Source: Methylobacterium durans (lineage in GTDB: Bacteria > Pseudomonadota > Alphaproteobacteria > Rhizobiales > Beijerinckiaceae). Taken from it: a DNA stretch of 64,000 nucleotides. Of the stretch, positions 1 through 64,000 are shown piece after piece (position 1 is the first letter of the stretch; every line of letters begins with the position of its first letter). Under the pieces are notes generated by a model, which was not told the DNA's origin, made no database searches, and saw nothing but the letters and a program-made list of their open reading frames with translations. Both the position numbers and the translations under genes were made by a program. The stretch is from positions 3,440,501-3,504,500 of the forward strand of contig NZ_CP029550.1 of the NCBI RefSeq assembly GCF_003173715.1. The letters run 5' to 3'.

Positions 1-2
1 CC

Positions 3-3000
3 GTTACCGGGACCAATGATGCTCCGACGATTGTTGCGGCTTCGACCACCGCGACGGGTGCCGTGACGGAGCGGGCCGACAAGTCCGCTACGGAGAACGC
101 ACTGCCGGATCACACGGCGGGTGGAACGATCAGCTTCGCGGATGTCGATACGCTCGACACACATAGCGCGACGGTCACGGCGCAGGGCTCTGGCTACTTG
201 GGAAGCCTCAGCCTCGGCTCCGTGGATCAGGCAGCCAACAGCGTCGGCTGGACCTTCTCGGTGGCTGACTCCGCATTGGATTTCCTGTCCGCCGGCGAGA
301 CTCGCGTCCAGAACTACACGGTAGCCGTTGCCGACGGAATCGGCGGTGTTGCCAACCAGACTATCACCGTCACAATTACCGGCGCGGCGGACAACACGCC
401 GCCGGTCGCCGTCGATGACAATTTTGCGAGCTCTTCAGTAAACACGGCGGGATTCGCCTATAACGGCGTCAATGGGCACTATTATAAATTCGTAGACGGC
501 GGGTACACCTTCGTTCAGGCCCAAGCGGCGGCGGCGGCGAGCGGCGGATATCTTGCAACCGTAACCTCTGCTCAGGAAAATAGCTTCATTTTCGGCCTCA
601 CCGCGGGCGCTTATGCTTGGCTTGGCGGAAGCGACGCTCAGACCGAGGGTCAATGGCGCTGGGTGTCTGGTCCTGAAACTGGGACTACCTTTTGGAACGG
701 TGGGACGAACGGAAGCGCCTCGTCGGGTCAGTTCGCAAACTGGCAGCCGGGCACCGAGCCGAACAACCTGGGCGACGAAGATCACGTCCATATGTGGCCG
801 GGCGGCTATTGGAACGACAGCAACGGGGCTAGTCCCTTCGGCTACGTGATTGAAATCGGCGGCCGCCTGGGAGACCCGGATCAAACTATAACGGTGTCCG
901 AAAACGGATCCGTCCAGATCGGCGCCCCGCGGTTGCTTGCAAACGACAGTGATGCTGATCAAGATCCGCTCGCGGTCACAGCCGTGAGTGTCCTTAGCGA
1001 GCGCGGGGCAACAGTCACGCTGTCCGGAGATGTCATCACCTATACGCCGCGGAACGCCGATGAACTGTCGGCTGGTCAGGTGGTCGAGGATACATTCACC
1101 TACACCATTTCGGATGGACAGGGCGGGAGCGATACGGCGACAGTTAGACTCACGGTTTCGGGCACAAATGACCTCCCCGTCATCGTGGCCTCTTCGACCA
1201 CCGCAACTGGCTCCGTGACGGAGCGGGCAGACGGTTCAGCAACGGAGAACACGCTTCCCAACCACACGGCAGACGGCACAATCCGTTTCACGGATGTCGA
1301 TACGCTCGACACTCACACGGCAATCGTCACGCCGGGAGCTTTGGGCTATCTGGGCAACCTTATCCTCCGACCCCTAGATCAAAGCAGTGACAGCGTCGGT
1401 TGGACTTTCTCGGTCGCGGACAGCGCGCTCGACAGCCTGGCGGCGGGTCAGACCAAGACGCAGAGCTACACGGTGACTGTGTCCGACGGGAAGGGCGGCG
1501 TCGCCAATCAGGCTGTTACCATCACCATCACCGGCACCAACGATGCGCCCACGATCGTCGCGTCTGGTTTGCCGACCACTCCTACAGGCCAAACCGTGCG
1601 AGCCACCACGCCAGCCACTCTGGCGGCTCTCACAATCGACGACGCTACCGGCGCCGTCTATGTTGCGGAACAGGACACCGTCGCTTCGCTGTTCAAGGTG
1701 ATCGCTGCCGATGGCAGCGTCACGCAGCTGACGGGAGACCTAACCGGAAATGCCTCCGGCAATGGCTTCTTTCCCTACGTTGCGACGGATATCGAGTTCT
1801 ATCAGGGGGGAATCTTCTGCATCACGTCTGATGGCCGGCTGGTTCGCTTCGATGTGGCCACCCGTACTACTCAGGTGCTCACCGCCCTTTCCGGCTTCAA
1901 CATCGAAAGTGGGATGGACATTACCAGCGATGGGCGTCTCCTCGCGACGGACGGCGCCGGGACCGCGAACAGATTGATCCAGTACGACATCGCGACTCGG
2001 ACGATCACGAAGACGATCCTGAACTTGCCGGGTGACAGCTACGGTGTTGAACACGACGATGTCACTGGTCGGACTTTCTTCAAAACATCGGGCGGCCAGT
2101 TGTTTGAGGCCGATCTGGCGAGCGGGACTTATAAGCTCGTCCGAAGCGATCTTTTCGGCAACAATTTCGAGATCGCTCCTGGTGCTGATCGTGCCTACAT
2201 CAAGGAGGGCAGCACCTGGGTCCAGGTTGATCTTGTGACTGGCAGTCGGACGACCGTAGCGACTGGCATCGCCGGCGACTCCGGCGAGGCGCAGTTTGGC
2301 CGGTCAAGTGACGGGACGGGATCGAGCCTCTTTGTCGCTTCAGGCACTCAAGTCGTAGAGGTGAAGTTCGGGTCTTCGTCGGTTAGCTCTGGAAAGATCG
2401 CAGAGATCGCGGATAAGGCGGTCGGAGAAAACACGACGATCCACACGGCCGGCGGCACAATTGCGTTCGCGGATGTGGACGCGATTGACGTCCACACGGC
2501 GGCTGTGACGCCGCAAGGCTCCGGATACCTTGGCTCGTTGACCCTCGGGACGGTCGATCAGCTCGGTGACAAGGTGAGTTGGACCTTCTCGGTGGCTGAC
2601 AGCACACTCGACAGCTTGGCGGCTGGTCAAACCAAAACGCAGAGCTATACGGTGGCCGTGTCGGACGGGCACGGTGGCATCACCGATCAAACCGTGACTG
2701 TCGCGATCACTGGCGCAAATGATGCACCCGTTGTCCTCGGCGCAGTGACGGGGGCCGCCACAGAAGATGGCGCAACAGTAACGCTTGACGCGCTGGCCAA
2801 CGCCTCGGACCCGGATAGCGGCACGAGCCTGTCAGTGGTTAACATACCGGCTAGCCTACCTGGCGGCGTGACTTACGATGCTGCAACGCACTCCTTTACA
2901 CTGAACCCAGCGCATGCGGCCTACCAGAGCTTGGCGGCAGGCGAAGCCGCGACTGTTAGCGTCGCCTACGGTGTGTCGGATGGCATCGCCGTCACGCCAG

Positions 3001-3752
3001 CCTCGGTCTCGTGGACTGTCGCGGGGACTAACGAGGCGCCGACTGGGCCTATCAAAGTTCTCGTAATCGGAGGTGCTAGCTCATCTGCCGTCAACGTGGC
3101 CGCACAACTGAACGACGATACCTATTTCGATTTCGACGCTACAGCGGTCTCAGCGAGCGCATACGCAAATTCAGCCGCCTGGGCAGATGTGCTGAAGAGC
3201 TATGAGGTTGTCGTTATGGGTGACAGCGGCTTCAATGACGCTTCACAACTAGCCAGCACGGGGGTCTTTGCTGCTGTTCGAGGGTTTGCAGAGCACGGCG
3301 GTGACGTGGTGACTACGGGCTGGTACGATTACGGGACTATGTCCTTGTCGGCGCAGAACAAGCTCGACGCAGACTACATCTCCCCGATCGGTATAGATAG
3401 CACTTACGCCTTTATTAGCGGTTCATACTCGTTCAACGTGGTCGATCCCAGTCACCCAATGATGAAATCAATTAGTAATTTCACAGAGTTGCCTCCTCCG
3501 AATAACTGGGAGATTCCGAGCTCGGTCGATCCAAGTGCCGTGGTTTTGGCGACTGTGGCAGGATCCAGCAGCAACGGGACCGCTAGCAATCCGGCGGTCC
3601 TCTACAGTGAGCCATCAAGCGAAACAAACCTCGTTTACATCGGGGGGCTGTATATGGCGAGTGCGCAGTACGGTCTTGATGACCTTCGCACTGGCGTTCA
3701 CGACAGGCTGCTCGAACAGGCTGTAGCCTGGGCTGCAGACCGAATTCTGTAG
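3..3752 (+). CDS. Giant VCBS-repeat / C-type-lectin surface protein (5' end outside window)
   Basis: The reading frame is open to the left edge, so this is the last 1249 residues of a larger protein. Three divergent VCBS-type repeats are visible (near nt 60-395, 1215-1550 and 2400-2730), each with a phrase like FxDVDxxDxHxAxVTP and ending in ITGxNDAP. A C-type-lectin-like domain lies between the first two (about nt 450-865), with the EPNN and WND calcium/sugar-binding motifs. After the second repeat comes a roughly 250-residue stretch resembling a beta-propeller, then the third repeat, a cadherin-like segment, and a C-terminal domain (from about nt 3050) resembling ThuA/GATase-like folds. VCBS proteins are usually secreted adhesins, often through type I secretion. 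I infer export by the system at 11.8-16.8 kb, but the C-terminus shows no decisive signal. The lectin domain suggests glycan binding. Confidence 0.85.
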   Translation, partial: VTGTNDAPTIVAASTTATGAVTERADKSATENALPDHTAGGTISFADVDTLDTHSATVTAQGSGYLGSLSLGSVDQAANSVGWTFSVADSALDFLSAGETRVQNYTVAVADGIGGVANQTITVTITGAADNTPPVAVDDNFASSSVNTAGFAYNGVNGHYYKFVDGGYTFVQAQAAAAASGGYLATVTSAQENSFIFGLTAGAYAWLGGSDAQTEGQWRWVSGPETGTTFWNGGTNGSASSGQFANWQPGTEPNNLGDEDHVHMWPGGYWNDSNGASPFGYVIEIGGRLGDPDQTITVSENGSVQIGAPRLLANDSDADQDPLAVTAVSVLSERGATVTLSGDVITYTPRNADELSAGQVVEDTFTYTISDGQGGSDTATVRLTVSGTNDLPVIVASSTTATGSVTERADGSATENTLPNHTADGTIRFTDVDTLDTHTAIVTPGALGYLGNLILRPLDQSSDSVGWTFSVADSALDSLAAGQTKTQSYTVTVSDGKGGVANQAVTITITGTNDAPTIVASGLPTTPTGQTVRATTPATLAALTIDDATGAVYVAEQDTVASLFKVIAADGSVTQLTGDLTGNASGNGFFPYVATDIEFYQGGIFCITSDGRLVRFDVATRTTQVLTALSGFNIESGMDITSDGRLLATDGAGTANRLIQYDIATRTITKTILNLPGDSYGVEHDDVTGRTFFKTSGGQLFEADLASGTYKLVRSDLFGNNFEIAPGADRAYIKEGSTWVQVDLVTGSRTTVATGIAGDSGEAQFGRSSDGTGSSLFVASGTQVVEVKFGSSSVSSGKIAEIADKAVGENTTIHTAGGTIAFADVDAIDVHTAAVTPQGSGYLGSLTLGTVDQLGDKVSWTFSVADSTLDSLAAGQTKTQSYTVAVSDGHGGITDQTVTVAITGANDAPVVLGAVTGAATEDGATVTLDALANASDPDSGTSLSVVNIPASLPGGVTYDAATHSFTLNPAHAAYQSLAAGEAATVSVAYGVSDGIAVTPASVSWTVAGTNEAPTGPIKVLVIGGASSSAVNVAAQLNDDTYFDFDATAVSASAYANSAAWADVLKSYEVVVMGDSGFNDASQLASTGVFAAVRGFAEHGGDVVTTGWYDYGTMSLSAQNKLDADYISPIGIDSTYAFISGSYSFNVVDPSHPMMKSISNFTELPPPNNWEIPSSVDPSAVVLATVAGSSSNGTASNPAVLYSEPSSETNLVYIGGLYMASAQYGLDDLRTGVHDRLLEQAVAWAADRIL

Positions 3753-3779
3753 GCCAATGCGGCGAACATTCAGCTTCCG

Positions 3780-3813
3780 CGCAATGCCCAGATTGAATGA
3801 TCTGGGCATTGCG
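3780..3813 (+). terminator. Strong hairpin after the VCBS protein gene
   Basis: A perfect 14-bp inverted repeat around a 6-base loop (CAATGCCCAGAT / ATCTGGGCATTG core) begins 27 bases after the stop codon at 3752. There is no clear T-run, so it may be a weak terminator or an mRNA-stabilising hairpin. Confidence 0.5.
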
Positions 3814-4257
3814 TCGGTTCGTGGCGAAGCGATCGCTCGGCGTGTCCATCGCCCACTGCCGAGATCTTTACCGATCTCTCCCGAAAGCAGTCCTCACTCC
3901 GTGTCGTCGCGCTCGCCGTCGAGAGACCTCTCGAGTGCGGATATCAACCGGCTGCATGGCAGCACAATCGGACACGGGCTCAGAGCTGCCAACCTCAATG
4001 CGCTGCCGACGGAGCCGAGAGCGCGCACGCGCGAAACCGTCCACGATAATCGGCGATGATGTTGCGTGACCTCGTCGCTGACTTCAGCATAGCCGCGGTG
4101 TTCAGCCTTGAGCCCGCCGCGCAGGGACACAACTTTCATGCAGACCGTGCCATTGATCCGCGTCAAAGCGCTCAGTTGCGATCCGTCCTTATCGGGTGAG
4201 ACTCGCGTGGCCTCTATCTTGCGGCTGCCGATCTGACGTCGTGGAGCGCGCCTGCTG

Positions 4258-4407
4258 ATGGTCCAGAATGATGCGGCTACTGTGCTGAAGCGGGGCGGCG
4301 ACCTGATGATGCCCGCAATCCTAGCTGCGACGGGCCTGCTCGCTGCCTTCACCGCGTTCAGCGTGGCCGTTCTAGCGTTCGAGATCGCTGCCCTGTTCAA
4401 ACATTAG
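4258..4407 (+). CDS. Possible small membrane protein, 49 residues
   Basis: An ATG-started frame of 49 codons has a charged N-terminus (MVQNDAATVLKRGGDL), one hydrophobic segment of about 28 residues rich in Ala, Leu, Phe and Val, and a short Lys-His tail. This is the expected layout of a single-pass small membrane protein. A GGAG sequence lies about 12 bases upstream. No family is recognised and the surrounding DNA shows no other coding signal, so it could be chance. Confidence 0.35.
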   Translation: MVQNDAATVLKRGGDLMMPAILAATGLLAAFTAFSVAVLAFEIAALFKH

Positions 4408-4999
4408 CGCGTCAATCGCGCCGCTCGACGAAGGGCGGAGGCTCTGTCCGACGGGACGTGGCGCTGAGCTGGTACGCTCTGCGAGCCTCATTTGTTGCGG
4501 AAGCCTGAGCGCTCGGGTGCGAGACTCAGGCCTATGTCTCTGGCCAGCGACACCGAAGCCCGAGGGATCCGACGAGCGATCCGGCGTGTCTACATCTGGT
4601 ACCGCTTCATCGTTCTCGCCTGCGTCGAGGCCGCAGAGGCGCATGCCCGTGAGTCTCGACAGCCCCGTCTCAAGGGCGGCTCTTCCACACGAGACCGGAT
4701 CACTGCCGGAAAATCCGACTGACCCACTCCGACGGCTGGGCCGCGATTTGGCTCGGCTCTCCGACGCAGCGCTCGCCGACCGGCCGCGAAACGGCTGATG
4801 CGAACAAGAGCTTTGATGAAACCGCCTGATCCGACGTCGCGAAGCGCGGCGCGAGCTCGCACGTCTGCGGATTTCCGGTCACGCGGCCGTGCGATCTGAA
4901 TACTGCGCGCAACAACGTAGCCGCTCGCGATGGCGAGCCACCGCAAAGCCGGCTAGGGATGCTGCGCCGTCTCGATACGGCACTGGAAAACCCTGACTC

Positions 5000-5026
5000 G
5001 GCGGCCCCTGGTGGGCCGCCGCTTTT
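5000..5026 (+). terminator. GC-rich hairpin with short T-run
   Basis: GGCGGCCC and GGGCCGCC form a perfect 8-bp stem around CTGGT, followed by GCTTTT on the plus strand. It sits about 85 bases beyond the stop of the minus-strand sapC gene, so it may act as a bidirectional terminator or end a plus-strand transcript from the preceding unassigned DNA. Confidence 0.6.
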
Positions 5027-5111
5027 CGTTCTGGTCTTGTGGCGACCTTTGCTCAGAAGGGTAGCAAGTTCGGTGCCGGGCCGCACATGCCCACCTTGGC
5101 ACGGATCCGTG

Positions 5112-5900
5112 TCAGAACGAGATCTTCTCGCTCATGTCGAGCCAGTCGAGATCGGCCGGTGCGGCGGGCGGCACGTAGGTCGGGGCGATCGCTGCCGGGC
5201 GCGCCGGAGCCGGTTCGGGCGGCGGCTCGAGCGTGACGGCGGCGGGTTCGGCCCGTGGCATCGATGCGCTGGAGAACGCGGCGGCGATCGCAAGTTCCAC
5301 CGTCAGCGCCGAGCGCGCGTACCAGTCGGCCGCCTTCGCGGCGAGGACGTCCGCTGGCCGACCCGCAGCCACGAAGAGAAGGGGCGCCGAATCGGGGGCC
5401 GAGAGCCCGGTGCGCGGCTGCGCGATCCCTTCTTCGACGATTTGGGTCGCGGCCGCCTGTAGAAGAGCGGCGCCAGCACTGGCCTTTCGCACCTGATCCG
5501 CGACGCCGCGCACCTCCTGCGTCAGCTTGCGGTCCGCAGTCGTGAAGGCGTGGCTGCCGGAGACGCCGACGAAGCTCGGGTCGAGGAGCACCGTGCAGGC
5601 CTCGTGCGCGTGCACGAAGGGGTAGACGCGGAGCCAGAACGGAACGTAGCCCGCCTGCCATTCGCCCTTGTCGTCGACGAAGCGATTCGTCTGGCCCGAC
5701 GTGTCGCCGAGATAGGCGACGGGGTGCCACTGCTCGCCCTCGCGGGCGAAGGCGATCGGGTACTCCCGCGCCGCGCGGAGGATCTCCGTCTGGATGAGCG
5801 GCACGAACACCCGCGCGCGGGCGAAGTGGAACGCCTTCGGGAACGACCAGTGCAGGTTCTGCAGGCGCTCCGGGGTCAGAGAGACGTGCGCGAAGCTCAT
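5112..5900 (-). CDS. SapC family protein (second of a tandem pair)
   Basis: The 262-residue protein starts with MSFAHVSLTPERLQNLHW and has the SapC-type core (FVPLIQTEI, AREYPIAF, WHPVAYLG, GYVPFWLRVYPF). The SapC family takes its name from a gene of the Campylobacter fetus S-layer locus; its biochemical role is not known. The frame can be extended upstream by 65 codons, but that part is Arg/Pro-rich shadow of the neighbour, while the chosen ATG overlaps the stop of the upstream sapC by 4 bases (ATGA), typical of translational coupling. The C-terminal 60 residues are Pro/Ala-rich and probably flexible. No signal peptide is seen. It lies next to a type I secretion locus. Confidence 0.8.
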   Translation of the reverse strand: MSFAHVSLTPERLQNLHWSFPKAFHFARARVFVPLIQTEILRAAREYPIAFAREGEQWHPVAYLGDTSGQTNRFVDDKGEWQAGYVPFWLRVYPFVHAHEACTVLLDPSFVGVSGSHAFTTADRKLTQEVRGVADQVRKASAGAALLQAAATQIVEEGIAQPRTGLSAPDSAPLLFVAAGRPADVLAAKAADWYARSALTVELAIAAAFSSASMPRAEPAAVTLEPPPEPAPARPAAIAPTYVPPAAPADLDWLDMSEKISF

Positions 5901-6634
5901 GCCGACTCTCCCGCCGGTGCCTGCGTTGCGGCCGCCTGAGCAGCCAATCGGCCGGTCCGGTGCTGATCGACCAGGCGCTGCATATTGAAGAGGGAGAGGT
6001 CGTGGAAGGTGACGAGTTCGGCGAACGGGAAGCCGTGCTGGGCGACGATTGTGGCGAGGCGCTCGCGCTGGGCCGGCGCGCGGGCGAGCACGCACAAGCC
6101 CCCGAACTCGATGCCGTCCTCGCCGATCTTGAGGCGGAGCGGCCAGTCCTCCAGGAGGCCCTCGGCGGCGAGCGCCTGCGTGTAGGCCGCCGTCCGGTCG
6201 CGATCGCTTGCGAAGACGCGCAGCGCGTTCATGCGATGCGCCGCTGATTCCGTGAAGCCGCCGCTGGCCGTGAAGACGGGGTTGCCGCTGCTCTCGGGGC
6301 GATGCGGGACCTCGTCGATGAGGACCGAGCTCTGTCCGTCCTCTCCGGCAACCGCGGTGACGGTCAGGGGGTAGGCTTCAACCAGAAGTGGTCGCGTGAG
6401 ACCGGGCCCGAGCAGGTGGTTGCTGCCGACGACGAGTGGCGACAGAGACAAGAGGGCGATGAATTCGAACTTGTCGCCGACGCGGCGCCAGGCCAGTGGG
6501 AAATGCCGCGCGAGTGACTTTGCCTCGACGGCCACAACAGGCGAAAACAGGATCTCTTCGAGGCCTTCATAATTGTGAAGATCGAAGATTATCTCGCTCG
6601 AACCCTGCTTCAGGGCTCTCAGGGATCGGTACAT
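5897..6634 (-). CDS. SapC family protein (first of a tandem pair)
   Basis: The 245-residue protein carries the SapC-like features PLAWRRVGDKFEFIALLSL, a glycine/leucine segment around SNHLLGPG, and PLLVEAYPLTV, all within the first 100 residues. It is a diverged paralogue of the gene that follows and overlaps it by ATGA at 5897-5900, so the two are almost certainly co-translated. The start ATG at 6634 is the first of the operon and is divergent from the 6873 gene across 238 bases of intergenic DNA. No export signal is visible. Two unlike SapC copies in one operon may mean the products act as a heteromer; this is inference. Confidence 0.75.
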   Translation of the reverse strand: MYRSLRALKQGSSEIIFDLHNYEGLEEILFSPVVAVEAKSLARHFPLAWRRVGDKFEFIALLSLSPLVVGSNHLLGPGLTRPLLVEAYPLTVTAVAGEDGQSSVLIDEVPHRPESSGNPVFTASGGFTESAAHRMNALRVFASDRDRTAAYTQALAAEGLLEDWPLRLKIGEDGIEFGGLCVLARAPAQRERLATIVAQHGFPFAELVTFHDLSLFNMQRLVDQHRTGRLAAQAAATQAPAGESA

Positions 6635-6791
6635 ACAGGCTTCCTGCTCAGTGCCGCGGGGGAACGACCTCGGCCTAACATTTGGCGCACAGCCGCCGAA
6701 TTCAGGTGTGTCGTCGGGGTTACAGCTTAAGGTTAACGATCCGAGGGCCGGGAACTCGGCACTTTTCGCGTACGAAATGGTTCAAATTGTC

Positions 6792-6822
6792 TTGACGCGC
6801 CGCAGCGAGCCATGGCTTAGAT
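6792..6822 (+). promoter_or_regulatory. Possible sigma-70-type promoter for the 6873-9535 genes
   Basis: TTGACG at 6792-6797 is followed after 18 bases by CTTAGA (6816-6821), about 50 bases before the 6873 start. The -35 box is good and the -10 box is weak. The site lies in the divergent intergenic region shared with the sapC pair. Confidence 0.35.
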
Positions 6823-6872
6823 CGGTACAGACAAGTGCCGGTTCAACCGGTCCTGCGTGAGGGGTTCTTTCA

Positions 6873-7802
6873 GTGAACAGCGTCGGCACGACGCGCGGGC
6901 AAGTGTCCGTGCGAGCGATGGATGTCGCTCGAGGCATGTTTGCGCTGCGCTATGTAGCAACGGCCATCCGTGGTGTCGCGCCTCGTGTGGTCATGACCGT
7001 CGATCCAGACCGGGCCGACGATGTTCGTATGCTCTCTAGTCCGGGCGTCGCGCCTGGTATGCTGCGCCAGCCCGGTGATCTCTGTGTCATCTCTGTTGAG
7101 CGCGATGCCACCGTTCTGATTACAACGATCGGTGAAGGGGCAGATCACCCGGAGGCCGTGACTCTGCAGCTCGATCGACTGGATCAGAGCGCGCCGAATG
7201 GTGGTCGTTCGTCGTCGAGACTTGCTCTGTCGGCTCCCGAGCCGGCGAACGTGCCGCCGGCCGCCGACGCGGGCGATCGCGCCATTCCTCTGCGCATCGC
7301 CGGGCATATCGAGCGCAAGGGCGACCTCTTCGTCACGGGTGGGGACTGGCTCGGTGATCCGGACGGCGAGGCGCGGATCGAGGGCTTCTCGGTGCAGTGG
7401 CCGCGCCGCCCCGCGAACGTCGACCTCTCGTATGGCTGCGCCCTTCTCGGGCTCGGGCGCCTGCCCGACGTGGTCGCCGGTGAGTTCGTCGGCACCCGGA
7501 TGCAGGCCCGCGCCATCAACGGCGTCACCTTCAAGCTGATCGGTGAGGACGCCGACGCCTACGCGCTGATCGTCGAGGCCGTCTTCAGCGATGGCTCGCA
7601 TTTCGGGCCGGCGCTGGCGCCGGTCGATCTGAAGGGTCCGACGGGCCGTGAGCACCTCGTCGGTCTCCGGCTTCAGCTCTCTGAAGTGAAGGCGAAGGCG
7701 CCGCGCTCGTCGAGCCGGGCGGTGGCGAGCAGCCGGCCTGAGCCGGCGCCGCGCAAGCCGGCCCGCATTTTCCGGGCGCCGCGTTCGTCGGCAGCCATCT
7801 GA
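6873..7802 (+). CDS. Unrecognised 309-residue protein encoded before the DUF4214 protein
   Basis: I recognise no family. The protein has no signal peptide or membrane segment. An N-terminal part (about 1-110) ends in a hydrophobic-acidic pattern. A central globular part (about 135-270) contains IPLRIAGHIERKGDLFV, a phrase giving GFSVQWP, and EFVGTRMQARAINGVTF. A basic tail (about 275-309) is rich in Arg, Ser, Pro and Lys. The start has GGGG about 13 bases upstream. It lies 38 bases before the DUF4214 gene on the same strand and divergent from the sapC pair, so I infer a role in making, folding or regulating the secreted protein. That is context only. Confidence 0.75.
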   Translation: MNSVGTTRGQVSVRAMDVARGMFALRYVATAIRGVAPRVVMTVDPDRADDVRMLSSPGVAPGMLRQPGDLCVISVERDATVLITTIGEGADHPEAVTLQLDRLDQSAPNGGRSSSRLALSAPEPANVPPAADAGDRAIPLRIAGHIERKGDLFVTGGDWLGDPDGEARIEGFSVQWPRRPANVDLSYGCALLGLGRLPDVVAGEFVGTRMQARAINGVTFKLIGEDADAYALIVEAVFSDGSHFGPALAPVDLKGPTGREHLVGLRLQLSEVKAKAPRSSSRAVASSRPEPAPRKPARIFRAPRSSAAI

Positions 7803-7840
7803 GACGCTCAAATTTCACTGATTGACTGTAGGGGGTTAAC

Positions 7841-9535
7841 GTGGCGGATCCGTATTCGCGGCCGGTAGAGCAGATCAAAGAGAACATCATCAAGAACCCG
7901 CAGGCCGAGGGTTTGAAGAACGCGCTTGAGCAGCTGCTCAAGACGCGGCCGAATACGAAAAACCCGGACGATCCGGTGACCGTCGACGTCCAGAATGTGG
8001 CGCCGGGCGCCCAGGTCGATCCGACCGTCGAGGTGGCCAACGTCGACGCCAGCCAAGGTGGCAACATCACCGGCGCGGGCAAGGCCCCGGTCCTCAACAT
8101 CTCCGGTTCGGGCACGGTGACCGGCAAGGTCGAGAGCCAGTTCGTCTCGCTCGACAGCGGCCAAGCCAACCTCACCTTCAACGGCGCGGGTCCGACCACG
8201 GTCGTGGCGGGCTCCGGTGACGCCAATCTCTCGCTGACGGGCGCCGGCAGCTCAACCATCGTCGCCGGTACGGGCGATCTGAAGATCCTTGGAGGCAATG
8301 CCGGTGTGACCGGCGATCTGACCCAGACCCAGCACGCCACCGTCAGCGCGGGCAGCGGCGACGACACGCTGACCCTTGGCACGGGCTCTTACAAGCTCGA
8401 CCTCGGCAGCGGCGACAACACCGTCAACCTGACGGGTTCGGGCTACAACATCTCCCTCGACGCCAAGGGCAACATCGTCCTGAAGAACGGCAGCGAGACC
8501 TCGACTCTGACGAATGTCGACGTCATCAAGCTCACCGATGGCTCGACGGTGGTGAATGCCTCCACGGTCGACGAGGCCATCATCAGCCGCATGTACGTCG
8601 CGGTGATGGACCGGACCGCCGATGCGAACGGTCTCTACTACTGGTGGGACCAGTACAACTCGGGCAAGCTGAGCCTCGAGCAGATCGGCGAGCAGTTCCT
8701 CGGCGCGCCGGAGGCGGGCTCGCACGGTCTGGGTTCCACGGTCACGAACGAGCAGTTCGTCGGCGCCGTGTACCAGAACCTGTTCGGCCGCACGGCTGAC
8801 GCCGGTGGTCTGGCCTACTGGTCGAACGAGCTGGCCACCGGTGCTCTGACCCGGACCGAGCTTCTTGTCGGCCTGACGTCAGCGTCGGAGGGCGTCAGTG
8901 CCACGGCGCAGACCACGCTCGTGGCGGATCGCCTGCCCACGGAGAACAGCCCCGTCTTCAAGGACATCGATCTGGCGGACGGGTCGCAGACGGTCGCCGG
9001 CGGTTCGGCCTTCGACACCGTGAACTTCGGGCTGAGCAAGGCTGAGTTCTCCACCGTGGTCGACGGTGGTCGCGTCCTGGTGTTCCACGCGAACTCGGGC
9101 ACGTCCACCACGATCGAGAACTCGGATTTCATCAAGTTCTCGGACGGCGTCCTCATCACCGCGCACACCACCGACGAGGCGGTCATCGGCCGGATGTACG
9201 AGGCGGTCATGGCGCGCGACGCCGATGCCAGCGGCCTTCAGTACTGGTGGGGTCAGCACGCCTCGGGCCAGAGCATGGAGAGCATCGCGCACGCCTTCAT
9301 GCAGAGCCCCGAGTTCCAGCAGGGTGCGGGCAAGCTCGCGGATCCGGCCTTCGTCGACCAGATCTACCACAACCTGTTCGGCCGCGAGGCCGACCAGGGC
9401 GGCCACGAGTACTGGGTCAAGGAGCTCAACGCCGGCATGTCCCGCGAGGACTTCGTGCTCCAGCTTGCCTCGTCCGGTGAGGGTGCGGACAAGACGGCCG
9501 ACTCGATCATCATCAACGGTCATCACGGTCATTAA
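7841..9535 (+). CDS. Secreted DUF4214 protein with glycine-rich repeats
   Basis: The 564-residue protein starts at GTG with a good ribosome site (TAGGGGG) 5 bases upstream. Residues 1-45 are charged. Residues about 75-230 are Gly/Ser/Thr/Asp-rich beta-repeats resembling RTX-adjacent or beta-roll segments (GAGSSTIVAGTGDL, SAGSGDDTLTLGTGSY). Four DUF4214 modules follow near residues 243, 303, 445 and 502, each with a signature like RMYxAVMxRxADxxGLxYWW or FVxxxYxNLFGRxAD. The end is NGHHGH. There is no Sec signal peptide. DUF4214 proteins are commonly type I secreted surface proteins, so this is the best candidate substrate of the transporter genes downstream. A clear terminator follows, suggesting it is made in quantity as a separate transcript. 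Confidence 0.9.
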   Translation: MADPYSRPVEQIKENIIKNPQAEGLKNALEQLLKTRPNTKNPDDPVTVDVQNVAPGAQVDPTVEVANVDASQGGNITGAGKAPVLNISGSGTVTGKVESQFVSLDSGQANLTFNGAGPTTVVAGSGDANLSLTGAGSSTIVAGTGDLKILGGNAGVTGDLTQTQHATVSAGSGDDTLTLGTGSYKLDLGSGDNTVNLTGSGYNISLDAKGNIVLKNGSETSTLTNVDVIKLTDGSTVVNASTVDEAIISRMYVAVMDRTADANGLYYWWDQYNSGKLSLEQIGEQFLGAPEAGSHGLGSTVTNEQFVGAVYQNLFGRTADAGGLAYWSNELATGALTRTELLVGLTSASEGVSATAQTTLVADRLPTENSPVFKDIDLADGSQTVAGGSAFDTVNFGLSKAEFSTVVDGGRVLVFHANSGTSTTIENSDFIKFSDGVLITAHTTDEAVIGRMYEAVMARDADASGLQYWWGQHASGQSMESIAHAFMQSPEFQQGAGKLADPAFVDQIYHNLFGREADQGGHEYWVKELNAGMSREDFVLQLASSGEGADKTADSIIINGHHGH

Positions 9536-9560
9536 GCGATCGTGCCAAGCGAGACGGAGG

Positions 9561-9585
9561 GGCCGGGCATCTCGCCCGGCCTTTT
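9561..9585 (+). terminator. Rho-independent terminator after the DUF4214 gene
   Basis: GGCCGGGC and GCCCGGCC form a perfect 8-bp stem around ATCTC, followed by TTTT. It starts 25 bases after the stop codon. Confidence 0.85.
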
Positions 9586-9721
9586 CGATTCGGATTGAGA
9601 CTTGGCGGTTATCTTCTCGCGTCGGTGGGCCTTATTTCGTCATCAAAGCCGGCTACCGCCTTTGCGAAGCGCCCCTTCGAAGTCGGAATGCGATGCGACA
9701 GGGTGGAGATGGTAGCGAGCG

Positions 9722-10363
9722 ATGGGCGCCCCCTTGCAGGCAGAAGCGGGAGAGAGATCGACGTCAGCGCGGACGGTGCTCCACGTCGGCTGCGGCGTGT
9801 TCGCGCCCGAGAAGCTGCATCCGGTCTTCCGGGACGGAAGCTGGCGCGAGCTCCGGATGGATCTCGACTCGCGCGTGAAGCCGGACATCGTCGGGACGAT
9901 CACCGATCTGTCCGTGTTCCGCGAAGGGAGCGTGGAGGCGATCTGGTCGTCGCACAACGTCGAGCACCTGTACGATCATGAGGTGCCGAAGGCGTTGGCC
10001 GAGTTCCGGCGGGTGCTGAAGCCGACGGGCTTTGCCCTGATCACCACGCCTGACATCGAGGCGGTGGCCGAGCTCGTGGTGCAGGGGAAGATCGACGAGG
10101 TCGCCTACGTCTCACCGGCGGGACCGATTACGGCCGTGGATATGCTGTTCGGGCATCGTCCCTCGCTGAAGGCAGGTAACGCCTTCATGGCGCATAAGAC
10201 TGCGTTCACGGCAAATCGCCTGGGACGCCTGCTCGTGGAGGCAGGCTTTGAGCGCGCCGTCATGCAGAAGGGATCGCATTTCGACCTGTGGGCGCTCGCC
10301 TTGATGCCGGAGTCGCAGCCGCCTGCGGCCCTGCTCGGCGAGGCTGTTGCAGCCAAGCCGTGA
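9722..10363 (+). CDS. SAM-dependent methyltransferase, class I (Methyltransf_11 type)
   Basis: The 213-residue protein has the SAM-binding motif I VLHVGCG (about residue 19), an acidic residue after the second strand in RMDLDSR, and motif LRVLKPTGFALITTPD typical of Methyltransf_11 enzymes. The phrase AIWSSHNVEHLYDHE matches the sugar/polysaccharide methyltransferases often found in glycan clusters. It lacks a membrane segment and is cytoplasmic. It lies 9 bases before a glycosyltransferase gene, so the pair probably modifies a glycan or glycosylates the secreted protein; the acceptor is unknown. Confidence 0.8.
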   Translation: MGAPLQAEAGERSTSARTVLHVGCGVFAPEKLHPVFRDGSWRELRMDLDSRVKPDIVGTITDLSVFREGSVEAIWSSHNVEHLYDHEVPKALAEFRRVLKPTGFALITTPDIEAVAELVVQGKIDEVAYVSPAGPITAVDMLFGHRPSLKAGNAFMAHKTAFTANRLGRLLVEAGFERAVMQKGSHFDLWALALMPESQPPAALLGEAVAAKP

Positions 10364-10372
10364 CCCTGTCGG

Positions 10373-11560
10373 ATGGCGCTGCGCGTTCTCCTCGTTCACC
10401 AGTCCTTTCCGTCGCAGCTGATCGCTGTGCTGGAGGCGCTCGAGCGGCGCGATGACGTCGAGCTCGCTGGGATCGGGATGAATCCGTATGCGCGGAGGGG
10501 ACTGCGCTATAGGCAGTATTCGCCTGTGCCGGTGGCGCAGACGGGCGATATCGTCATCGATGATCTGGCGTCGAAGGCGACGCTTGCGGCGGCAGCGGCG
10601 GCCGCGGCGCGGGCGCTCAGCTACGATGGCTTCGTGCCCGATGTCATCGTGGCGCATCCCGGATGGGGCGAGGCCCTCTACCTGAAGGATCTATTCCCGC
10701 GCGCGAAGCTCGTTTGCTACTGCGAGTATTATTACCTGCGCTCCGGCGGGGAGGTGAACTTCGACCCGGAGTTCCCGCCAGCCCCTCCGGAGGTGCTGCA
10801 CCGGATGCGGGCGCGCAATGCCATCACGCTGGCAAGCCTTGAGGATGCCGACGTGTGCGTGGCGCCGACGCCGTGGCAGAAGTCCACCTTCCCGGCGATG
10901 TTGCACCCGAAGATTGAGGTCTTCCATGAGGGCGTGGAGGTCCCGCCCGCTGACAACAGGGCAACTGACCGCACGGCGTCCGGAGGGCCATCCGTCAGTT
11001 TCGTGGCCCGGCACCTCGAGCCGCACCGTGGGTTCCACACCTTCATGCGGGCTGTTCCCCGCTTGCTTCGGGCAGATCCCTCAATCCAGGTCTCCGTAAT
11101 TGGTTCTGATCGAGGCGGATACGGAGCTCCTCCGTCCGACGGGCGCACTTGGAAATCCGTGTTGTTGGAGGAGCTCAACGGTTCGATCGATGAGACGCGC
11201 GTGCGGTTTCTCGGATCGGTCGACCGCAGACGCTATCTCGACGCGCTGCGACACTCTGATGTGCACGTGTATCTGACGTATCCGTTCGTTCTCTCGTGGT
11301 CAGCCCTTGAGACTATGGGTGCCAGTAAAGCGATGGTTGTGTCGGATACGGCGCCGGTCCGAGACTATTTCACCGATGAGTGCGCTGCGGTGATTGATTT
11401 CTTCGACTCTCGCGCCCTGGCTACGCGTATCCTGAGCCTGCTCCGCAATGCCAAAATACGGACAAGCCTCGGGGGACATGCCCGTGAGGCTTTTCACGAC
11501 TATGAGCTCACGCGAGACCATGGACGTGCTGCGTGGGAGCGACTGGTAACGTCGTTTTAG
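10373..11560 (+). CDS. Glycosyltransferase family 4 protein
   Basis: The 395-residue protein has a two-domain GT-B layout. The N-terminal domain starts with LRVLLVHQSFPSQL and includes the DVIVAHPGWGEALYLKDLFP and CEYYY features of the Glyco_trans_4-like N-terminal family. The C-terminal Rossmann domain contains VSFVARHLEPHRGFHTFMRA, the VSVIGSDRGGYG strand, and a nucleotide-sugar-binding region around YPFVLSWSALETMGASKAMV. No membrane segment is seen. It follows the methyltransferase by 9 bases and precedes the transporter pair. Donor and acceptor cannot be told from sequence. Confidence 0.85.
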   Translation: MALRVLLVHQSFPSQLIAVLEALERRDDVELAGIGMNPYARRGLRYRQYSPVPVAQTGDIVIDDLASKATLAAAAAAAARALSYDGFVPDVIVAHPGWGEALYLKDLFPRAKLVCYCEYYYLRSGGEVNFDPEFPPAPPEVLHRMRARNAITLASLEDADVCVAPTPWQKSTFPAMLHPKIEVFHEGVEVPPADNRATDRTASGGPSVSFVARHLEPHRGFHTFMRAVPRLLRADPSIQVSVIGSDRGGYGAPPSDGRTWKSVLLEELNGSIDETRVRFLGSVDRRRYLDALRHSDVHVYLTYPFVLSWSALETMGASKAMVVSDTAPVRDYFTDECAAVIDFFDSRALATRILSLLRNAKIRTSLGGHAREAFHDYELTRDHGRAAWERLVTSF

Positions 11561-11832
11561 TGCGTTTCGCGGTGCGCGGATGATCCGTTGTGAGGCGGGC
11601 GGGCACCAGGGTTCTTGGAACTGAGGTAAGCTTAACGTTGACCTGTGGTGGCTCCTTGATGATGCCGCAAACCACTGGTCTAGCCGGTTGCGTTACGATG
11701 CGGCAGGAGTGCGACCGACTGAGCGTGTCCGGTCGTCTCCGCGTCGGCCCTTCCGAGCGGTGGCATAACCGCGGGCGCGGCATCGTTGGCGGAGATCGCT
11801 GCCCGTTGAGCGCGGGGTAGGAGTGTCGGGCA

Positions 11833-13590
11833 ATGGGAGGGCAGGCGAAACGGGCGCGCGATGCCGACGCGGAGACTCCGCTCGACCGCGGCATTCGGCT
11901 GATCCGGCCCGGCGTCCTGCACCTGTGTGTGCTCAGCCTCGTGATCAATCTGCTGAGCTTCTCGACCGTGCTGTACTCGATGGAGATTTTCAATCGGGTC
12001 TTGTCGACGAGGAGCGTCAACACGCTGATTGGATTGACGGTGATCTTTTTGCTCGGGACGGGACTTGCTGCGGCCCTCGTAGCGTTGCGGGCGTCCGCTT
12101 TGCGGAAGATGGGGATCGCCCTCAACGAGGAGGTCTCTGCGCCCCTCTACGACCTCGTCTATTCCGAGACGCTTGAGACGCGGCGCTACGATACCATGGG
12201 TGCCTTCCGCGATCTCGAAACGGTGCGAACATTTCTATCGGGCCAAGGACTGGCCCAGCTCCTCGACCTCCCGTGGATCCCGATCTACGTATTGGTCGCC
12301 TTTGTCATGCATGTCTGGCTCGGTTTGGCGCTTCTCGCATCTGTTGTTGTGGTACTGCTGCTTGCGGCGTTGAACGAGGTTTTCAACCGCTCGAACTTGA
12401 AGCAGGCCGGCATCTTCGCAGAGCAGAGTCAGAAGCTTCTGGCGACGGCAACGCGCGAGGCCGAGACCTTGCATGTGATGGCGATGGTGTCGGGATTTCG
12501 CGAGCGGTGGCTCGCAGCTCACCACCACGCGACTGCTTGGCAGCTGACGGCGGCTCATCTCTCCAAAGGTATCTCGCTCGTTCTAAAATTTTGGCAGTCG
12601 TTCACCTCGTTCGGTCTGGTTGCGCTGGGCTGTTATCTAGCCATTGGCGGCCACGTCTCCCCCGGTGCCATGTTTGCCGTGATGTTCATTGGTGGGGCGT
12701 GTGTGGGGGTTGTCCAATCGGCCGCGAGCCAATGGCCCTCGTTTTTGCGGGCACGTCAGGCTTTTGGCCGGCTGCAGGCGCTGTTCCGGGCCGCTGAGGC
12801 TGCGCCGCAGCGCCTGGCGCTGCCCAGGCCCAACGGCCACGTTGAGGTGAGTGGGCTTGCCCTGACCGCACCGGGATCCAGCCGCTTCATCCTCAGTCAG
12901 GTCAGCTTCGAACTGCCCGCTGGCTCAGCCACAGCGGTGGTGGGCCCGAGCGGGGCGGGCAAGTCGAGCCTAGTGCGGGCGCTGGTGGGCATCTGGGCGC
13001 CAGCGCTCGGCAGTGTGCGCATCGATGGGTCCGAGTTGCAGCACTGGGATGCGGACGCGCTTGGGCAGCACCTCGGCTACCTGCCGCAGAATGTGGAGCT
13101 TTTGTCCGGCACGATCGCGCAGAACATCGCGCGGTTCGGCGCTGTGGATGACGAGGCGGTGCTGGAAGCGGCGAAGCTTGCTGGCGTGCACGAGGTGATC
13201 CAGCAGCTGCCGCAGGGCTACAGCACCGAGGTGGGGGAGGGCGGCAGCGCCTTGTCGGGAGGTCAGCGCCAGCGGATCGGATTGGCGCGCGCGATCTACG
13301 GCAACCCGTCTCTCGTGGTGCTGGATGAGCCGAACTCGAACCTCGATGCGGTGGGCGAGGCGGCTCTGGCCGAGGCTTTGCAAGCACTGACCAAGCGAGG
13401 CACGACCTGCGTGCTGATCACGCACAAGGCCAACATCCTGACGCTGGTGGACTACATCCTGGTTCTGAAGGACGGGACCGTGTCGACCTTCGGCCCGCGT
13501 GACGAGGTGCTGTCGGGTCAGGGTGCTGGGCGCAGCTCCGCGTCCGCGGCGCCTCAGCAGCTCACCACACGCCACGCCGCCGTCGGGTAA
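11833..13590 (+). CDS. Type I secretion ABC transporter, PrtD type (copy 1)
   Basis: The 585-residue protein has an N-terminal membrane domain (about residues 25-320, several hydrophobic segments including a PWIPIYVLVAFVMHVWLG stretch typical of PrtD/AprD/HasD proteins) and a C-terminal ATPase. Walker A is GPSGAGKS (about 371), the signature LSGGQRQR (about 474) and Walker B LVVLDEP (about 494). It would sit in the inner membrane and drive one-step export through an HlyD adaptor and a TolC-like pore. The gene ends 5 bases before a second transporter whose ATPase half is nearly identical, while the membrane halves differ. Confidence 0.93.
   Translation: MGGQAKRARDADAETPLDRGIRLIRPGVLHLCVLSLVINLLSFSTVLYSMEIFNRVLSTRSVNTLIGLTVIFLLGTGLAAALVALRASALRKMGIALNEEVSAPLYDLVYSETLETRRYDTMGAFRDLETVRTFLSGQGLAQLLDLPWIPIYVLVAFVMHVWLGLALLASVVVVLLLAALNEVFNRSNLKQAGIFAEQSQKLLATATREAETLHVMAMVSGFRERWLAAHHHATAWQLTAAHLSKGISLVLKFWQSFTSFGLVALGCYLAIGGHVSPGAMFAVMFIGGACVGVVQSAASQWPSFLRARQAFGRLQALFRAAEAAPQRLALPRPNGHVEVSGLALTAPGSSRFILSQVSFELPAGSATAVVGPSGAGKSSLVRALVGIWAPALGSVRIDGSELQHWDADALGQHLGYLPQNVELLSGTIAQNIARFGAVDDEAVLEAAKLAGVHEVIQQLPQGYSTEVGEGGSALSGGQRQRIGLARAIYGNPSLVVLDEPNSNLDAVGEAALAEALQALTKRGTTCVLITHKANILTLVDYILVLKDGTVSTFGPRDEVLSGQGAGRSSASAAPQQLTTRHAAVG
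12841..13590 (+). repeat. Direct repeat, copy 1: shared ATPase module of the two transporters
   Basis: This 750-base segment is repeated at 14697-15446 (offset 1856). The first about 100 bases and the last about 370 bases are identical or nearly so; the middle has scattered, mostly silent changes. Weaker similarity extends left to about 12740. The protein products differ at only a handful of positions across the ATPase. Confidence 0.9.
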
Positions 13591-13595
13591 GAAGC

Positions 13596-15446
13596 ATGGC
13601 ACGGCACCTCACAGTAGCGATGCAGCGCGCCGTCAGTGCTGCACCTTGGAAGCACTTGAGCGGGAACTTGGCCCGAGTGCTTCCTAGTGCGGAGTCGGGC
13701 AGGCTGACCCTCGGCTCCTTTCTGAGCGAGAGGACCGCACTGAATCGCGCGCTGAGCCGGCAGCGTCTCGCGTTCGTGCACGCGGCGTTGATCAGCCTCT
13801 TCCTGAGCGTGTCTGTGCTCACGGGCAGCATCTTCGTCGAGCAGGTCAATGACCGCGTGATGGTGCACAAGCAGCTCGTCACGCTCGTGATCCTGTTTGG
13901 TGTCCTTGTCCTTCAGCTTGCGATTGCCGGCGTTCTTACGAAATTCCGCGATGCGATCCTTGAACGAGTGGGGCTTCAGCTCGATGCAGAACTGCGCCCC
14001 AATTTGTTCAACTGGCGGGTGCGCGCCGCGGTCGGATTGCGCCTACCTCATGCGCAGCAGAGCCTAACTGACCTCGATGTACTTCGCGGCTTTATCTCAG
14101 GCAGCGGTGTTGCAGCGATCTATGATGCGATCCCGATCCCGATCTATCTCGCCGCTTGCTTCGCGATGCATGTGTGGCTCGGTTGGTTCGCAGCGGGTGG
14201 TCTCGCTCTTGTGTTCATGACCGCTGTAGTCCAGACGCGAACTCAATCGAGACGAGCTGCGCAACTTAGTGGCGCGAACGTTCACAATGATGCCCTGACA
14301 GACACCTTCAAAAATATCGAGGCTGTTCAGGCTCTTGGCATGCGAGTGTCATTCCGCAGGCGCTGGACGTCTGCGTACCGCCGGTTCCTCAGTGAGCAAG
14401 CCGCACTTGAAGACGAGGCCGCTCTTTTCTCGTCCGTTACGCGTGCTTTGACTGGAGCGTTCAGCGGGCTCTGTATGGCACTCGGCGCGTATCTCGCAAT
14501 TCGGGGTGAGATCTCGCCCGGTAACGTGATTGGGGTGATGCTCATCGCCGGCAAGTTGCTTCAGCCTCTCGGAACTCTTTCGGCAGAGTGGCCCTCCTTT
14601 TTGCGAGCGCGTCAGGCTTATGGGCGGTTGCAGGCGCTGTTCCGGGCTGCTGAGGCTGCACCGCGACGTCTGGCTCTGCCGCGGCCGGACGGCCACGTTG
14701 AGGTGAGTGGGCTTGCCCTGACCGCACCGGGATCCAGCCGCTTCATCCTCAGTCAGGTCAGCTTCGAGCTGCCCGCTGGCTCAGCCACAGCGGTGGTGGG
14801 CCCGAGCGGGGCGGGCAAGTCGAGCTTGGTTCGGGCGCTCGTCGGCATCTGGGCGCCAGCGCTCGGCAGTGTGCGCATTGATGGATCCGAGTTGCAGCAC
14901 TGGGACGCGGATGCCTTAGGTCAGCACCTTGGCTACCTGCCACAGAACGTCGAGCTCCTGTCCGGCACGATCGCACAGAACATCGCGCGGTTCGGCGCTG
15001 TCGATGATGAGGCGGTGCTCGAGGCGGCCAAGCTCGCCGGTGTGCACGAGGTGATCCAGCAGCTGCCGCAAGGCTACAGCACCGAGGTGGGGGAGGGCGG
15101 CAGCGCCTTGTCGGGAGGTCAGCGCCAGCGGATCGGATTGGCGCGCGCGATCTACGGCAACCCGTCTCTCGTGGTGCTGGATGAGCCGAACTCGAACCTC
15201 GATGCGGTGGGCGAGGCGGCTCTGGCCGAGGCTTTGCAAGCACTGACCAAGCGAGGCACGACCTGCGTGCTGATCACGCACAAGGCCAACATCCTGACGC
15301 TGGTGGACTACATCCTGGTTCTGAAGGACGGGACCGTGTCGACCTTCGGCCCGCGTGACGAGGTGCTGTCGGGTCAGGGTGCTGGGCGCAGCACCGCGAC
15401 CAATGCCCCTCAGCAGCTCACCACACGCCACGCCGCCGTCGGGTAA
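13596..15446 (+). CDS. Type I secretion ABC transporter, PrtD type (copy 2)
   Basis: The 616-residue protein has about 30 more N-terminal residues than copy 1, then a PrtD-type membrane domain (about 60-350, with a segment like IYDAIPIPIYLAACFAMHVW) and an ATPase with Walker A at about 402, LSGGQ at about 505 and Walker B at about 525. The membrane domain is clearly diverged from copy 1, but the ATPase and the C-terminal tail (QQLTTRHAAVG) are almost the same. Two such genes in tandem before one adaptor suggest either a heterodimeric transporter or two exporters with different substrates sharing one adaptor. Confidence 0.93.
   Translation: MARHLTVAMQRAVSAAPWKHLSGNLARVLPSAESGRLTLGSFLSERTALNRALSRQRLAFVHAALISLFLSVSVLTGSIFVEQVNDRVMVHKQLVTLVILFGVLVLQLAIAGVLTKFRDAILERVGLQLDAELRPNLFNWRVRAAVGLRLPHAQQSLTDLDVLRGFISGSGVAAIYDAIPIPIYLAACFAMHVWLGWFAAGGLALVFMTAVVQTRTQSRRAAQLSGANVHNDALTDTFKNIEAVQALGMRVSFRRRWTSAYRRFLSEQAALEDEAALFSSVTRALTGAFSGLCMALGAYLAIRGEISPGNVIGVMLIAGKLLQPLGTLSAEWPSFLRARQAYGRLQALFRAAEAAPRRLALPRPDGHVEVSGLALTAPGSSRFILSQVSFELPAGSATAVVGPSGAGKSSLVRALVGIWAPALGSVRIDGSELQHWDADALGQHLGYLPQNVELLSGTIAQNIARFGAVDDEAVLEAAKLAGVHEVIQQLPQGYSTEVGEGGSALSGGQRQRIGLARAIYGNPSLVVLDEPNSNLDAVGEAALAEALQALTKRGTTCVLITHKANILTLVDYILVLKDGTVSTFGPRDEVLSGQGAGRSTATNAPQQLTTRHAAVG
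14697..15446 (+). repeat. Direct repeat, copy 2: shared ATPase module of the two transporters
   Basis: Second copy of the segment at 12841-13590. Differences cluster at about 14826-15070; the last about 370 bases match copy 1 except for a few changes near 15390-15410. Confidence 0.9.
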
Positions 15447-15458
15447 GAGGGTGCGCTA

Positions 15459-16781
15459 ATGACGACCGCGCTCACCATTCAGCCTCCTCCCATCCGGACG
15501 GATTGGCGGAGGCCTGTGCTGCTAGCCTATCTCGTGATCCTTATTGCCTTCGGCGGAGGAGCAGGTTGGGCGGCATTCGCCAAGCTCGAGAGTGCGGCCA
15601 TCGCCTCTGGGGTTGTTATGTCTCAGTCGAACAAGAAGACCGTTCAACATTTAGAAGGCGGGATCGTTCGTGAGATCCTCGTGCGCGATGGAGACCAGGT
15701 GCAGGAGGGGCAAACTCTTCTACGCCTCGACGACACGCAAGCTCGCGCCTCGCTGGAAACGACGAGGAGCCAGCAGGCGATTGACCGTATTCGGGAAGCG
15801 CGACTGCTTGCTGAGCGGGATCAGACCGACAGGATTGTCCTCCCGGACAGCGTAACGTCCAGGGCCCATGAACCCGCGATCGCGCGTGCCATTCAAGATG
15901 AGAAGGGAAACCTCCGCGAGCGAGCTGTGTACTTGCGCTCTCAAACCGATGTGCTCAATGCCAAGATCGTCCAAACTGAGCAGGAAGTGCGGGCGCTTAG
16001 AAACGATGCTGATTCGACCAAGCAGCAACTCGTCACAATCGACCAAGAACTAAGCGGTCTCCGGCAGCTGCTCGCGAAGCAGCTAGTTCCTGTCTCGCGA
16101 GTGGCAGCACTGGAACGTGAGCGCATTCGCCTGCAGGGGGCACTCGACCGCGCGATTTCAGATGCCAAGAAGGGCGAGCAAGCGATCGACGAGACGAAGC
16201 TTACGATCGTCCAGACTCAAAAGCAGTTCCTGCAGCAGGTTTCTTCGGACATCATCGATGTTCGCAAGAGTCTCGCCGAGTTAGCCGAGAAAGAAAATGT
16301 CGCGAAGGACATATTGAGCCGCGTCGAGGTCCGGGCGCCACGCACCGGAATTGTCCAGAGTATGAAGGTATTTACCATCGGCGCCGTGCTGCGTCCTGGC
16401 GACACGATGCTAGAGATTGCTCCCACAGGTGATCAATTGACGGTGGGCATCCAGATCTCGCCGGCCGATGTAGATTCTGTTGCCGAGGGACTGAGGGCAG
16501 AGGTGCGTTTCCCAACATATCACTCCCGTCGCGTGCCCATCATGCTGGGCCAGGTTCGGTCGGTCTCGTACGACCGCGTCACTGACCCACAGAACCCGCA
16601 GAACAGTTACTTTCAAGGTGAAGTTGTCGTCGACGCAGCCAGCGTTCCGGCCGAAATCAAGGATCGGCTGAAGCCGGGCATGCCCGCAGACGTCATTGTG
16701 ACCACGGGTGAGCAGACCCCATTGGACTACTTCTTGGGCCCGCTATTCGACCGAGTGGCGCACGGAATGCGGGAAAAGTGA
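15459..16781 (+). CDS. HlyD-family type I secretion periplasmic adaptor
   Basis: The 440-residue protein has a short cytoplasmic N-terminus, one membrane segment (about 20-42), a lipoyl half (KTVQHLEGGIVREILVRDGD, a hallmark of PrtE/HlyD adaptors), a long coiled coil rich in Gln, Glu and Arg (about 95-290), the second lipoyl half (VRAPRTGIVQSMKVFTIGAV) and a C-terminal beta-barrel ending in LKPGMPADVIVTTGEQTPLDY. It bridges the inner-membrane ABC protein and an outer-membrane TolC-like channel. The start lies 12 bases after the second ABC gene, so the three form one operon. No channel gene is in the window. Confidence 0.93.
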   Translation: MTTALTIQPPPIRTDWRRPVLLAYLVILIAFGGGAGWAAFAKLESAAIASGVVMSQSNKKTVQHLEGGIVREILVRDGDQVQEGQTLLRLDDTQARASLETTRSQQAIDRIREARLLAERDQTDRIVLPDSVTSRAHEPAIARAIQDEKGNLRERAVYLRSQTDVLNAKIVQTEQEVRALRNDADSTKQQLVTIDQELSGLRQLLAKQLVPVSRVAALERERIRLQGALDRAISDAKKGEQAIDETKLTIVQTQKQFLQQVSSDIIDVRKSLAELAEKENVAKDILSRVEVRAPRTGIVQSMKVFTIGAVLRPGDTMLEIAPTGDQLTVGIQISPADVDSVAEGLRAEVRFPTYHSRRVPIMLGQVRSVSYDRVTDPQNPQNSYFQGEVVVDAASVPAEIKDRLKPGMPADVIVTTGEQTPLDYFLGPLFDRVAHGMREK

Positions 16782-16998
16782 TCTGGCTGTTTCAGATTGC
16801 GCGGCTGAAGGACTTAATGGGATAATAAGTATGGTCGCATTTTCTCAAGGAATTGTTGGCATCTAAAAAGTTCTTGGTTTAAGCAGGGGCGCTTAATCAT
16901 ATTGCCAATACGTGGTGGCTGACGACCTCAACAACAGGCGCTGCCAGACATCGCGGCAAATCAAGACTGAGTTCTGAACAGCAGAAGGGGGTACAATC

Positions 16999-18026
16999 AT
17001 GGCACTGGCACAGCGGATCGGCGAGCGCGACGAGGCTTCGGAGGCCCGCGAGGGAGCAGCCGGGGCGGCCGTCGCCTCGGCGCTCCGGACCATCGGCACC
17101 GAGCGCGAGGGCCTCGCCTGCCTGATGGAGGCGGTGGCGAACGGCCTCGGCGCGCCCTTCACCGCGGCGGTCGAGCGGATCGGCCGGGCGCGGGCCGCTG
17201 CATCCTCACGGGCATGGGCAAGTCCGGCCATATCGGCCGCAAGATCGCGGCGACGCTGGCCTCCACGGGCACGCCCGCCCTCTACGTTCACCCCGCCGAG
17301 GCGAGCCACGGCGATCTCGGCATGGTGCAGCCGGACGACGTGGTGGTGGCGCTCTCCTGGTCCGGCGAGACGACGGAACTCGCCGACATCATCGGCTACG
17401 CCAAGCGCTACCGCGTCGGGCTCGTTGCGATCACGTCGAACGCGGCCTCGACGCTCGGGCGCGAGGCCGACGTCTGCCTGGCCCTGCCGAAGGCCCGGGA
17501 AGCCTGCCCGAACGGCTTGGCGCCGACGACCTCCACCGCCATGCAGCTGGCGCTGGGCGACGCGCTCGCGGTGGCGCTCCTGGAGGCGCGCGGCTTCTCG
17601 GCACGGGAATTCTCGATCTACCACCCGGGCGGACGCCTCGGCGCCTCGCTCCGGCAGGTGCGCGAGGTCATGCACACGGGCGCGCAGCTGCCCGTCGTCG
17701 CCCGCGGCACGCCGATGCGGGCGGCCATCGCCGAGATCGACGCCAAGGGCTTCGGCTCGGTGATCGTGGTCGAGGCCGACGGGCGCCTTGCCGGCATCGT
17801 CACGGACGGCGACCTGCGCCGCAACGTGTTCCGAACCGACCTCGACCGGGTCTGCGTCGAGGCGGTGATGAGCACGCATCCCCGCACGGTGAACCCTGAG
17901 ACCCTGCTCGCCAAGGCCCTGGAGATCCAGGAATCCATGAAGATCACGGCGCTGATCGTCGTGGAGGCGGGCCGCCCGGTCGGCCTCGTGCACTACCACG
18001 ACCTGCTGAAGACTGGAGTTGCCTGA
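16999..18026 (+). pseudogene. kdsD: D-arabinose-5-phosphate isomerase (KdsD/KpsF), frame broken by one missing G
   Basis: KdsD interconverts ribulose-5-phosphate and arabinose-5-phosphate, the first step of KDO synthesis. The N-terminal about 65 residues (MALAQRIGERDE...) are in one frame; the SIS domain (TGMGKSGHIGRKIA, LSWSGETTELADI, STAMQLALGDALAVALLEARGF) and two CBS domains are in another. Adding one G to GGG at 17192-17194 joins them as RIGRARGRCILTGMGKSG and gives 342 residues, close to the usual 320-340. Read as written, only a 270-residue product from ATG 17214 is possible, lacking the first helix region. A good ribosome site (AGAAGGGGG) precedes 16999. Either an assembly error or a real mutation. 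Confidence 0.85.
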
Positions 18027-18070
18027 GAGTATTGCAGGATTGTCCGAGCGAGTTTTGGAGCCAGTAGCCT

Positions 18071-18940
18071 ATGTACCAGACAGCCACCGCGGTTTCCGCC
18101 TCTCCCAGCCCGGTCGCCGTGCGCGTCGGCGGGGCCGTCTTCGCCAACGACCGGCCCTTCGCCCTGATCGCCGGCCCCTGCCAGCTCGAAGGGCGCGAGC
18201 ACGCGCTTGAGATCGCCGCCGCCCTCAAGGAGATGGCCGGGCGCCTCGGCATCGGCCTCGTCTTCAAGGCCTCGTTCGACAAGGCGAACCGCACCTCGGC
18301 AGGCTCGGCCCGTGGCCTCGGGCTCGCCGGGGCGCTCCCGATCTTCGCCGAGATCAAGGAGCGGTTCGGCCTGCCCGTGCTCACCGACGTGCACGAGGCG
18401 GATCATTGCGCTGCCGCCGCCGAGGTGGTCGACATCCTCCAGATCCCGGCCTTCCTCTGCCGCCAGACCGACCTTCTGCTGGCGGCCGCCGCCACGGGCC
18501 GCGTCGTCAACATCAAGAAGGGCCAGTTCCTTGCCCCCTGGGACATGGCGCACGTCGCCGCCAAGGTGACGGGGGCGGGCAACGGCAACGTCCTGGTGAC
18601 GGAGCGGGGCGCCTCGTTCGGCTACAACACCCTGGTCTCCGACATGCGCAGCCTGCCCGTCATGGCGCAGGTGACCGGCGGCCTGCCCGTGGTGTTCGAC
18701 GCGACCCACTCGGTCCAGCAGCCGGGCGGGCAGGGGGCGACCTCGGGCGGCCAGCGGGAATTCGTCGCCGTCCTTGCCCGCGCGGCGGTCGCGGTCGGAG
18801 TGGCGGGCCTGTTCATCGAGACGCATCCCGACCCCGACCGGGCCCCCTCCGACGGCCCGAACATGGTGGCGCTGAGGGACATGCCCGCGCTCCTCGAGAC
18901 ACTGCGGGCCTTCGACCGCGTGGCGAAGGGACAGGGCTGA
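18071..18940 (+). CDS. kdsA: 3-deoxy-8-phosphooctulonate synthase (KDO-8-phosphate synthase)
   Basis: The 289-residue protein joins arabinose-5-phosphate and phosphoenolpyruvate to KDO-8-phosphate in the cytoplasm. Family motifs are clear: [12 protein letters not shown] (about 30-41), [41 protein letters not shown] NIKKGQF, and [12 protein letters not shown]. The Cys in AGPC, where Escherichia coli KdsA has Asn, marks the metal-dependent class. GGAG lies about 10 bases before the ATG. It follows kdsD by 44 bases and is GC-rich like it, whereas the next gene is clearly AT-richer. Confidence 0.95.
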
Positions 18941-18956
18941 GCAATTCATAGATCAG

Positions 18957-20087
18957 GTGTCAGAACAAATGGGTAAGATATTAGTTATAAGTCTCTACCC
19001 GTTTGCAGCGAGCAGTGGCGGCTTTTTCCGACGCCGTTCGAGTATCTTTTTTCAGGCACTTTCTCAAGATTGGCATGTCACGATCCTTTCCGTGGATGTA
19101 CTGCGGAAGGCGCAACAGGAGGTAAATTTCACGGCGAATTTACGAGAAATCCGGGTTCCAATAACAATATCGAGCAAGGACAATGAGTGTGAGGGGTTTT
19201 TCCGAGATGGAGTTCAACTAGGGTGCGCTTGCGCTCGGGCAGTCCAAGAACCAACGTCAGAATTCGGGACCCTCGCGCGATCGCTATCTCGCGACAGCTC
19301 TATAGTAATCCACGAGACACCCTTCTCCGAGCCCATCTTTCGGGAGGCGCCACCTATCACCGAAGTGTACTTCGTGGGAGAAAGCTCATTATCTGCCAGT
19401 ACGTCTCGTTTCGCAGAAAATTTAGTCAGTGAGCAGTGCTGGCTCGACTTTTGGAGTTTAGAAAGAGCTCTGTGCCGAAGAGCACGAGGTATCATCACTC
19501 CGAACCAAGCACACTCCGCGATACTGCAATTGAGCTACCAAATTGGGTCCGACAGTGTCTTCTGCATTCCTGATGGATGTAACGAAGAAGTTCTTGAATT
19601 GGCTTGGCAGAAAAAAATGTCTGCCAACGGTCGCTGCTACCATTTGCTACTCGCATTTTCGAACTCGGACACCGGCGGTTCGACCTCTTTCATGGAGCGA
19701 GCGCAGGAAGAGTGCCGTGACAAGTTTGAATTCACGGTCATTCAAGCAGGAAGCGCCCCCGCCGAGCAGGCAGGATTGGGAGCACCCCAAGTTCGAAGAT
19801 GCCTCACGAACCATGCGTGGGTGAACTTACTATCTTCGATAGACATGGTCGTGGTTGTCGGCAGTGCTGGTTCAGCGGCAGCGAGCGTCTCTGAGGCAAG
19901 GGTGTTAGGCATCCCGGTGATCGCCACTCCGGTCGCCGCACATTCTCTCGGACTCGATGAAAACGCCTCGGAATTCTGGATAAGAGAAGCTGGACCTGCG
20001 CTTTGGCGAACGATTTCTGAAATATGTCGTCGCCGGGCGGGCGGATCCCACCTGAAAGTAAGTTCCCCGCAGCGCGCCCGCTTCTGA
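18957..20087 (+). CDS. Putative glycosyltransferase (GT-B type), AT-rich
   Basis: The 376-residue protein begins like a family-4 glycosyltransferase (GKILVISLYPFAASSGGFFR), has a middle segment typical of the interdomain region (LERALCRRARGIITPN, SVFCIPDGCNEE), and a C-terminal nucleotide-sugar-binding region (SSIDMVVVVGSAGSAAASVSEARVLGIPVIATP). The listed GTG start is 12 bases before an ATG at 18969 that could equally be used. Its base composition is much lower in GC than kdsA, 16 bases upstream, which suggests later acquisition. Specificity is unknown. Confidence 0.7.
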   Translation: MSEQMGKILVISLYPFAASSGGFFRRRSSIFFQALSQDWHVTILSVDVLRKAQQEVNFTANLREIRVPITISSKDNECEGFFRDGVQLGCACARAVQEPTSEFGTLARSLSRDSSIVIHETPFSEPIFREAPPITEVYFVGESSLSASTSRFAENLVSEQCWLDFWSLERALCRRARGIITPNQAHSAILQLSYQIGSDSVFCIPDGCNEEVLELAWQKKMSANGRCYHLLLAFSNSDTGGSTSFMERAQEECRDKFEFTVIQAGSAPAEQAGLGAPQVRRCLTNHAWVNLLSSIDMVVVVGSAGSAAASVSEARVLGIPVIATPVAAHSLGLDENASEFWIREAGPALWRTISEICRRRAGGSHLKVSSPQRARF

Positions 20088-20152
20088 CTGAGCGGGAGTC
20101 GGGGATAATATTTAGGCATACTATAGCTCACATTTATCAAAACCAAAGAAGT

Positions 20153-21327
20153 CTGCCGAAAATTCCAGATCGTAGAAGGTCTTCTATAATAGGACTTAAC
20201 GATTACTCGATTATCGACAGAAAATCGGGGGCGCGCTTCGCATTGTAAATACTCTATCTAATTTAGACGCGAATGCTGTAGTTTTAACTTTTGGCAATAA
20301 GTTTTGTGTGAGATTAGTTAAACGGACGCTTCTCGCCATCGAAATCCCAATGACCTCCGAACATAAAACAATACGTAAGCTGCTTGCGCAGCAAACGTTA
20401 TGTTCAGTCGACGACATTGCGACGGCTCTCGTAGTGACAAAAAATTCTTTCATGAAGAAATTGCTGTCTGATCTGTTGGAGAGCAAGCCGAACGCAGTGA
20501 TTTTTGAGCACTGCTATATGGGCCCTCTTATAGAATTCATTATGAAAATTTCTCAGAACATCTGTATAATTTACTCAGCTCATAATAAAGAAGCGGAATT
20601 GAAGAGTGAAATTCTCGGAAGGTCACCGCTCGCCGCGCGTTTAGTAAGTTTTGTCGCCTCAATCGAGGCAAGTCTAAGTTGGAAGAGCAATCTCGTCGTA
20701 ACGTGTAGTACCTTAGACGCTTTGAAATTCCGGGCGGAGGGAGCATCAGAAGTCCTGACAGTAGATCACGGTGCGGACCAACACGCATCTGAGCGATCGG
20801 TCTCGCGCTGTCCTGTTCCTAACCGGGTAGGATTTGTCGGATCGGCGCATAAGCCAAACGTAGAAGCGGCTCGTTTCATTGTTTCGCATGTCGCCCCTAG
20901 GCTCACCGCGATTCATTTCGATGTAGTCGGCGATGTCAGCGAGGAGCTGTATGGAACCGTTCCTGAAAATGTGCATCTTCACGGAATCCTAGACGAGTGT
21001 GACAAGATACACTTGATGTCGTCATGGCAGATTGCTTTAAACCCTGTTGCCAGTGGAGGAGGGTCTTGCTTGAAGACCATTGATTACATGATGAGGGGAG
21101 TAGGAGTTCTCGCAACACCGTACGCCGCCAAAGCGCTTCCAATCCATGTGAGAGGAAAGATTTTTACAGCGGAGCTGGAACAATTTGCATTAGCGCTCGA
21201 AACTCTGCTAATGCAACCTGACGTAATCAGGCAGAATGAAGAGGCCGCCTTTGTATATGCCAGAGAAAATTTTAGTTGGCGTAAGCAAGTCGAGCCGCTT
21301 GCAGAATTTGTCAAGCAATGGCATTGA
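20153..21327 (+). pseudogene. Glycosyltransferase, N-terminal frame broken by one missing G
   Basis: From GTG 20308 a 339-residue protein can be made that contains the C-terminal GT-B domain (VGFVGSAHKPNVEAARFI, NVHLHGILDE, ALNPVASGGGSCLKTIDYMMRGVGV). The same frame is open back to about 20200 and reads GGALRIVNTLSNLDANAVV, the nucleotide-sugar/acceptor loop expected near the N-terminus. Just before it, the coding signal (SSIIGLNDYSIIDRKSG) is in another frame, and adding one G to GGGGG at 20227-20231 joins the two. No ATG is found upstream in that frame near the expected position; the CTG at 20153 is only a guess. AT-rich, acquired-looking DNA. Confidence 0.7.
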
Positions 21328-21486
21328 GATATGGCTGGACTAGAGGAGTGGTGTGAAGTTGAAAATCGCATTTTTCTACTCTATCGTCGTTGATTCAGAC
21401 CATCTTGCGCTTCACTGTTGTCACTTGTCGCTCGATGCCTAACGCGGTGATCGAAGATTATCCTGATAATTCGGGCGCAATTAATC

Positions 21487-22616
21487 ATGGCGTTATTTTC
21501 ATTAAATAGATTCAATGGCATTGCTGGCAAGAGCGGGCATGTATTATTCCTTAATAATACTGCATTTCAGTATCATTGGGGTTGCTACGCGACGTCTTCA
21601 ATATTGCTCGATGCCTTACTTAGGGATGGATTTCTTATTACAACATTCGATGTTGAGACAACACATAGCGATATTGGCCTCCCGAGCAGCTTAGTCGCGG
21701 TTTTAGATGAACCGCATTCTGCTTCGTTGCTGTTGCGCGAGAGGGCTCCATTTCTGCATAGATCAATTGAACGATGCGACTTTATTGTAGTAAACGGTGA
21801 AGGGACGCTTCACCGCGATCACAGAGGGCCAAAAAATTTGCTAGGTCTAATATTTCTCGCAAATGAGGTCTATAAAAAGAAGGTGTTTCTTGTTAATCAT
21901 TCCTGCTTTCCATCGGGGGTAACCCACGAACAAGTTAGTGCAAACGATAATCTGTATCAGGCGTGTTTAAGCCGTGCGAGTTCCATCGTGGCTAGGGAGC
22001 GTAGCAGTCTGCAGGTATATCGACGGCTTGGCATTGCAGCCCGCATTGGCTTTGATTCTCTTCCGCTTTACGTCGCGAATAGTAGACAAAGGAGGAGATT
22101 CAGCGACTCGGTTATTATTGGAACTAGCTCGCACTGGGGGCCGAAGACGTCGGTCGATTTGCGGCGGCTGTGGCGGTGTTGCCGCTGAAGTATGGTCAGA
22201 AAATCGCATTTTTATCAGGTGGATACGGTGGCGGCCCGCCTGAAGATGATCTTCACTTTTCGATCCTTCAGGACAAGATTTCAAATCTCGAATTGCTTAA
22301 ACCGAAATCGTGTGGGGAATGGCTTGACCATATCGGATCCGCGGATGTTCTCGTAAGCGGCCGTTTTCATCATCTCGTCGCTGCTGCTTCGCGAGGAGCG
22401 AGATCTGTGAGTCTTCCGGGGAACACTCCGAAAAATCACGCGCTTTGCGAATGTCTGCAACTCCCTCCGCCGATTGCTCTCCAACCCGATGATTTCGAGG
22501 AACGATTGGTTGATGCGTTCAACTCAGCAGAGCCGGTAAATCGTAAGATGAGGAGATCGATTCTCCGGTTGGCGGAGAACAATTTCGCTTGGCGGGGTGG
22601 ACCAAGCTTTGCGTGA
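21487..22616 (+). pseudogene. Polysaccharide pyruvyl transferase family protein, broken by one missing G
   Basis: Members of this family move a pyruvyl ketal from phosphoenolpyruvate onto sugars of capsules, exopolysaccharides or S-layer anchoring polymers. The first 215 residues (NNTAFQYHWGCYATSSIL, FIVVNGEGTLHRDHRGPKNLL, KKVFLVNHSCFP) are in one frame, and the C-terminal part (VLVSGRFHHLVAAASRGARSV, a typical SGRxH motif) in another. Adding one G to GGGGG at 22136-22140 joins them as SSHWGAEDVGRFAAAVAVLP and gives 376 residues, normal for the family. ATG at 21487 is the start. AT-rich like its upstream neighbours. Confidence 0.85.
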
Positions 22617-22947
22617 CTTCACTCTCGGAATGTATCAACGGCTCATATCTGGGATCCTCAAGCTGCAGACTGGCTGCATCAGCGGTCTAGCCGCAGGAGC
22701 ACATCGCAGCCGAGTCGATGCGGTTGTGCTGCGGGAGCAAAATGCTGCGGCAGTAATTGGGCGTCCCGGAAGAGCGCCTCCGGTTGTCTCTGCCATGAGG
22801 AAAGTCGATTGGGTCAAGATCGATCAGTTCGTGCGTCGCTGATGTTCAGTCCCGCTGTGTGGTGTGCGACTGATGGCGCATCGATGGACCCGCAAAGCCC
22901 CAGTTCTCCAAGGCAGGGCCAAGACAACTGAGCGGCTGTGTTGAAGG
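22617..22947. other. Stretch without a recognised gene
   Basis: A frame at 22597-22842 could encode 81 residues (MDQALRDFTLGMYQRLISG...), overlapping the end of the pyruvyl transferase gene, but it matches nothing I know and has no ribosome site. The rest leads into transposase debris. Confidence 0.3.
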
Positions 22948-23043
22948 TCAAGTGGTGAGTGGCCGGCATAGCGCGCGGTCGCGAACAATGGCATTGAGCG
23001 TCACCAGCAGCTTTCGCATCACAGCCGCCAGGGCGGCCATCCT
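22948..23043 (-). pseudogene. IS110-family transposase, C-terminal fragment
   Basis: On the minus strand this reads RMAALAAVMRKLLVTLNAIV followed by a short tail and a stop, which is the characteristic end of IS110/IS1111-type transposases. Only about 31 codons remain; nothing upstream continues the frame. Confidence 0.7.
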
Positions 23044-23289
23044 CTACCCACCGCACGCGGTGAGCTGCTTATTGAGGGCCGGATGGAAGAGTCGTGCTTG
23101 AGGGCTTCACTGGGGCCACGTGCGAGGACGTGCTGGCCTACCTGACCTTCCCACTCCAGCATCGGGCGAAGCTTCACAGCACGAATGAGATGGACAAGAC
23201 CCGCCGAGCCTTCCATGGTAGTTTTCTTGTTGCGCTGACGACCTCGTGGCCAAGCGCGGAGCGTCGGCTGCAAGCTCCGCCGAGCCGCC

Positions 23290-24516
23290 TTATCCGACCG
23301 CTCCCGGTTTGAGGCGTCCGTGCACCGCCTTCGAAGGACGTGGCGTCCAGTGCGCCACGACGTGCTCGTAGGCCGTCTCCGCCCACCGGGCGATCTCCAT
23401 CTCCTGCTCGCGAAGCGCCTTGACGTTGTAAGCGTAGGCCGGACCGGATCGGTTGCTCTTCTTCTGCGGCAGACCCGCCTGCAGTTCGAGACCGCGAACC
23501 TTGTTGGCCACGGGGGTGAGGCAGTCCAGAGGTAGTCCGCCTCCTTGGTCAGCAGGTGCCAGCAGAGCATGGCGAGCTTGCGCGCGGTCGCGACCTGATG
23601 ACGGCGCCGGGCGCGCACGCGCACGGAGAAGGCGTGAAGCGAACCCGGAGCTTTTGCGGCGGCCCAGGCGGCCTCGACCAGCATGGCACGGGCGCGGCTG
23701 CGCCCAGCCTTGCTGATGCGCCCGTGTGCTGAGCGAGGCCAAGGCCGGACGCACGCGCGGGATTGAGCCCGAAGTAGCTCACCAGCTTCTGCTGGCTGGA
23801 GAAGCGGCCCACGTCGTCGATTGCGGCGGCGAGTCCGGTCGCCGCCGTCACGTTGATGCCGGAGACCGTGAGCAGGCGGCACACAACTGGCTGTCGACCG
23901 TGGCCTCGCTGATCGCACGATCGAGCATGGCGAGGTCCTCCCTCAAGGCATCGAACTCGCGCAGATACCGCCGGATCGTAGCGTGATCGTCGCCGGGCAG
24001 GACTTGCCGCTCCAGCTACGCTCGGCCGGGTCGATTGAAGAGGTCGGCGTGCGGGCATTGAGGCACGAGGTGAGGGTGCAGGATCGAATGTGTCTCGTTC
24101 TTCAGCCCTGTGCGGAAGCGAACGACATGATTGCGCCGCGCCACGAGCCGGACCAGTTGCTCGGTCGCCGCGTCCGGGGTCCAGATCTCCGGCAGGATAT
24201 CGGCAGCACGCAGGCTGGCAAGCACGCCCGTGTCGCTCTTGCTTGTTAATCATCACATGCGCGTGGGCGATCGCCTTCACCTACAGCGAGTTGGTGACGA
24301 AAACGTGGGACACGTGTGGCGTCAATAGGTGCGAGAGGACCATGGCGTTGCCGGCCGCCTCGATCGCGGCCTCGTCCTTGGCGTGTAGCGTGCCGCGAAG
24401 GCCTCCGGGCCGCTGCGACTCAGATCGACCCGGCCAGCGTGCCTGAGCCGGCCGTCCTCGCAGACCACGACCTCGGCGAAGGTGCGGTGCAGGTCCATCC
24501 CGATCACACGGCGCAT
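23290..24516 (-). pseudogene. IS110-family transposase, heavily frameshifted
   Basis: The start reads [20 protein letters not shown], the usual IS110 DEDD opening with the first Asp. Successive parts are in different frames: [42 protein letters not shown] and LVARRNHVVRFRTGLKNETH; TAATGLAAAIDDVGRFSSQQ and KLVSYFGLNP (Transposase_20 region); and ARKLAMLCWHLLTKEADYLW near the end. At least five frame changes are needed, so it is inactive. It lies between the AT-rich glycosyltransferase block and kdsB. Confidence 0.8.
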
Positions 24517-24750
24517 GGCAGCCCCTCTCATCACCACAGGAGGGGAGCGGCGGGCGAAACGGCACCTACATCCGCGCTCTCAGCGCAACTGGGCGAGTCG
24601 CAGAGGCGGCCAGTCACTAACCCAAGCTCTCAGCTCATCTTGTGTCTCGGCTTGCCCGAACCTTTGAGCTCCCGGTGCCTCTGTCCCGGACGGTCGCACA
24701 ATATGCCGGAACCCGCGTCCCGGCCGAACCGCGGCACAGCCATCCTCATA

Positions 24751-24818
24751 CCGACTACGAACCCGCTGGAGCGCCTCAACAAGGAGATCAAGCGGCGTGC
24801 CGATAGGGTCAGGATCTA
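24751..24818 (+). pseudogene. IS256-family transposase, short C-terminal remnant
   Basis: [20 protein letters not shown] is the conserved segment near the C-terminus of IS256 (Mutator-type) transposases. About 22 codons survive, and the flanking sequence does not continue the match. Confidence 0.65.
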
Positions 24819-24960
24819 TTGTGCAGCAGGTCTAGCCTGCAGCTATCCGATCATCCTGTACCGTTATCGGCAGCCTAAATTTCTGGGCGAGTACAATTTA
24901 TGTCTCGGTAACTGCCAGCTGTTAAGCACCGCCACTGTTGCATCGAAGGCTTTTGACAGC

Positions 24961-25710
24961 ATGTCCGACCCCCTCGTCCTGATCCCCGCGCGGCTCGCCG
25001 CGACGCGGCTGCCGAACAAGCCGCTCGCCGACATCGCGGGCGAGCCGATGATCGTGCATGTCTGGCGGCGCGCAATGGAGGCCGGGATCGGCCCCGTCGT
25101 TGTGGCCACCGACGCGCAGGAGATCGCGGCCGCCATCGAGGCGGTCGGTGGGCTCGCCACGATGACGCGGGCCGACCATCCGTCCGGGTCCGACCGGCTC
25201 GCCGAGGCGCTGGAGACCGTCGATCCCGAGGGGCACTACGACGTCGTCGTGAACGTGCAGGGCGACCTGCCGACGATCAACCCGCGGGCCATCGGCGCAG
25301 CGGTCAGCCCGCTCGCCGACCGCGCCGTCGACATCGCCACGCTCTGTGCCGTGATCACCCGGGCCGAGGAGGCGACCGACCCGAACGTGGTCAAGCTCGT
25401 CGGCCATCCGGTCGGGCCGGACAGGCTGCGCGCGCTCTACTTCACGCGGGCCAGCGCCCCGTGGGGGGAGGGGCCGCTCTACCACCATATCGGCCTCTAC
25501 GCGTATCGCCGCACGGCGCTCGCACGCTTCATGTCCCTGCCGCCCGGCCACCTGGAGACCCGCGAAAAGCTGGAACAGCTTCGGGCGCTCGAGGCGGGGA
25601 TGCGCATCGACGCGGCCGTCGTCGACGACCTGCCTCTCGGCGTCGACACGCCGCACGATTTGGAACGCGCACGCGCGCTCGTGGACAAGAGAATGACAAC
25701 AGGTCGATAG
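24961..25710 (+). CDS. kdsB: 3-deoxy-manno-octulosonate cytidylyltransferase (CMP-KDO synthetase)
   Basis: The 249-residue protein activates KDO with CTP to CMP-KDO. Motifs are [19 protein letters not shown] (nucleotide-binding loop), [33 protein letters not shown] with the metal-binding Asp, [11 protein letters not shown] and [19 protein letters not shown]. The open frame extends more than 600 bases upstream, but that part crosses IS debris and is not coding; ATG 24961 matches the family start. GC-rich like kdsA, with AT-rich DNA on both sides, so it looks like part of an older core split from kdsD-kdsA by insertions. Confidence 0.95.
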
Positions 25711-26262
25711 AAGTTGTTTTACACGCAATTGTACCGCGCGCTACTTATAACGAAAGACAACACGGAGTCACTAGCCAAAGAATCAGTATAGAATGCAAGC
25801 GTAACATCGATTGTTACCAAGTTTGCCTTCCAAACGACGCGCGATTCAGGATTCGAGATCAAGGAAGGCTCCACATTTCAGACGCCGCAGTAGCCAACAA
25901 TCAGCCGGATGCCGCGGCATAACGGCCGCATCTAGCTTGCTTCATGCTTCCACCTGTCGTATCTCACAAAAAATCCCCCCGCAGCTTTCAACTAAACAAC
26001 GAAGAGTCCAAATAATTTGGCACAGAAATTCCTTACCAACTCCCCGCCGGCCGACGAGTTTCTATTGTGGTATGTATCTCCCCCCGCCTCTGCCTTCCTA
26101 ATTATTTAGAGTGTAATGCAAAGCGACGACCCAATGTCGATGCTCATCAATGCGGCACAGCGAACGGCAACCAAGATGGAGCGGCTGCCGGGCGATGCAC
26201 AAATATTATCACGCTATCGAGGTAGAAGTTTTTAGTTTAACTGCGATCTAGAATATTTTTAT
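25711..26262. other. AT-rich intergenic region
   Basis: About 550 bases with no convincing reading frame. Base composition falls sharply after kdsB, marking the left border of the next acquired glycosyltransferase block. It may hold a promoter for 26263-32181, but I cannot single one out. Confidence 0.5.
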
Positions 26263-26814
26263 TTGGGAATAATAGCTTTACATCCCCCTGCGGCCCAGAA
26301 AACACTAGATCATGAGCGCGATCTGAATCCTGATGTTCACTTTGATTTCGGAGCATGCAAAATGGCAAGAGAGGCCGTTCTCGGTTCATTGAGGCCCGGT
26401 GAGCAAGGCTTAAGCTTTGGTGCAGGTTGGCATCACGTCGAGCTCACAGAGGTGCCGGAAATTTGGAGTGATCAACGTCTTGAATCTGTGCTGATGGTTG
26501 AGGTTCCGGGAGGAGCGGTCAAGCTAGAACTCGAGTTGGGAGGGGCCGCTCATGTGAACAATCTGCTCTTCTTGACTGCATCGATCGATCATAGGAGGGC
26601 AAAATCGGCGATAAAGAAAATCGAAGGGCTGCAAAGCGCGGCGCCCTTCGACTGTCAAGGAAGCGTGGAGTTCACAATTCCTTCTCCACCCTCCTCTGCG
26701 AAAGCACTCCAAGTCGTGCTTAACATCCCTCGTCGCTACCGTCCATGCAGCGTGCGCGCTTCGGAAGACAGTCGTTTCCTCGGAGTTTTGCTTAGGCAAA
26801 TAATCATTAGGTGA
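26263..26814 (+). CDS. Putative carbohydrate-related beta-sandwich domain protein
   Basis: The 183-residue frame has a TTG start, which is uncertain; ATG 26362 inside is an alternative. The segment LSFGAGWHHVELTEVPEIWS, followed by repeated hydrophobic strands and FLGVLLRQIII at the end, resembles the stand-alone beta-sandwich domain often fused to glycosyltransferases in alphaproteobacterial surface-glycan loci. It ends 4 bases before a glycosyltransferase gene, so the two are probably co-translated and may form one enzyme unit. Function is inferred from context only. Confidence 0.6.
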   Translation: MGIIALHPPAAQKTLDHERDLNPDVHFDFGACKMAREAVLGSLRPGEQGLSFGAGWHHVELTEVPEIWSDQRLESVLMVEVPGGAVKLELELGGAAHVNNLLFLTASIDHRRAKSAIKKIEGLQSAAPFDCQGSVEFTIPSPPSSAKALQVVLNIPRRYRPCSVRASEDSRFLGVLLRQIIIR

Positions 26815-26818
26815 TCTC

Positions 26819-27955
26819 ATGCGCTGGCTTGTCTTCTCACCAACTCCAACTGCTCCGCTAACAGCGGGAAACCGAGTCCGCATATATAATATGCTAAGTG
26901 CTATAAGACAGGAAGGAAACGAAATTTGCTTCTTTTACACCGGTAGAGAAGGGCTAATGCCAGAATCGCTTTCCGCTATGAAGGGCCAGTGGGATCTCGT
27001 CGATTTTATCGAGCCAACAGAAATAAAGCGTCAACCGAAGGGAGAAATTTTCAATATCGATGATTGGATCGACGCTGAGACGATTGCTGAAGCGGAACGT
27101 GCGATACAGCAGCTTCAGCCAGATGTCATCTTGGTCAACTACGTGATGTATAGTAAGATTTTAGATCTGGCACCCGCCAGTTGCGTTAAGCTGCTGGACA
27201 CTCATGATAAATTCGGAGATCGCCATCTTCTGCTGGACCGCGCGAATATACCGCGCAATTTTTTCTGGACGAGTCCAGATCAAGAGGGCGTTGGTCTTAA
27301 CCGTGCCGATATTGTTGTCGCGATCCAGGAGACCGAGGCTTCCTACTTCTCGGAGATCAGCTCTTCCGAAATCAAACTACTTAAGCATGCACCAGCTGAG
27401 CGTGCGACGACGAGCCGAATCAATATGGGATTATTTGGTGTAATTGGATCAAATAACAGAATCAACCAGAAATTCTACCAACAATTGGTCGACGAGTGGG
27501 TAAGATCAGCATCTCCACGCATGCACTTGTTTGTGGCCGGAGATGTTTGCGGAAGTATAGATGTAGCTTCGCAAAATGTATCGCTGATTGGACGTGTCGA
27601 TGATCTTGACGAATTTTACAGCACGATTGATATTGCTTTAAATCCCCTCGTAAGCGGCAGTGGTTTGAAGATCAAAACTCTTGAGGCGCTCGAATACAGA
27701 ATGCCAATAATCTCAACGCGCGAAGGCATGATGGGATTCAACGCGGTACATCCTTTCCATGTTTTGGAAAGTGTTCAAGAATTAGTTGCATGTAGCAAAG
27801 AGATACAGGAGAAGCCAGATTTGCTCTCTGGGTTGGCCGATGCCAGTACAATCCTGCTAGCAGAGTATTGCGGAAATTGGCGTTCCGATTTTCAGCATCT
27901 GATGTCTTCTATCGAGCGCCTTCACGTCGAAAAGGCGAATTTGCGCACGATATAA
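26819..27955 (+). CDS. Glycosyltransferase family 4 protein
   Basis: The 378-residue protein opens with RWLVFSPTPTAPLTAGNRVR and YNMLSA, the usual acceptor-side loop of GT4 enzymes, has DTHDKFGDRH and LNRADIVVAIQETEASYF in the middle, and a C-terminal donor domain with VSLIGRVDDLDEFYSTIDIA and LNPLVSGSGLKIKTLEALEY. The ALNPLxxGxGxKxKxLE pattern is typical of the donor-binding helix. No membrane segment. It belongs to an AT-rich run with the genes before and after it, all on the plus strand. Confidence 0.85.
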   Translation: MRWLVFSPTPTAPLTAGNRVRIYNMLSAIRQEGNEICFFYTGREGLMPESLSAMKGQWDLVDFIEPTEIKRQPKGEIFNIDDWIDAETIAEAERAIQQLQPDVILVNYVMYSKILDLAPASCVKLLDTHDKFGDRHLLLDRANIPRNFFWTSPDQEGVGLNRADIVVAIQETEASYFSEISSSEIKLLKHAPAERATTSRINMGLFGVIGSNNRINQKFYQQLVDEWVRSASPRMHLFVAGDVCGSIDVASQNVSLIGRVDDLDEFYSTIDIALNPLVSGSGLKIKTLEALEYRMPIISTREGMMGFNAVHPFHVLESVQELVACSKEIQEKPDLLSGLADASTILLAEYCGNWRSDFQHLMSSIERLHVEKANLRTI

Positions 27956-28006
27956 GCCGGATGGTCGTCACTCGCTGCCGTTTTTCTTCCTTGACCTTAG
28001 GATCCC

Positions 28007-31000
28007 ATGATGGGCCCAAAAATTAATCCGTCCAAATTTCCGAGGGTTCTCCTTGCTACTCCCAGTACTGGATTTGGGGGGCAGAAATTCATTCCGTGAC
28101 ACTGGCGCGCGGTCTCAAAGCGGCAGGGTTCGAGACCATCGTTTGCGGAGAGGCAACTCGCAATTTAGCGCGCCTCTGGACAGAAGCCGCGTCTCACGGG
28201 TTGCAGCGAACTCGTGGGCCGATCGGATATTGGCGCGATTGCTCTGAGCGCGAGCGCTTCCAACACCAGCATGATGCCGCATCTCGAATTATCGAGGACA
28301 TACGGCCGGACTTGTTGATCGTTCCATACCCGTGGCCGGACAGCGGAGCTGGCATCGCATGTGCAGCAGTGGAGGCCGATATCCCGGTCATCAGCATTTT
28401 CCACCTTTTCCGACCAAATGCCGAACTCTCTCCATTTATGGGAGCGCAGCTCAGAAAACTCGCGGATGCCGGTGAGCCTCTGATTGCGGTTAGCGACGTC
28501 GTGGCAGACGCGCTCAGCTCTTCCTCTGGAATCCCCCGTCGAAGGTTCTCGGTCATACGGAACGGGGTGTATGTAGAGGAGCAATATCTCTCACTCACAG
28601 AGGAGAAAATTGAAGATAACAAGCTGAGGTTGCTGGAGGAGCTCGGGCTTCCGCCCGGTTCTATCATAGCCTGTACCGTTGCTCGGGTAGATGCCCAAAA
28701 GGGTTACTTAGACTTCGTGCAGGTGGTTAAGGAGGCATCCGCAAAATGGCCGAGGGTCCATTTCCTTTGGGTCGGCGACGGGCCCGACATGAAAAACCTC
28801 AAGCAGCAACTCGTCGATGCTGGTGTCGCAACGCGTGTTTCTTTGATGGGTTGGAGGGATGATCCTCTGCGGTTTATTGCAACGTCCGACATATTTCTTC
28901 AGACTAGTCATTTTGAAGGCTTATCGCTTTCGCTGCTTGAGGCAGCGCGTCTAAAAAAGCCGATCGTGACGACATCTCCAGGTGGTCTCGAGATAATTGC
29001 GCCGAACCGATCTCATCTTTATGTTGAGCAAAGCGGAGACTGCAGCGCAATCGCTGAGTCGATCGTTCAGCTCAGTTCCGGCCCTGCACTGAGGCGACTC
29101 CTCCAGCGAAATTTGAGCGAGCTGACTTCGGAGCTCTCGGACGAGGTGATGGTTGAAAAATATGCGGTAACGCTGCGCGCAGCTATGGATCGCGGTCTGA
29201 TGACGGCGAAATCGCCTGTAGCCGTCGAGCCGATCTTTTTCTGTACAAACTCCATGACTACTGCGCGTGCTCTCACTGTAAGTAAAAACTATTTAAATGA
29301 ATCTCTATGCCCTCGACTGTTCATAGAGAACTGCGCATCAATCTCGAGTTTCGATGGCGCGCTGAATTACTTTAATAACGCGGTCGACCTAAACGACTGT
29401 AATTTGGCTGACGTTCTCGGGGATTTGTCTGCGGAGCAAAAACCACTTTGTGTGTCTTTTAATTATCTTTGGCCGAGGGGCATGCTGAGGTCGAGTATAT
29501 CGTTGCCGGCTGCGACCGTGCGGATGCGTTTGTAATTTACAATTCCGTTCCGGAGCTCGCTGGCGCAGGTCCCCAAACCCGAGTACTCGACAGCTCGTCT
29601 ATCGCCGACATTGTGGTTACGCTTGCATCAATGGGCGGTGTGATCTGTTTCGCGAAATGGCCGATGAGCCATGCTCTAAGTGCTATTTCATCACTTCATA
29701 CACCCGTTCAAACAATCGTCGAGCTGTTGCGTTGTTGTAATGTAGCAGAGATTACATCGACTATGTACGCGGGCAGCGGAACATTGAGCGAAAGCGAATG
29801 GGCATCCCTTGGATTGCGCGATAGAATCTTGTTCGACACTCAAAACGCTACCGACGATGACCAAATTGCTCGTGAAATCGAGCGAGGCGTAAGTCAAAGG
29901 TTAAGTGTGCTCCGTTTCCCCCAAACGGCAGGAGCCGCTCAGATCAGGCGCGCGTTAAGCGATGGGTCATCGAGCAGGATTTCGCCCAGTGAGGTCGACA
30001 CAATTTTTCGATCTCGTATTCATCTCGACGAGGCTGCTGTTCGGCTTCTCCGGAATAACTATCATAACGAGGTCGACTCAGGCGGCGGGGATAATGCCCC
30101 TTTGAGGGCACTTAGTGCCCTCTCGGTGGGTAGTGCCCTTTCCTTTACGAAATTTGCTTCTCGCGCAGCTGCAGAGTCTGGCACGCGTCGTTTGTTGCCG
30201 GGCTCGAAGGTGGCAATAGTAACGTTTCGCCGAGTGCCATTTCCGCCGAGCAATGGGGCAGATGCAAGAGTATTGGCAAATGTTCGCTGCCTTCAGTATT
30301 GCGGCTTTAGCGTGGTACTATTTTGTGAGGTTCGTCCGCAAGACCTCGATAGCGCGACATTTCAAGCGACCCGACTTTCTCGTGAGTATGGCGTGCTCGT
30401 CGATGTAGCAGCTCTTTCGAAGGAGGAGGCGGCAGTCTCAACTGCACCGAGCGACTCAGGAGAAATCAATTGGGCCGCCTTTCAGCGGAGCTCTTCTACG
30501 ATCCGATTTATCCGTCTTATGGAACAATTCAGCCCAGATTTCGTCGTTGTGAATTTTGTGCAGCATATGCATTTTGGCGTTATTGCGCAGAGCTATGGAA
30601 GTAAGTGTGTTCTCGATACGCACGATTTCACGAGTGTTCGCGAAGGCATACTTTCGCGACTGCAGAGCAGGTTTGGTATGTCGCCCATGGCTTATAATGG
30701 CGACGCTATTTTCCAGTTAGATGCCTATGTATATCAAGGGGGGCAAATCTAGCGGAAGAGGTCCTCCGCCTTGAAGCTGCAAACGAAGTCATAGCCATTT
30801 CTGAGCGCGATGCAGATCAGTTATCTACTATTTGTCCGCACGCACGCGTCACTTATCTCCCTGTTACCGCCGAACCCCGCCCAATTTTACCTTCCCCAGA
30901 CCCTTGTGCGATTTTTGTCGCCAGCGAGAATTGGGTCAATGAGCTTTCCGCTGCTTTCTTGATAAAGAAAATCTTGCCGGCTGTTCGCTCGCAGGTTCCT

Positions 31001-31417
31001 TCGTTCAGGCTGCTAGTAGCTGGATCAATATGTGAGAAACTTCCAAACGCTGAGGGTTTAATCAAGCTCGGAAGGCTGGACGATCTAAGTTTGGCGTATA
31101 GATCCGCGCAAGTAGCTTTCGCTCCACTCTTTTGGGGCACTGGCCAGAATGTAAAGATCGTGGAAGCTATGTCTCTTGGATTGCCGATCGTTACACTTAA
31201 CAATATGCATGGACGTAGTCACATCCGCGATGGTGAGAGTGGTTGTGTGGCTGCGGATGCGGAGCAGTTCGTCGAGTATACCTTGCGCCTATTAAGAGAT
31301 GAGGCGTTTCGTGACGCCATTGGCGGCGGTGCGCTTCGAACTTGCTATCGGTACCATTCGGTCGCAGCCGCCAGCGAGATCTGGAGGAACATTCTTGCGG
31401 ATAGGATTGTAAAATGA
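28007..31417 (+). pseudogene. Very large two-domain glycosyltransferase, broken by three missing Gs
   Basis: Four consecutive frames join into one protein of about 1137 residues if one G is added at each of three G runs: GGGGGG 28076-28081 (gives TGFGGAEIHSVTLARGLKAA), GGGG 29477-29480 (gives YLWPRGHAEVEYIVAG) and GGGGGG 30738-30743 (gives YQGGANLAEEVLRLEAANEV). The first about 400 residues are a GT4 enzyme (TPSTGFGGAE loop, ARVDAQKGYLDFVQVVKEA, SHFEGLSLSLLEAARLKKPI). Residues from about 740 form a second GT-B enzyme (VTFRRVPFPPSNGADARVLA, APLFWGTGQNVKIVEAMSLG). The start ATG 28007 follows the previous gene by 51 bases. Such fusions usually make a repeat unit with two linkages. Confidence 0.8.
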
Positions 31418-32181
31418 GCCCGTTTCAAGAGTCTCGGACGCTAACTTCCTTTCGACGTCTTTCTTTGGACAGTCTTGGCGCCTTGTCGGAGATGAAAGGT
31501 AAACTAAAAGGGGGCGTGATTGTCTGCCTAGGGACCGGCCCTTCGATCGCGAAGACCGATTTGGGGCTTCTTGATGGGGCAAATGTCCTATTTCTGAATA
31601 ATGCCTATCGGCTCGCGAATAGATTTCAGCCTAGCTATGCTGGGTTCGTTCTTACTGACTACCTTAGAATGATGGAGTTGCGTCACGAAGTAAGAGCGTT
31701 GTCTGGCGACAAATTTTGTTCGACGGACCGGATATTTTATCCGTTTGCTGATGTCAGTCTTTTCGATAGGCCGTTTTTATTTCTTATGCCGCGTCATAAA
31801 CTTTTGGTCTCCGGTAGGTCGTGGCGAGTGAAAGTCATAACACCCGGTGGGTTCTCTGATGACATCACCGCGGGAGTATTCATGGGATTTTCTGTTGTTT
31901 TTTCGGCTATTCAAATTGGTGCGTACTTAGGCGCGAAACGAATCGTGCTCGTAGGGATTGATATGGACTATACAGGCGGTGGAGGGGCGGCTTACTTTGA
32001 TCCTACTATCAAGGATAATTGGCCGACTTTTGCGTACGAAACTCATGCGCGTGAGCATTTCATTGAAGTTCGTGATGCGCTCAGTACGCGTGGCCGACAT
32101 CTTGTGAATGCGACTGTTGGCGGCCGAATTGATGTTCTTGAGCGAAGAAATCTCGCTGAAGCTCTCTCTCCGGTCGACTAG
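31414..32181 (+). CDS. DUF115/GT42-like putative glycosyltransferase
   Basis: The 255-residue protein has CLGTGPSIAKTDLGLLDGAN followed by VLFLNNAYRL near the start, an ITAGVFMGFSVVFSAIQIGA stretch, and KRIVLVGIDMDYTGGGG. This order matches the DUF115 (MptE-like) and GT42 sialyltransferase superfamily, whose known members use CMP-activated sugars. CMP-KDO made by the nearby kds genes would be a fitting donor; that is inference. The start overlaps the stop of the previous gene by 4 bases (ATGA). The stop TAG (32179-32181) is formed by the TA target of an IS630 element plus its first base, so the IS landed exactly in the stop codon and regenerated it. Confidence 0.7.
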   Translation: MSPFQESRTLTSFRRLSLDSLGALSEMKGKLKGGVIVCLGTGPSIAKTDLGLLDGANVLFLNNAYRLANRFQPSYAGFVLTDYLRMMELRHEVRALSGDKFCSTDRIFYPFADVSLFDRPFLFLMPRHKLLVSGRSWRVKVITPGGFSDDITAGVFMGFSVVFSAIQIGAYLGAKRIVLVGIDMDYTGGGGAAYFDPTIKDNWPTFAYETHAREHFIEVRDALSTRGRHLVNATVGGRIDVLERRNLAEALSPVD

Positions 32182-32267
32182 AGCTGTTGCCGTTCGATCT
32201 GAGTCGGCCGGGGTAGTGTGGTGGCCGGTGCTGTGATTCCGTGATGTTCGGATCACGGAGAAGCACC

Positions 32268-32808
32268 ATGGCTACAGTGCTGTCGCAGGATCTTCGCGAG
32301 CGGGTGATCGCCGCCATCTAGGCGGGCGCCTCGTGCCGACAGGCGGCGGAGCGGTTCGGCGTGGGCAAGGCGAGGACGATCCGCTGGCCCGCCCGCTTCG
32401 GGGCGGAAGGTGAGATCGCTGCCAAGCCAATGGGCGGAGACCGGCACTCGCATCGAACCGAGGCCCATGCGGTCCTGATCCTGCAGACCCTTGAGGACCG
32501 GTCCCAAGCCCACCTGCGCGAGGTGCGGGCGACCTTGCAGGAACACGGCGCCACAGTGAGCCTGAGTGGGCTGTCGCGCTTCTTCAAGCGCCACGGCATC
32601 AGCCGCAAAAAAGGGCGCTCCACGCGGCCGAGCAGAACCGCCCGGACGTGAAGGAGACGCGCGAGCGGGGTTCGAGGGCCAGCTCGACCTCGATCCGGAG
32701 CGCGTCGTGTTCTTAGACGGGACCGCAGCCGCCACCAACATGGAGCGGCGCAATGGGCGGGCGCCGCGCGGGCAGCGCTGCCGTGTCGCAGTCCCCCACG
32801 GCCATGTG
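32268..32808 (+). pseudogene. IS630 transposase, N-terminal part
   Basis: MATVLSQDLRERVIAAI is followed by an in-frame TAG (32319-32321, probably from GAG) and then AGASCRQAAERFGVGKA, the helix-turn-helix, and ILQTLEDRSQAHLREVRATL. Two frame changes near 32605-32680 are needed to reach GQLDLDPERVVFLDGTAAAT, the first catalytic Asp. The match stops at VAVPHGHV, where foreign DNA begins. Confidence 0.85.
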
Positions 32809-32904
32809 TGGACGCCCCTTCGGGTGCAAGCAGAATCTCTAGACAAGGGCGGCGTGAACCACCCAGGGATTTTCGGAGGCTCCAACTCTTGAGAGACTGG
32901 AGCC

Positions 32905-34135
<1,231 letters not shown>

Positions 34136-34388
34136 CCCAAACCAAACAGCCTCCGGAAAGCCCGGTGCGGTTCAGAGCGTGATCGGGGGCTGCCATGTGT
34201 TCGGCCTCTGATGCGGCCGTTCACGCGCCGCGGGCCCGTATGGGAGTACGACGGTCGGGACCACATCATTGGAACGTGCTCGAAGCACTCCCCGTGCGCC
34301 TTGTTCTCCCAACCCCGCCTCACCGACATTGCGCCATACCTGTCCTTCGGCCTCCTCACGCCCGCCGACAGCCTCGCGTCCGCCCCGC

Positions 34389-35481
34389 CTACGCGGTGAC
34401 GGCCGGAGCTCGGTAGATCCCGCCCTTCGTCAGAAGGGCCCAGGCGATGCGCGCGTTCTTGTTCGCCACGGCCACGATGACCAGCATCGCCGGCTTGCGC
34501 GTCAGCATCCGGCCAAGCCACGAGTCCGCCGGCACGCCCTTGCGCTTGGCCCAGCGCACGACTGCGCTGGCCGCGATGATGAGCAGGCGCCGCAGGGTTC
34601 TCTCACCCATACGCGAGGTGCGGCCGAGGCGCTCCTTGCCGCCGGTCGAGCGCTGCACCAGTGTCAGCCCAACCCAGGCGGCGAAGTCACGGCCTGAGCG
34701 GAAGGTGTCGGTGGGTGGGGCTAACGCCTCGATGGCGGTGGCGATCAGCGGGCCGATGCCGGGCACGCTCATCAGCCGCCGCGCCGTCTCGTCGGCTTTG
34801 GCTCGGTCGGCGATCTCGGCATCGAGGGCTGCGGTCTGCTCCTGCAGATGGCGGAGCGCACCGACGAGCACGCTCAGACAAGAGCGAGCGGCTTGCGGAA
34901 TGTCCGAGGCGGGATCCTCGATCAGTGTGATCAGCTGTTCGACGTGGAAGGGGCCCTGCGGGGCGATCTGGCCGTACTCGGCGAGATGACCACGGATCGC
35001 GTGGATCAGCTGGGTGCGCTGGCCGACCAGTACGTCGCGTGCCCGGAAGACCACCGTGGCAGCCTGCTTGGCTTCACTCTTCACGGCCACGAAGCGCATG
35101 GTCGGGCGCTGCGCAGCCTCGCAGATCGCTTCGGCATCGGCCGCGTCGTTCTTCTGCCGCTTAGCCAGCCGGTCAGGTCACGGCCTCACAGATAGCGGCT
35201 GCGTCGGCCGCATCCGTCTTCCCGCGCTTCACGTAAGGGTTCACATAGGACGGGGGCATCAGACGGACATCGTGCCCCAGCGCCTGAAGTTTGCGGCCCC
35301 AATCGTGAGCACCCGCACAAGCCTCCATGCCGATCAGGCATCGCGGCTGCTCCTCGAAAAATGTGAGCACCTGGCCACGGCGGAGCTGGCGGCGCACGAG
35401 AACCTTACCGTTCTCGTCGACACCATGGATCTGGAAGACGCTCTTCGCGAGGTCGATGTCAACTGTAGCAAGCTCGGGCAT
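34389..35481 (-). pseudogene. Chimeric IS110-family transposase made of two joined elements
   Basis: The N-terminal 102 residues (MPELATVDIDLAKSVFQIHG, GMEACAGAHDWGRKLQALGH, KRGKTDAADAAAICEAVT) end in a stop at 35173. The next piece, in another frame, starts with RLAKRQKNDAADAEAICEAA and runs through the Transposase_20 domain (LMSVPGIGPLIATAIEAL, GRDFAAWVGLTLVQRSTGGK) to 34389. The DAADAxAICEA motif is therefore present twice in a row, from two different IS110 types. The product cannot be made as one protein. Sits between IS3 and the IS630 3' fragment. Confidence 0.8.
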
Positions 35482-35561
35482 GGGTGGCTCCTCCGCTCAG
35501 GACCACAACATCCCGATTATGGCCCCGTGCGACGCCGGGAGCAGGAGCCATCCACATCATC

Positions 35562-35726
35562 AATCGAGAACGCCTTCGCGAAGCTGAAGGCGTTGCTGCG
35601 CACGGCGGCGGCCCGAACCGTCTCGGACCTGTGGGCTGCGATCCGGGAGGCCTTCACTTGCTTCAAACCCGACGCGTGCCGAAACTATCTCGCCGCCGCA
35701 GGTTACGATGCCTACGACCCAGTCTG
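35562..35726 (+). pseudogene. IS630 transposase, C-terminal part
   Basis: IENAFAKLKALLRTAAARTV, WAAIREAF and NYLAAAGYDAYDP are the conserved end of IS630 transposases, including the catalytic Glu. It is the other end of the element whose N-terminal part lies at 32268-32808, and it runs into the right inverted repeat. Confidence 0.85.
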
Positions 35727-35742
35727 AACGGCAACAGCTCTA

Positions 35743-36661
35743 AGAGCCTGTTTGAGCACTGCTTTCAGGCTGGATTGTAGAGGGCGTTTGCGGCCATGAG
35801 GCTGGCGACGCAAGCGAGGCGTCCAGTGGCCACGTCGAGACGACCGGCGCGCTCGCGCAGCAAGCCGCCCCAGTGGCTGAGCCAGCCGAAGCTGCGCTCC
35901 ACGAGCCAGCGGCGCTCCAGCACGACGAAGCTGTTCTGATCGGGCCGCTTCTCGACGACGCGATGGCGCATGCCGTGCAGATGGCACCACTGCTGGCAGC
36001 GCTCGGCCGTGAAGGCGCCATCCAGGATGGCCTGGCGCAGGCTCGGCCATTGCGCCTTGCCCTCATCAAGGGCGGCCAGCGTGTCGCGATCCCGCACGTT
36101 GGCGGGCACGACCGCGAGCGCCAGAAGGTGACCCTCGGCATCGACCATGGCCACGCGCTTGCGCCCGACCAGCTTCTTGGCCCCGTCGTAACCGCGTGGA
36201 CCACGCACGCCCAGGCACTTGACGCTCTGGGTGTCGATGACCGCCAGCCGCGGCATCGGCCCGCGGCCGCAGCGGCGACGCTGGCGGCGGGCCAGAGCTC
36301 GCATCAGGCTCGCGAACAGGCCCTTCTCGATCCAGCGCCGGAACCAGCCGTAGACGGTGCGCCGGGGCGGAAAGCCTGCCGGCAACGCCCGCCACGCGCC
36401 GCCAACCCGCAGGTGCCAAGCAATCGCCGCCAGCACCCGGCGCGCGGGCGTTGCATCCGGACGGCCCGGTGGATCCGCCTGTTCCAGAAAGCAGGCGACC
36501 TCGTCCAGGCCCGCCTGCAGCACCATGTCCTTCAGGCGCGTCTCATGACGCGTCCGATGCCGGTCCGTCCACATCTGCTCTCCGCTCCGCCCCGCCAGGC
36601 GGAATTCGTGTCCAACGCGAGACAGATGGGGACGACCGGCTGACGGCCTCAAACAGGCTCT
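35743..36661 (-). mobile_element. IS5-family insertion sequence, complete
   Basis: Perfect 14-bp inverted repeats (AGAGCCTGTTTGAG at 35743-35756 and its complement at 36648-36661) are flanked by TA on both sides (35741-35742 and 36662-36663). The left TA is the same one that ends the IS630 element, so this IS inserted precisely into the IS630 target duplication. About 0.92 kb, with one transposase gene on the minus strand. Confidence 0.9.
35765..36574 (-). CDS. IS5-family transposase
   Basis: The 269-residue protein starts MWTDRHRTRHETRLKDM; the frame extends further upstream but beyond the inverted repeat. The DDE residues lie in RLAVIDTQSVKCLGVRGPRG (Asp), AILDGAFTAERCQQW (Asp) and RRWLVERSFGWLSHWGGLLR (Glu). 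The frame is unbroken from start to stop, the only intact-looking transposase in the nest, so this IS may still be active. Confidence 0.9.
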   Translation of the reverse strand: MWTDRHRTRHETRLKDMVLQAGLDEVACFLEQADPPGRPDATPARRVLAAIAWHLRVGGAWRALPAGFPPRRTVYGWFRRWIEKGLFASLMRALARRQRRRCGRGPMPRLAVIDTQSVKCLGVRGPRGYDGAKKLVGRKRVAMVDAEGHLLALAVVPANVRDRDTLAALDEGKAQWPSLRQAILDGAFTAERCQQWCHLHGMRHRVVEKRPDQNSFVVLERRWLVERSFGWLSHWGGLLRERAGRLDVATGRLACVASLMAANALYNPA

Positions 36662-36739
36662 TAGAGGTGATCGAATAGTTCCATGACATGGCTGCACGCG
36701 TGATGATCTGCCGCTGCCCGGCGGCGTTTGGGAGGTTGC

Positions 36740-37505
36740 ATGTGGCGTATGAATAGGCTCTACGGCCTGTGATCGCTTGTACCAGCTGATGCGGTGAGCG
36801 TTTCGCCTCTCCTGAGCGAGGAGGAGCGATGCTGTCGGACGCACAATGGGCCGAGTTGGAGCTGCCGGTGGAAGCTTGCCAACCGAAGAGCAAGATGCCG
36901 CCTCAGGATCTGCGCCGCACCGTCTCGGCCATCCTCTGGCGGCATCAGAACGGCGCCAAGTGGCGCGCCGTGCCAGCCGAACTCGGACCCTGGTGGCGTG
37001 CCGCCCAGATCTTCATCCGGTGGGCGCGCGCTGGTGTCTGGGAGCGGCTCCTCAGCCTCGTTCAGGAGCGCGGCGTGCAGCTCGGCATGGTGTTTCTCGA
37101 CGGCACCAGCGTGCGCGCTCACCAGAAGGCGGCGGGGGCTGCGCGAAGGGGGGATCTCAAGCTGAGCGAGATCATCGTGAGGCGCTTGGCCGCTCTCGTG
37201 GCGGCTATGGCACCAAAGCTTGCGTGATCGCTGATGGCGCTGGTCGCGCCATCGCATTCCGGATCGCGCCCGGTCAGGCGCATGAGCTGCCTCAGGCCAT
37301 CCCGCTGCTCGATCAGCTGCCGGGCGTGCCCAAGTGGGTGGTGGGCGACCGGGGTTACACTGGCAATCGCTTTCGCGAGCATGTCTGGGGCATGGGCGCC
37401 CGGCCGGCGATCCCGCCACAGCGGCATGAGGCTCCTGTTGCCTGTCTGGAGTGGATCTACACCAACCGTAACCGGGTCGAACGCCACTGGGCGCGATTAA
37501 AATGT
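36740..37505 (+). pseudogene. IS5-family (IS427-group-like) element, truncated at its 3' end
   Basis: The first frame (36829-37227) reads MLSDAQWAELELPVEACQPK, LWRHQNGAKWRAVPAELGPW and VFLDGTSVRAHQKAAGAARR; the second, overlapping in another frame, reads GYGTKACVIADGAGRAIAFR, WVVGDRGYTGNRFREH and NRNRVERHWARLK. Two overlapping frames joined by programmed frameshifting are normal for this group, so that alone is not damage. The match stops at 37500, about 30 residues before the expected end, and the SGNH hydrolase gene starts 43 bases later. A small fragment of a related element lies at 52858-52968. Confidence 0.8.
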
Positions 37506-37547
37506 TCGGTCCCGCGCTGTGGTACTAGGCATGCGATGAGATGACAA

Positions 37548-38252
37548 ATGAAATTGAAAAGATTGCTGGGGACTGCTGTCTGTTTAGCATTGCAGACATC
37601 CATCTCAACGTATGGACTATGCTGTGACAGATTAGACTTGCAGGTAACAACGACGCCGGTTCAACCACAGTCTGGATGGGCCCTCAAGCGGCACTATCAG
37701 ATAAAAGCACAACCGCTGACGGCGTACAGTACGATTTTAATAGGAGACTCACTCATCCAGCAGTGGGACACTGCGCAGCTATCTAACGTCCAGAACCTTG
37801 GGGTTAGCGCTGATCGAACGCAGAACGTGCTCTGGCGCTTGGCTGATCTGAACCTCATACAAGCTTCGCCTGAAAAAGTGTTGGTTCTTGCGGGAACAAA
37901 TAATCTCGGAGCCGGCGATCCGCCATGTTCAATCGCTGAGGGCTTGCTGGCTATTGTCGCAAAGATTAAAGCGGCGTGGTCTTCTGCTCAGATCATTGTA
38001 GTTGAGATTCCCCCGCGGGGTGCGGACTTCGCATTCAGAGACGAAGATCGTAAAGCGATCAATGCCCTTGTCCGTCAGACCCTCGCTGCGGATCAACAAG
38101 TGGCTGTCATCAACCTTGATGACGCTCTAACCTGCGGCCGACAGAATTACTGCTCAAACTATAAAGAGGATAAGATTCATTTCACGGCGGAAGGGTACGG
38201 GTTATTCAACGGATTACTAATGCGGCAGCTCAATCCTGCTGCGCAGGAGTAG
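37548..38252 (+). CDS. Exported SGNH/GDSL hydrolase
   Basis: The 234-residue protein has a typical Sec signal peptide (basic MKLKR, hydrophobic core to about residue 22), then the SGNH blocks: STILIGDSLIQQW with the nucleophile Ser, VLVLAGTNNLGAG with the block-III Asn, and EDKIHFTAEGYGLF with the catalytic Asp and His. Such enzymes add or remove acyl groups, often acetyl, on surface polysaccharides. It lies in the glycan cluster just after the IS nest, in AT-richer DNA than its neighbours manC and kdsB. Substrate unknown. Confidence 0.8.
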   Translation: MKLKRLLGTAVCLALQTSISTYGLCCDRLDLQVTTTPVQPQSGWALKRHYQIKAQPLTAYSTILIGDSLIQQWDTAQLSNVQNLGVSADRTQNVLWRLADLNLIQASPEKVLVLAGTNNLGAGDPPCSIAEGLLAIVAKIKAAWSSAQIIVVEIPPRGADFAFRDEDRKAINALVRQTLAADQQVAVINLDDALTCGRQNYCSNYKEDKIHFTAEGYGLFNGLLMRQLNPAAQE

Positions 38253-38388
38253 CTTGGACCGCAGCATCTTCGGCGCTGGACGCGGAACGCATCGTCTGCA
38301 TGCTCAGATGGGTGACACATCCCACCTTCTCGCCTATGACGCGTGCCTTCGGTGTGAATACTAAGGTCCGCTAATAGGGGAGGAGGGG

Positions 38389-39441
38389 GTGAAAATCTTA
38401 ACGCAGACAGATGATTTTGCTGTCTACCATTTTCCGCACGATAATAGCAGGCACCACATAGTCGCCTTCTCCAACGCCTTCGGAGGTGCGACTCGGCAGG
38501 AGATCACCGCCAAAGGATTTCTAGAAAAGCTCGGTGTTGGCTTTTCAGTCGTTGAACACGGCGACAAAGATCACTGGTGGACGGTGGCTTGCATTGATGA
38601 AGCAATCTCTAACCTCAAGGAGAATCTCGTTGGGCGTGAGATCGTTACTTATGGCTTCTCGATGGGCGGCTACGGTGCCCTCCGATTTGCTGCTCGGTTA
38701 GAAGCTAAGCGTGCAGTTGCCTTCGCCCCCCAAGATACGATTACACCGTCCGAGGCGCCTTTCGAGACACGCTGGGCATGGCAAGCGCAAGAGATTGGTG
38801 CGGTCGTTCCTCCTGCTCGAAATTTTTTCTCCCGCGATACTGAATACTATGTAACATTCGACCCTTCGGATATTGATCTATTCCACATTCGTAGGATGTT
38901 GGAGTTTAGAGATCGTTGTAAGACGTTTAATGTGCTACCGTTCTGGTTTGCCGGCCACGCAGTAGCCGCATCTTTAAAAGGAGCCGGGGTACTTTCATAT
39001 CTTGCAAAAGGGCTGCTGACGTTTGACGATTCGAGCGTCCGTCTCGCGCAAGATTTGTATCGGCAGTATCGGCGAAGTAGCCCTAGTGCCGCCATGATTG
39101 CCCAAGCTGCAAGATCGCTCGGGCGTAAACACAAGCAACGCAGCTTATTTCGAATCGTTCGTTCAAACATGGACAAGCTGAAGCGGGAGGCTTCAGCTGA
39201 AGATTTGATTGCTGTCTACTTTGCTCTTCGGGACAATGAGGGCATGGAGGACGCCTTACCCTTCGTGCTTCAAGTCGCTTCCTACGAGCCTGACAATTCC
39301 CGGTTTGCATGCCATGCGGCGGACGCGTTGCTATATTTCGGCCGACGCGAAGAGGCGCGATCCGCCCTGGAACGCTTCGTGGGCACTTCCGCTGATGACG
39401 GATGGTTCAAAACTCTCTGGGCGCGAGTGTCGGGGCCCTAG
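38389..39441 (+). CDS. Alpha/beta-hydrolase-like protein with helical repeat tail
   Basis: The 350-residue protein starts at GTG with a near-perfect ribosome site (AGGAGG) just upstream. The N-terminal part (about 1-190) has the nucleophile elbow VTYGFSMGGYGALRFAARLE, with Ser in GFSMGG, as in alpha/beta hydrolases. The C-terminal part (about 225-350) is helical, with repeats that look TPR-like (LPFVLQVASYEPDNSRFACH, ADALLYFGRREEARSALERF). There is no signal peptide. Proteins with this combination occur in capsule and exopolysaccharide loci; the substrate is not known. Confidence 0.7.
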   Translation: MKILTQTDDFAVYHFPHDNSRHHIVAFSNAFGGATRQEITAKGFLEKLGVGFSVVEHGDKDHWWTVACIDEAISNLKENLVGREIVTYGFSMGGYGALRFAARLEAKRAVAFAPQDTITPSEAPFETRWAWQAQEIGAVVPPARNFFSRDTEYYVTFDPSDIDLFHIRRMLEFRDRCKTFNVLPFWFAGHAVAASLKGAGVLSYLAKGLLTFDDSSVRLAQDLYRQYRRSSPSAAMIAQAARSLGRKHKQRSLFRIVRSNMDKLKREASAEDLIAVYFALRDNEGMEDALPFVLQVASYEPDNSRFACHAADALLYFGRREEARSALERFVGTSADDGWFKTLWARVSGP

Positions 39442-39499
39442 TAGGGGACTCGTTCAGGTCCAAGCGAGGACACAGGCGGCGAGAGCGACAGCGGCCAAC

Positions 39500-39840
39500 G
39501 GACGCGCTCGACGCCGCGCTTGCTCAGGCGTGTGGACGCGCGGCCTGCTGGTGCGGCACAGCCTGTCGGACGGGAACTTCTCCTACTTCACCACTTGGTG
39601 CCCGGCCGGCACACCCCTACACACGCTGGTGGCCGTCGAGGGGTGGCGTTGGGCCATTGAGGACGCGTTCGAGACCGCCAAGACGGAACTCAGGCTGGCC
39701 CACAACATGAGCCGCTCGTAGCACGGCTGGCACCGGCATGTCAGCCTGGTAATGCTTGCTTTTGCGATGCTGGCACGGGTGCGCCGGTTGGCCAACGGAG
39801 CGCCCCCAAAAACGTCGCTCACCGCCAAGCTCGCTGGTGC
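39500..39840 (+). pseudogene. IS701-family transposase, C-terminal remnant
   Basis: TRGLLVRHSLSDGNFSYFTT, LVAVEGWRWAIEDAFETAKT, and after an in-frame TAG (39719-39721, probably from TGG) HGWHRHVSLVMLAFAMLARV match the end of IS701-type transposases, including the ED(A/S)FETAK motif. The upstream part is missing or out of frame. Confidence 0.7.
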
Positions 39841-40015
39841 CTTGGTCCCTCCAGGTGTTAAATCGAAATGCTTTGAGGTGGCCGCTCGGCCGCCGGCCGA
39901 CCCGTTTCCAGAGAACTTCTCGTGACAGAGTGGGTTGCCTAACGCTCTATATATCCGTCCTATATGAGACCATTAAAGACTCGGAGGAAAGCTCAGACCC
40001 AATCAGTGCTGGCAA

Positions 40016-41254
40016 ATGTTAGCAAGTGCTGCTGTTTCACCCGCACAAAAGGGGCGGGCCGTCGATGCTACTGGCCTCGGTCATTTATCGTCGCGGAGTG
40101 TGTATGGGTATAATCGATCGAGCTTTAACCTTCGTAGAAGTGATGGCGCGGTAGACATGGATGTAACCTTCAGGGAAATCTTGTCGGGCACGAACATGCC
40201 TGGAAGGGATCGAAGACGAATTCCGGCTATCTATGTAACCCGCGATGATGCATACCTCGTCATCGCGTCGGAAGTGCGCCTCGCTGACGACGGTCAACCC
40301 GATTTGAATAAAGGTGATGATTACCGGATTGGAGTAAGTGTATCTCTAGACCAAGGTGAGACATTTTCAGATACAGCTTACGCGCTTGATGGACATCTTG
40401 ATCCGCGCGAGCCGATTGGATTTAATGACATGTGCATCGCTGCCGATGGTGCCGGAACCCTGCACATGATTGCTAATTCTGACTTTGGTCTGAAAAAAGG
40501 CCGAAATCCTATTTGGGCTGGAGGCAGCAACCGGGCCCCCATCGCATGGGCAACTTCGGCAAAAGACAGTTCTTTTCTAAAATGGAGCAATTATAAACTT
40601 CTCCCCATTTTCAACGAGATCGACACGAATAATGTATCTGCCGGGACTGGTTTTTTCGACACAAAAACTGACACTTTAGTTTTTCCAATTTACGGTTTTT
40701 TGCGCAATGCCGGGTTTCGTCAGTGGCCTTTGTACAAAGTTGGCCAATCTGAGTGGAAAATTGGCCGTCAACTTCCCGCTGTTGTTCAAACGATAGCGGG
40801 AGAGACAGAGCATCGTATCATCAGATCTGAGGATGGATGGTGGTACTCAATAGGAAGAAACAACGAGTGCGCTGGAAGTAGGACTATTTACCGAGCTGCG
40901 AGTATTGACGGGTCCTGGGAGGCTTTCCAGGGGGTGCCGAAGAAAATTGAGACTTGCAACAATAGCTGTTTTGGAACCACAATTGGACGACGTGGTGAGG
41001 TTTGGCTTTACTGTGCAAGCTCGGCTGCAGATGGTAAATCTCATCTGCGTCGAAACGGCATACTCGAAACTAGTTATGACAGGGGAAGAACATGGGTCGA
41101 TGCCCTTGAGCTGGCAAGCAACGGGTACAAATCGGGTCAATCATTTTTTGGGTACTCGTCTGTATGTAGCTCTGATAATTTTATCTATATAGTGGTCGAG
41201 GTTGATTGGCACGGTTCGCTCGCACTGTATCGGATCGATAAAAACTCGTTTTGA
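40016..41254 (+). CDS. Sialidase-like (BNR / Asp-box repeat) protein
   Basis: The 412-residue protein has the sialidase-superfamily opening RRIPAIYVTRDDAYLVIASE, where the Arg-Ile-Pro motif carries a catalytic Arg, and Asp-box motifs SLDQGETF and SYDRGRTW. Several residues expected of a six-bladed propeller (W/F strands, GxxxxxxDMCI) are spread along it. No clear signal peptide is present at the chosen ATG, and the IS701 debris just upstream may have removed one. Family members cleave sialic acid or KDO-like residues, but activity cannot be claimed. AT-rich, between the esterase-like gene and manC. Confidence 0.65.
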   Translation: MLASAAVSPAQKGRAVDATGLGHLSSRSVYGYNRSSFNLRRSDGAVDMDVTFREILSGTNMPGRDRRRIPAIYVTRDDAYLVIASEVRLADDGQPDLNKGDDYRIGVSVSLDQGETFSDTAYALDGHLDPREPIGFNDMCIAADGAGTLHMIANSDFGLKKGRNPIWAGGSNRAPIAWATSAKDSSFLKWSNYKLLPIFNEIDTNNVSAGTGFFDTKTDTLVFPIYGFLRNAGFRQWPLYKVGQSEWKIGRQLPAVVQTIAGETEHRIIRSEDGWWYSIGRNNECAGSRTIYRAASIDGSWEAFQGVPKKIETCNNSCFGTTIGRRGEVWLYCASSAADGKSHLRRNGILETSYDRGRTWVDALELASNGYKSGQSFFGYSSVCSSDNFIYIVVEVDWHGSLALYRIDKNSF

Positions 41255-41393
41255 TGATATTATATGATTAGACGCTGGAGATGATGAAGAGAGGTGCTTG
41301 TGATTTGCCTTGCCCATACGACGGCACTTACCCCTTCCTATAACGAGTGGATTTAAAGATATAATTCCGGAAGAAAGTGGAGTTTCCTGAGAT

Positions 41394-42806
41394 ATGATTC
41401 GACCAGTGATCCTGTGCGGCGGCTCGGGCACGCGGCTGTGGCCCGCCTCCCGCGAGAGCATGCCGAAGCAGTTCTCGCGCCTCGTCAGCGAGCATTCCTC
41501 CACCTTCCAGGACACGGCCCGGCGGGTCACCGACGAGACCACGTTCGGCCGCCTCAGCGTGCTCACCCACACAGACGCCCGCTTCATCGTCGCCGAGCAG
41601 CTCGCCGAGGCCCGCATCCCCGCCGACATCCTGCTCGAGCCCGAGCGGCGCGATTCCGCCGCCGCGGTCGCCGTTGCAACGCTCCATGCCGCCCGCACCG
41701 ACCCGCAGGCCGTCGTCCTGATCCTGGCCGCCGACCACGTCATTGGCGACACCCGGGCGTTCGTCGCCGCCGTCGAGGCCGCCGCGGTCGGCGCGCGCGC
41801 CGGCCACATCATGACGCTCGGCATCGAACCGACGCAGCCGGCGACCGCCTACGGCTACATCCACCCTGGCGAGGCCATCCCCGACGCCCCCGGCACCTAC
41901 AAGATCGCCCGCTTCGTCGAGAAGCCGGACCGGCACGGCGCCGAGCGCCTGATCGCGGAGGGCGCGGTCTGGAATTCGGGCTACTTCCTGTTCCGCGCCG
42001 ACGTGATGCTCGACGAGCTGGAGGCGCACGCGCCCGCCGTGCTCTCGGCCGCCCGGGCCGCCCTGGAGAACGCGGCGCGGGACCTCGACTTCGTGCGCCT
42101 CGACGCGGACGCCTTCGCGCAGGCCCCCAAGACCTCGATCGACTACGCGGTGATGGAGCGGACGCGCCACGCGGGCGTGCTGCCGGTCTCCTTCGCGTGG
42201 TCGGATGTCGGCACCTGGGACGCGGTCTGGAGCGTGCTGGCGCAGGACGAGAGCGGGAACGCGGTGCGCGGCCGCGTCGAGCTGATCGAGACCCGCGGCA
42301 GCTTGGTCCACAGCGAGGGCGAGCAGGTCACCGCGGTGGTGGGGCTCGAGGACGTCGTGGTGGTCTCGACCCCCGACGCGGTGCTGGTGAGCTCGAAGGC
42401 GCGCTCGGGCGAGGTGAAGACGCTGGTGGAGCGGCTGCGCGCGAAGGCCTACCCGGAGGCGGACGCGCACCGGCGGATGTACCGGCCCTGGGGCTGGTAC
42501 CAGCGCATCGACATCGGCGAGCGTTTCCAGGTGAAGCGGATCATGGTGACGCCGGGCGGGCGCCTCTCCTTGCAGAAGCACTATCACCGGGCGGAGCACT
42601 GGGTGGTGGTGAAGGGCACGGCCGAGGTGACGCTGAACGAGCGGGTCGTGCTGGTCCACGAGAACGAGGCGATCTACCTGCCGATCGGCTCGATGCACCG
42701 CCTGTCGAACCCGGGCAAGATCCCGCTGGAGCTGATCGAGGTCCAGGTCGGATCCTACACCGGCGAGGACGACATCATCCGCGTCGAGGACGTGTACGGA
42801 CGCTGA
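41394..42806 (+). CDS. manC: Mannose-1-phosphate guanylyltransferase / mannose-6-phosphate isomerase
   Basis: The 470-residue bifunctional enzyme makes GDP-mannose. The N-terminal domain has the pyrophosphorylase loop VILCGGSGTRLWPASRESMP and KQFSRL; further motifs are VLILAADHVIGDTRAF, FVEKPDRHGAERLI, WNSGYFLFRADVML and FAWSDVGTWDAVW. The C-terminal cupin (about 360-470) carries RPWGWYQRIDIGERFQVKRI and the metal-binding HYHRAEHWVVVKGTAEV. Length and domain order match ManC/AlgA. The gene is GC-rich, unlike the genes before it, and is followed by a hairpin terminator. GDP-mannose is a precursor for mannose, rhamnose, fucose and perosamine in surface polymers. Confidence 0.95.
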   Translation: MIRPVILCGGSGTRLWPASRESMPKQFSRLVSEHSSTFQDTARRVTDETTFGRLSVLTHTDARFIVAEQLAEARIPADILLEPERRDSAAAVAVATLHAARTDPQAVVLILAADHVIGDTRAFVAAVEAAAVGARAGHIMTLGIEPTQPATAYGYIHPGEAIPDAPGTYKIARFVEKPDRHGAERLIAEGAVWNSGYFLFRADVMLDELEAHAPAVLSAARAALENAARDLDFVRLDADAFAQAPKTSIDYAVMERTRHAGVLPVSFAWSDVGTWDAVWSVLAQDESGNAVRGRVELIETRGSLVHSEGEQVTAVVGLEDVVVVSTPDAVLVSSKARSGEVKTLVERLRAKAYPEADAHRRMYRPWGWYQRIDIGERFQVKRIMVTPGGRLSLQKHYHRAEHWVVVKGTAEVTLNERVVLVHENEAIYLPIGSMHRLSNPGKIPLELIEVQVGSYTGEDDIIRVEDVYGR

Positions 42807-42819
42807 CGCAGGGCGCTGT

Positions 42820-42845
42820 AGCCGGCTGTTGAGAGACAGCCGGCT
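42820..42845 (+). terminator. Hairpin terminator after manC
   Basis: AGCCGGCTGT and ACAGCCGGCT form a perfect 10-bp stem around a 6-base loop, 14 bases after the stop codon; a short TCCTC follows rather than a clean T-run. Confidence 0.65.
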
Positions 42846-43302
42846 TCCTCGTGGATGGCGGCTCCGCGCTGCTTGATCTCCGCTTTCCGAAAGATCGAAA
42901 CGCCCGGGGCTTTCCGAAAATGAAGGGAGCCCTGGCGCAAGTCACTGCCACAGGCGCAGGCACCTCCGTCACGAAGCGAGGCAGTCCGGCAATATCTGTG
43001 ACATGCACATTGAGGCTGTGGCCTCAGCAGCCCTCTCCGCGTGTTGCATCGCTCGAGCGCCAGAAAGACTGTTGCGCGTGAGGTGATCTCTCGTGGTGCC
43101 CGTATGACGGCTGCCGTACCTTGACGCATCACTCCGGTGCTCAAGGTGCGTGGTCGTCCTTATCCACTGCGAGACGGGGCGGGATGGTTACGCTTGGAGG
43201 AGACACAATGGTGTTGTAGCGGCAATGATCCGATCTGACCTCCCGGCTTGGGGAGTTGGAAGATGGTGGCTTGGGTGGACTGGGATCGCGTGAGAGCACC
43301 GG
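42846..43302. other. Intergenic region without a recognised gene
   Basis: About 460 bases. Reading frames on both strands here are short, of odd composition and without motifs or ribosome sites. No promoter or RNA gene could be recognised with confidence. Confidence 0.5.
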
Positions 43303-43938
43303 ATGCTGCAAGGCCAGATTGAGCAATTCTCAAGCGATGGCACCGTGAGCGGTTGGTTCCGCAAATCGACGTTTGCCAAACCTGCGATCGCGCGCATCGC
43401 CTTCAATGACGGAACGGTCCAGCGTGTCATCGCGGATCGCTTTCGGCGGGACCTTCTGGAGCGCGGTATATCTCACGGTCACTACGGCTTTCTCCTGCGC
43501 GCGCCCGCGGTCGCCGCCAGCGGCGCTACACTGGCGGTCCTCCTAGACGATGAGACAGAGAGCCCAGTGGCGGAAGCGCGTATGTCCGGCTTGCCATTAG
43601 TTCAATCGCGAGCGTACCCTTTGCTTCTGCATGTCGAGGATATTATCGCCCCAGAGCAACGGTGGACCTGCGAGGACATTGCAACGCACGTGTCTAACTT
43701 CAACGTCACACAGGCCTGCAGCTCACTTGGTGTGGAGACTTTCGTAGAGAGGATTGCTCAGTTTTGCTTTGGCGAGTTCCCAAGTTCGGAAATGATGATG
43801 GGGTTCGCCGACGCAATTAAGTCACGGACAGCAACTCCTGAACGCGTTTTCTTGGCCATGTTGGACAGCAAGCAAGCTTTGGAGAAGGGCGTGCAATCGC
43901 TGCCAGGCCCATATAGCCCCGAATACCCGTTTTCATAA
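43303..43938 (+). CDS. Unrecognised 211-residue protein, possibly with a DUF4214-like end
   Basis: The first about 85 residues (GQIEQFSSDGTVSGWFRKST, RRDLLERGISHGHYGFLLRA) have the spacing of a small beta-rich domain, with Gly-Trp and Gly-His-Tyr-Gly-Phe turns, of a type often attached to glycan enzymes. The last about 80 (ETFVERIAQFCFGEFPSSEM, SRTATPERVFLAMLDSKQAL) look like a diverged DUF4214 module. No signal peptide or membrane segment. It lies 0.5 kb after manC and before another unknown gene and a glycosyltransferase. Function unknown. Confidence 0.6.
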   Translation: MLQGQIEQFSSDGTVSGWFRKSTFAKPAIARIAFNDGTVQRVIADRFRRDLLERGISHGHYGFLLRAPAVAASGATLAVLLDDETESPVAEARMSGLPLVQSRAYPLLLHVEDIIAPEQRWTCEDIATHVSNFNVTQACSSLGVETFVERIAQFCFGEFPSSEMMMGFADAIKSRTATPERVFLAMLDSKQALEKGVQSLPGPYSPEYPFS

Positions 43939-44252
43939 GAAAGCCTTCACTATTTAGGAGTGCCTTCGCCCAACTCTGCGGCTACTTGATCAAACCGACG
44001 TTGCGTGCGGTGTGCATCGACAGGATTGGCGCGTCCCCACAGTATGGCTCGGCTCTCAGTCCGTAGGCCTGGACGCGCTTGGCAGGCTGGCGAGCGCCAG
44101 CTTACAGATTGCACTCAGCCATTGACTGCACCGGAAGCGAATGCGGGCTCTGGCAACCACTGTTTTGACGTGTCACGGTTTGAAGATGGAACCGGGTTAA
44201 AAATGCCTTTCCCCTCACACGCGATTCCGATGCCCGAGAACGTCAAGAGCTC
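43939..44252. other. Intergenic region, with a doubtful 83-codon frame
   Basis: A frame at 44005-44256 (MRCASTGLARPHSMARLSVR...) ends in ATGA overlapping the start of the next gene, which could mean translational coupling, but its composition is unlike a globular protein and it matches nothing I know. Otherwise nothing is seen. Confidence 0.3.
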
Positions 44253-45581
44253 ATGACCGCCACGCTGCCGCGGCTCGTGTTCAGCGTCCCGAACGAACTC
44301 GGGCGCTACGGCGGTGCTGCTCTCGGGTTACATGCTTTCCGTCCCGACCAGATCATGTTTGGGGGAGACGCCCAGTTGAGCGTGTTCGCGGGCGCATTGG
44401 AACGCGCGAAGATCGTTTCGGCATTCCTGCCGCATCCAGAAATCTTCAGCCACGCGACTAGCTTCGAGCACATCGCCCACGTCCTCCGGGCGGGGACATC
44501 GGACATTTTACATAAACTGACACATGTGCGATTCGGTCCCGCGGCCGATGTCCGGGTGCTCAAGTTCGCCCGGAACTTCTACGTGCAAGCAGGGCACACT
44601 CGCCGGGACGAGGTTCGCGTTTCCGGGAACCTCTTCGCAACGGGCCGAGTCTTGCCAGCCTCGGTTCAGAAGGTCCTCCGATACGAGCGTGGTCAAGAGA
44701 AGCTTTTCTGCTTGGGCCCAGAAATCCCTCCGGTCGGCGAGCTGCCTACAGAATTCATGGTGGATGACATAAATCACTGGCCGTCGGGGAAGCGGGTTGA
44801 TAGGAACGATCTGCGGTCAGCAGCCCAGATGTGTTTGACCGAAGGTAAGCTTGAGCTACAGTCCTTTTCGGAGTTTGCATCTAACATTTCCTTCACTACT
44901 GGATCTGAAGGATCTCCGCTCAGTGAGCCACCGAATTTTGTTCAGGGGCGGCGTCAGGATAAAACAAGTATCGAAGCATCCATTGCGATACCGTACAATC
45001 TGGCCGACGCAGCAAGCCTAGTCCCAGATCTGCTAAGGACTTACGTGAAGTACCTTGGTCCGTCTGAGGCCGGACTGAACATTACGGTATTTCCCTTCAA
45101 CGGGGCGCATCGCTCGGCGGACTGGACGCGCTTCGTTCGAGAGATCGCCACTCTAGCGGAGCGGCGCGGTGATCAGATCTGCCGCTCCCAACTCTGGATC
45201 GCCAAGGTCAAAGGACCGGTGCCCCGCTCTGCCCTGGCCGTCATGTTCCCGGTCGCCATCGTGGACGACGGCGATCCAGAGCGCGGATGGACGGAGGTGC
45301 GACTCCGGAAACTCGGTATTCAGGTCATCCGTCTAGGTGAAGCCCAGCCTGAATCGGGGGAACAGCGCGCGCAAGACGCCATGCCGCGGTACCGAGAAAT
45401 TGAGGATGGAGCCGGCCAGCGCGTTGTGCGAGTGCCAACCGTATCGAAGATCCAGCACATGGAGGTCTTGGCATCCGCCATTGCGCGCGCGCACCGCGGT
45501 GGATCATCTGTGCGCGCTCTGGAGGATCGCCAAGGTCTCACATGTGATGATCTGCTCCAGACGTTCGGAGAGTTATTGTGA
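44253..45581 (+). CDS. Unrecognised 442-residue protein before a glycosyltransferase
   Basis: I recognise no family. The protein has no signal peptide or transmembrane segment. Residues about 1-85 (PRLVFSVPNELGRYGGAALG, HKLTHVRFGP) and about 130-170 (VLRYERGQEKLFCLGPEIPP) are hydrophobic-mixed and look globular; residues about 230-330 (IEASIAIPYNLADAASLVPD, LNITVFPFNGAHRSADWTRF) are the best-ordered part. The GTG of the next gene overlaps its stop by 4 bases, so the two are co-translated and probably act together. The Rossmann-like alternation in the second half makes a glycosyltransferase-related role possible, but this is a guess. Confidence 0.7.
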   Translation: MTATLPRLVFSVPNELGRYGGAALGLHAFRPDQIMFGGDAQLSVFAGALERAKIVSAFLPHPEIFSHATSFEHIAHVLRAGTSDILHKLTHVRFGPAADVRVLKFARNFYVQAGHTRRDEVRVSGNLFATGRVLPASVQKVLRYERGQEKLFCLGPEIPPVGELPTEFMVDDINHWPSGKRVDRNDLRSAAQMCLTEGKLELQSFSEFASNISFTTGSEGSPLSEPPNFVQGRRQDKTSIEASIAIPYNLADAASLVPDLLRTYVKYLGPSEAGLNITVFPFNGAHRSADWTRFVREIATLAERRGDQICRSQLWIAKVKGPVPRSALAVMFPVAIVDDGDPERGWTEVRLRKLGIQVIRLGEAQPESGEQRAQDAMPRYREIEDGAGQRVVRVPTVSKIQHMEVLASAIARAHRGGSSVRALEDRQGLTCDDLLQTFGELL

Positions 45582-46750
45582 AGCGTCCGTCAGCATGTTC
45601 CAAGCTCATGGACACTCTCGAGGCAGGGGACGTCACGATCTACTATGAAATCTCGCCAATTCTTCTCAGCCAATGGACAGGAATTCCCGCAGTAGCAGCG
45701 GCCTACGCGCAGGAAATCTGCTCTATAGGCAGCGACAGATTTCAGTTTTTCTTTGATGACGTTATCATCCCGCGCGATGCAATTGCTGAGACATTGACGC
45801 GCAGGACCGGTTCATTTTTGTCGCGTGCGCTTGAGTTCAGGCGAGCGCAATTCTCTCCGCTCGATGTTTTTTCGCGTGAAGGCATCAATGTCGGGCTTTA
45901 CCCTTCGGTCAAACACGAGCCGGGGATATTCGACAAGGAGATCAGTTTCGTTCATGACTTATCAACGCACATCACTCCCTTTTATCACACGATTCACAAC
46001 ATAAAATATCATCTTGAGTACCTTGCTGAAGAGATCAGAACGAATGATCTAACTTTGGCGGTGTCGCGGTCAACTTTAGACGATATCAAGTACTACTTTG
46101 GAACTGAGGAAGATCGGCTAGGTGTTGTATACAATGCTGTTAGTTGGCCGGAAGAATTCGCTGTCAAATTCATGGCGGAGCTTGGTTCTGCTTACGTCGA
46201 GCCCTACATTCTCATTCTTGGCACTCGCGAGCCTCGGAAAAATCACCAGATAATATTCGACATGTTGACCAGATGGCCTGAGCTTTTAGAGAAATACCGC
46301 TTCGTTTTCACGGGGCGATCGGGATGGCTTGAAGATCAGCTTTCTGTTCCTTCGACAGTGATGCGCGGCTTCGAAAGCGGCCGCATAATTTATACCGGAT
46401 TTGTGGACGAATACACTAAATACAAGCTGCTGCGGCTTGCGTATTTTAGCATCTATGGGTCTATGTTTGAGGGATTTGGCCTACCAATTATTGAGAGCAT
46501 GTCGGTTGGGACGCCTTGTATTGCCTCCTTCAGCTCAAGCCACCCTGAGGTCGGAGGGCGGGCTGCGCTTTATTTTGATCCCTTATCCGCAGAGAGTCTA
46601 TTCGAACGAGTTGAGTTCCTAGGCCGGTTATCTGACGAAGATGCTCGCGCCCTTTCGGAGGCCTCTGTTGAAGAAAGCCGGAAATTTACTTGGAAATCCT
46701 CGTTTCAGGAATTATGCTATCAGATCGGCAAAGTTCTAGTGTTCGATTAA
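45578..46750 (+). CDS. Glycosyltransferase family 4 protein
   Basis: The 390-residue protein has FVHDLSTHITPFYHT and NDLTLAVSRSTLDDIKYYFG in the N-terminal half, then the donor domain with YILILGTREPRKNHQIIFDM, IIYTGFVDEYTKYKLLRLAY, and YGSMFEGFGLPIIESMSVGT (the E-F-G-L-P-x-x-E motif of GT4 enzymes). This is the mannosyl/rhamnosyltransferase-like subgroup common in O-antigen and exopolysaccharide loci. It starts at GTG overlapping the upstream stop (GTGA). AT-rich. It is the last gene of the polysaccharide region. Confidence 0.9.
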   Translation: MKRPSACSKLMDTLEAGDVTIYYEISPILLSQWTGIPAVAAAYAQEICSIGSDRFQFFFDDVIIPRDAIAETLTRRTGSFLSRALEFRRAQFSPLDVFSREGINVGLYPSVKHEPGIFDKEISFVHDLSTHITPFYHTIHNIKYHLEYLAEEIRTNDLTLAVSRSTLDDIKYYFGTEEDRLGVVYNAVSWPEEFAVKFMAELGSAYVEPYILILGTREPRKNHQIIFDMLTRWPELLEKYRFVFTGRSGWLEDQLSVPSTVMRGFESGRIIYTGFVDEYTKYKLLRLAYFSIYGSMFEGFGLPIIESMSVGTPCIASFSSSHPEVGGRAALYFDPLSAESLFERVEFLGRLSDEDARALSEASVEESRKFTWKSSFQELCYQIGKVLVFD

Positions 46751-46985
46751 ACTCTGACTGTATCCGTGGAGATCTGACTCGTGATGCCGAACGACGCGAC
46801 CGTGTCATGCCGCCGGGTTGTTCTCTGCGGGCTCACCCTGAACGGCGAACCTCGATAGGTGCGCCGCTCACTGCTGGCTGTCTCGGCCCCGCCCTGTGCG
46901 CTGCCGGCTGACGAACAGGGAGTGCTTCTCCTGTCGCCGCCGGTAGGATCGACGACGGTCTGGGACGTCTGCCTGACCTTGGAGC

Positions 46986-48383
46986 ATGTGCGCCATGGAT
47001 CTTGGCCAAGCCTATGCAAGCCGCGAGCGCGTGATCCCGCCCTTTGCCGAGCCTCCCGCTGAGGATCTTGGCATCCTCCAGCTGCTCAGAGCGCTGCGGG
47101 GCAATGCAACCCAGGTCTGGGCAAAGCGGACCTACTCCGAGATGGTGACGCACCGTCCCTTCCTCGGGCGCAACACCTTCGTGCTGAACGATCCAGACGC
47201 CATCCGCCACGTGCTCGTCGACAACCACGACAACTATCAGCGCACCGCGGCCACGATCCGGGTCCTACGTCCGACGCTGGGGGAGGGGCTCTTCATCAGC
47301 GAGGGGTCAGCGTGGCGCCAGCAGCGACGCGCCCTGGCGCCCGCCTTCACGCCCAAGGCTGTCGAAGCACTCGTGCCCCATATCCACGCGGCCGTGGATG
47401 AGGCGATCGAGGCGCTCAAGCCTCACGCGGCACGAGAGCCGGTGGATCTGTTCACCAACCTGCAGCACCTCGCTCTCGAGATCGCCGGGCGGACCATGTT
47501 CTCCGTCGGCATGCATCAGCACGGCAAGCGCTTGCGGGAGATGGTGCTCGAGTACGCGGACGTTCTCGCGCGCCCGCATCTCCTCGACTTCCTCTTGCCG
47601 CAGCGCTGGCCCACGCCCCACGACCTCCTGCGCGCCCGCTTCCGCAAGCGCTGGAACGCCTTCCTCGACGAGGTCATCACCGCCCGCGCCGAGGCCCGCT
47701 TGGGCGGATCCACCCGCGACTTGCTCGATCTCCTCACGGCCGTGTGAGATCCGGACACGGGCCAGAGCTTCACATCCGCCGAGTTGCGCGATCAGGTGGC
47801 GACCATGATCCTCGCCGGTCACGAGACCACGGCCGTTGCACTCCTCTGGGCAACCTACCTTCTGGCGCTTGCTCCAGACATCCAGGAGCAGGTTGCCGAA
47901 GAGGCGGCCGGAGCAGCGCCAGACAGCGATTCTTCAGCTCCAGACCCCCGGCTTCCATTCACACGAGCGGTGGTCGACGAGACACTGCGGCTCTACCCTC
48001 CCGCTTACGTCATCGTGCGCCAGGCCCGAGCTCCCGACCGCGTCGGGGGCGAAGCCATCGCTGCGGGCGATATCGTGGCTGTTGCGCCCTGGGTGCTGCA
48101 TCGGCATCAGCGGCTTTGGCGCGATCCGGAGGTCTTTGACCCTGCGCGCTTCCTGCCCGGCGCTCCGCCGGTGCCTCGGTATGCCTACCTGCCGTTCGGC
48201 GTCGGGCCGCGGATCTGCATCGGCGCTCATTTCGCGCTCGTCGAGGCCACCCACGCATTGGCCAAGCTCGTGCGCACGTTCCGCATCAGCCTCGCAGATG
48301 ACCGGCCGGTTCTGCCGGCAGCTGTGATCACCACACAGCCCGACCACTCGCCTGAGTTCCGGCTTACCCTCCGGAGCTCATAG
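46986..48383 (+). pseudogene. Cytochrome P450 interrupted by an in-frame TGA
   Basis: One frame of 465 codons shows a complete P450: AWRQQRRALAPAFTPKAVEA, the I-helix motif AGHETTA (about 276), ETLRLYPP with the ExxR pair (about 331), and the heme-ligand loop FGVGPRICIGAHFA (Cys about 410). A TGA at 47745-47747 follows LLDLLTAV, where an Arg codon (CGA) would fit, so a single C-to-T change explains it. As written, only a 253-residue product without the heme ligand can be made. The ATG at 46995 is an alternative start. This is not a homopolymer error. GC-rich, outside the acquired block. Confidence 0.9.
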
Positions 48384-48425
48384 CTTTCCCGCACTTCGTC
48401 GCTCGTCTCAGGTCCACAGAGCAGC

Positions 48426-48581
48426 TCAGCCTTCACTGACGGACGAGCGGCGAAGGCGGCCGATTAAATCGCGTTGTCCATCGTCCGGGATCGGTGATCC
48501 CTTGCCCGCCTTCATGAACCGCCCCAGCAGAAGGCCGGAGACGACGGAGAGCGCGAACCATTTGCCTAGGAACCTGAGCAT
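48426..48581 (-). CDS. Small membrane protein, 51 residues
   Basis: MLRFLGKWFALSVVSGLLLG has one hydrophobic segment, followed by a charged tail (RFMKAGKGSPIPDDGQRDLI). The layout fits a single-pass inner-membrane protein with its tail in the cytoplasm. A longer upstream start exists but adds only non-conserved residues. No family recognised. Confidence 0.5.
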   Translation of the reverse strand: MLRFLGKWFALSVVSGLLLGRFMKAGKGSPIPDDGQRDLIGRLRRSSVSEG

Positions 48582-48635
48582 GTCGCACTCTCGAAATGTC
48601 TGAGCCGCCACCTGAGCAACAACGGCCACGCTCAG

Positions 48636-48872
48636 CTAACGGGTCTCGGGCTTCCGGTAAGATACTCCTGCCCAGCCTTGCTCGTCTTCGATGAAGCGGA
48701 CCCCTAATCGTTCGAGTGCGGACCTCAGCTTGAGTGCGGTGTCCAGCCGCAAACCGCCTTGCTCGGTCTCAAAGCGGCTCACGGTGTACGGCGCGACAGC
48801 GGCAAGTTCTGCGACCTCGCGAACTCCGAGCTTTGCGGCCGCTCGGGCCATTCTCAGCTGTGCCGGCGTCAC
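48636..48872 (-). CDS. XRE-family helix-turn-helix regulator
   Basis: The 78-residue protein is almost only a helix-turn-helix: MTPAQLRMARAAAKLGVREV, AELAAVAPYTVSRFETEQGG and LDTALKLRSALERLGVRFIE. This is a lambda-repressor-like fold as in Cro/C1 regulators. It is transcribed away from the 48967 gene and could control it. No toxin partner is seen beside it. Target genes are unknown. Confidence 0.85.
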   Translation of the reverse strand: MTPAQLRMARAAAKLGVREVAELAAVAPYTVSRFETEQGGLRLDTALKLRSALERLGVRFIEDEQGWAGVSYRKPETR

Positions 48873-48975
48873 TCTACACCACGTGCTAGAAAAGCTGCAC
48901 AGGGTGTTGACTTCCGCCTGCTCCCTGTTCTAAGCAATTAGCACATGGTGCAGTGTTCGCAAGCGTGTGTGCCAA

Positions 48976-49527
48976 ATGTCATCTACCCGCTCTTTGTCCT
49001 GGGCTGCCGCCCTGCAAGCGCTTCGCGCTGACCGCGTGCAGCTCTCCCCTGCGCAGCGGCGCGCGCACGCTAGCCGAGTGGGCTTCACCAAGATCGCTGC
49101 CAAGCGCGCGAACATGATTGCTCGTGTGACGCCCCTCTACAGCGCTGGGAAATACGACCGCAGTGCCATCATGGGCGCCGCAATCGAAGCAGCGAGAGCT
49201 CGTCGCTTCGTCACAGGAGAGCCCTGGAACATCTGCCTTTCCGCCGCTCTTAAAGGAACCTGGCAGGTCGCGAAGGAAGCTCGTGCGTTCGCAGTTCATC
49301 AAGCACGTCGCGCCGTCGAACGCGCGCAGCGAGCGAATTCGCACATCAACCCGGATCAGGTGAGCTCACCGGCAGGGGAAGGGTATTCGGCGCCAGGTCG
49401 CAGCCCGCAGCCGTCACTGATGCCTTCTCCCAAGCAACACGGCCTATCCGAGCCCTTCCCACGGCTCCCGGTTCTCAGCGTCTCACGCATCTCCGCACCT
49501 CAGCCCTTGGGCTCTACGCAGGGTTGA
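48976..49527 (+). CDS. Unrecognised 183-residue protein
   Basis: The N-terminal 130 residues (SLSWAAALQALRADRVQLSP, IAAKRANMIARVTPLYSAGK, AIMGAAIEAARARRFVTGEP) are Ala/Arg-rich and probably helical and DNA- or RNA-binding; the C-terminal 55 are Pro/Ser-rich. An upstream GTG at 48967 gives three more residues. It begins a plus-strand run of unknown genes to 51537 that reads like a phage- or plasmid-derived block. Divergent from the XRE regulator across about 95 bases. Confidence 0.5.
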   Translation: MSSTRSLSWAAALQALRADRVQLSPAQRRAHASRVGFTKIAAKRANMIARVTPLYSAGKYDRSAIMGAAIEAARARRFVTGEPWNICLSAALKGTWQVAKEARAFAVHQARRAVERAQRANSHINPDQVSSPAGEGYSAPGRSPQPSLMPSPKQHGLSEPFPRLPVLSVSRISAPQPLGSTQG

Positions 49528-49610
49528 GCCCAGGCCCGTTGGCCGCGGTCGGCTGAGGCGCCCGGCAGCACCCCTTCACCACCTCTCCCCCACAACCAGC
49601 GAGGCACCCC

Positions 49611-49844
49611 ATGCCCAGCAAGAGACCGCGCTCGCGCGCGGCCGATCCCGCACGCCTGACCGTCGCCTCTCTAGGCCTTCGCGCCAAGCTCGTGCCCGAG
49701 GATCAGGTCATCGAGCTTCGCGCCCTCATCGAGCGCTACGAGCAACTCCTCTGCGAGTGGGAGAACCTCTCCCACCGCGCCCTCAAGGCTCTCTCCGGCC
49801 GCTCGACCCGCACGGATAAGCGCCATGCCCCTCATCACCCCTGA
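49611..49844 (+). CDS. Small basic protein with a coiled-coil-like segment, 77 residues
   Basis: PEDQVIELRALIERYEQLLC followed by EWENLSHRALKAL forms an amphipathic helix flanked by basic ends (MPSKRPRSRAADPARL). No family recognised. It overlaps the next gene by 20 bases, so both are probably translated from one message. Confidence 0.5.
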   Translation: MPSKRPRSRAADPARLTVASLGLRAKLVPEDQVIELRALIERYEQLLCEWENLSHRALKALSGRSTRTDKRHAPHHP

Positions 49845-51057
49845 GGATATCGGCACGACCCCGCGCAGCTGCCTCTCCCCGCGCCGACGGCTTCAAGCCT
49901 GGGAGCGCACCAACGGCAAGTGCGTCGTCTGTGGCGAGCGCATCGACGGCGCCCGCGAGCGCTGGATCATCGAGCACATCCGCGCGCTCGAGCTGGGCGG
50001 CGCGGACGAGCTCGACAACATGGGGCCGGCCCACGAGGCCTGCGGCCGTGAGAAGACCCGGGATGATCACGCCCGCACGGCTCAAGCCAAGCGGCAGAAG
50101 CTCCGCCACATCGGCGCGGCGGTCAGCGCTCAGCCGTTGCCAGGCTCACGCGCTACTCCGCTGAAGCGGAAGGTCAACGGTACGGTGGTACCCCGCGCAG
50201 ATGGTCCTCGGCGCCAGTTCGAAGGACTTCCTCAACGCGGTCTCACCAGCGATCCAGATCCGGCAGCAGCACCCTGCCTAGCGCCCGCTGTGAAGGCACG
50301 GGCAGTTTACCCTTTCGCAACGGTCGAGCTTGTGACAGGTCTGGGGGAACCACGCACGGCGGCTCCCATGAACCAGCGCACAAGAGACCTGTCTTCCAGC
50401 CAGCAGCCAGCGACGAACGGCAACGTTTCGGATGCAGGAGCTGGCGAAATCCTGCCACCGGTCCCCGCCCACCTCGCCTTCCTGTTCGATGAGCGTCCGC
50501 TTCTGGTTGGGGAGAGCGCCGAGCAGTACGACGCCTTGATGCGAAGCGTCTTGCATGAGGTGAAACCACGCGAACCCATTGAGGCCATCTGGACGAAGGA
50601 CATTATCGATCTCACCTGGGAGACGCTGCGCTACCGCGGGTACAAGCAACGCATCCTGGATCAGGCTCGGCTGCAAACGGTGGAGGAGCTCATTGCTCCT
50701 ATGATCCGCGAAGAAGAGCAGGTTGATCCCGATCCAGATCATCCCCTCTCCCCGCGTAAGATGGCTACGGGCTGGATGCGCGGTTCCGAGCACGAGCGGA
50801 CCTGGGTGGATCAGCAACTGCGCGAGCGAGGGATCATGCCCGAGAATGTGGCCGCTCAGGCGTTTGCGAACACCCTGTCCGTCATCGAGCGCATCGAGCG
50901 CCAAATCACGAGTGCAAGCGCTCGCCGCGATACGGCGTTGCGCGAAATCGAGCGGAGGCGGTCCGCTTTCGGCCGGCAGCTCCGGAGTTCCACGGACATA
51001 CTCGACGTTGATCCGAACGGGTCGGCAGCATCTGCAATCCCGGTTTCGCGCTCGTGA
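49825..51057 (+). CDS. HNH-endonuclease-domain protein with unknown C-terminal domain
   Basis: The 410-residue protein has an HNH module near residues 25-90: GKCVVCGERIDGARERWIIE gives the Cys-x-x-Cys pair, then EHIRALELGGADELDNMGPA and HEACGREKTRDDH, with the EHI, N and C positions that bind metal. HNH proteins cut DNA and are common in phages. Residues about 95-180 are low-complexity. From the internal ATG at 50368 (MNQRTRDLSSSQQP...) a separate conserved-looking part starts (PREPIEAIWTKDIIDLTWET, YRGYKQRILDQARLQTVEEL), which may be an independent protein fused by loss of a stop. Seven bases before the next gene. Confidence 0.75.
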   Translation: MPLITPEDIGTTPRSCLSPRRRLQAWERTNGKCVVCGERIDGARERWIIEHIRALELGGADELDNMGPAHEACGREKTRDDHARTAQAKRQKLRHIGAAVSAQPLPGSRATPLKRKVNGTVVPRADGPRRQFEGLPQRGLTSDPDPAAAPCLAPAVKARAVYPFATVELVTGLGEPRTAAPMNQRTRDLSSSQQPATNGNVSDAGAGEILPPVPAHLAFLFDERPLLVGESAEQYDALMRSVLHEVKPREPIEAIWTKDIIDLTWETLRYRGYKQRILDQARLQTVEELIAPMIREEEQVDPDPDHPLSPRKMATGWMRGSEHERTWVDQQLRERGIMPENVAAQAFANTLSVIERIERQITSASARRDTALREIERRRSAFGRQLRSSTDILDVDPNGSAASAIPVSRS

Positions 51058-51063
51058 GGTGGA

Positions 51064-51537
51064 ATGACCAGCGATCGCGCCCGGCAGGCCAACCAGCGGA
51101 ATGCAAGAGCCAGCACAGGCCCAAAGTCCGTCTCTGGAAAGGCGCGCTCAAGCCAGAACGCGCGCAAGCACGGTCTTTCCGCCGCGAGCTTCGGCTTGGA
51201 GGTGCAAGGTGAGGTGAAGCGCCTCGTGGCTGTCCTTCTCGAGTTCACTGCGGGCACACCCGACGCAATCACCGCCGCCCATGAAGTGGCGGAGGCGCAG
51301 ATCCATCTTCAGCGCGTCCTCGCCCTCAAGTCACAGATCACAGGCGAGATCCAGGAGGCCCTCGGTGGCCTGCCCGAACCAGCGCAGCCGGCAAGCGGGA
51401 GCAGGCGCGGTGCGCCTCTGGCCGCAGCTCTTGAAGCGCTCAGCCGCCTGGAGCGCTACGAGCGCCGCGCGTACTCGCGGCAGAAGTCCGCCTTCCGCCG
51501 CTTCGACGATGTGATCGGCCATCACGGCGAGACCTGA
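51064..51537 (+). CDS. Unrecognised 157-residue protein, member of a family repeated in the window
   Basis: RARQANQRNARASTGPKSVS and GKARSSQNARKHGLSAASFG at the N-terminus is a basic motif shared with a second copy at 62657-63265 and with a decayed copy at 51720-51914. The middle (AAHEVAEAQIHLQRVLALKS) and end (LSRLERYERRAYSRQKSAFR) are helical. No function is known. The N-terminal phrase TGPxSxxGKxxSxxNxxxHGL is typical of small proteins that are found as repeated families in many Methylobacterium genomes. It is probably co-transcribed with the HNH gene. Confidence 0.7.
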   Translation: MTSDRARQANQRNARASTGPKSVSGKARSSQNARKHGLSAASFGLEVQGEVKRLVAVLLEFTAGTPDAITAAHEVAEAQIHLQRVLALKSQITGEIQEALGGLPEPAQPASGSRRGAPLAAALEALSRLERYERRAYSRQKSAFRRFDDVIGHHGET

Positions 51538-51620
51538 TCTGCGGGACAGTGCCTCGGCCCGAGGTTCATCGAGCCAGGACGATGGCCATCGCTGTCAGCA
51601 ACGGTTAGCCTCGCGGCCGC
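51068..51620 (+). repeat. Long direct repeat, copy 1 (partner at 62801-63353)
   Basis: DNA covering the 51064 gene and about 80 bases beyond its stop is repeated, with moderate divergence at the ends and near identity in the middle, at 62801-63353 in the same orientation. The repeated part includes the post-stop sequence GCATCGCTGTCAGCAAC-like, so it is more than a shared protein motif. Confidence 0.8.
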
Positions 51621-52040
51621 AAGTCCACGCGGTGCTCGGAGAGAAGGTCGGCGGACGCGTGTGGCGCGCAAGTCGATGAGGTTGCTCGCACGACCGCCGG
51701 GCCGCGAGGAGGGGAGGGCCGGCACGCGCCGCAGCCCGCCTCGTGGCCGAGGCGCAGCTTGACCTAGTCAGGATCCGGAGCACCCGCGCGGGCTTGCTGA
51801 CGAAGATCGATCAACTTGGGCAGATCGATCGCTACGAGCGCCGCGCCATGTCGCGCTGCAGGTCGCTTGTGCGCGCACTGCACGCTCTGTGTGCGGAGAA
51901 CCCGGATCGGTGAGGCCGAGCTCGGACGCTGCGATACTCCCCTGCGGCGGCAATGACGTACCCGACGAGCGCACCCTGTCCTCGCGTTCAGCCATAGAGG
52001 GGTCATGGGGCTGAAGAAGATGCGCGGCTCGGACCGCCGG
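51621..52040. other. Intergenic stretch with a decayed gene fragment
   Basis: Around 51720-51914 one plus-strand frame reads LVAEAQLDLVRIRSTRAGLL, RYERRAMSRCRSLVRAL and NPDR followed by a stop, clearly related to the end of the 51064 protein but without its start. Short identical segments also occur near 59070. Nothing else is recognised. Confidence 0.6.
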
Positions 52041-52334
52041 TCACGCGGCTCGCGGTTGAACCTGCTTCTCGATCAACGGAGCGGTAGCATCCCGCGCCAT
52101 CTCGAGATCATACGTCGCCTGCATGCCCATCCAGAATTCCGGGGACGTGCCGAAATAGCGGGCGAGCCGCAGAGCCGTCTCAGCCGACACCGAACGCCTG
52201 CCTCGAATGATCTCGCTGATGCGAGTCTCTGGCACGGCGATAGCTTTGGCCAAAGCATACTGGCTGAGGCCCAGCGGCAGGAGAAAATCCTCTCGCAGTA
52301 CCTCGCCAGGATGTGTCGGAGCAAAATCTGCCAT
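52041..52334 (-). CDS. higA: HigA-type antitoxin
   Basis: The 97-residue protein is an XRE-like helix-turn-helix antitoxin: HPGEVLREDFLLPLGLSQYA, LAKAIAVPETRISEIIRGRR and LARYFGTSPEFWMGMQATYD, the last being the HigA hallmark. The chosen ATG has GAGAGGTGG just upstream; an upstream ATG would add five residues and overlap higB by four bases. It neutralises HigB and probably represses the operon. A fragment of a second higA lies at 54957-55077. Confidence 0.9.
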   Translation of the reverse strand: MADFAPTHPGEVLREDFLLPLGLSQYALAKAIAVPETRISEIIRGRRSVSAETALRLARYFGTSPEFWMGMQATYDLEMARDATAPLIEKQVQPRAA

Positions 52335-52345
52335 CACGCCACCTC

Positions 52346-52627
52346 TCAATGATAATCAACCAGCTCAACATCGAAGGCGTCGCCATCCTGACATCGGAAA
52401 CACAGCCGCCACTGATCGTTGACGCGCAAGCTGTGTTGACCGGCTCGATCTCCAGACAGGGCCTCGAGGCGATTGCCCGGCGGCGCCCGAAGGTCATCCA
52501 AGCTTCGGGCGTTATGAAGCTGCGTCAGCTTGCGGAACGTCACTTTCATGATGTCGTTCGGGACACCTTCGATGAAGCGACGCTTCCAGGCGGAACGGGC
52601 CGCAGCGTTCCGGAAGCTCGCGATCAT
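52346..52627 (-). CDS. higB: HigB-type toxin (RelE superfamily)
   Basis: The 93-residue protein begins MIASFRNAAAR and has LHNARSLDDLRAPPGNRLEA, LRVNDQWRLCFRCQDGDAFD and VELVDYH, the features of HigB/RelE ribosome-dependent mRNA nucleases. Toxin first, antitoxin second is the usual higBA order, and both are on the minus strand with 11 bases between. No promoter could be identified with confidence. Confidence 0.9.
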   Translation of the reverse strand: MIASFRNAAARSAWKRRFIEGVPNDIMKVTFRKLTQLHNARSLDDLRAPPGNRLEALSGDRAGQHSLRVNDQWRLCFRCQDGDAFDVELVDYH

Positions 52628-52857
52628 ACTTCATACTAACGCGAGACGTTAGCTTCCGCACGGCAGGAGTATCGCTCGATGACAACGAAAAGCATCCCAA
52701 TCGGAGCAACGGAGCGCGGGTGTGGAGCAAAGGCAGGATGCCGACTTATGGCGGAATATAGGGGCACGGAGCGACGCGCTCTGATCGAACGGCTCCATTC
52801 TGCGCCGGGGAGCGTTCAAGAGGCCATTGGGCGAATCGGCCCGCAAGGCTTCTACCA

Positions 52858-52968
52858 GCAGCTCCAACTCGGCCCGTTGTGCGCCTCCGACAGCATCGCT
52901 CCTCCCCGTCAAGGAGAGGCAAGACGCTCACCACATCAGGCGGCCCGAGCGACCACAGGCCGTAGCCG
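52858..52968 (-). mobile_element. IS5-family left-end remnant
   Basis: On the minus strand this matches the left part of the element at 36740-37505, including GGCTACGGCCTGTG, the GGAGGAGCGATGCTGTCGG start region and the first codons of its transposase (GGGCCGAGTTGGAGCTG). About 110 bases remain. It lies in a 430-base stretch (52628-53062) that otherwise holds nothing I recognise. Confidence 0.75.
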
Positions 52969-53062
52969 ATGCGCAGCGCATCGTTTCCGACAAGAGCCAA
53001 ATGAGATCCCCGCGCTCGGCCAAAATCTTATAGTAATGATGCCTCGACGTCAGGAGGAGCCC

Positions 53063-53194
53063 ATGGCCTCGGAGAAGAAGCACGGGAACCGCGAAGCTAA
53101 GAAGCCGAAGAAGCCGGTGCCGAAGACGATTGCAGCAGCGCCGTCCACGAAGGATGTGGTCAGCGCGGCCGTCAAATCAGCCAACAGGAAGTAG
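53063..53194 (+). CDS. Small lysine-rich protein, 43 residues
   Basis: ASEKKHGNREAKKPKKPVPK and TKDVVSAAVKSANRK form a highly basic, probably unstructured peptide. An AGGAGGAG ribosome site lies 5 bases upstream and a strong terminator follows, so it is very likely a real gene in spite of its size. Similar Lys/Pro-rich short proteins are common in Methylobacterium; role unknown, perhaps nucleic-acid binding. Confidence 0.7.
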   Translation: MASEKKHGNREAKKPKKPVPKTIAAAPSTKDVVSAAVKSANRK

Positions 53195-53227
53195 GCTGCG
53201 GCGCCTGTCGCCCAAACCGGTCCGGCC

Positions 53228-53273
53228 AGCGGGAGAGGCCGGGAGCATCGAGCGTGCTCCCGACCGCTGTTTT
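53228..53273 (+). terminator. Rho-independent terminator of the small basic gene
   Basis: CGGGAGCA and TGCTCCCG pair around a 7-base loop, extended by AGCGG/CCGCT outside an asymmetric bulge, followed by GTTTT. Confidence 0.75.
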
Positions 53274-53310
53274 GGACGACGTTCTCGGCGGGGATCAGCC
53301 GAAGCCGATC

Positions 53311-53979
53311 TTAAGGCATCGTCGGATAGGACCGGACGCGCGTGCGTCCCTCCACGGCCCCGGCAGGCGATAGGCCAGCCCCTGCAGTTGAGCCTGTGGG
53401 CCCGCTGCTCTCGGCCACGGTCGGTGCGGTCCAGCCCTCCGAACGCCAGGTCTGCGCCCGCTCATGCACATCGACGGAGCCGTGCTGCTCCAGGATGTCC
53501 ATCACCGTGATAGCGCGAGCCTCATCGCTCCGGACCGTGACAAGCGTGCCGCCCCGACGCACACCCTCAGAATAGGTGTGAGCGTCCGCCTCATTCACGC
53601 CAGCGCCGGTCAGGCCGCCGATGAGACCGCCGGCAGCCGCACCGATGCCTGCTCCGGTGAGAGTGGTCACCAGCCAGCCGGCGGCCACCACAGGTCCGAC
53701 TCCGGGGATGGCCATGAGGCCGAGCCCGGTCAGCAGGCCCAGGGCACCACCGGCCAGCGTACCGACCGTTGCGCCGGTTCCGGCGCCGGTCTCAGCGCCC
53801 TGCTTTGCCTCGCGGTGGTCCCTGTCCCCGCGCCCAATCAGCCCTGAGTGGCGGTCACCCTCGTTATTGGCGACGATGCTGACGTCGGCGTGCGGAATGC
53901 CCGCGGCTTCGAGCTTCGCGACAGCGGCGCTCGCATCATCATAATGGTCGAAGAGAGCGGTGATGGTTTGCTGAGCCAT
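53311..53979 (-). CDS. General-stress-protein-17M-like protein with glycine-zipper core
   Basis: The 222-residue protein opens with TITALFDHYDDASAAVAKLE and AAGIPHADVSIVANN, the general stress protein 17M domain, followed by about 75 residues of glycine-rich hydrophobic sequence (TGATVGTLAGGALGLLTGLG, AGIGAAAGGLIGGLTGAGV) that may insert in a membrane, and a second copy of the alpha/beta domain (GGTLVTVRSDEARAITVMDI). The C-terminal 45 residues are low-complexity. The family is linked to stress responses; the exact function is unknown. Single gene. Confidence 0.8.
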   Translation of the reverse strand: MAQQTITALFDHYDDASAAVAKLEAAGIPHADVSIVANNEGDRHSGLIGRGDRDHREAKQGAETGAGTGATVGTLAGGALGLLTGLGLMAIPGVGPVVAAGWLVTTLTGAGIGAAAGGLIGGLTGAGVNEADAHTYSEGVRRGGTLVTVRSDEARAITVMDILEQHGSVDVHERAQTWRSEGWTAPTVAESSGPTGSTAGAGLSPAGAVEGRTRVRSYPTMP

Positions 53980-54028
53980 GGCGGCCTCCTGAGTGCTTAT
54001 TCCGGCGGACTGGTCTCGTCACGTTCAC

Positions 54029-54415
54029 CTACTGAGCCGCGACGTTGCCCTTGAAGTCGACGCCGACGTTCACCGACTTGCCGTTGAGCATCGCCGCACC
54101 GCGCCAAATGCCCTTGTCGTCCTTCTTGAGGTCCTTGACCTCCTTGTAGCCCGCATCCTCAAGGCGCTTGCGGGTCTGCGCCTCGGTGAAGCTGTTCGAG
54201 CCCTCCTCAAGCTTGGCGCTCGACGCTTTGCCCGTGGTGGCCGGGTTGTTGGCGTCCGGTCTGTCGGTGTTCGGGCGCGTGACGGCCTGTTGGCCGCCGG
54301 ATTTCTCGCTGGTGCCGGCGTCCGGTGCAGGCTTGCCGGTCACGCTGGTCTGCGCGAGAGCTGGAGCGGCACTGAGCAGGGTGAGCATCGCGAGGCCGGT
54401 GAATGTCGTGCGCAT
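54029..54415 (-). CDS. Exported small protein, PepSY-like
   Basis: The 128-residue protein has a clear Sec signal peptide (MRTTFTGLAMLTLLSAAPAL with an AQ cleavage site), a Thr/Pro/Asn-rich linker (about 25-70), and a compact C-terminal domain FTEAQTRKRLEDAGYKEVKD, LKKDDKGIWRGAAMLNGKSV, NVGVDFKGNVAAQ. The last part resembles the PepSY_2-type domain. Periplasmic; role unknown. Precedes the stress-protein gene by 49 bases on the same strand, so they may share a transcript. Confidence 0.7.
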   Translation of the reverse strand: MRTTFTGLAMLTLLSAAPALAQTSVTGKPAPDAGTSEKSGGQQAVTRPNTDRPDANNPATTGKASSAKLEEGSNSFTEAQTRKRLEDAGYKEVKDLKKDDKGIWRGAAMLNGKSVNVGVDFKGNVAAQ

Positions 54416-55129
54416 GGGCGTTCTCCCAGATTAATCGCCATCTCAATCCGGGCACTCGGCAAAGCGTTCCCAATCGGAATGGCGGCTGCAGAGAATTCTT
54501 GCCGCATTTGTTCTGTTGCAGGGATAGTATTGCGCTGGCTGAGCAGTAGGTATTAGCTCGAAACTTTTCGAGGTATCTCTGCAAATTCGCCTGCGGCGAC
54601 TTGGCAGACCGGCGGAAACGAAATTATGCGTGCGGCGCGTCCGAAGGCGTTGCTCGGTGACGCGGGGTGTCATCACCGGCCGTACGGAGGACTTTCAAGC
54701 GCGTGAAGCGGACCTCGAAGCCCAGGGCGAGACCCCTCGAAACGCCCTCATCATCAACATTTGGAAGGGCTTAGGTGCTGGTAACAAAGAAGATGCCGCC
54801 CCTAAGGTCGCGAGCGAACATCATAATCTCCGAGACGACGAAGCTCCGTTGTGGCGGCATTGACGTGATCCACGAGCGCTCCGGCTATTCATGCTCAGCC
54901 GTCGCGTGGTCAGGGGACTTACAGAACTTCCCGACCAGACTCTCGCGCGTCACCCTGCTCGCGGTTGAACCTGCTTCTCGACCAATGGCGCGGCTGTATC
55001 TCGCGCTATCTCGAGATGATACGTCGCCTGCATGCCCATCAAGAATTCCGCCGTGGTGCCAAAGTACCGGGCGAGAGACACCTTCCAGCTCGCGGCCGGA
55101 GGAAGCTAGCTGTAGGTGTTGCTGCCGGC
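54416..55129. other. Intergenic region with a higA fragment
   Basis: Apart from the fragment at 54957-55077 no gene is recognised. A frame at 54630-54863 has no ribosome site and matches nothing. Confidence 0.5.
54957..55077 (-). pseudogene. higA antitoxin, C-terminal fragment
   Basis: About 120 bases closely match 52049-52170 of higA (including GCTCGCGGTTGAACCTGCTTC and GCATGCCCATC), and encode FLMGMQATYHLEIARDTAAP on the minus strand. The helix-turn-helix and the toxin partner are absent. Confidence 0.85.
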
Positions 55130-58100
55130 CTATGCTGGGTGACTGACGTGGCCATGGTCGGCTGAACTCGTAAGAAGATAGGTTGCCATAGGGTCCGGCA
55201 TATCGCCGCTATGTAGATCGCCTCCGGTGATCGTGCTCTGTTTCTGAAGATGCGCATCGGCTCCGTGAACCGGGTTGGTTTGCTCCTCGACGAGGTGCGA
55301 GCTGCCGTCAGCAAGATATGTAGCGAGAAAAGACCCCAAGTTGCCGCTTTGCGTTGAGCCGGGGCTCGCAGCGCCCTTGTCCGCGCTGATCTGCTGTGGC
55401 GGAAAGGTAAAAGCGTCAAGATTATCGGCAGATATTTGGTGTAAATTTGAGATCTCAATCGGACCGCTGGATGCGCTACGCTTTGAAGTGCTATCGCCAT
55501 GTGTGTTTATTGTGACGTGATCCTCGCCTTTGCTGTCGGTAGCTGTTGTGGGCTGAGCATCGACAGCCGCTGGTCCTATCTTATCTTTGAGGATCTCCGG
55601 CGCCGCAGTGAGGGTTTCGCCCTGAATTTGCACCCCATTCGAGCTTCCTGTGGTTCCGGTCGTCTCAGTGGCATTGTGGGTCGTGGGCTCAACAACGCGA
55701 CTTGATGTATTGGCGCTGATCTGTCCTTGAGTGTCGCTTGCTACCGCAGCAGCGTGGGGCTCGCCGCCTGCCGTGCTCGTACCAGCAACGATGCTTGAAG
55801 CCACATCCTGAACACTACCTGGCTTATTGCCGTTGTGGCCCTGGTCCGCACCTCCGGAGACGCTTCCGCTCAGACCGGTGCCATTGCCAGGTGTGTCGGC
55901 AGCGTGCCCAGGCGCGTTGCCGGAGTTGCCAGGGCCCGCTGAGAGGCCTCCGCTCAGAGTGATGCTGTTGCCGAGTGTGTCGGCAACGTCTCCGGCCACG
56001 TTGCCGAGTTTGCCAGCGCTCGCTGAGGCGTCCGCGTTTAGGCTGAGGCCACCGGCTGGTACGTCGGCAGCATGGCCAGGCGCCTCGGCGGAGTTACCGG
56101 GGCCAGCTGAGACGCCTCTGCTAAGAGCGATGCTGTCGCCAGGTGCGCCGGCAGCGGTGCTGGGCGCGTTGTCAGAATTGCCAGAGCCGGCTGAGACGCT
56201 TCCATTCAGGCTGATGCTGTTCCCGGGCGCGTCAGCAGCGTGGCCGGGCGTATTGCCGGAATTGCCAGGGCTCGCCGAGACGCTTCCGCTCAGGGTGACG
56301 CCATCGCCGAGTACGTTGGTGACATGGCCGGGTGCATTGCCAGAGTTGCCAGGACCCGTTGAGACAATTCCGTTCAGGCTGAGGCCGCTGCCAAGTGCGT
56401 CAGCAGTGTGGCCGGGTGCATCGCCAGAGTTGCCGGGATCCGGTGAGAGGTTTCCATTCAGGCTGATGCCACTGCCAGGTGTGCCGGCAGCGTGGCCAGG
56501 CGCGTTTCCGGAGTTGCCAGGGCTAACTGAGACGCCTCCGTTCAAGCCGATACCGGTGCCAGGTGCGTCGGCAGAGTGTTCGGGCGCGTTTCCGGAGTTG
56601 CCGGGGCCGATTGAGACGCCTCCGTTCAGGCCGAGACCACCGGTGAGGCCGTTGCCGTTGCCGGAGGTGTCAGTAGCGTGCTCAGGCGCATTGCCGGAGT
56701 TGCCAGGGCTAACTGAGACGCTTCCATTCAGACCGATGCCGTTGCCGGGTGCGTCGGCGGCGTGGCCGGGTGCATTACCAGAGTTGCCAGGACCAGCTGA
56801 GTCGCTTCCATTCAGACCGATGCCTGTGCCGGGCGCCTCGCCAGCGCGACCGGGTGCATTATCGGAATTACTAGCGCCCGCTGAGACATTTCCGTTCAGG
56901 CTAAGGCCGCTGCCGGGTGTGTCGGCAGCGTGGCCGGGTGCATTGCCAGAGTTGCCAGGACCCGCTGAGACGGTTCCACTCAGGCTGACGCTGCTAGGTA
57001 CGTCGGCGACACGGCCAGGCGCATTGCCGGAATTGCCGGGGCCAGCCGAGGCGCTTCCGCTCACGCTGGGGCCGTTGCCCGGGGCGTCAGTGGCGTTGCC
57101 GGGTGCGTCACCAGAGTTGCCAGGGCTGATTGAGACGCCCCCGTTCAGGCCGAGACCACCGGGGAAGCCACTGCCGTTGCCGGGGGTGTCAGCAGCGTTG
57201 CCGGAGTTGCCAGGGCTAACTGAGACGCTTCCATTCAGACCGTTGCCGTTGCCCGGCGCGTCGGCAGCCTGGCCGGGGACGTTACCAGAGTTGCCGGAGC
57301 TGATTGAGACGCCTCCGTTCAGGCCGGGGCCACCGGGGAGGCCACTGCCAGTGCCGGGGATGTCCGCGGCGTGGCCGGGCGCATTGCCTGAGTTGCCGGG
57401 GCCAGCTGAGACGCCTCCGCTCAGAGCGATTCCATCGCCGGGCGCGTCAGCAGCGTGGCCGGGTGCATTGCCTGAGTTGCCAGGACCCGCTGAGATGCCC
57501 CCATTCAGGGTGAGGCCGTTTCCAGGCGCCTCGCCAGCGCGGCCGGGTGCATTGCCGGAATTGCCAGGGCCAATCGAGACGCCTCCATTCAGACCGAGGC
57601 TGTTGCCCGGCGCGTCAGTGGCGTTGCCGGGCGCATTGCCAGAGTTGCCGGGGCCAACGGAGACGCCTCCGTTCAGGCTGGGACCACCGGAGAGGCTGCT
57701 ACCGTTGCCGGGCACCCCGCCGGCGTGGCCAGGCGCGTTGCCGGAGTTGCCAGGACCCGCTGAGATGTTTCCATCCAGGGCGAGGCCGCTGGGAATTCCA
57801 CCTCGACCGGTGCCGTTGCCGGGTGCAGTGCTGGAATGACTAGGACCCGCTGAGACGCTTCCATTCAGGCCGTTGCTGGGCGTCTCGGCGGCGTTGCCGG
57901 GTGAATCACCGGAATTGCTGCGACCAATGAGCGTGCTGAAGACTATTGTGTTGCCAGTTCCAGAAGTGAATCCGTTTCCAATACTGTTACTGTTGAAGTT
58001 AGACAGACTGTGACCGACAGATCCCGACGAGCTGCCAGTCGAAAGCGGTGGGGCGGCAGTGTTGGCTGCGGACGCCGAAGGCGAAGTTTGTGGGGCCACT

Positions 58101-58867
58101 GGCGCCTCAACTGGAGACGAGCCAAGTTGAAGTCCGGCGGGGGCACTATTCGGCTGGCCCGCTTGCACCGTCCTTCCCGGGGCCACCGGATTAATCGAAG
58201 GCGGTGACCCGAGAGCGAGGACGCTCGGAGGTGTTGAAGATCCGGGCGCGAACTGAACCGCGTGATGAGTCGGGCCGCCGGTTGTCTGATCGGGCCCTGG
58301 AGTGCTCTGCCTTATTACCGTTTGGTCGGAATCATGTGGCGGATTGAACTGTGGCAGAATGGGAGCGGTGACAGATACGCTCGGCGCCTCATTGAGAACG
58401 ACGTTTGCGGAATGACCAAGATGAAGAGCAGCGCCGTTCAGGAGGTTTAGTGTTGCTGCGCCTCCACTCTCGGTCCGGACAAGGTCGCCTTTGTAGACGG
58501 GATCACCCGCGTGGAGGGTCACTGTGGCGCCGTTTCGCACGGCCGTGACACTACCAGAAGCGGTTTCCACATTGCCGATCGGCTGATTGGCTCCTGGGGG
58601 TGAGGTGTGGGCGAGCTGTACCCGCTCGCTTAAGTGGCCAGGCGACAAGGAAACCGCGGCAATTTGCTGCAAGCTGTCCGAGCGCCGCGCGACTGGCCTC
58701 TCGGTCGCTTCGTAGCCGTAGGCAGCAAGTTGGTGAATGTGTTTGGGAGAGGTGCTTTCAGTCTCGCTTGCGACGCGGTCCAGGAAATCTGGCTCCGCGC
58801 TTCGGGCAGAGGGGCTTCTCGCCGTTTCACGCGGCTCGGCCGGTTCACTGTTGTGCAGGTCCGACAT
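55130..58867 (-). CDS. Large FecR-domain protein with about 24 Gly/Asn/Pro-rich repeats
   Basis: The 1245-residue protein starts MSDLHNSEPAEPRETARSPS; an ATG six codons upstream is less likely because GCGAGGGA fits this one. A FecR-like domain (about 100-170) reads GSVTAVRNGATVTLHAGDPV, YKGDLVRTESGGAATLNLLN, of the type found near the start of type I secreted adhesins. A Pro/Ser linker follows, then 24 imperfect repeats of about 28 residues with the phrase PGNSGNAPGHAADAPGNG. The final 250 residues are Ser/Thr/Ala-rich, non-repetitive. No Sec signal. Probably a secreted surface or matrix protein. Confidence 0.85.
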   Translation of the reverse strand: MSDLHNSEPAEPRETARSPSARSAEPDFLDRVASETESTSPKHIHQLAAYGYEATERPVARRSDSLQQIAAVSLSPGHLSERVQLAHTSPPGANQPIGNVETASGSVTAVRNGATVTLHAGDPVYKGDLVRTESGGAATLNLLNGAALHLGHSANVVLNEAPSVSVTAPILPQFNPPHDSDQTVIRQSTPGPDQTTGGPTHHAVQFAPGSSTPPSVLALGSPPSINPVAPGRTVQAGQPNSAPAGLQLGSSPVEAPVAPQTSPSASAANTAAPPLSTGSSSGSVGHSLSNFNSNSIGNGFTSGTGNTIVFSTLIGRSNSGDSPGNAAETPSNGLNGSVSAGPSHSSTAPGNGTGRGGIPSGLALDGNISAGPGNSGNAPGHAGGVPGNGSSLSGGPSLNGGVSVGPGNSGNAPGNATDAPGNSLGLNGGVSIGPGNSGNAPGRAGEAPGNGLTLNGGISAGPGNSGNAPGHAADAPGDGIALSGGVSAGPGNSGNAPGHAADIPGTGSGLPGGPGLNGGVSISSGNSGNVPGQAADAPGNGNGLNGSVSVSPGNSGNAADTPGNGSGFPGGLGLNGGVSISPGNSGDAPGNATDAPGNGPSVSGSASAGPGNSGNAPGRVADVPSSVSLSGTVSAGPGNSGNAPGHAADTPGSGLSLNGNVSAGASNSDNAPGRAGEAPGTGIGLNGSDSAGPGNSGNAPGHAADAPGNGIGLNGSVSVSPGNSGNAPEHATDTSGNGNGLTGGLGLNGGVSIGPGNSGNAPEHSADAPGTGIGLNGGVSVSPGNSGNAPGHAAGTPGSGISLNGNLSPDPGNSGDAPGHTADALGSGLSLNGIVSTGPGNSGNAPGHVTNVLGDGVTLSGSVSASPGNSGNTPGHAADAPGNSISLNGSVSAGSGNSDNAPSTAAGAPGDSIALSRGVSAGPGNSAEAPGHAADVPAGGLSLNADASASAGKLGNVAGDVADTLGNSITLSGGLSAGPGNSGNAPGHAADTPGNGTGLSGSVSGGADQGHNGNKPGSVQDVASSIVAGTSTAGGEPHAAAVASDTQGQISANTSSRVVEPTTHNATETTGTTGSSNGVQIQGETLTAAPEILKDKIGPAAVDAQPTTATDSKGEDHVTINTHGDSTSKRSASSGPIEISNLHQISADNLDAFTFPPQQISADKGAASPGSTQSGNLGSFLATYLADGSSHLVEEQTNPVHGADAHLQKQSTITGGDLHSGDMPDPMATYLLTSSADHGHVSHPA
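55880..57935 (-). repeat. Tandem array of about 24 imperfect 84-bp coding repeats
   Basis: Each unit codes for about 28 residues around GPGNSGNAPGHAAD. Units differ at 10-30 percent of positions and some carry insertions, so the array is old, with a possibility of length variation by recombination. The opposite strand is also open for more than 600 codons as a by-product of the repeated codon pattern. Confidence 0.9.
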
Positions 58868-59206
58868 AGGCGTCCCTCGCCGCAATATAACAGGAGGGAA
58901 ACTGCTGAGGTGCTCTCTGGTTCAGAACTGCAATCGCTGCTGGACTCTGTTCAAACACCCTCATTCCGCGGTGGAAGCCGGCTGTGAGTCGCAACTCGCG
59001 ACACGGGTCTGCGAGCTAATCGGTTGGCTCTAACGACTTGGTCGCTACCAACGCAGGGCTACGTCGGGCTGCAGGTCGCTTGTGCGCGCCCTGGATACTC
59101 TCTCTGTGGGGAGATCTGGCCGGTGATGCAGACCGATGCGACCGCGGCGCGCCGCTGGCTTCCGCTCTGAGCGCCTAACCCTGAACGGCGAACCCGGATG
59201 GCTGCA
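58868..59206. other. Intergenic region upstream of the FecR-domain gene
   Basis: Probably holds the promoter of the minus-strand FecR-domain gene; I cannot point to one. Near 59065-59095 it contains GCTGCAGGTCGCTTGTGCGC, also present at about 51866 in a fragment of the repeated gene family. Confidence 0.5.
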
Positions 59207-60954
59207 TCAGTTGCTAGCTCGTACCCGCACCCCGGCGAATCCGAGCGTGACGCGCGCGCCGGAGTTGTTGCCGACGCTGTAAGAGGTGCCATTCCAGAAC
59301 ACGCCGATCTTACCGGGCGGTGGTTTGTCTGAGGCCACGAAGGTCGAGCCGGCCTGCCCCACAAGGGCGACTTGGCCCCCACCGAGCAGAAACTCCGCCG
59401 TCGCCCCGGTGCGATCCTCGCTGAGAAGGATTTTCCCAGACCCTGGCGCGATGGCCAAGGTTGCTCCTTGCGCGATTGGGGTTCCGGCGGTGCTCGCGTC
59501 GACACTCCAGCCGCTCGCTGCGTCGTTCGTGGCGTGGAAGGCGGGCGCTTGAGGACTGCCCATCGTGCTCCTGCCGAGCGGCACACCGGTATAGAGCGGG
59601 CCGCTCGCATTGGCGCTCGCGTCGTATGAGCCCAAGATCACGCTGCCCCCATGAACTGCGATCCCGTAGCCGCCGCCCTTGCTGGCCTTGTTCCTTGCAA
59701 GGAAGGGCGATCCATCGATGACGGCGGAGCCGCCGGCGATGTTGATCCCATTGCCGGAGGTGGTTCGGCCGTTCTCGATGAAGGAGCCGCCTGTGACCTT
59801 GGTGTGAGCGAGGCTGACGAGGCCGTCGCCGCCGTTGTTGTAGCTGTGAGCGCCGACAAAGCGGGCCAGCGAGCCCGGAGATTGTGCCCGAATATCGAAG
59901 CCCGCGGAACCGTTCGAGGCCGACCAGCAGCCTTCGCAGAACAGGAAGCCCAGGGTGTTAGCATCCGCGAAGACGCCCTTGTTCGAGTTGCTGTCCACCG
60001 AGAACTCAGCGCCCAGGTATGTCTCCCGATTGATCGCGCCGCGATCGAGATCGGTCGAGAACCAGACCCCGAAGCTGGCAAGCGAGACCCCACCGGACAT
60101 GAACTTCACGCCGCCCGTGCCGCCAGTAAGATGCACTCCGAAATGTCCACATTGGACGATCTGGCCACCGCCGTCCCAGGTCATCTCCGAACCGAAGGCG
60201 CCCGCGTCCATGCCGCTGAGCTGAAAGCAATCGTTGACCGCGCCTGAGATGTTCGTGCCGTGCAGGCCGACGTTGTCGAAGCCTTGGACGACCAGGCCAT
60301 TGTAGAGCCGAGGCTTTCCACGATCCGCTGTCAGCTCGGCCTTTGAGCCGACATTGACGGACCAAAGGCCGAGATTGCGCACCCTCTGCGCGTAGATCGC
60401 GTGCCCGCCGGTCTTCGTCAGCCCCGCTTGGTCCAGATCGTGAAGTTCCTCAGATTGACGTTCGTCGCGATGCGAGCACCGTCGCCGATGACGAGGCCGT
60501 TGCCGGCAGCGCTCGTCAGGAGAAGGCGCGCGCCCGGGGCGCCCTCGATATCGGTCCCATCCGCGGTGACCGTAACGGTGCTGATGCAGAAGCTGCCTCT
60601 CGGGATCTCGAGTTTCGCGCCCGCTGCCGCATTGACGGCATTCTGGACCGCCAGGGTGCTGTCCACTTTGCACGACGGGTCCGAGACCGCGCCGTAGTCG
60701 AGGATGTTGAGGCGCTGCTGAAGCTTGGCCTCGATAGTGAGCTGTGCGGCCCCACGCCCGGTGTTGCTCCAGGGTGCCAGCCGCCCGAGATTGGCGAGCA
60801 CCGTTCGGATCTGGGCCGGGATAGCCTCGGCGACAGCGTTGTCATTGATTGATGGGGGCTCGGAGCGCTGGGCCGGGAGAGATTGCGCCAGCAGGGCCGA
60901 CACCGGGAGCATGATCCCGATCGCTCCCATTGCCCAAAGGACCTTCGCGTTCAT
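59207..60954 (-). pseudogene. Exported right-handed beta-helix protein, broken by one missing G
   Basis: The first 178 residues (signal peptide MNAKVLWAMGAIGIMLPVSA, then LNILDYGAVSDPSCKVDSTL and AVQNAVNAAAGAKLEIPRGS, a pectate-lyase-like entrance) are in one frame and the remaining 400 (HAIYAQRVRNLGLWSVNVGS, DCFQLSGMDAGAFGSEMTWD, SGNGINIAGGSAVIDGSPFL) in another. One C added to CCCC at 60422-60425 (G on the coding strand) joins IWTKRG to LTKTGGHA, for a 582-residue protein of normal length. It may be a polysaccharide lyase or a structural surface protein; no catalytic residues can be assigned. Confidence 0.8.
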
Positions 60955-61070
60955 GGAGCCTCCTCAAGCGCGTGATGGTGGATCACGCTCAGTGGCCGTG
61001 GCGTTGGGGGCCGCATCACCGCGCATCGTGGTGCCTGCGCTAGCTCATGACCCTGCCGAGATTGAGCGGC

Positions 61071-61967
61071 TCAGGCCCGCATGATAGCCGCAGCCAGCGC
61101 TGCAGCCTGTTCACGGTCGCGACAGAGCAACCAAAGGTCATCGTGCCCGGAAAAATCGGCATCGAACATGTCGATGATCTGCGCGGGCGGCGGGCCGAGA
61201 TCCGGCCAGTGATAGAGGGAATGGCCGACGCCGCCGAGGACCGGCAGGATCGGAGCGAGATCCCAGAGTTTGTGGTTGCTCAGCGTCGCGTCGAGCCGGC
61301 CTGTGGCGACCAGTGCCGCATCCGCGATGGCGCCGCTCTCGCTCCAGGGGAAGAAGCCTTGCTGATAGTCCAGCGTGTAGCGCTGTGCAGCCGGAGCGAG
61401 CCAGCCGACATGAGACGTCCGCACGGAGGAACGGTTCAGCGGTTGCAGATCGTGGGTTCTCCGGCCACCCAGGGTTGGCGCCCAGTACGTCACTCCGTCG
61501 TGGGCTGCCAAGATGAGGCCGCGCTCCTCGTCGGCAGATCGATGCTGGACCGGACCTGCCCGGTCATCGCACCATGCCGGCAAACTCAAGACGCTCGCTT
61601 CCGGCCAACCGGAACGACAAGCGGCGATCATCGTGCCCCAGCCAGGAAGACCGCCAGCGTAGGGCTTCGTTCCGTCGATCGGATCCGCGACGAAGGTCCA
61701 GCCCGGTCTCGACAGACGTGTTCTCGCCTCCGCCCATCCCAATCGGTCGGCCGTTTCCTCCTCAATCGTGTGCTGCCCGAACCGGTCACGCACCAAGCGG
61801 CTGATCTCGAGGTCAGCCTCGGTCAGGGCCTGCCCCAACCCATCACCCTTGTGACCAACCTGGAGCCCAGCTGCGCGCATCGACAAGGCTAGCTGCCCCG
61901 CCTCCTCAACAAAGGTCAGCATGCGCAACATGATGTCGTGCACGTCGCGATCAACTAAATCTGACAA
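61071..61967 (-). CDS. Inositol-monophosphatase-family phosphatase
   Basis: The 298-residue protein has the family's metal-binding motifs: HTIEEETADR, VADPIDGTKPYAGGLPGWGT with the DPIDGT signature, and KLWDLAPILPVLGGVG with WDLAP. Members hydrolyse phosphate from inositol, histidinol, fructose-bisphosphate or nucleotide substrates; which one cannot be decided here. No signal peptide. Its ATG lies at 61967, and the 61968-62656 region beside it is unassigned. It precedes the beta-helix gene by 116 bases on the same strand. Confidence 0.85.
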   Translation of the reverse strand: MSDLVDRDVHDIMLRMLTFVEEAGQLALSMRAAGLQVGHKGDGLGQALTEADLEISRLVRDRFGQHTIEEETADRLGWAEARTRLSRPGWTFVADPIDGTKPYAGGLPGWGTMIAACRSGWPEASVLSLPAWCDDRAGPVQHRSADEERGLILAAHDGVTYWAPTLGGRRTHDLQPLNRSSVRTSHVGWLAPAAQRYTLDYQQGFFPWSESGAIADAALVATGRLDATLSNHKLWDLAPILPVLGGVGHSLYHWPDLGPPPAQIIDMFDADFSGHDDLWLLCRDREQAAALAAAIMRA

Positions 61968-62656
61968 TCAACCCTCTACTTCCCCATCATCGCTCGGCGT
62001 CGAGATCTGCGATGCCAGAGCCCTGGAAATGCCCGCAGACTGCGTGCGGAACGCGACTGCGTTCGCGGTGATCGTTGCGTATCATCGGCGTCCCCGAAAT
62101 GCCCCCTCTCCGTTTGGGTCGGCCATTGACCATGCTGATCGTAAGATGGGCTGGAAGTTCGATGTGATGGCCACCTCGTGCTTCGTATCCCGGCGTGCCT
62201 TGAGTGGAGCATCAGATTCGACAACTTGAGAAAAATTTTGGGATAAGGAAGAATGGCTTACCGTAGCAGGCTATTCTGAAGAAGAGTGTAACGTCGAAAT
62301 CAAACGGTTGTGCAAATTTCGCGATACGAGACGAGCTAATATTGCTATGATTAAAAATGGCTTGGGAAATCCGAACTCCCCTTGGCATAATAATGGCAGG
62401 GATGAGGACCGCTAGCTAAACTGGCGCATCCCCTCAGGGTGGGTCGCAGCATTCAATGCAACTTTCGCGCAGTGAGGTCGAAGTACCGCGGGACGCCTCG
62501 GAGGCGACGCAGGCGCTGGTGAAGGCGGTCGCTTCTGGAGCCCTCAGCGGGCGCGGCGGCTTTATCGAGACCAGCGTTTGGCAGAACGAACCCATTTCCT
62601 AAAGCCTGGCCGCGCCTCGCTCGTTTCCGCTCTCAGGCTTCTCGATTTGGTCTGGC
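61968..62656. other. Intergenic stretch without a confident gene
   Basis: Contains a possible 48-codon gene at 62456-62602 (MQLSRSEVEVPRDASEATQA...), without a good ribosome site. A near-repeat TTTGGCAGAACGAACCCATT / TTTGGCAAAACGAACCCAAT occurs at about 62576 and 62702. No other feature is recognised. Confidence 0.4.
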
Positions 62657-63265
62657 ATGTCGGGCCGCCGTAAACCAAGAGGACCAAGCACAAAGGACCG
62701 TTTGGCAAAACGAACCCAATTGGGCGTGGATCCTCTGTCGATCGGGAGCGGAGAAGAGGCGGAGCGCTCGGGGTGTTCGCGCGCAGCCGAACTCCCCGGT
62801 GATCGTGCCCGGCAGGCCAACCAGCGGAACGCGAGGGCGAGTACGGGCCCGAGGACCGACTCTGGCAAGGCACGTTCAAGCCAGAACGCGCGCAAGCACG
62901 GTCTTTCCGCCACGAGCTTCGGCTTGGAGGCGCAAGGTGAGGTGAAGCGCCTCGTGGCTGTCCTTCTCGAGTTCACTGCGGGCACACCCGACGCCATCAC
63001 TGCCGCCCATGAAGTGGCGGAGGCGCAGATCCATCTTCAGCGCGTCCTCGCCCTCAAGTCACAGATCACGGGCGAGATACTGGAGGCCCTCGGCGGCCTG
63101 CCCGAAGCAGCGCAGGCCGTGAGCGGGAGCAGGCGCAGCGCGGCTCTGGCGGCAGCCCTTGAAGCGTTGAGCCGGCTTGAGCGCTACGAGCGCCGCGCGT
63201 ACTCGCGGCGGAAGTCCGCATCCCGCCGCTTCGATGATGTGATCTGCCATCCCGGCGAGACCTGA
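62657..63265 (+). CDS. Unrecognised 202-residue protein, second copy of the 51064 family
   Basis: From residue 49 on (DRARQANQRNARASTGPRTD) it is a near copy of the 51064 protein, with few changes through the helical middle and the LSRLERYERRAYSRRKSASR end. The first 48 residues (MSGRRKPRGPSTKDRLAKRT...) are not shared and include a KRTQ-like dispersed motif; the true start may be later. Function unknown. Confidence 0.6.
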   Translation: MSGRRKPRGPSTKDRLAKRTQLGVDPLSIGSGEEAERSGCSRAAELPGDRARQANQRNARASTGPRTDSGKARSSQNARKHGLSATSFGLEAQGEVKRLVAVLLEFTAGTPDAITAAHEVAEAQIHLQRVLALKSQITGEILEALGGLPEAAQAVSGSRRSAALAAALEALSRLERYERRAYSRRKSASRRFDDVICHPGET

Positions 63266-63353
63266 TCCGCAGGACAGGGCCTCAGCCAGAGGTTCATTGG
63301 GCCACAACGCCAGGCATCGCTGTCAGCAACCGCCGGCCTCGTGGCCGCGAGCC
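62801..63353 (+). repeat. Long direct repeat, copy 2 (partner at 51068-51620)
   Basis: Same orientation as copy 1, about 11.7 kb away. The region between the copies includes higBA, the stress protein, the FecR-domain and beta-helix genes. No integrase or attachment site is seen next to either copy. Confidence 0.8.
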
Positions 63354-63426
63354 CACGAGGCACCCGAGGAGGGGGTTAGGCGGACGCACCGGTCGTCCGG
63401 TGCGTCCGTCGATGAGCGTCGGCGGC

Positions 63427-64000
63427 TCAGACCAGCTGCCCGCCCTGCTCGATCTGCCCGAGGTGAACACTGTGCGCCTCAGCGCTGTCGGTGAGCAGCA
63501 CAGCCAGATCCGCCCGCGAGGTTCCGCGATTGAGTAGGTCGGTCCAATAGGCACGTCCCCCTGCATCCGCGTGGCGGCCCAACGCGTTCACGTAGAGGGC
63601 GTCCACGTAGTCGCTGTTGCTCATGCTGCCGTACTTCGACACGTTCTCTGGCGTCCCGAGGAAGGCCCGCGCGAGGTCACTCAATGAGCCGCCACGCTTG
63701 AGCTGGTCCGTCCAGAACTGCAGGCCGCCGGCATCGGGCGCGCGGTTGAGCATGGTGTAGTAGAGCCGCGCCACGTCGGAGGCCTGCTTGTCGGGCACGA
63801 AGAGGCCAGCGTCGAAGGCAGGCCTCAAGCTGCTCACGTGCTCGTCCGAGAAGACGAAGCCGAGGGCCACGTCGATGCGGGTCGCGCCGCGGTCGAGCTG
63901 GCCTGCCCAGTAGTCGAGACCGGCGCTGTCGGCCTGACGGTGCAGGGTTGCCTGGTAGAGCTGCTGGACGAAGTCGCGGTTGCCGAGCGCGCCCGCTCGC
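63427..64000 (-). CDS. DUF4214-domain protein, C-terminal part (start outside window)
   Basis: The minus-strand frame is open to the right edge. Three DUF4214 modules are visible: FVQQLYQATLHRQADSAGLD and YWAGQLDRG; VARLYYTMLNRAPDAGGLQF; and YVDALYVNALGRHADAGGRA and YWTDLLNRG. It ends EAHSVHLGQIEQGGQLV. Like the 7841 gene product it is probably a type I secreted surface protein. GC-rich. Confidence 0.85.
   Translation of the reverse strand, partial: RAGALGNRDFVQQLYQATLHRQADSAGLDYWAGQLDRGATRIDVALGFVFSDEHVSSLRPAFDAGLFVPDKQASDVARLYYTMLNRAPDAGGLQFWTDQLKRGGSLSDLARAFLGTPENVSKYGSMSNSDYVDALYVNALGRHADAGGRAYWTDLLNRGTSRADLAVLLTDSAEAHSVHLGQIEQGGQLV

Follow-up and report, generated by a model that had tools for sequence, protein, structure and literature searches.

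A type I export locus with glycosyltransferases and a new small partner protein in Methylobacterium durans

Gene content of the locus

The locus lies at positions 5112 to 16,781 of the window, the 64,000-nucleotide stretch of DNA that was analysed, and the set of genes named there by an earlier sequence-only reading was borne out by Pfam and NCBIfam. Two SapC-family genes occupy the minus strand, SapC2 (5897..6634, 245 aa) and, as the second gene of the pair, SapC1 (5112..5900, 262 aa). Both belong to PF07277, with E-values of 2.9e-23 for SapC1 (scanned with a longer start) and 1.5e-20 for SapC2, and scores of 83 and 74 bits against a curated cut-off of 28.9. The likely start of SapC1 is the ATG at 5900, which gives 262 residues instead of 327 and overlaps the SapC2 stop as ATGA; the protein ends in the C-terminal tail DLDWLDMSEKISF. 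The coupled pair described earlier is indeed present, with the correction that it is transcribed away from the plus-strand genes. A search with SapC2 returned 17 proteins, itself included, and its AF2 model (pLDDT 81.9) had no Foldseek match in the PDB at E ≤ 0.001. No paper on a role for PF07277 was found in an open-access literature search.

The plus strand opens with a gene for a 309-residue protein, henceforth referred to as P309 (6873..7802), directly followed by one (7841..9535) for a 564-residue protein containing four stretches of DUF4214 (PF13946, 6.7e-53, 177 bits). This protein has no cysteine, is 12% glycine, contains GSGD stretches and shows no Sec signal when judged by eye. Being a cysteine-free RTX/DUF4214-type protein encoded beside an exporter, it has the features of a type I substrate, its secretion itself being predicted, and it is called the substrate below. 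Just 3′ of its gene is a strong terminator- or attenuator-like hairpin (9555..9587, plus strand); folding of region 9545–9600 gave −32.7 kcal/mol and a z-score of −4.96. A consensus terminator scan did not return this hairpin, and its 3 terminators against 3.2 expected represent no excess. A consensus sigma-70 promoter scan found none.

A SAM methyltransferase gene (9722..10363; PF08241, 8.4e-9, 36 bits against a cut-off of 21) and a GT4 glycosyltransferase gene (10373..11560; PF12000, 3.3e-48; PF13692, 8.7e-12; also PF00534) follow on the same strand. They precede two PrtD-type ABC exporter genes (11833..13590 and 13596..15446) scoring 603 and 584 bits with TIGR01842 (cut-off 510), which identifies both as type I ABC proteins; their 3′ halves are almost identical, with 94% DNA identity over 859 columns. 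The last gene of the locus (15459..16781, plus strand) encodes an HlyD-type periplasmic adaptor of the type I class (TIGR01843, 380 bits, cut-off 209). A genome-wide search for the outer-membrane partner, OEP, gave no match in the window and seven matches at three other places in the genome, at 2.32, 4.61 and 5.62 Mb.

P309 and its conserved neighbourhood

The earlier proposal that the 309-residue protein is a new component held up. Its frame is a real gene, with 15 homologues in a first search and a wide family later, and a chance frame is rejected by conservation across that family. Among the named relatives found, M. oxalidis is the closest (91% for P309). P309 occurs in 54 of 397 genomes of the bacterial family (15 of 43 genera) and in 7 of 385 genomes of a class-level sample, its own genome included. 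P309 comprises two confident all-beta domains (residues about 10–102 and 135–272) and a basic C-terminal tail, in which R294, R298, F300 and R301 are kept in at least 90% of alignment A4; no signal peptide is apparent by eye. The ChW model PF07538 matches 57 of 79 relatives at E ≤ 0.01 (best 9.3e-7), and P309 of the window itself matches no Pfam family at E ≤ 0.01 or 0.1 and falls outside PF07538. Judged by these sequence matches, P309 represents an unnamed, distantly ChW-like family.

Directly downstream of P309, a DUF4214 or RTX reading frame was found at 43 of 62 loci, 13 with DUF4214 and 30 with at least two RTX motifs; PF00353 confirmed RTX in both downstream frames tested (2/2). The other 19 loci had no such frame in that position, and all six loci from other families are among them. 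The paired substrates are mostly short (largely about 320–680 aa) and diverse. Hairpins of −18 kcal/mol or better follow the substrate gene at 37 of 44 loci, and nothing comparable follows P309 (0/17).

The wider neighbourhood was counted at 59 P309 loci, in stretches of about 9.5 kb fetched on each side. GT4 was present at 44, a large GT2/GT4 enzyme at 39, the methyltransferase at 36, ABC at 32, HlyD at 27 and the SapC pair at 23, counts that are not independent because the loci are related. The first family search (profile A1) under-counted P309 loci; the matches of G014, G167 and G197, one of G154, those new in the wider family search, and L174 and L187 lie outside the 59. Separation of SapC pairs from DUF4214-transporter sets in related genomes, which would speak against the sequence-only reading, was looked for and not seen: the SapC pair, the DUF4214 protein and the PrtD/HlyD exporter are conserved neighbours there.

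Neither glycosyltransferase type was found in 13 of the 59 stretches, several of them on short contigs, and the GT4 type was alone in 12 of 18 sampled loci. The large enzyme is absent from the genome of the window (best match 43 bits). In a control set of 16 GT4 loci without P309, methyltransferase, large glycosyltransferase and SapC were each found at none and ABC at 4. These 16 remained from 18 hand-picked among 68 matches after L174 and L187 were dropped, which carry P309, the methyltransferase, the large glycosyltransferase and an exporter, without SapC. At two loci of other families (L143 and L144) a GT2+GT4 enzyme carries a P309 region as a C-terminal fusion, and methyltransferase and GT4 genes follow; PF07538 scores these fusions at 30.9 and 21.4 bits, respectively (cut-off 22). 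Second P309 copies in genus g15 (L083, L085, L087, L088) have an exporter beside them and neither glycosyltransferase nor substrate. Not every such set needs P309, because L208 and L209 combine exporter, SapC and large glycosyltransferase without it.

SapC pairs accompany P309 in two main layouts among 25 loci: 12 are divergent and less than 0.7 kb away, and 11 share the strand of P309 and follow it at a distance of about 1 kb; one more lies at 3.6 kb (L098) and another at 8 kb with its two SapC genes opposed (L117). Chance neighbourhood is unlikely because the association recurs in two layouts. Within the bacterial family, SapC2 matches fall at P309 loci in 11 of 21 places. Ten matches lie away from P309 loci; eight of these stretches have profile-confirmed SapC, and six of the eight carry ABC and HlyD, which counters the simple reading that SapC is not an exporter gene. 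SapC is nevertheless no general mark of exporters across families, because none of 20 sampled loci from other families (hand-picked from 65 matches, 3 of the 65 from the genome of the window) had an exporter within about 5 kb, nor did any of five re-examined to about 10 kb; the association is one seen in this bacterial family. A pooled Pfam scan around those 20 genes showed no recurring partner among the 25 families listed of 115; it took 97 of the 118 reading frames listed, with a length-based choice that recovered SapC in 13 members only.

Proposed role of the unit and competing explanations

Taken together, the locus suggests an export unit with glycosyltransferases and a new small partner, whose exported protein is coated with sugar inside the cell before export. 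Gene identities, the conserved neighbourhood, the P309–substrate pairing, the hairpin and the glycosyltransferase fusion are direct observations; we infer substrate glycosylation, its cytosolic site, the adaptor function of P309 and any SapC role. The reading we favour, which we consider evenly poised between right and wrong, sees in the locus a dedicated unit for type I secretion: its substrate probably receives sugar, and perhaps methyl groups, in the cytosol and is exported afterwards, with P309 as substrate adaptor. P309 and its DUF4214/RTX substrate would be co-produced from one short unit closed by the hairpin, and the beta domains of P309 would bind the unfolded substrate or its glycan and present it to the glycosyltransferase or glycosyltransferases. 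The methyltransferase could modify sugar or protein. The PrtD/HlyD exporter would then work with a TolC-type protein, whose gene lies elsewhere, to bring the product to the cell surface, and the coupled SapC pair probably assists either the exporter or the modification step. A bolder version is advanced more tentatively, at somewhat less than an even chance: glycosylation-coupled type I secretion of a new kind. Here P309 would be a cytosolic, ChW-like adaptor that is produced together with each RTX/DUF4214 substrate and is in some cases fused to the glycosyltransferase; it would bring a GT4/GT2 complex and the methyltransferase to the substrate for decoration ahead of export, and a SapC heterodimer would be one more subunit.

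P309 could instead act as a chaperone or pilot for secretion. It would prevent the substrate from folding and hand it over to the exporter, and the exported protein would bind a separate glycan built by the glycosyltransferases. Pairing with a substrate that has its own 3′ hairpin, the apparent lack of a signal peptide, the conserved basic tail and the g15 second copies all agree with this explanation, yet the fusion of P309 to a GT2/GT4 enzyme argues against it, and we regard it as rather unlikely. Glycosyltransferases are also commoner than exporters at P309 loci (44 and 39 against 32 of 59), a weak difference because exporters are frequently found at the margin of the sequence fetched.

Less probable again is an S-layer locus, in which the DUF4214 protein would form an array on the cell surface, attached to the polysaccharide that the following KDO and glycosyltransferase genes produce, on the pattern of Campylobacter fetus sap and Caulobacter rsa. 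As in sapCDEF, SapC genes lie next to a type I exporter both here and in relatives, whether or not these carry P309; the C. fetus glycosylation regions beside sap are believed to act in LPS synthesis and in the binding of Sap (PMC4943207), and Caulobacter RsaA is anchored to O-antigen (PMC11026435). Against these parallels, kdsA/kpsF-like genes were found at none of the 59 related loci within about 9.5 kb on each side. In the window such genes are 9.4 and 10.3 kb away from P309, about where a stretch of this length ends; the search was therefore extended, and 20 additional flanks from 12 genomes again had none. By these counts, which took KDO-type genes only, the following polysaccharide cluster looks unlinked to the export unit, and the anchoring proposed earlier is not supported; decoration with a glycan still fits the recurring glycosyltransferases. 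Neither KDO-type genes conserved with the unit nor, in the OEP search of the window, an outer-membrane gene in the same operon was found, both being expected of an S-layer locus of the sap/rsa kind, and the short, diverse substrates and exporter-free SapC loci of other families also weigh against an S-layer.

ChW proteins of clostridia are regarded as extracellular and glycan-binding. That P309 is likewise exported, and binds glycans outside the cell as a partner of the substrate, would suit its distant ChW relation, but it is very improbable given the absence of an apparent signal sequence, the glycosyltransferase fusions in two families and a conserved basic tail that is unlike a type I secretion signal.

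Relation to known secretion and glycosylation systems

The favoured unit shares with PrtD/HlyD type I systems the TIGR01842 ABC protein, the TIGR01843 HlyD protein and a cysteine-free RTX/DUF4214 protein beside them. It differs in that its two ABC genes stand in tandem and are nearly identical in their 3′ halves, in its additional genes for P309, the two SapC proteins, GT4 and the methyltransferase, and in the lack of an outer-membrane gene in the window.

In C. fetus, SapD, SapE and SapF have exporter roles, SapF being encoded as the outer-membrane gene of the same operon. Like the present unit, sapCDEF combines a gene of the SapC family with a surface protein and has glycan genes close by (PMC4943207). 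The present unit differs in its coupled SapC pair, its substrate type and the inclusion of P309, methyltransferase and GT4. The Caulobacter Rsa exporter is a type I system, and to our knowledge its export set includes no SapC, P309 or methyltransferase. The resemblance is a surface protein, RsaA, with a dedicated export set, RsaDEF; RsaA also differs in having 1026 residues (PMC11026435). ChW proteins share the PF07538 model with 57 of 79 P309 relatives and not with P309 of the window; further differences are the lack of an apparent signal peptide, an additional N-terminal beta domain and the glycosyltransferase fusions.

P309 beside an RTX or DUF4214 gene can serve as a marker in the search for such exported proteins. 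Its new protein family spans 15 genera within one bacterial family, and a few genomes outside that family also have it. The SapC family gains a genetic context and, if the glycosylation-coupled reading is true, a first testable role. An open-access literature search found no paper in which a dedicated step adds sugar ahead of type I export. Cytosolic adhesin glycosylation is known for serine-rich repeat proteins with GtfA/GtfB, for HMW1C and for AIDA/TibC, where, as here, a dedicated glycosyltransferase is encoded beside an exported protein and its exporter; we know of no counterpart of P309 or SapC in those systems. Those adhesins take accessory Sec or type V/two-partner routes rather than type I, which is usually viewed as moving unmodified chains and to which the proposed unit, if the reading is true, would add a modification step.

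Organization of the locus and its surroundings

The window (bases 3,440,501–3,504,500 of a 6.79 Mb genome in one contig) was scanned with Pfam and NCBIfam models, and the genes listed by the sequence-only reading were all present. Two SapC genes (PF07277) are transcribed leftward; the start of SapC1 is most likely the ATG at 5900, where it overlaps the SapC2 stop codon as ATGA, so the pair is translationally coupled. On the opposite strand, in rightward order, lie the genes for P309 (the 309-residue protein at 6873..7802), a directly adjacent DUF4214 protein, a methyltransferase, a GT4 glycosyltransferase, two PrtD-type ABC transporters and an HlyD adaptor. The closest named relatives are from M. 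oxalidis (P309 91% identical, SapC2 82%), a match that puts the genome within or close to Methylobacterium. The DUF4214 protein lacks cysteine, is 12% glycine and 5.5% basic, and carries GSGD stretches, a composition typical of type I substrates. That a type I exporter and a dedicated accessory set form one unit is well supported.

The two ABC genes (11833–13590 and 13596–15446) are 94% identical in their 3′ halves over 859 columns and differ in their 5′ halves. The corresponding 3′ halves at a relative's locus, L074, are 100% identical over 767 bases, and between the species these halves are only ~74–78% identical. The ATPase halves are kept alike by gene conversion, which suggests that the two ABC proteins function as a working pair. 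A single ABC gene was seen before HlyD at another locus, L042.

Bases 1–3752 hold the end of a 3057-codon open frame that begins at genome base 3,435,079, with RTX-like repeats by eye at its start; the part inside the window has cadherin, Big_9 and C-type lectin domains. The product is a giant surface protein encoded immediately ahead of the SapC pair, and possibly another substrate. At the right edge (~63472–64000 and beyond, minus strand), DUF4214 matches lie within a 4757-codon open frame leaving the window, and 93 such matches were found genome-wide, several at ~3.41–3.50 Mb. A third SapC gene of the genome (within 2,016,000–2,035,900) adjoins an ORF resembling a radical SAM protein and a 2015-codon ORF with a putative LEPRVLL motif. 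The stretch after the unit (17214–51057) is a mosaic polysaccharide region, in which SIS/CBS protein, cytidylyltransferase, pyruvyl transferase-like and GT4 genes are interspersed with integrase/transposase genes (33194 and 36846), a P450-like ORF (46986) and an HNH protein (49825), and GC falls to 46–51% in places.

The P309 family and its pairing with the substrate

P309 represents a real protein family. The initial search returned 15 homologues, and all four bearing organism names were from Methylobacterium. A profile built from those 15 detected P309 in 50 of the 397 genomes searched in the taxonomic family; a broader profile of 31 rows detected it in 54 of the 397 (15 of 43 genera) and, across the class, in 7 of 385 genomes, its own included. 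With the broader profile, a protein database search yielded 104 proteins, some carrying a precomputed ChW (PF07538) label. When relatives were scanned singly, 57 of 79 matched ChW at E ≤ 0.01 (best 9.3e-7), and the window P309 itself did not match at that threshold. An alphaproteobacterial Ku protein (PF02735) with a ChW domain, P0123, also matched the P309 profile weakly.

Residues G21, R26, Y27, G150, W159, E170 and G207 are invariant in 31 diverse members, and the basic tail (R294, R298, F300 and R301, window numbering) is conserved in at least 90% of 79 members. The AlphaFold2 model (mean pLDDT 83.6, pTM 0.53) contains two confident all-beta domains, ~10–102 and ~135–272, with a loose linker and tail. 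SapC1 proteins of relatives end in a short acidic-hydrophobic tail (e.g. LDDSSLFSIDEF, VDFLDYGDNLTF and DLDWLDMSEKISF), which could possibly form a docking pair with the basic P309 tail.

Less than 300 bp downstream of P309, a DUF4214 protein was found at 13 of 62 loci (one genome entering twice) and at 30 the ORF there had two or more RTX motifs; neither type directly followed P309 at 19, including all six loci from other families. Judged by substrate-like composition alone (no more than one Cys, little K/R, high G/N/D/S/T), the count was 43 of 54; among all ORFs of 250 aa or longer across these loci, 54 of 1282 had this composition. Two downstream ORFs scanned with Pfam were both RTX (PF00353; E 6e-40 and 3e-53). 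A hairpin of −18 kcal/mol or lower occurred 3′ of the substrate gene at 37 of 44 loci, the window hairpin reaching −32.7 kcal/mol (z −4.96), and 3′ of P309 at none of 17 of the 62 loci. Given this pairing and hairpin placement, P309 and its substrate appear to be expressed from a single short unit with its own end, suggesting that P309 is more likely a partner in stoichiometric amount than an enzyme.

Conserved neighbours and glycosyltransferase fusions

For 53 loci of the family and six of the class, a set that excludes the window and a few further P309 matches, stretches reaching up to ~9.5 kb each side of P309 were searched using profiles derived from the window's own proteins. GT4 was a neighbour at 44 of these 59 loci, a large GT2/GT4 enzyme at 39, methyltransferase at 36, type I ABC at 32, HlyD at 27 and the SapC pair at 23. 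These counts are all lower bounds, as some contigs are short and several exporters lie at the stretch edge, with HlyD sometimes just beyond it. Counted per genus (n = 18), the figures were GT4 16, large enzyme 15, ABC 13, methyltransferase 12, HlyD 12 and SapC 7. Among 25 SapC-pair loci (the window and L042 included), the pair was divergent and ≤0.7 kb before P309 in 12, as in the window, and after the substrate on the same strand in 11; L098 and L117 deviate.

At two loci from other families, L143 and L144, the P309 region makes up the C terminus of a GT2+GT4 glycosyltransferase encoded in open frames 1197 and 1334 codons long (ChW scores of 30.9 and 21.4 bits, cut-off 22), immediately followed by methyltransferase and GT4 genes. 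At three loci of another family (L140–L142), the large enzyme, P309 and GT4 are consecutive, with an exporter a few kb off. These arrangements connect P309 with glycosyl transfer and, by inference, place it in the cytosol.

As controls, 18 GT4 loci lacking P309 in the initial search were hand-picked from 68; two do contain P309 and most of the unit. The remaining 16 contained no methyltransferase, large enzyme or SapC, and ABC in four. Fisher tests of P309 loci versus these controls gave p values that are too small, since loci are related: 9e-7 for the large enzyme (39/59 vs 0/16), 5e-6 for methyltransferase (36/59 vs 0/16), 0.002 for SapC and 0.05 for ABC.

The role of SapC and the readings of the unit

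None of 20 SapC loci of other families, hand-picked from 65 matches, contained ABC, HlyD, P309, GT4, methyltransferase or the large enzyme within ~5 kb, nor did any of five extended to ~10 kb. Within the family, 11 of 21 SapC2-like matches were at P309 loci; SapC was found by profile at eight of the other ten places, and six of those eight had ABC and HlyD. Two of the six, L208 and L209, also had the large enzyme, and represent a P309-less form of the unit: SapC, the large GT2/GT4 enzyme, PrtD ABC and HlyD lie together with no P309 in the stretch, and at L208 a methyltransferase and an ORF of the RTX/DUF4214 type are also present. In both genomes, P309 occurs on other contigs. That SapC in the family accompanies exporters even without P309 favours its being an accessory, either to export or to the same modification step. 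The predicted SapC model matched no solved fold.

Glycosylation of the substrate before export, with P309 as adaptor, best accounts for the neighbours of P309, its pairing with the substrate and its fusion to glycosyltransferases, and we consider the chances of this prediction roughly even. Counting against it, the large enzyme was not found in a search of the window's own genome, 13 of the 59 loci had neither kind of glycosyltransferase, and one genus carries a second P309 copy with only an exporter as neighbour. The main rival is that P309 is a chaperone. A surface-layer locus tied to the glycan of the following KDO cluster, proposed by the sequence-only reading from the SapC and KDO genes, was not borne out, as KDO genes were neighbours at none of the 59 P309 loci (up to ~9.5 kb each side) and were found in none of 20 further flanks from 12 genomes. 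No open-access paper was found on this unit, PF07277 function or ChW with type I secretion, which is weak evidence of absence. A possible parallel is offered by Campylobacter fetus, in which glycan regions beside sap are presumed to function in LPS synthesis and Sap binding (PMC4943207).
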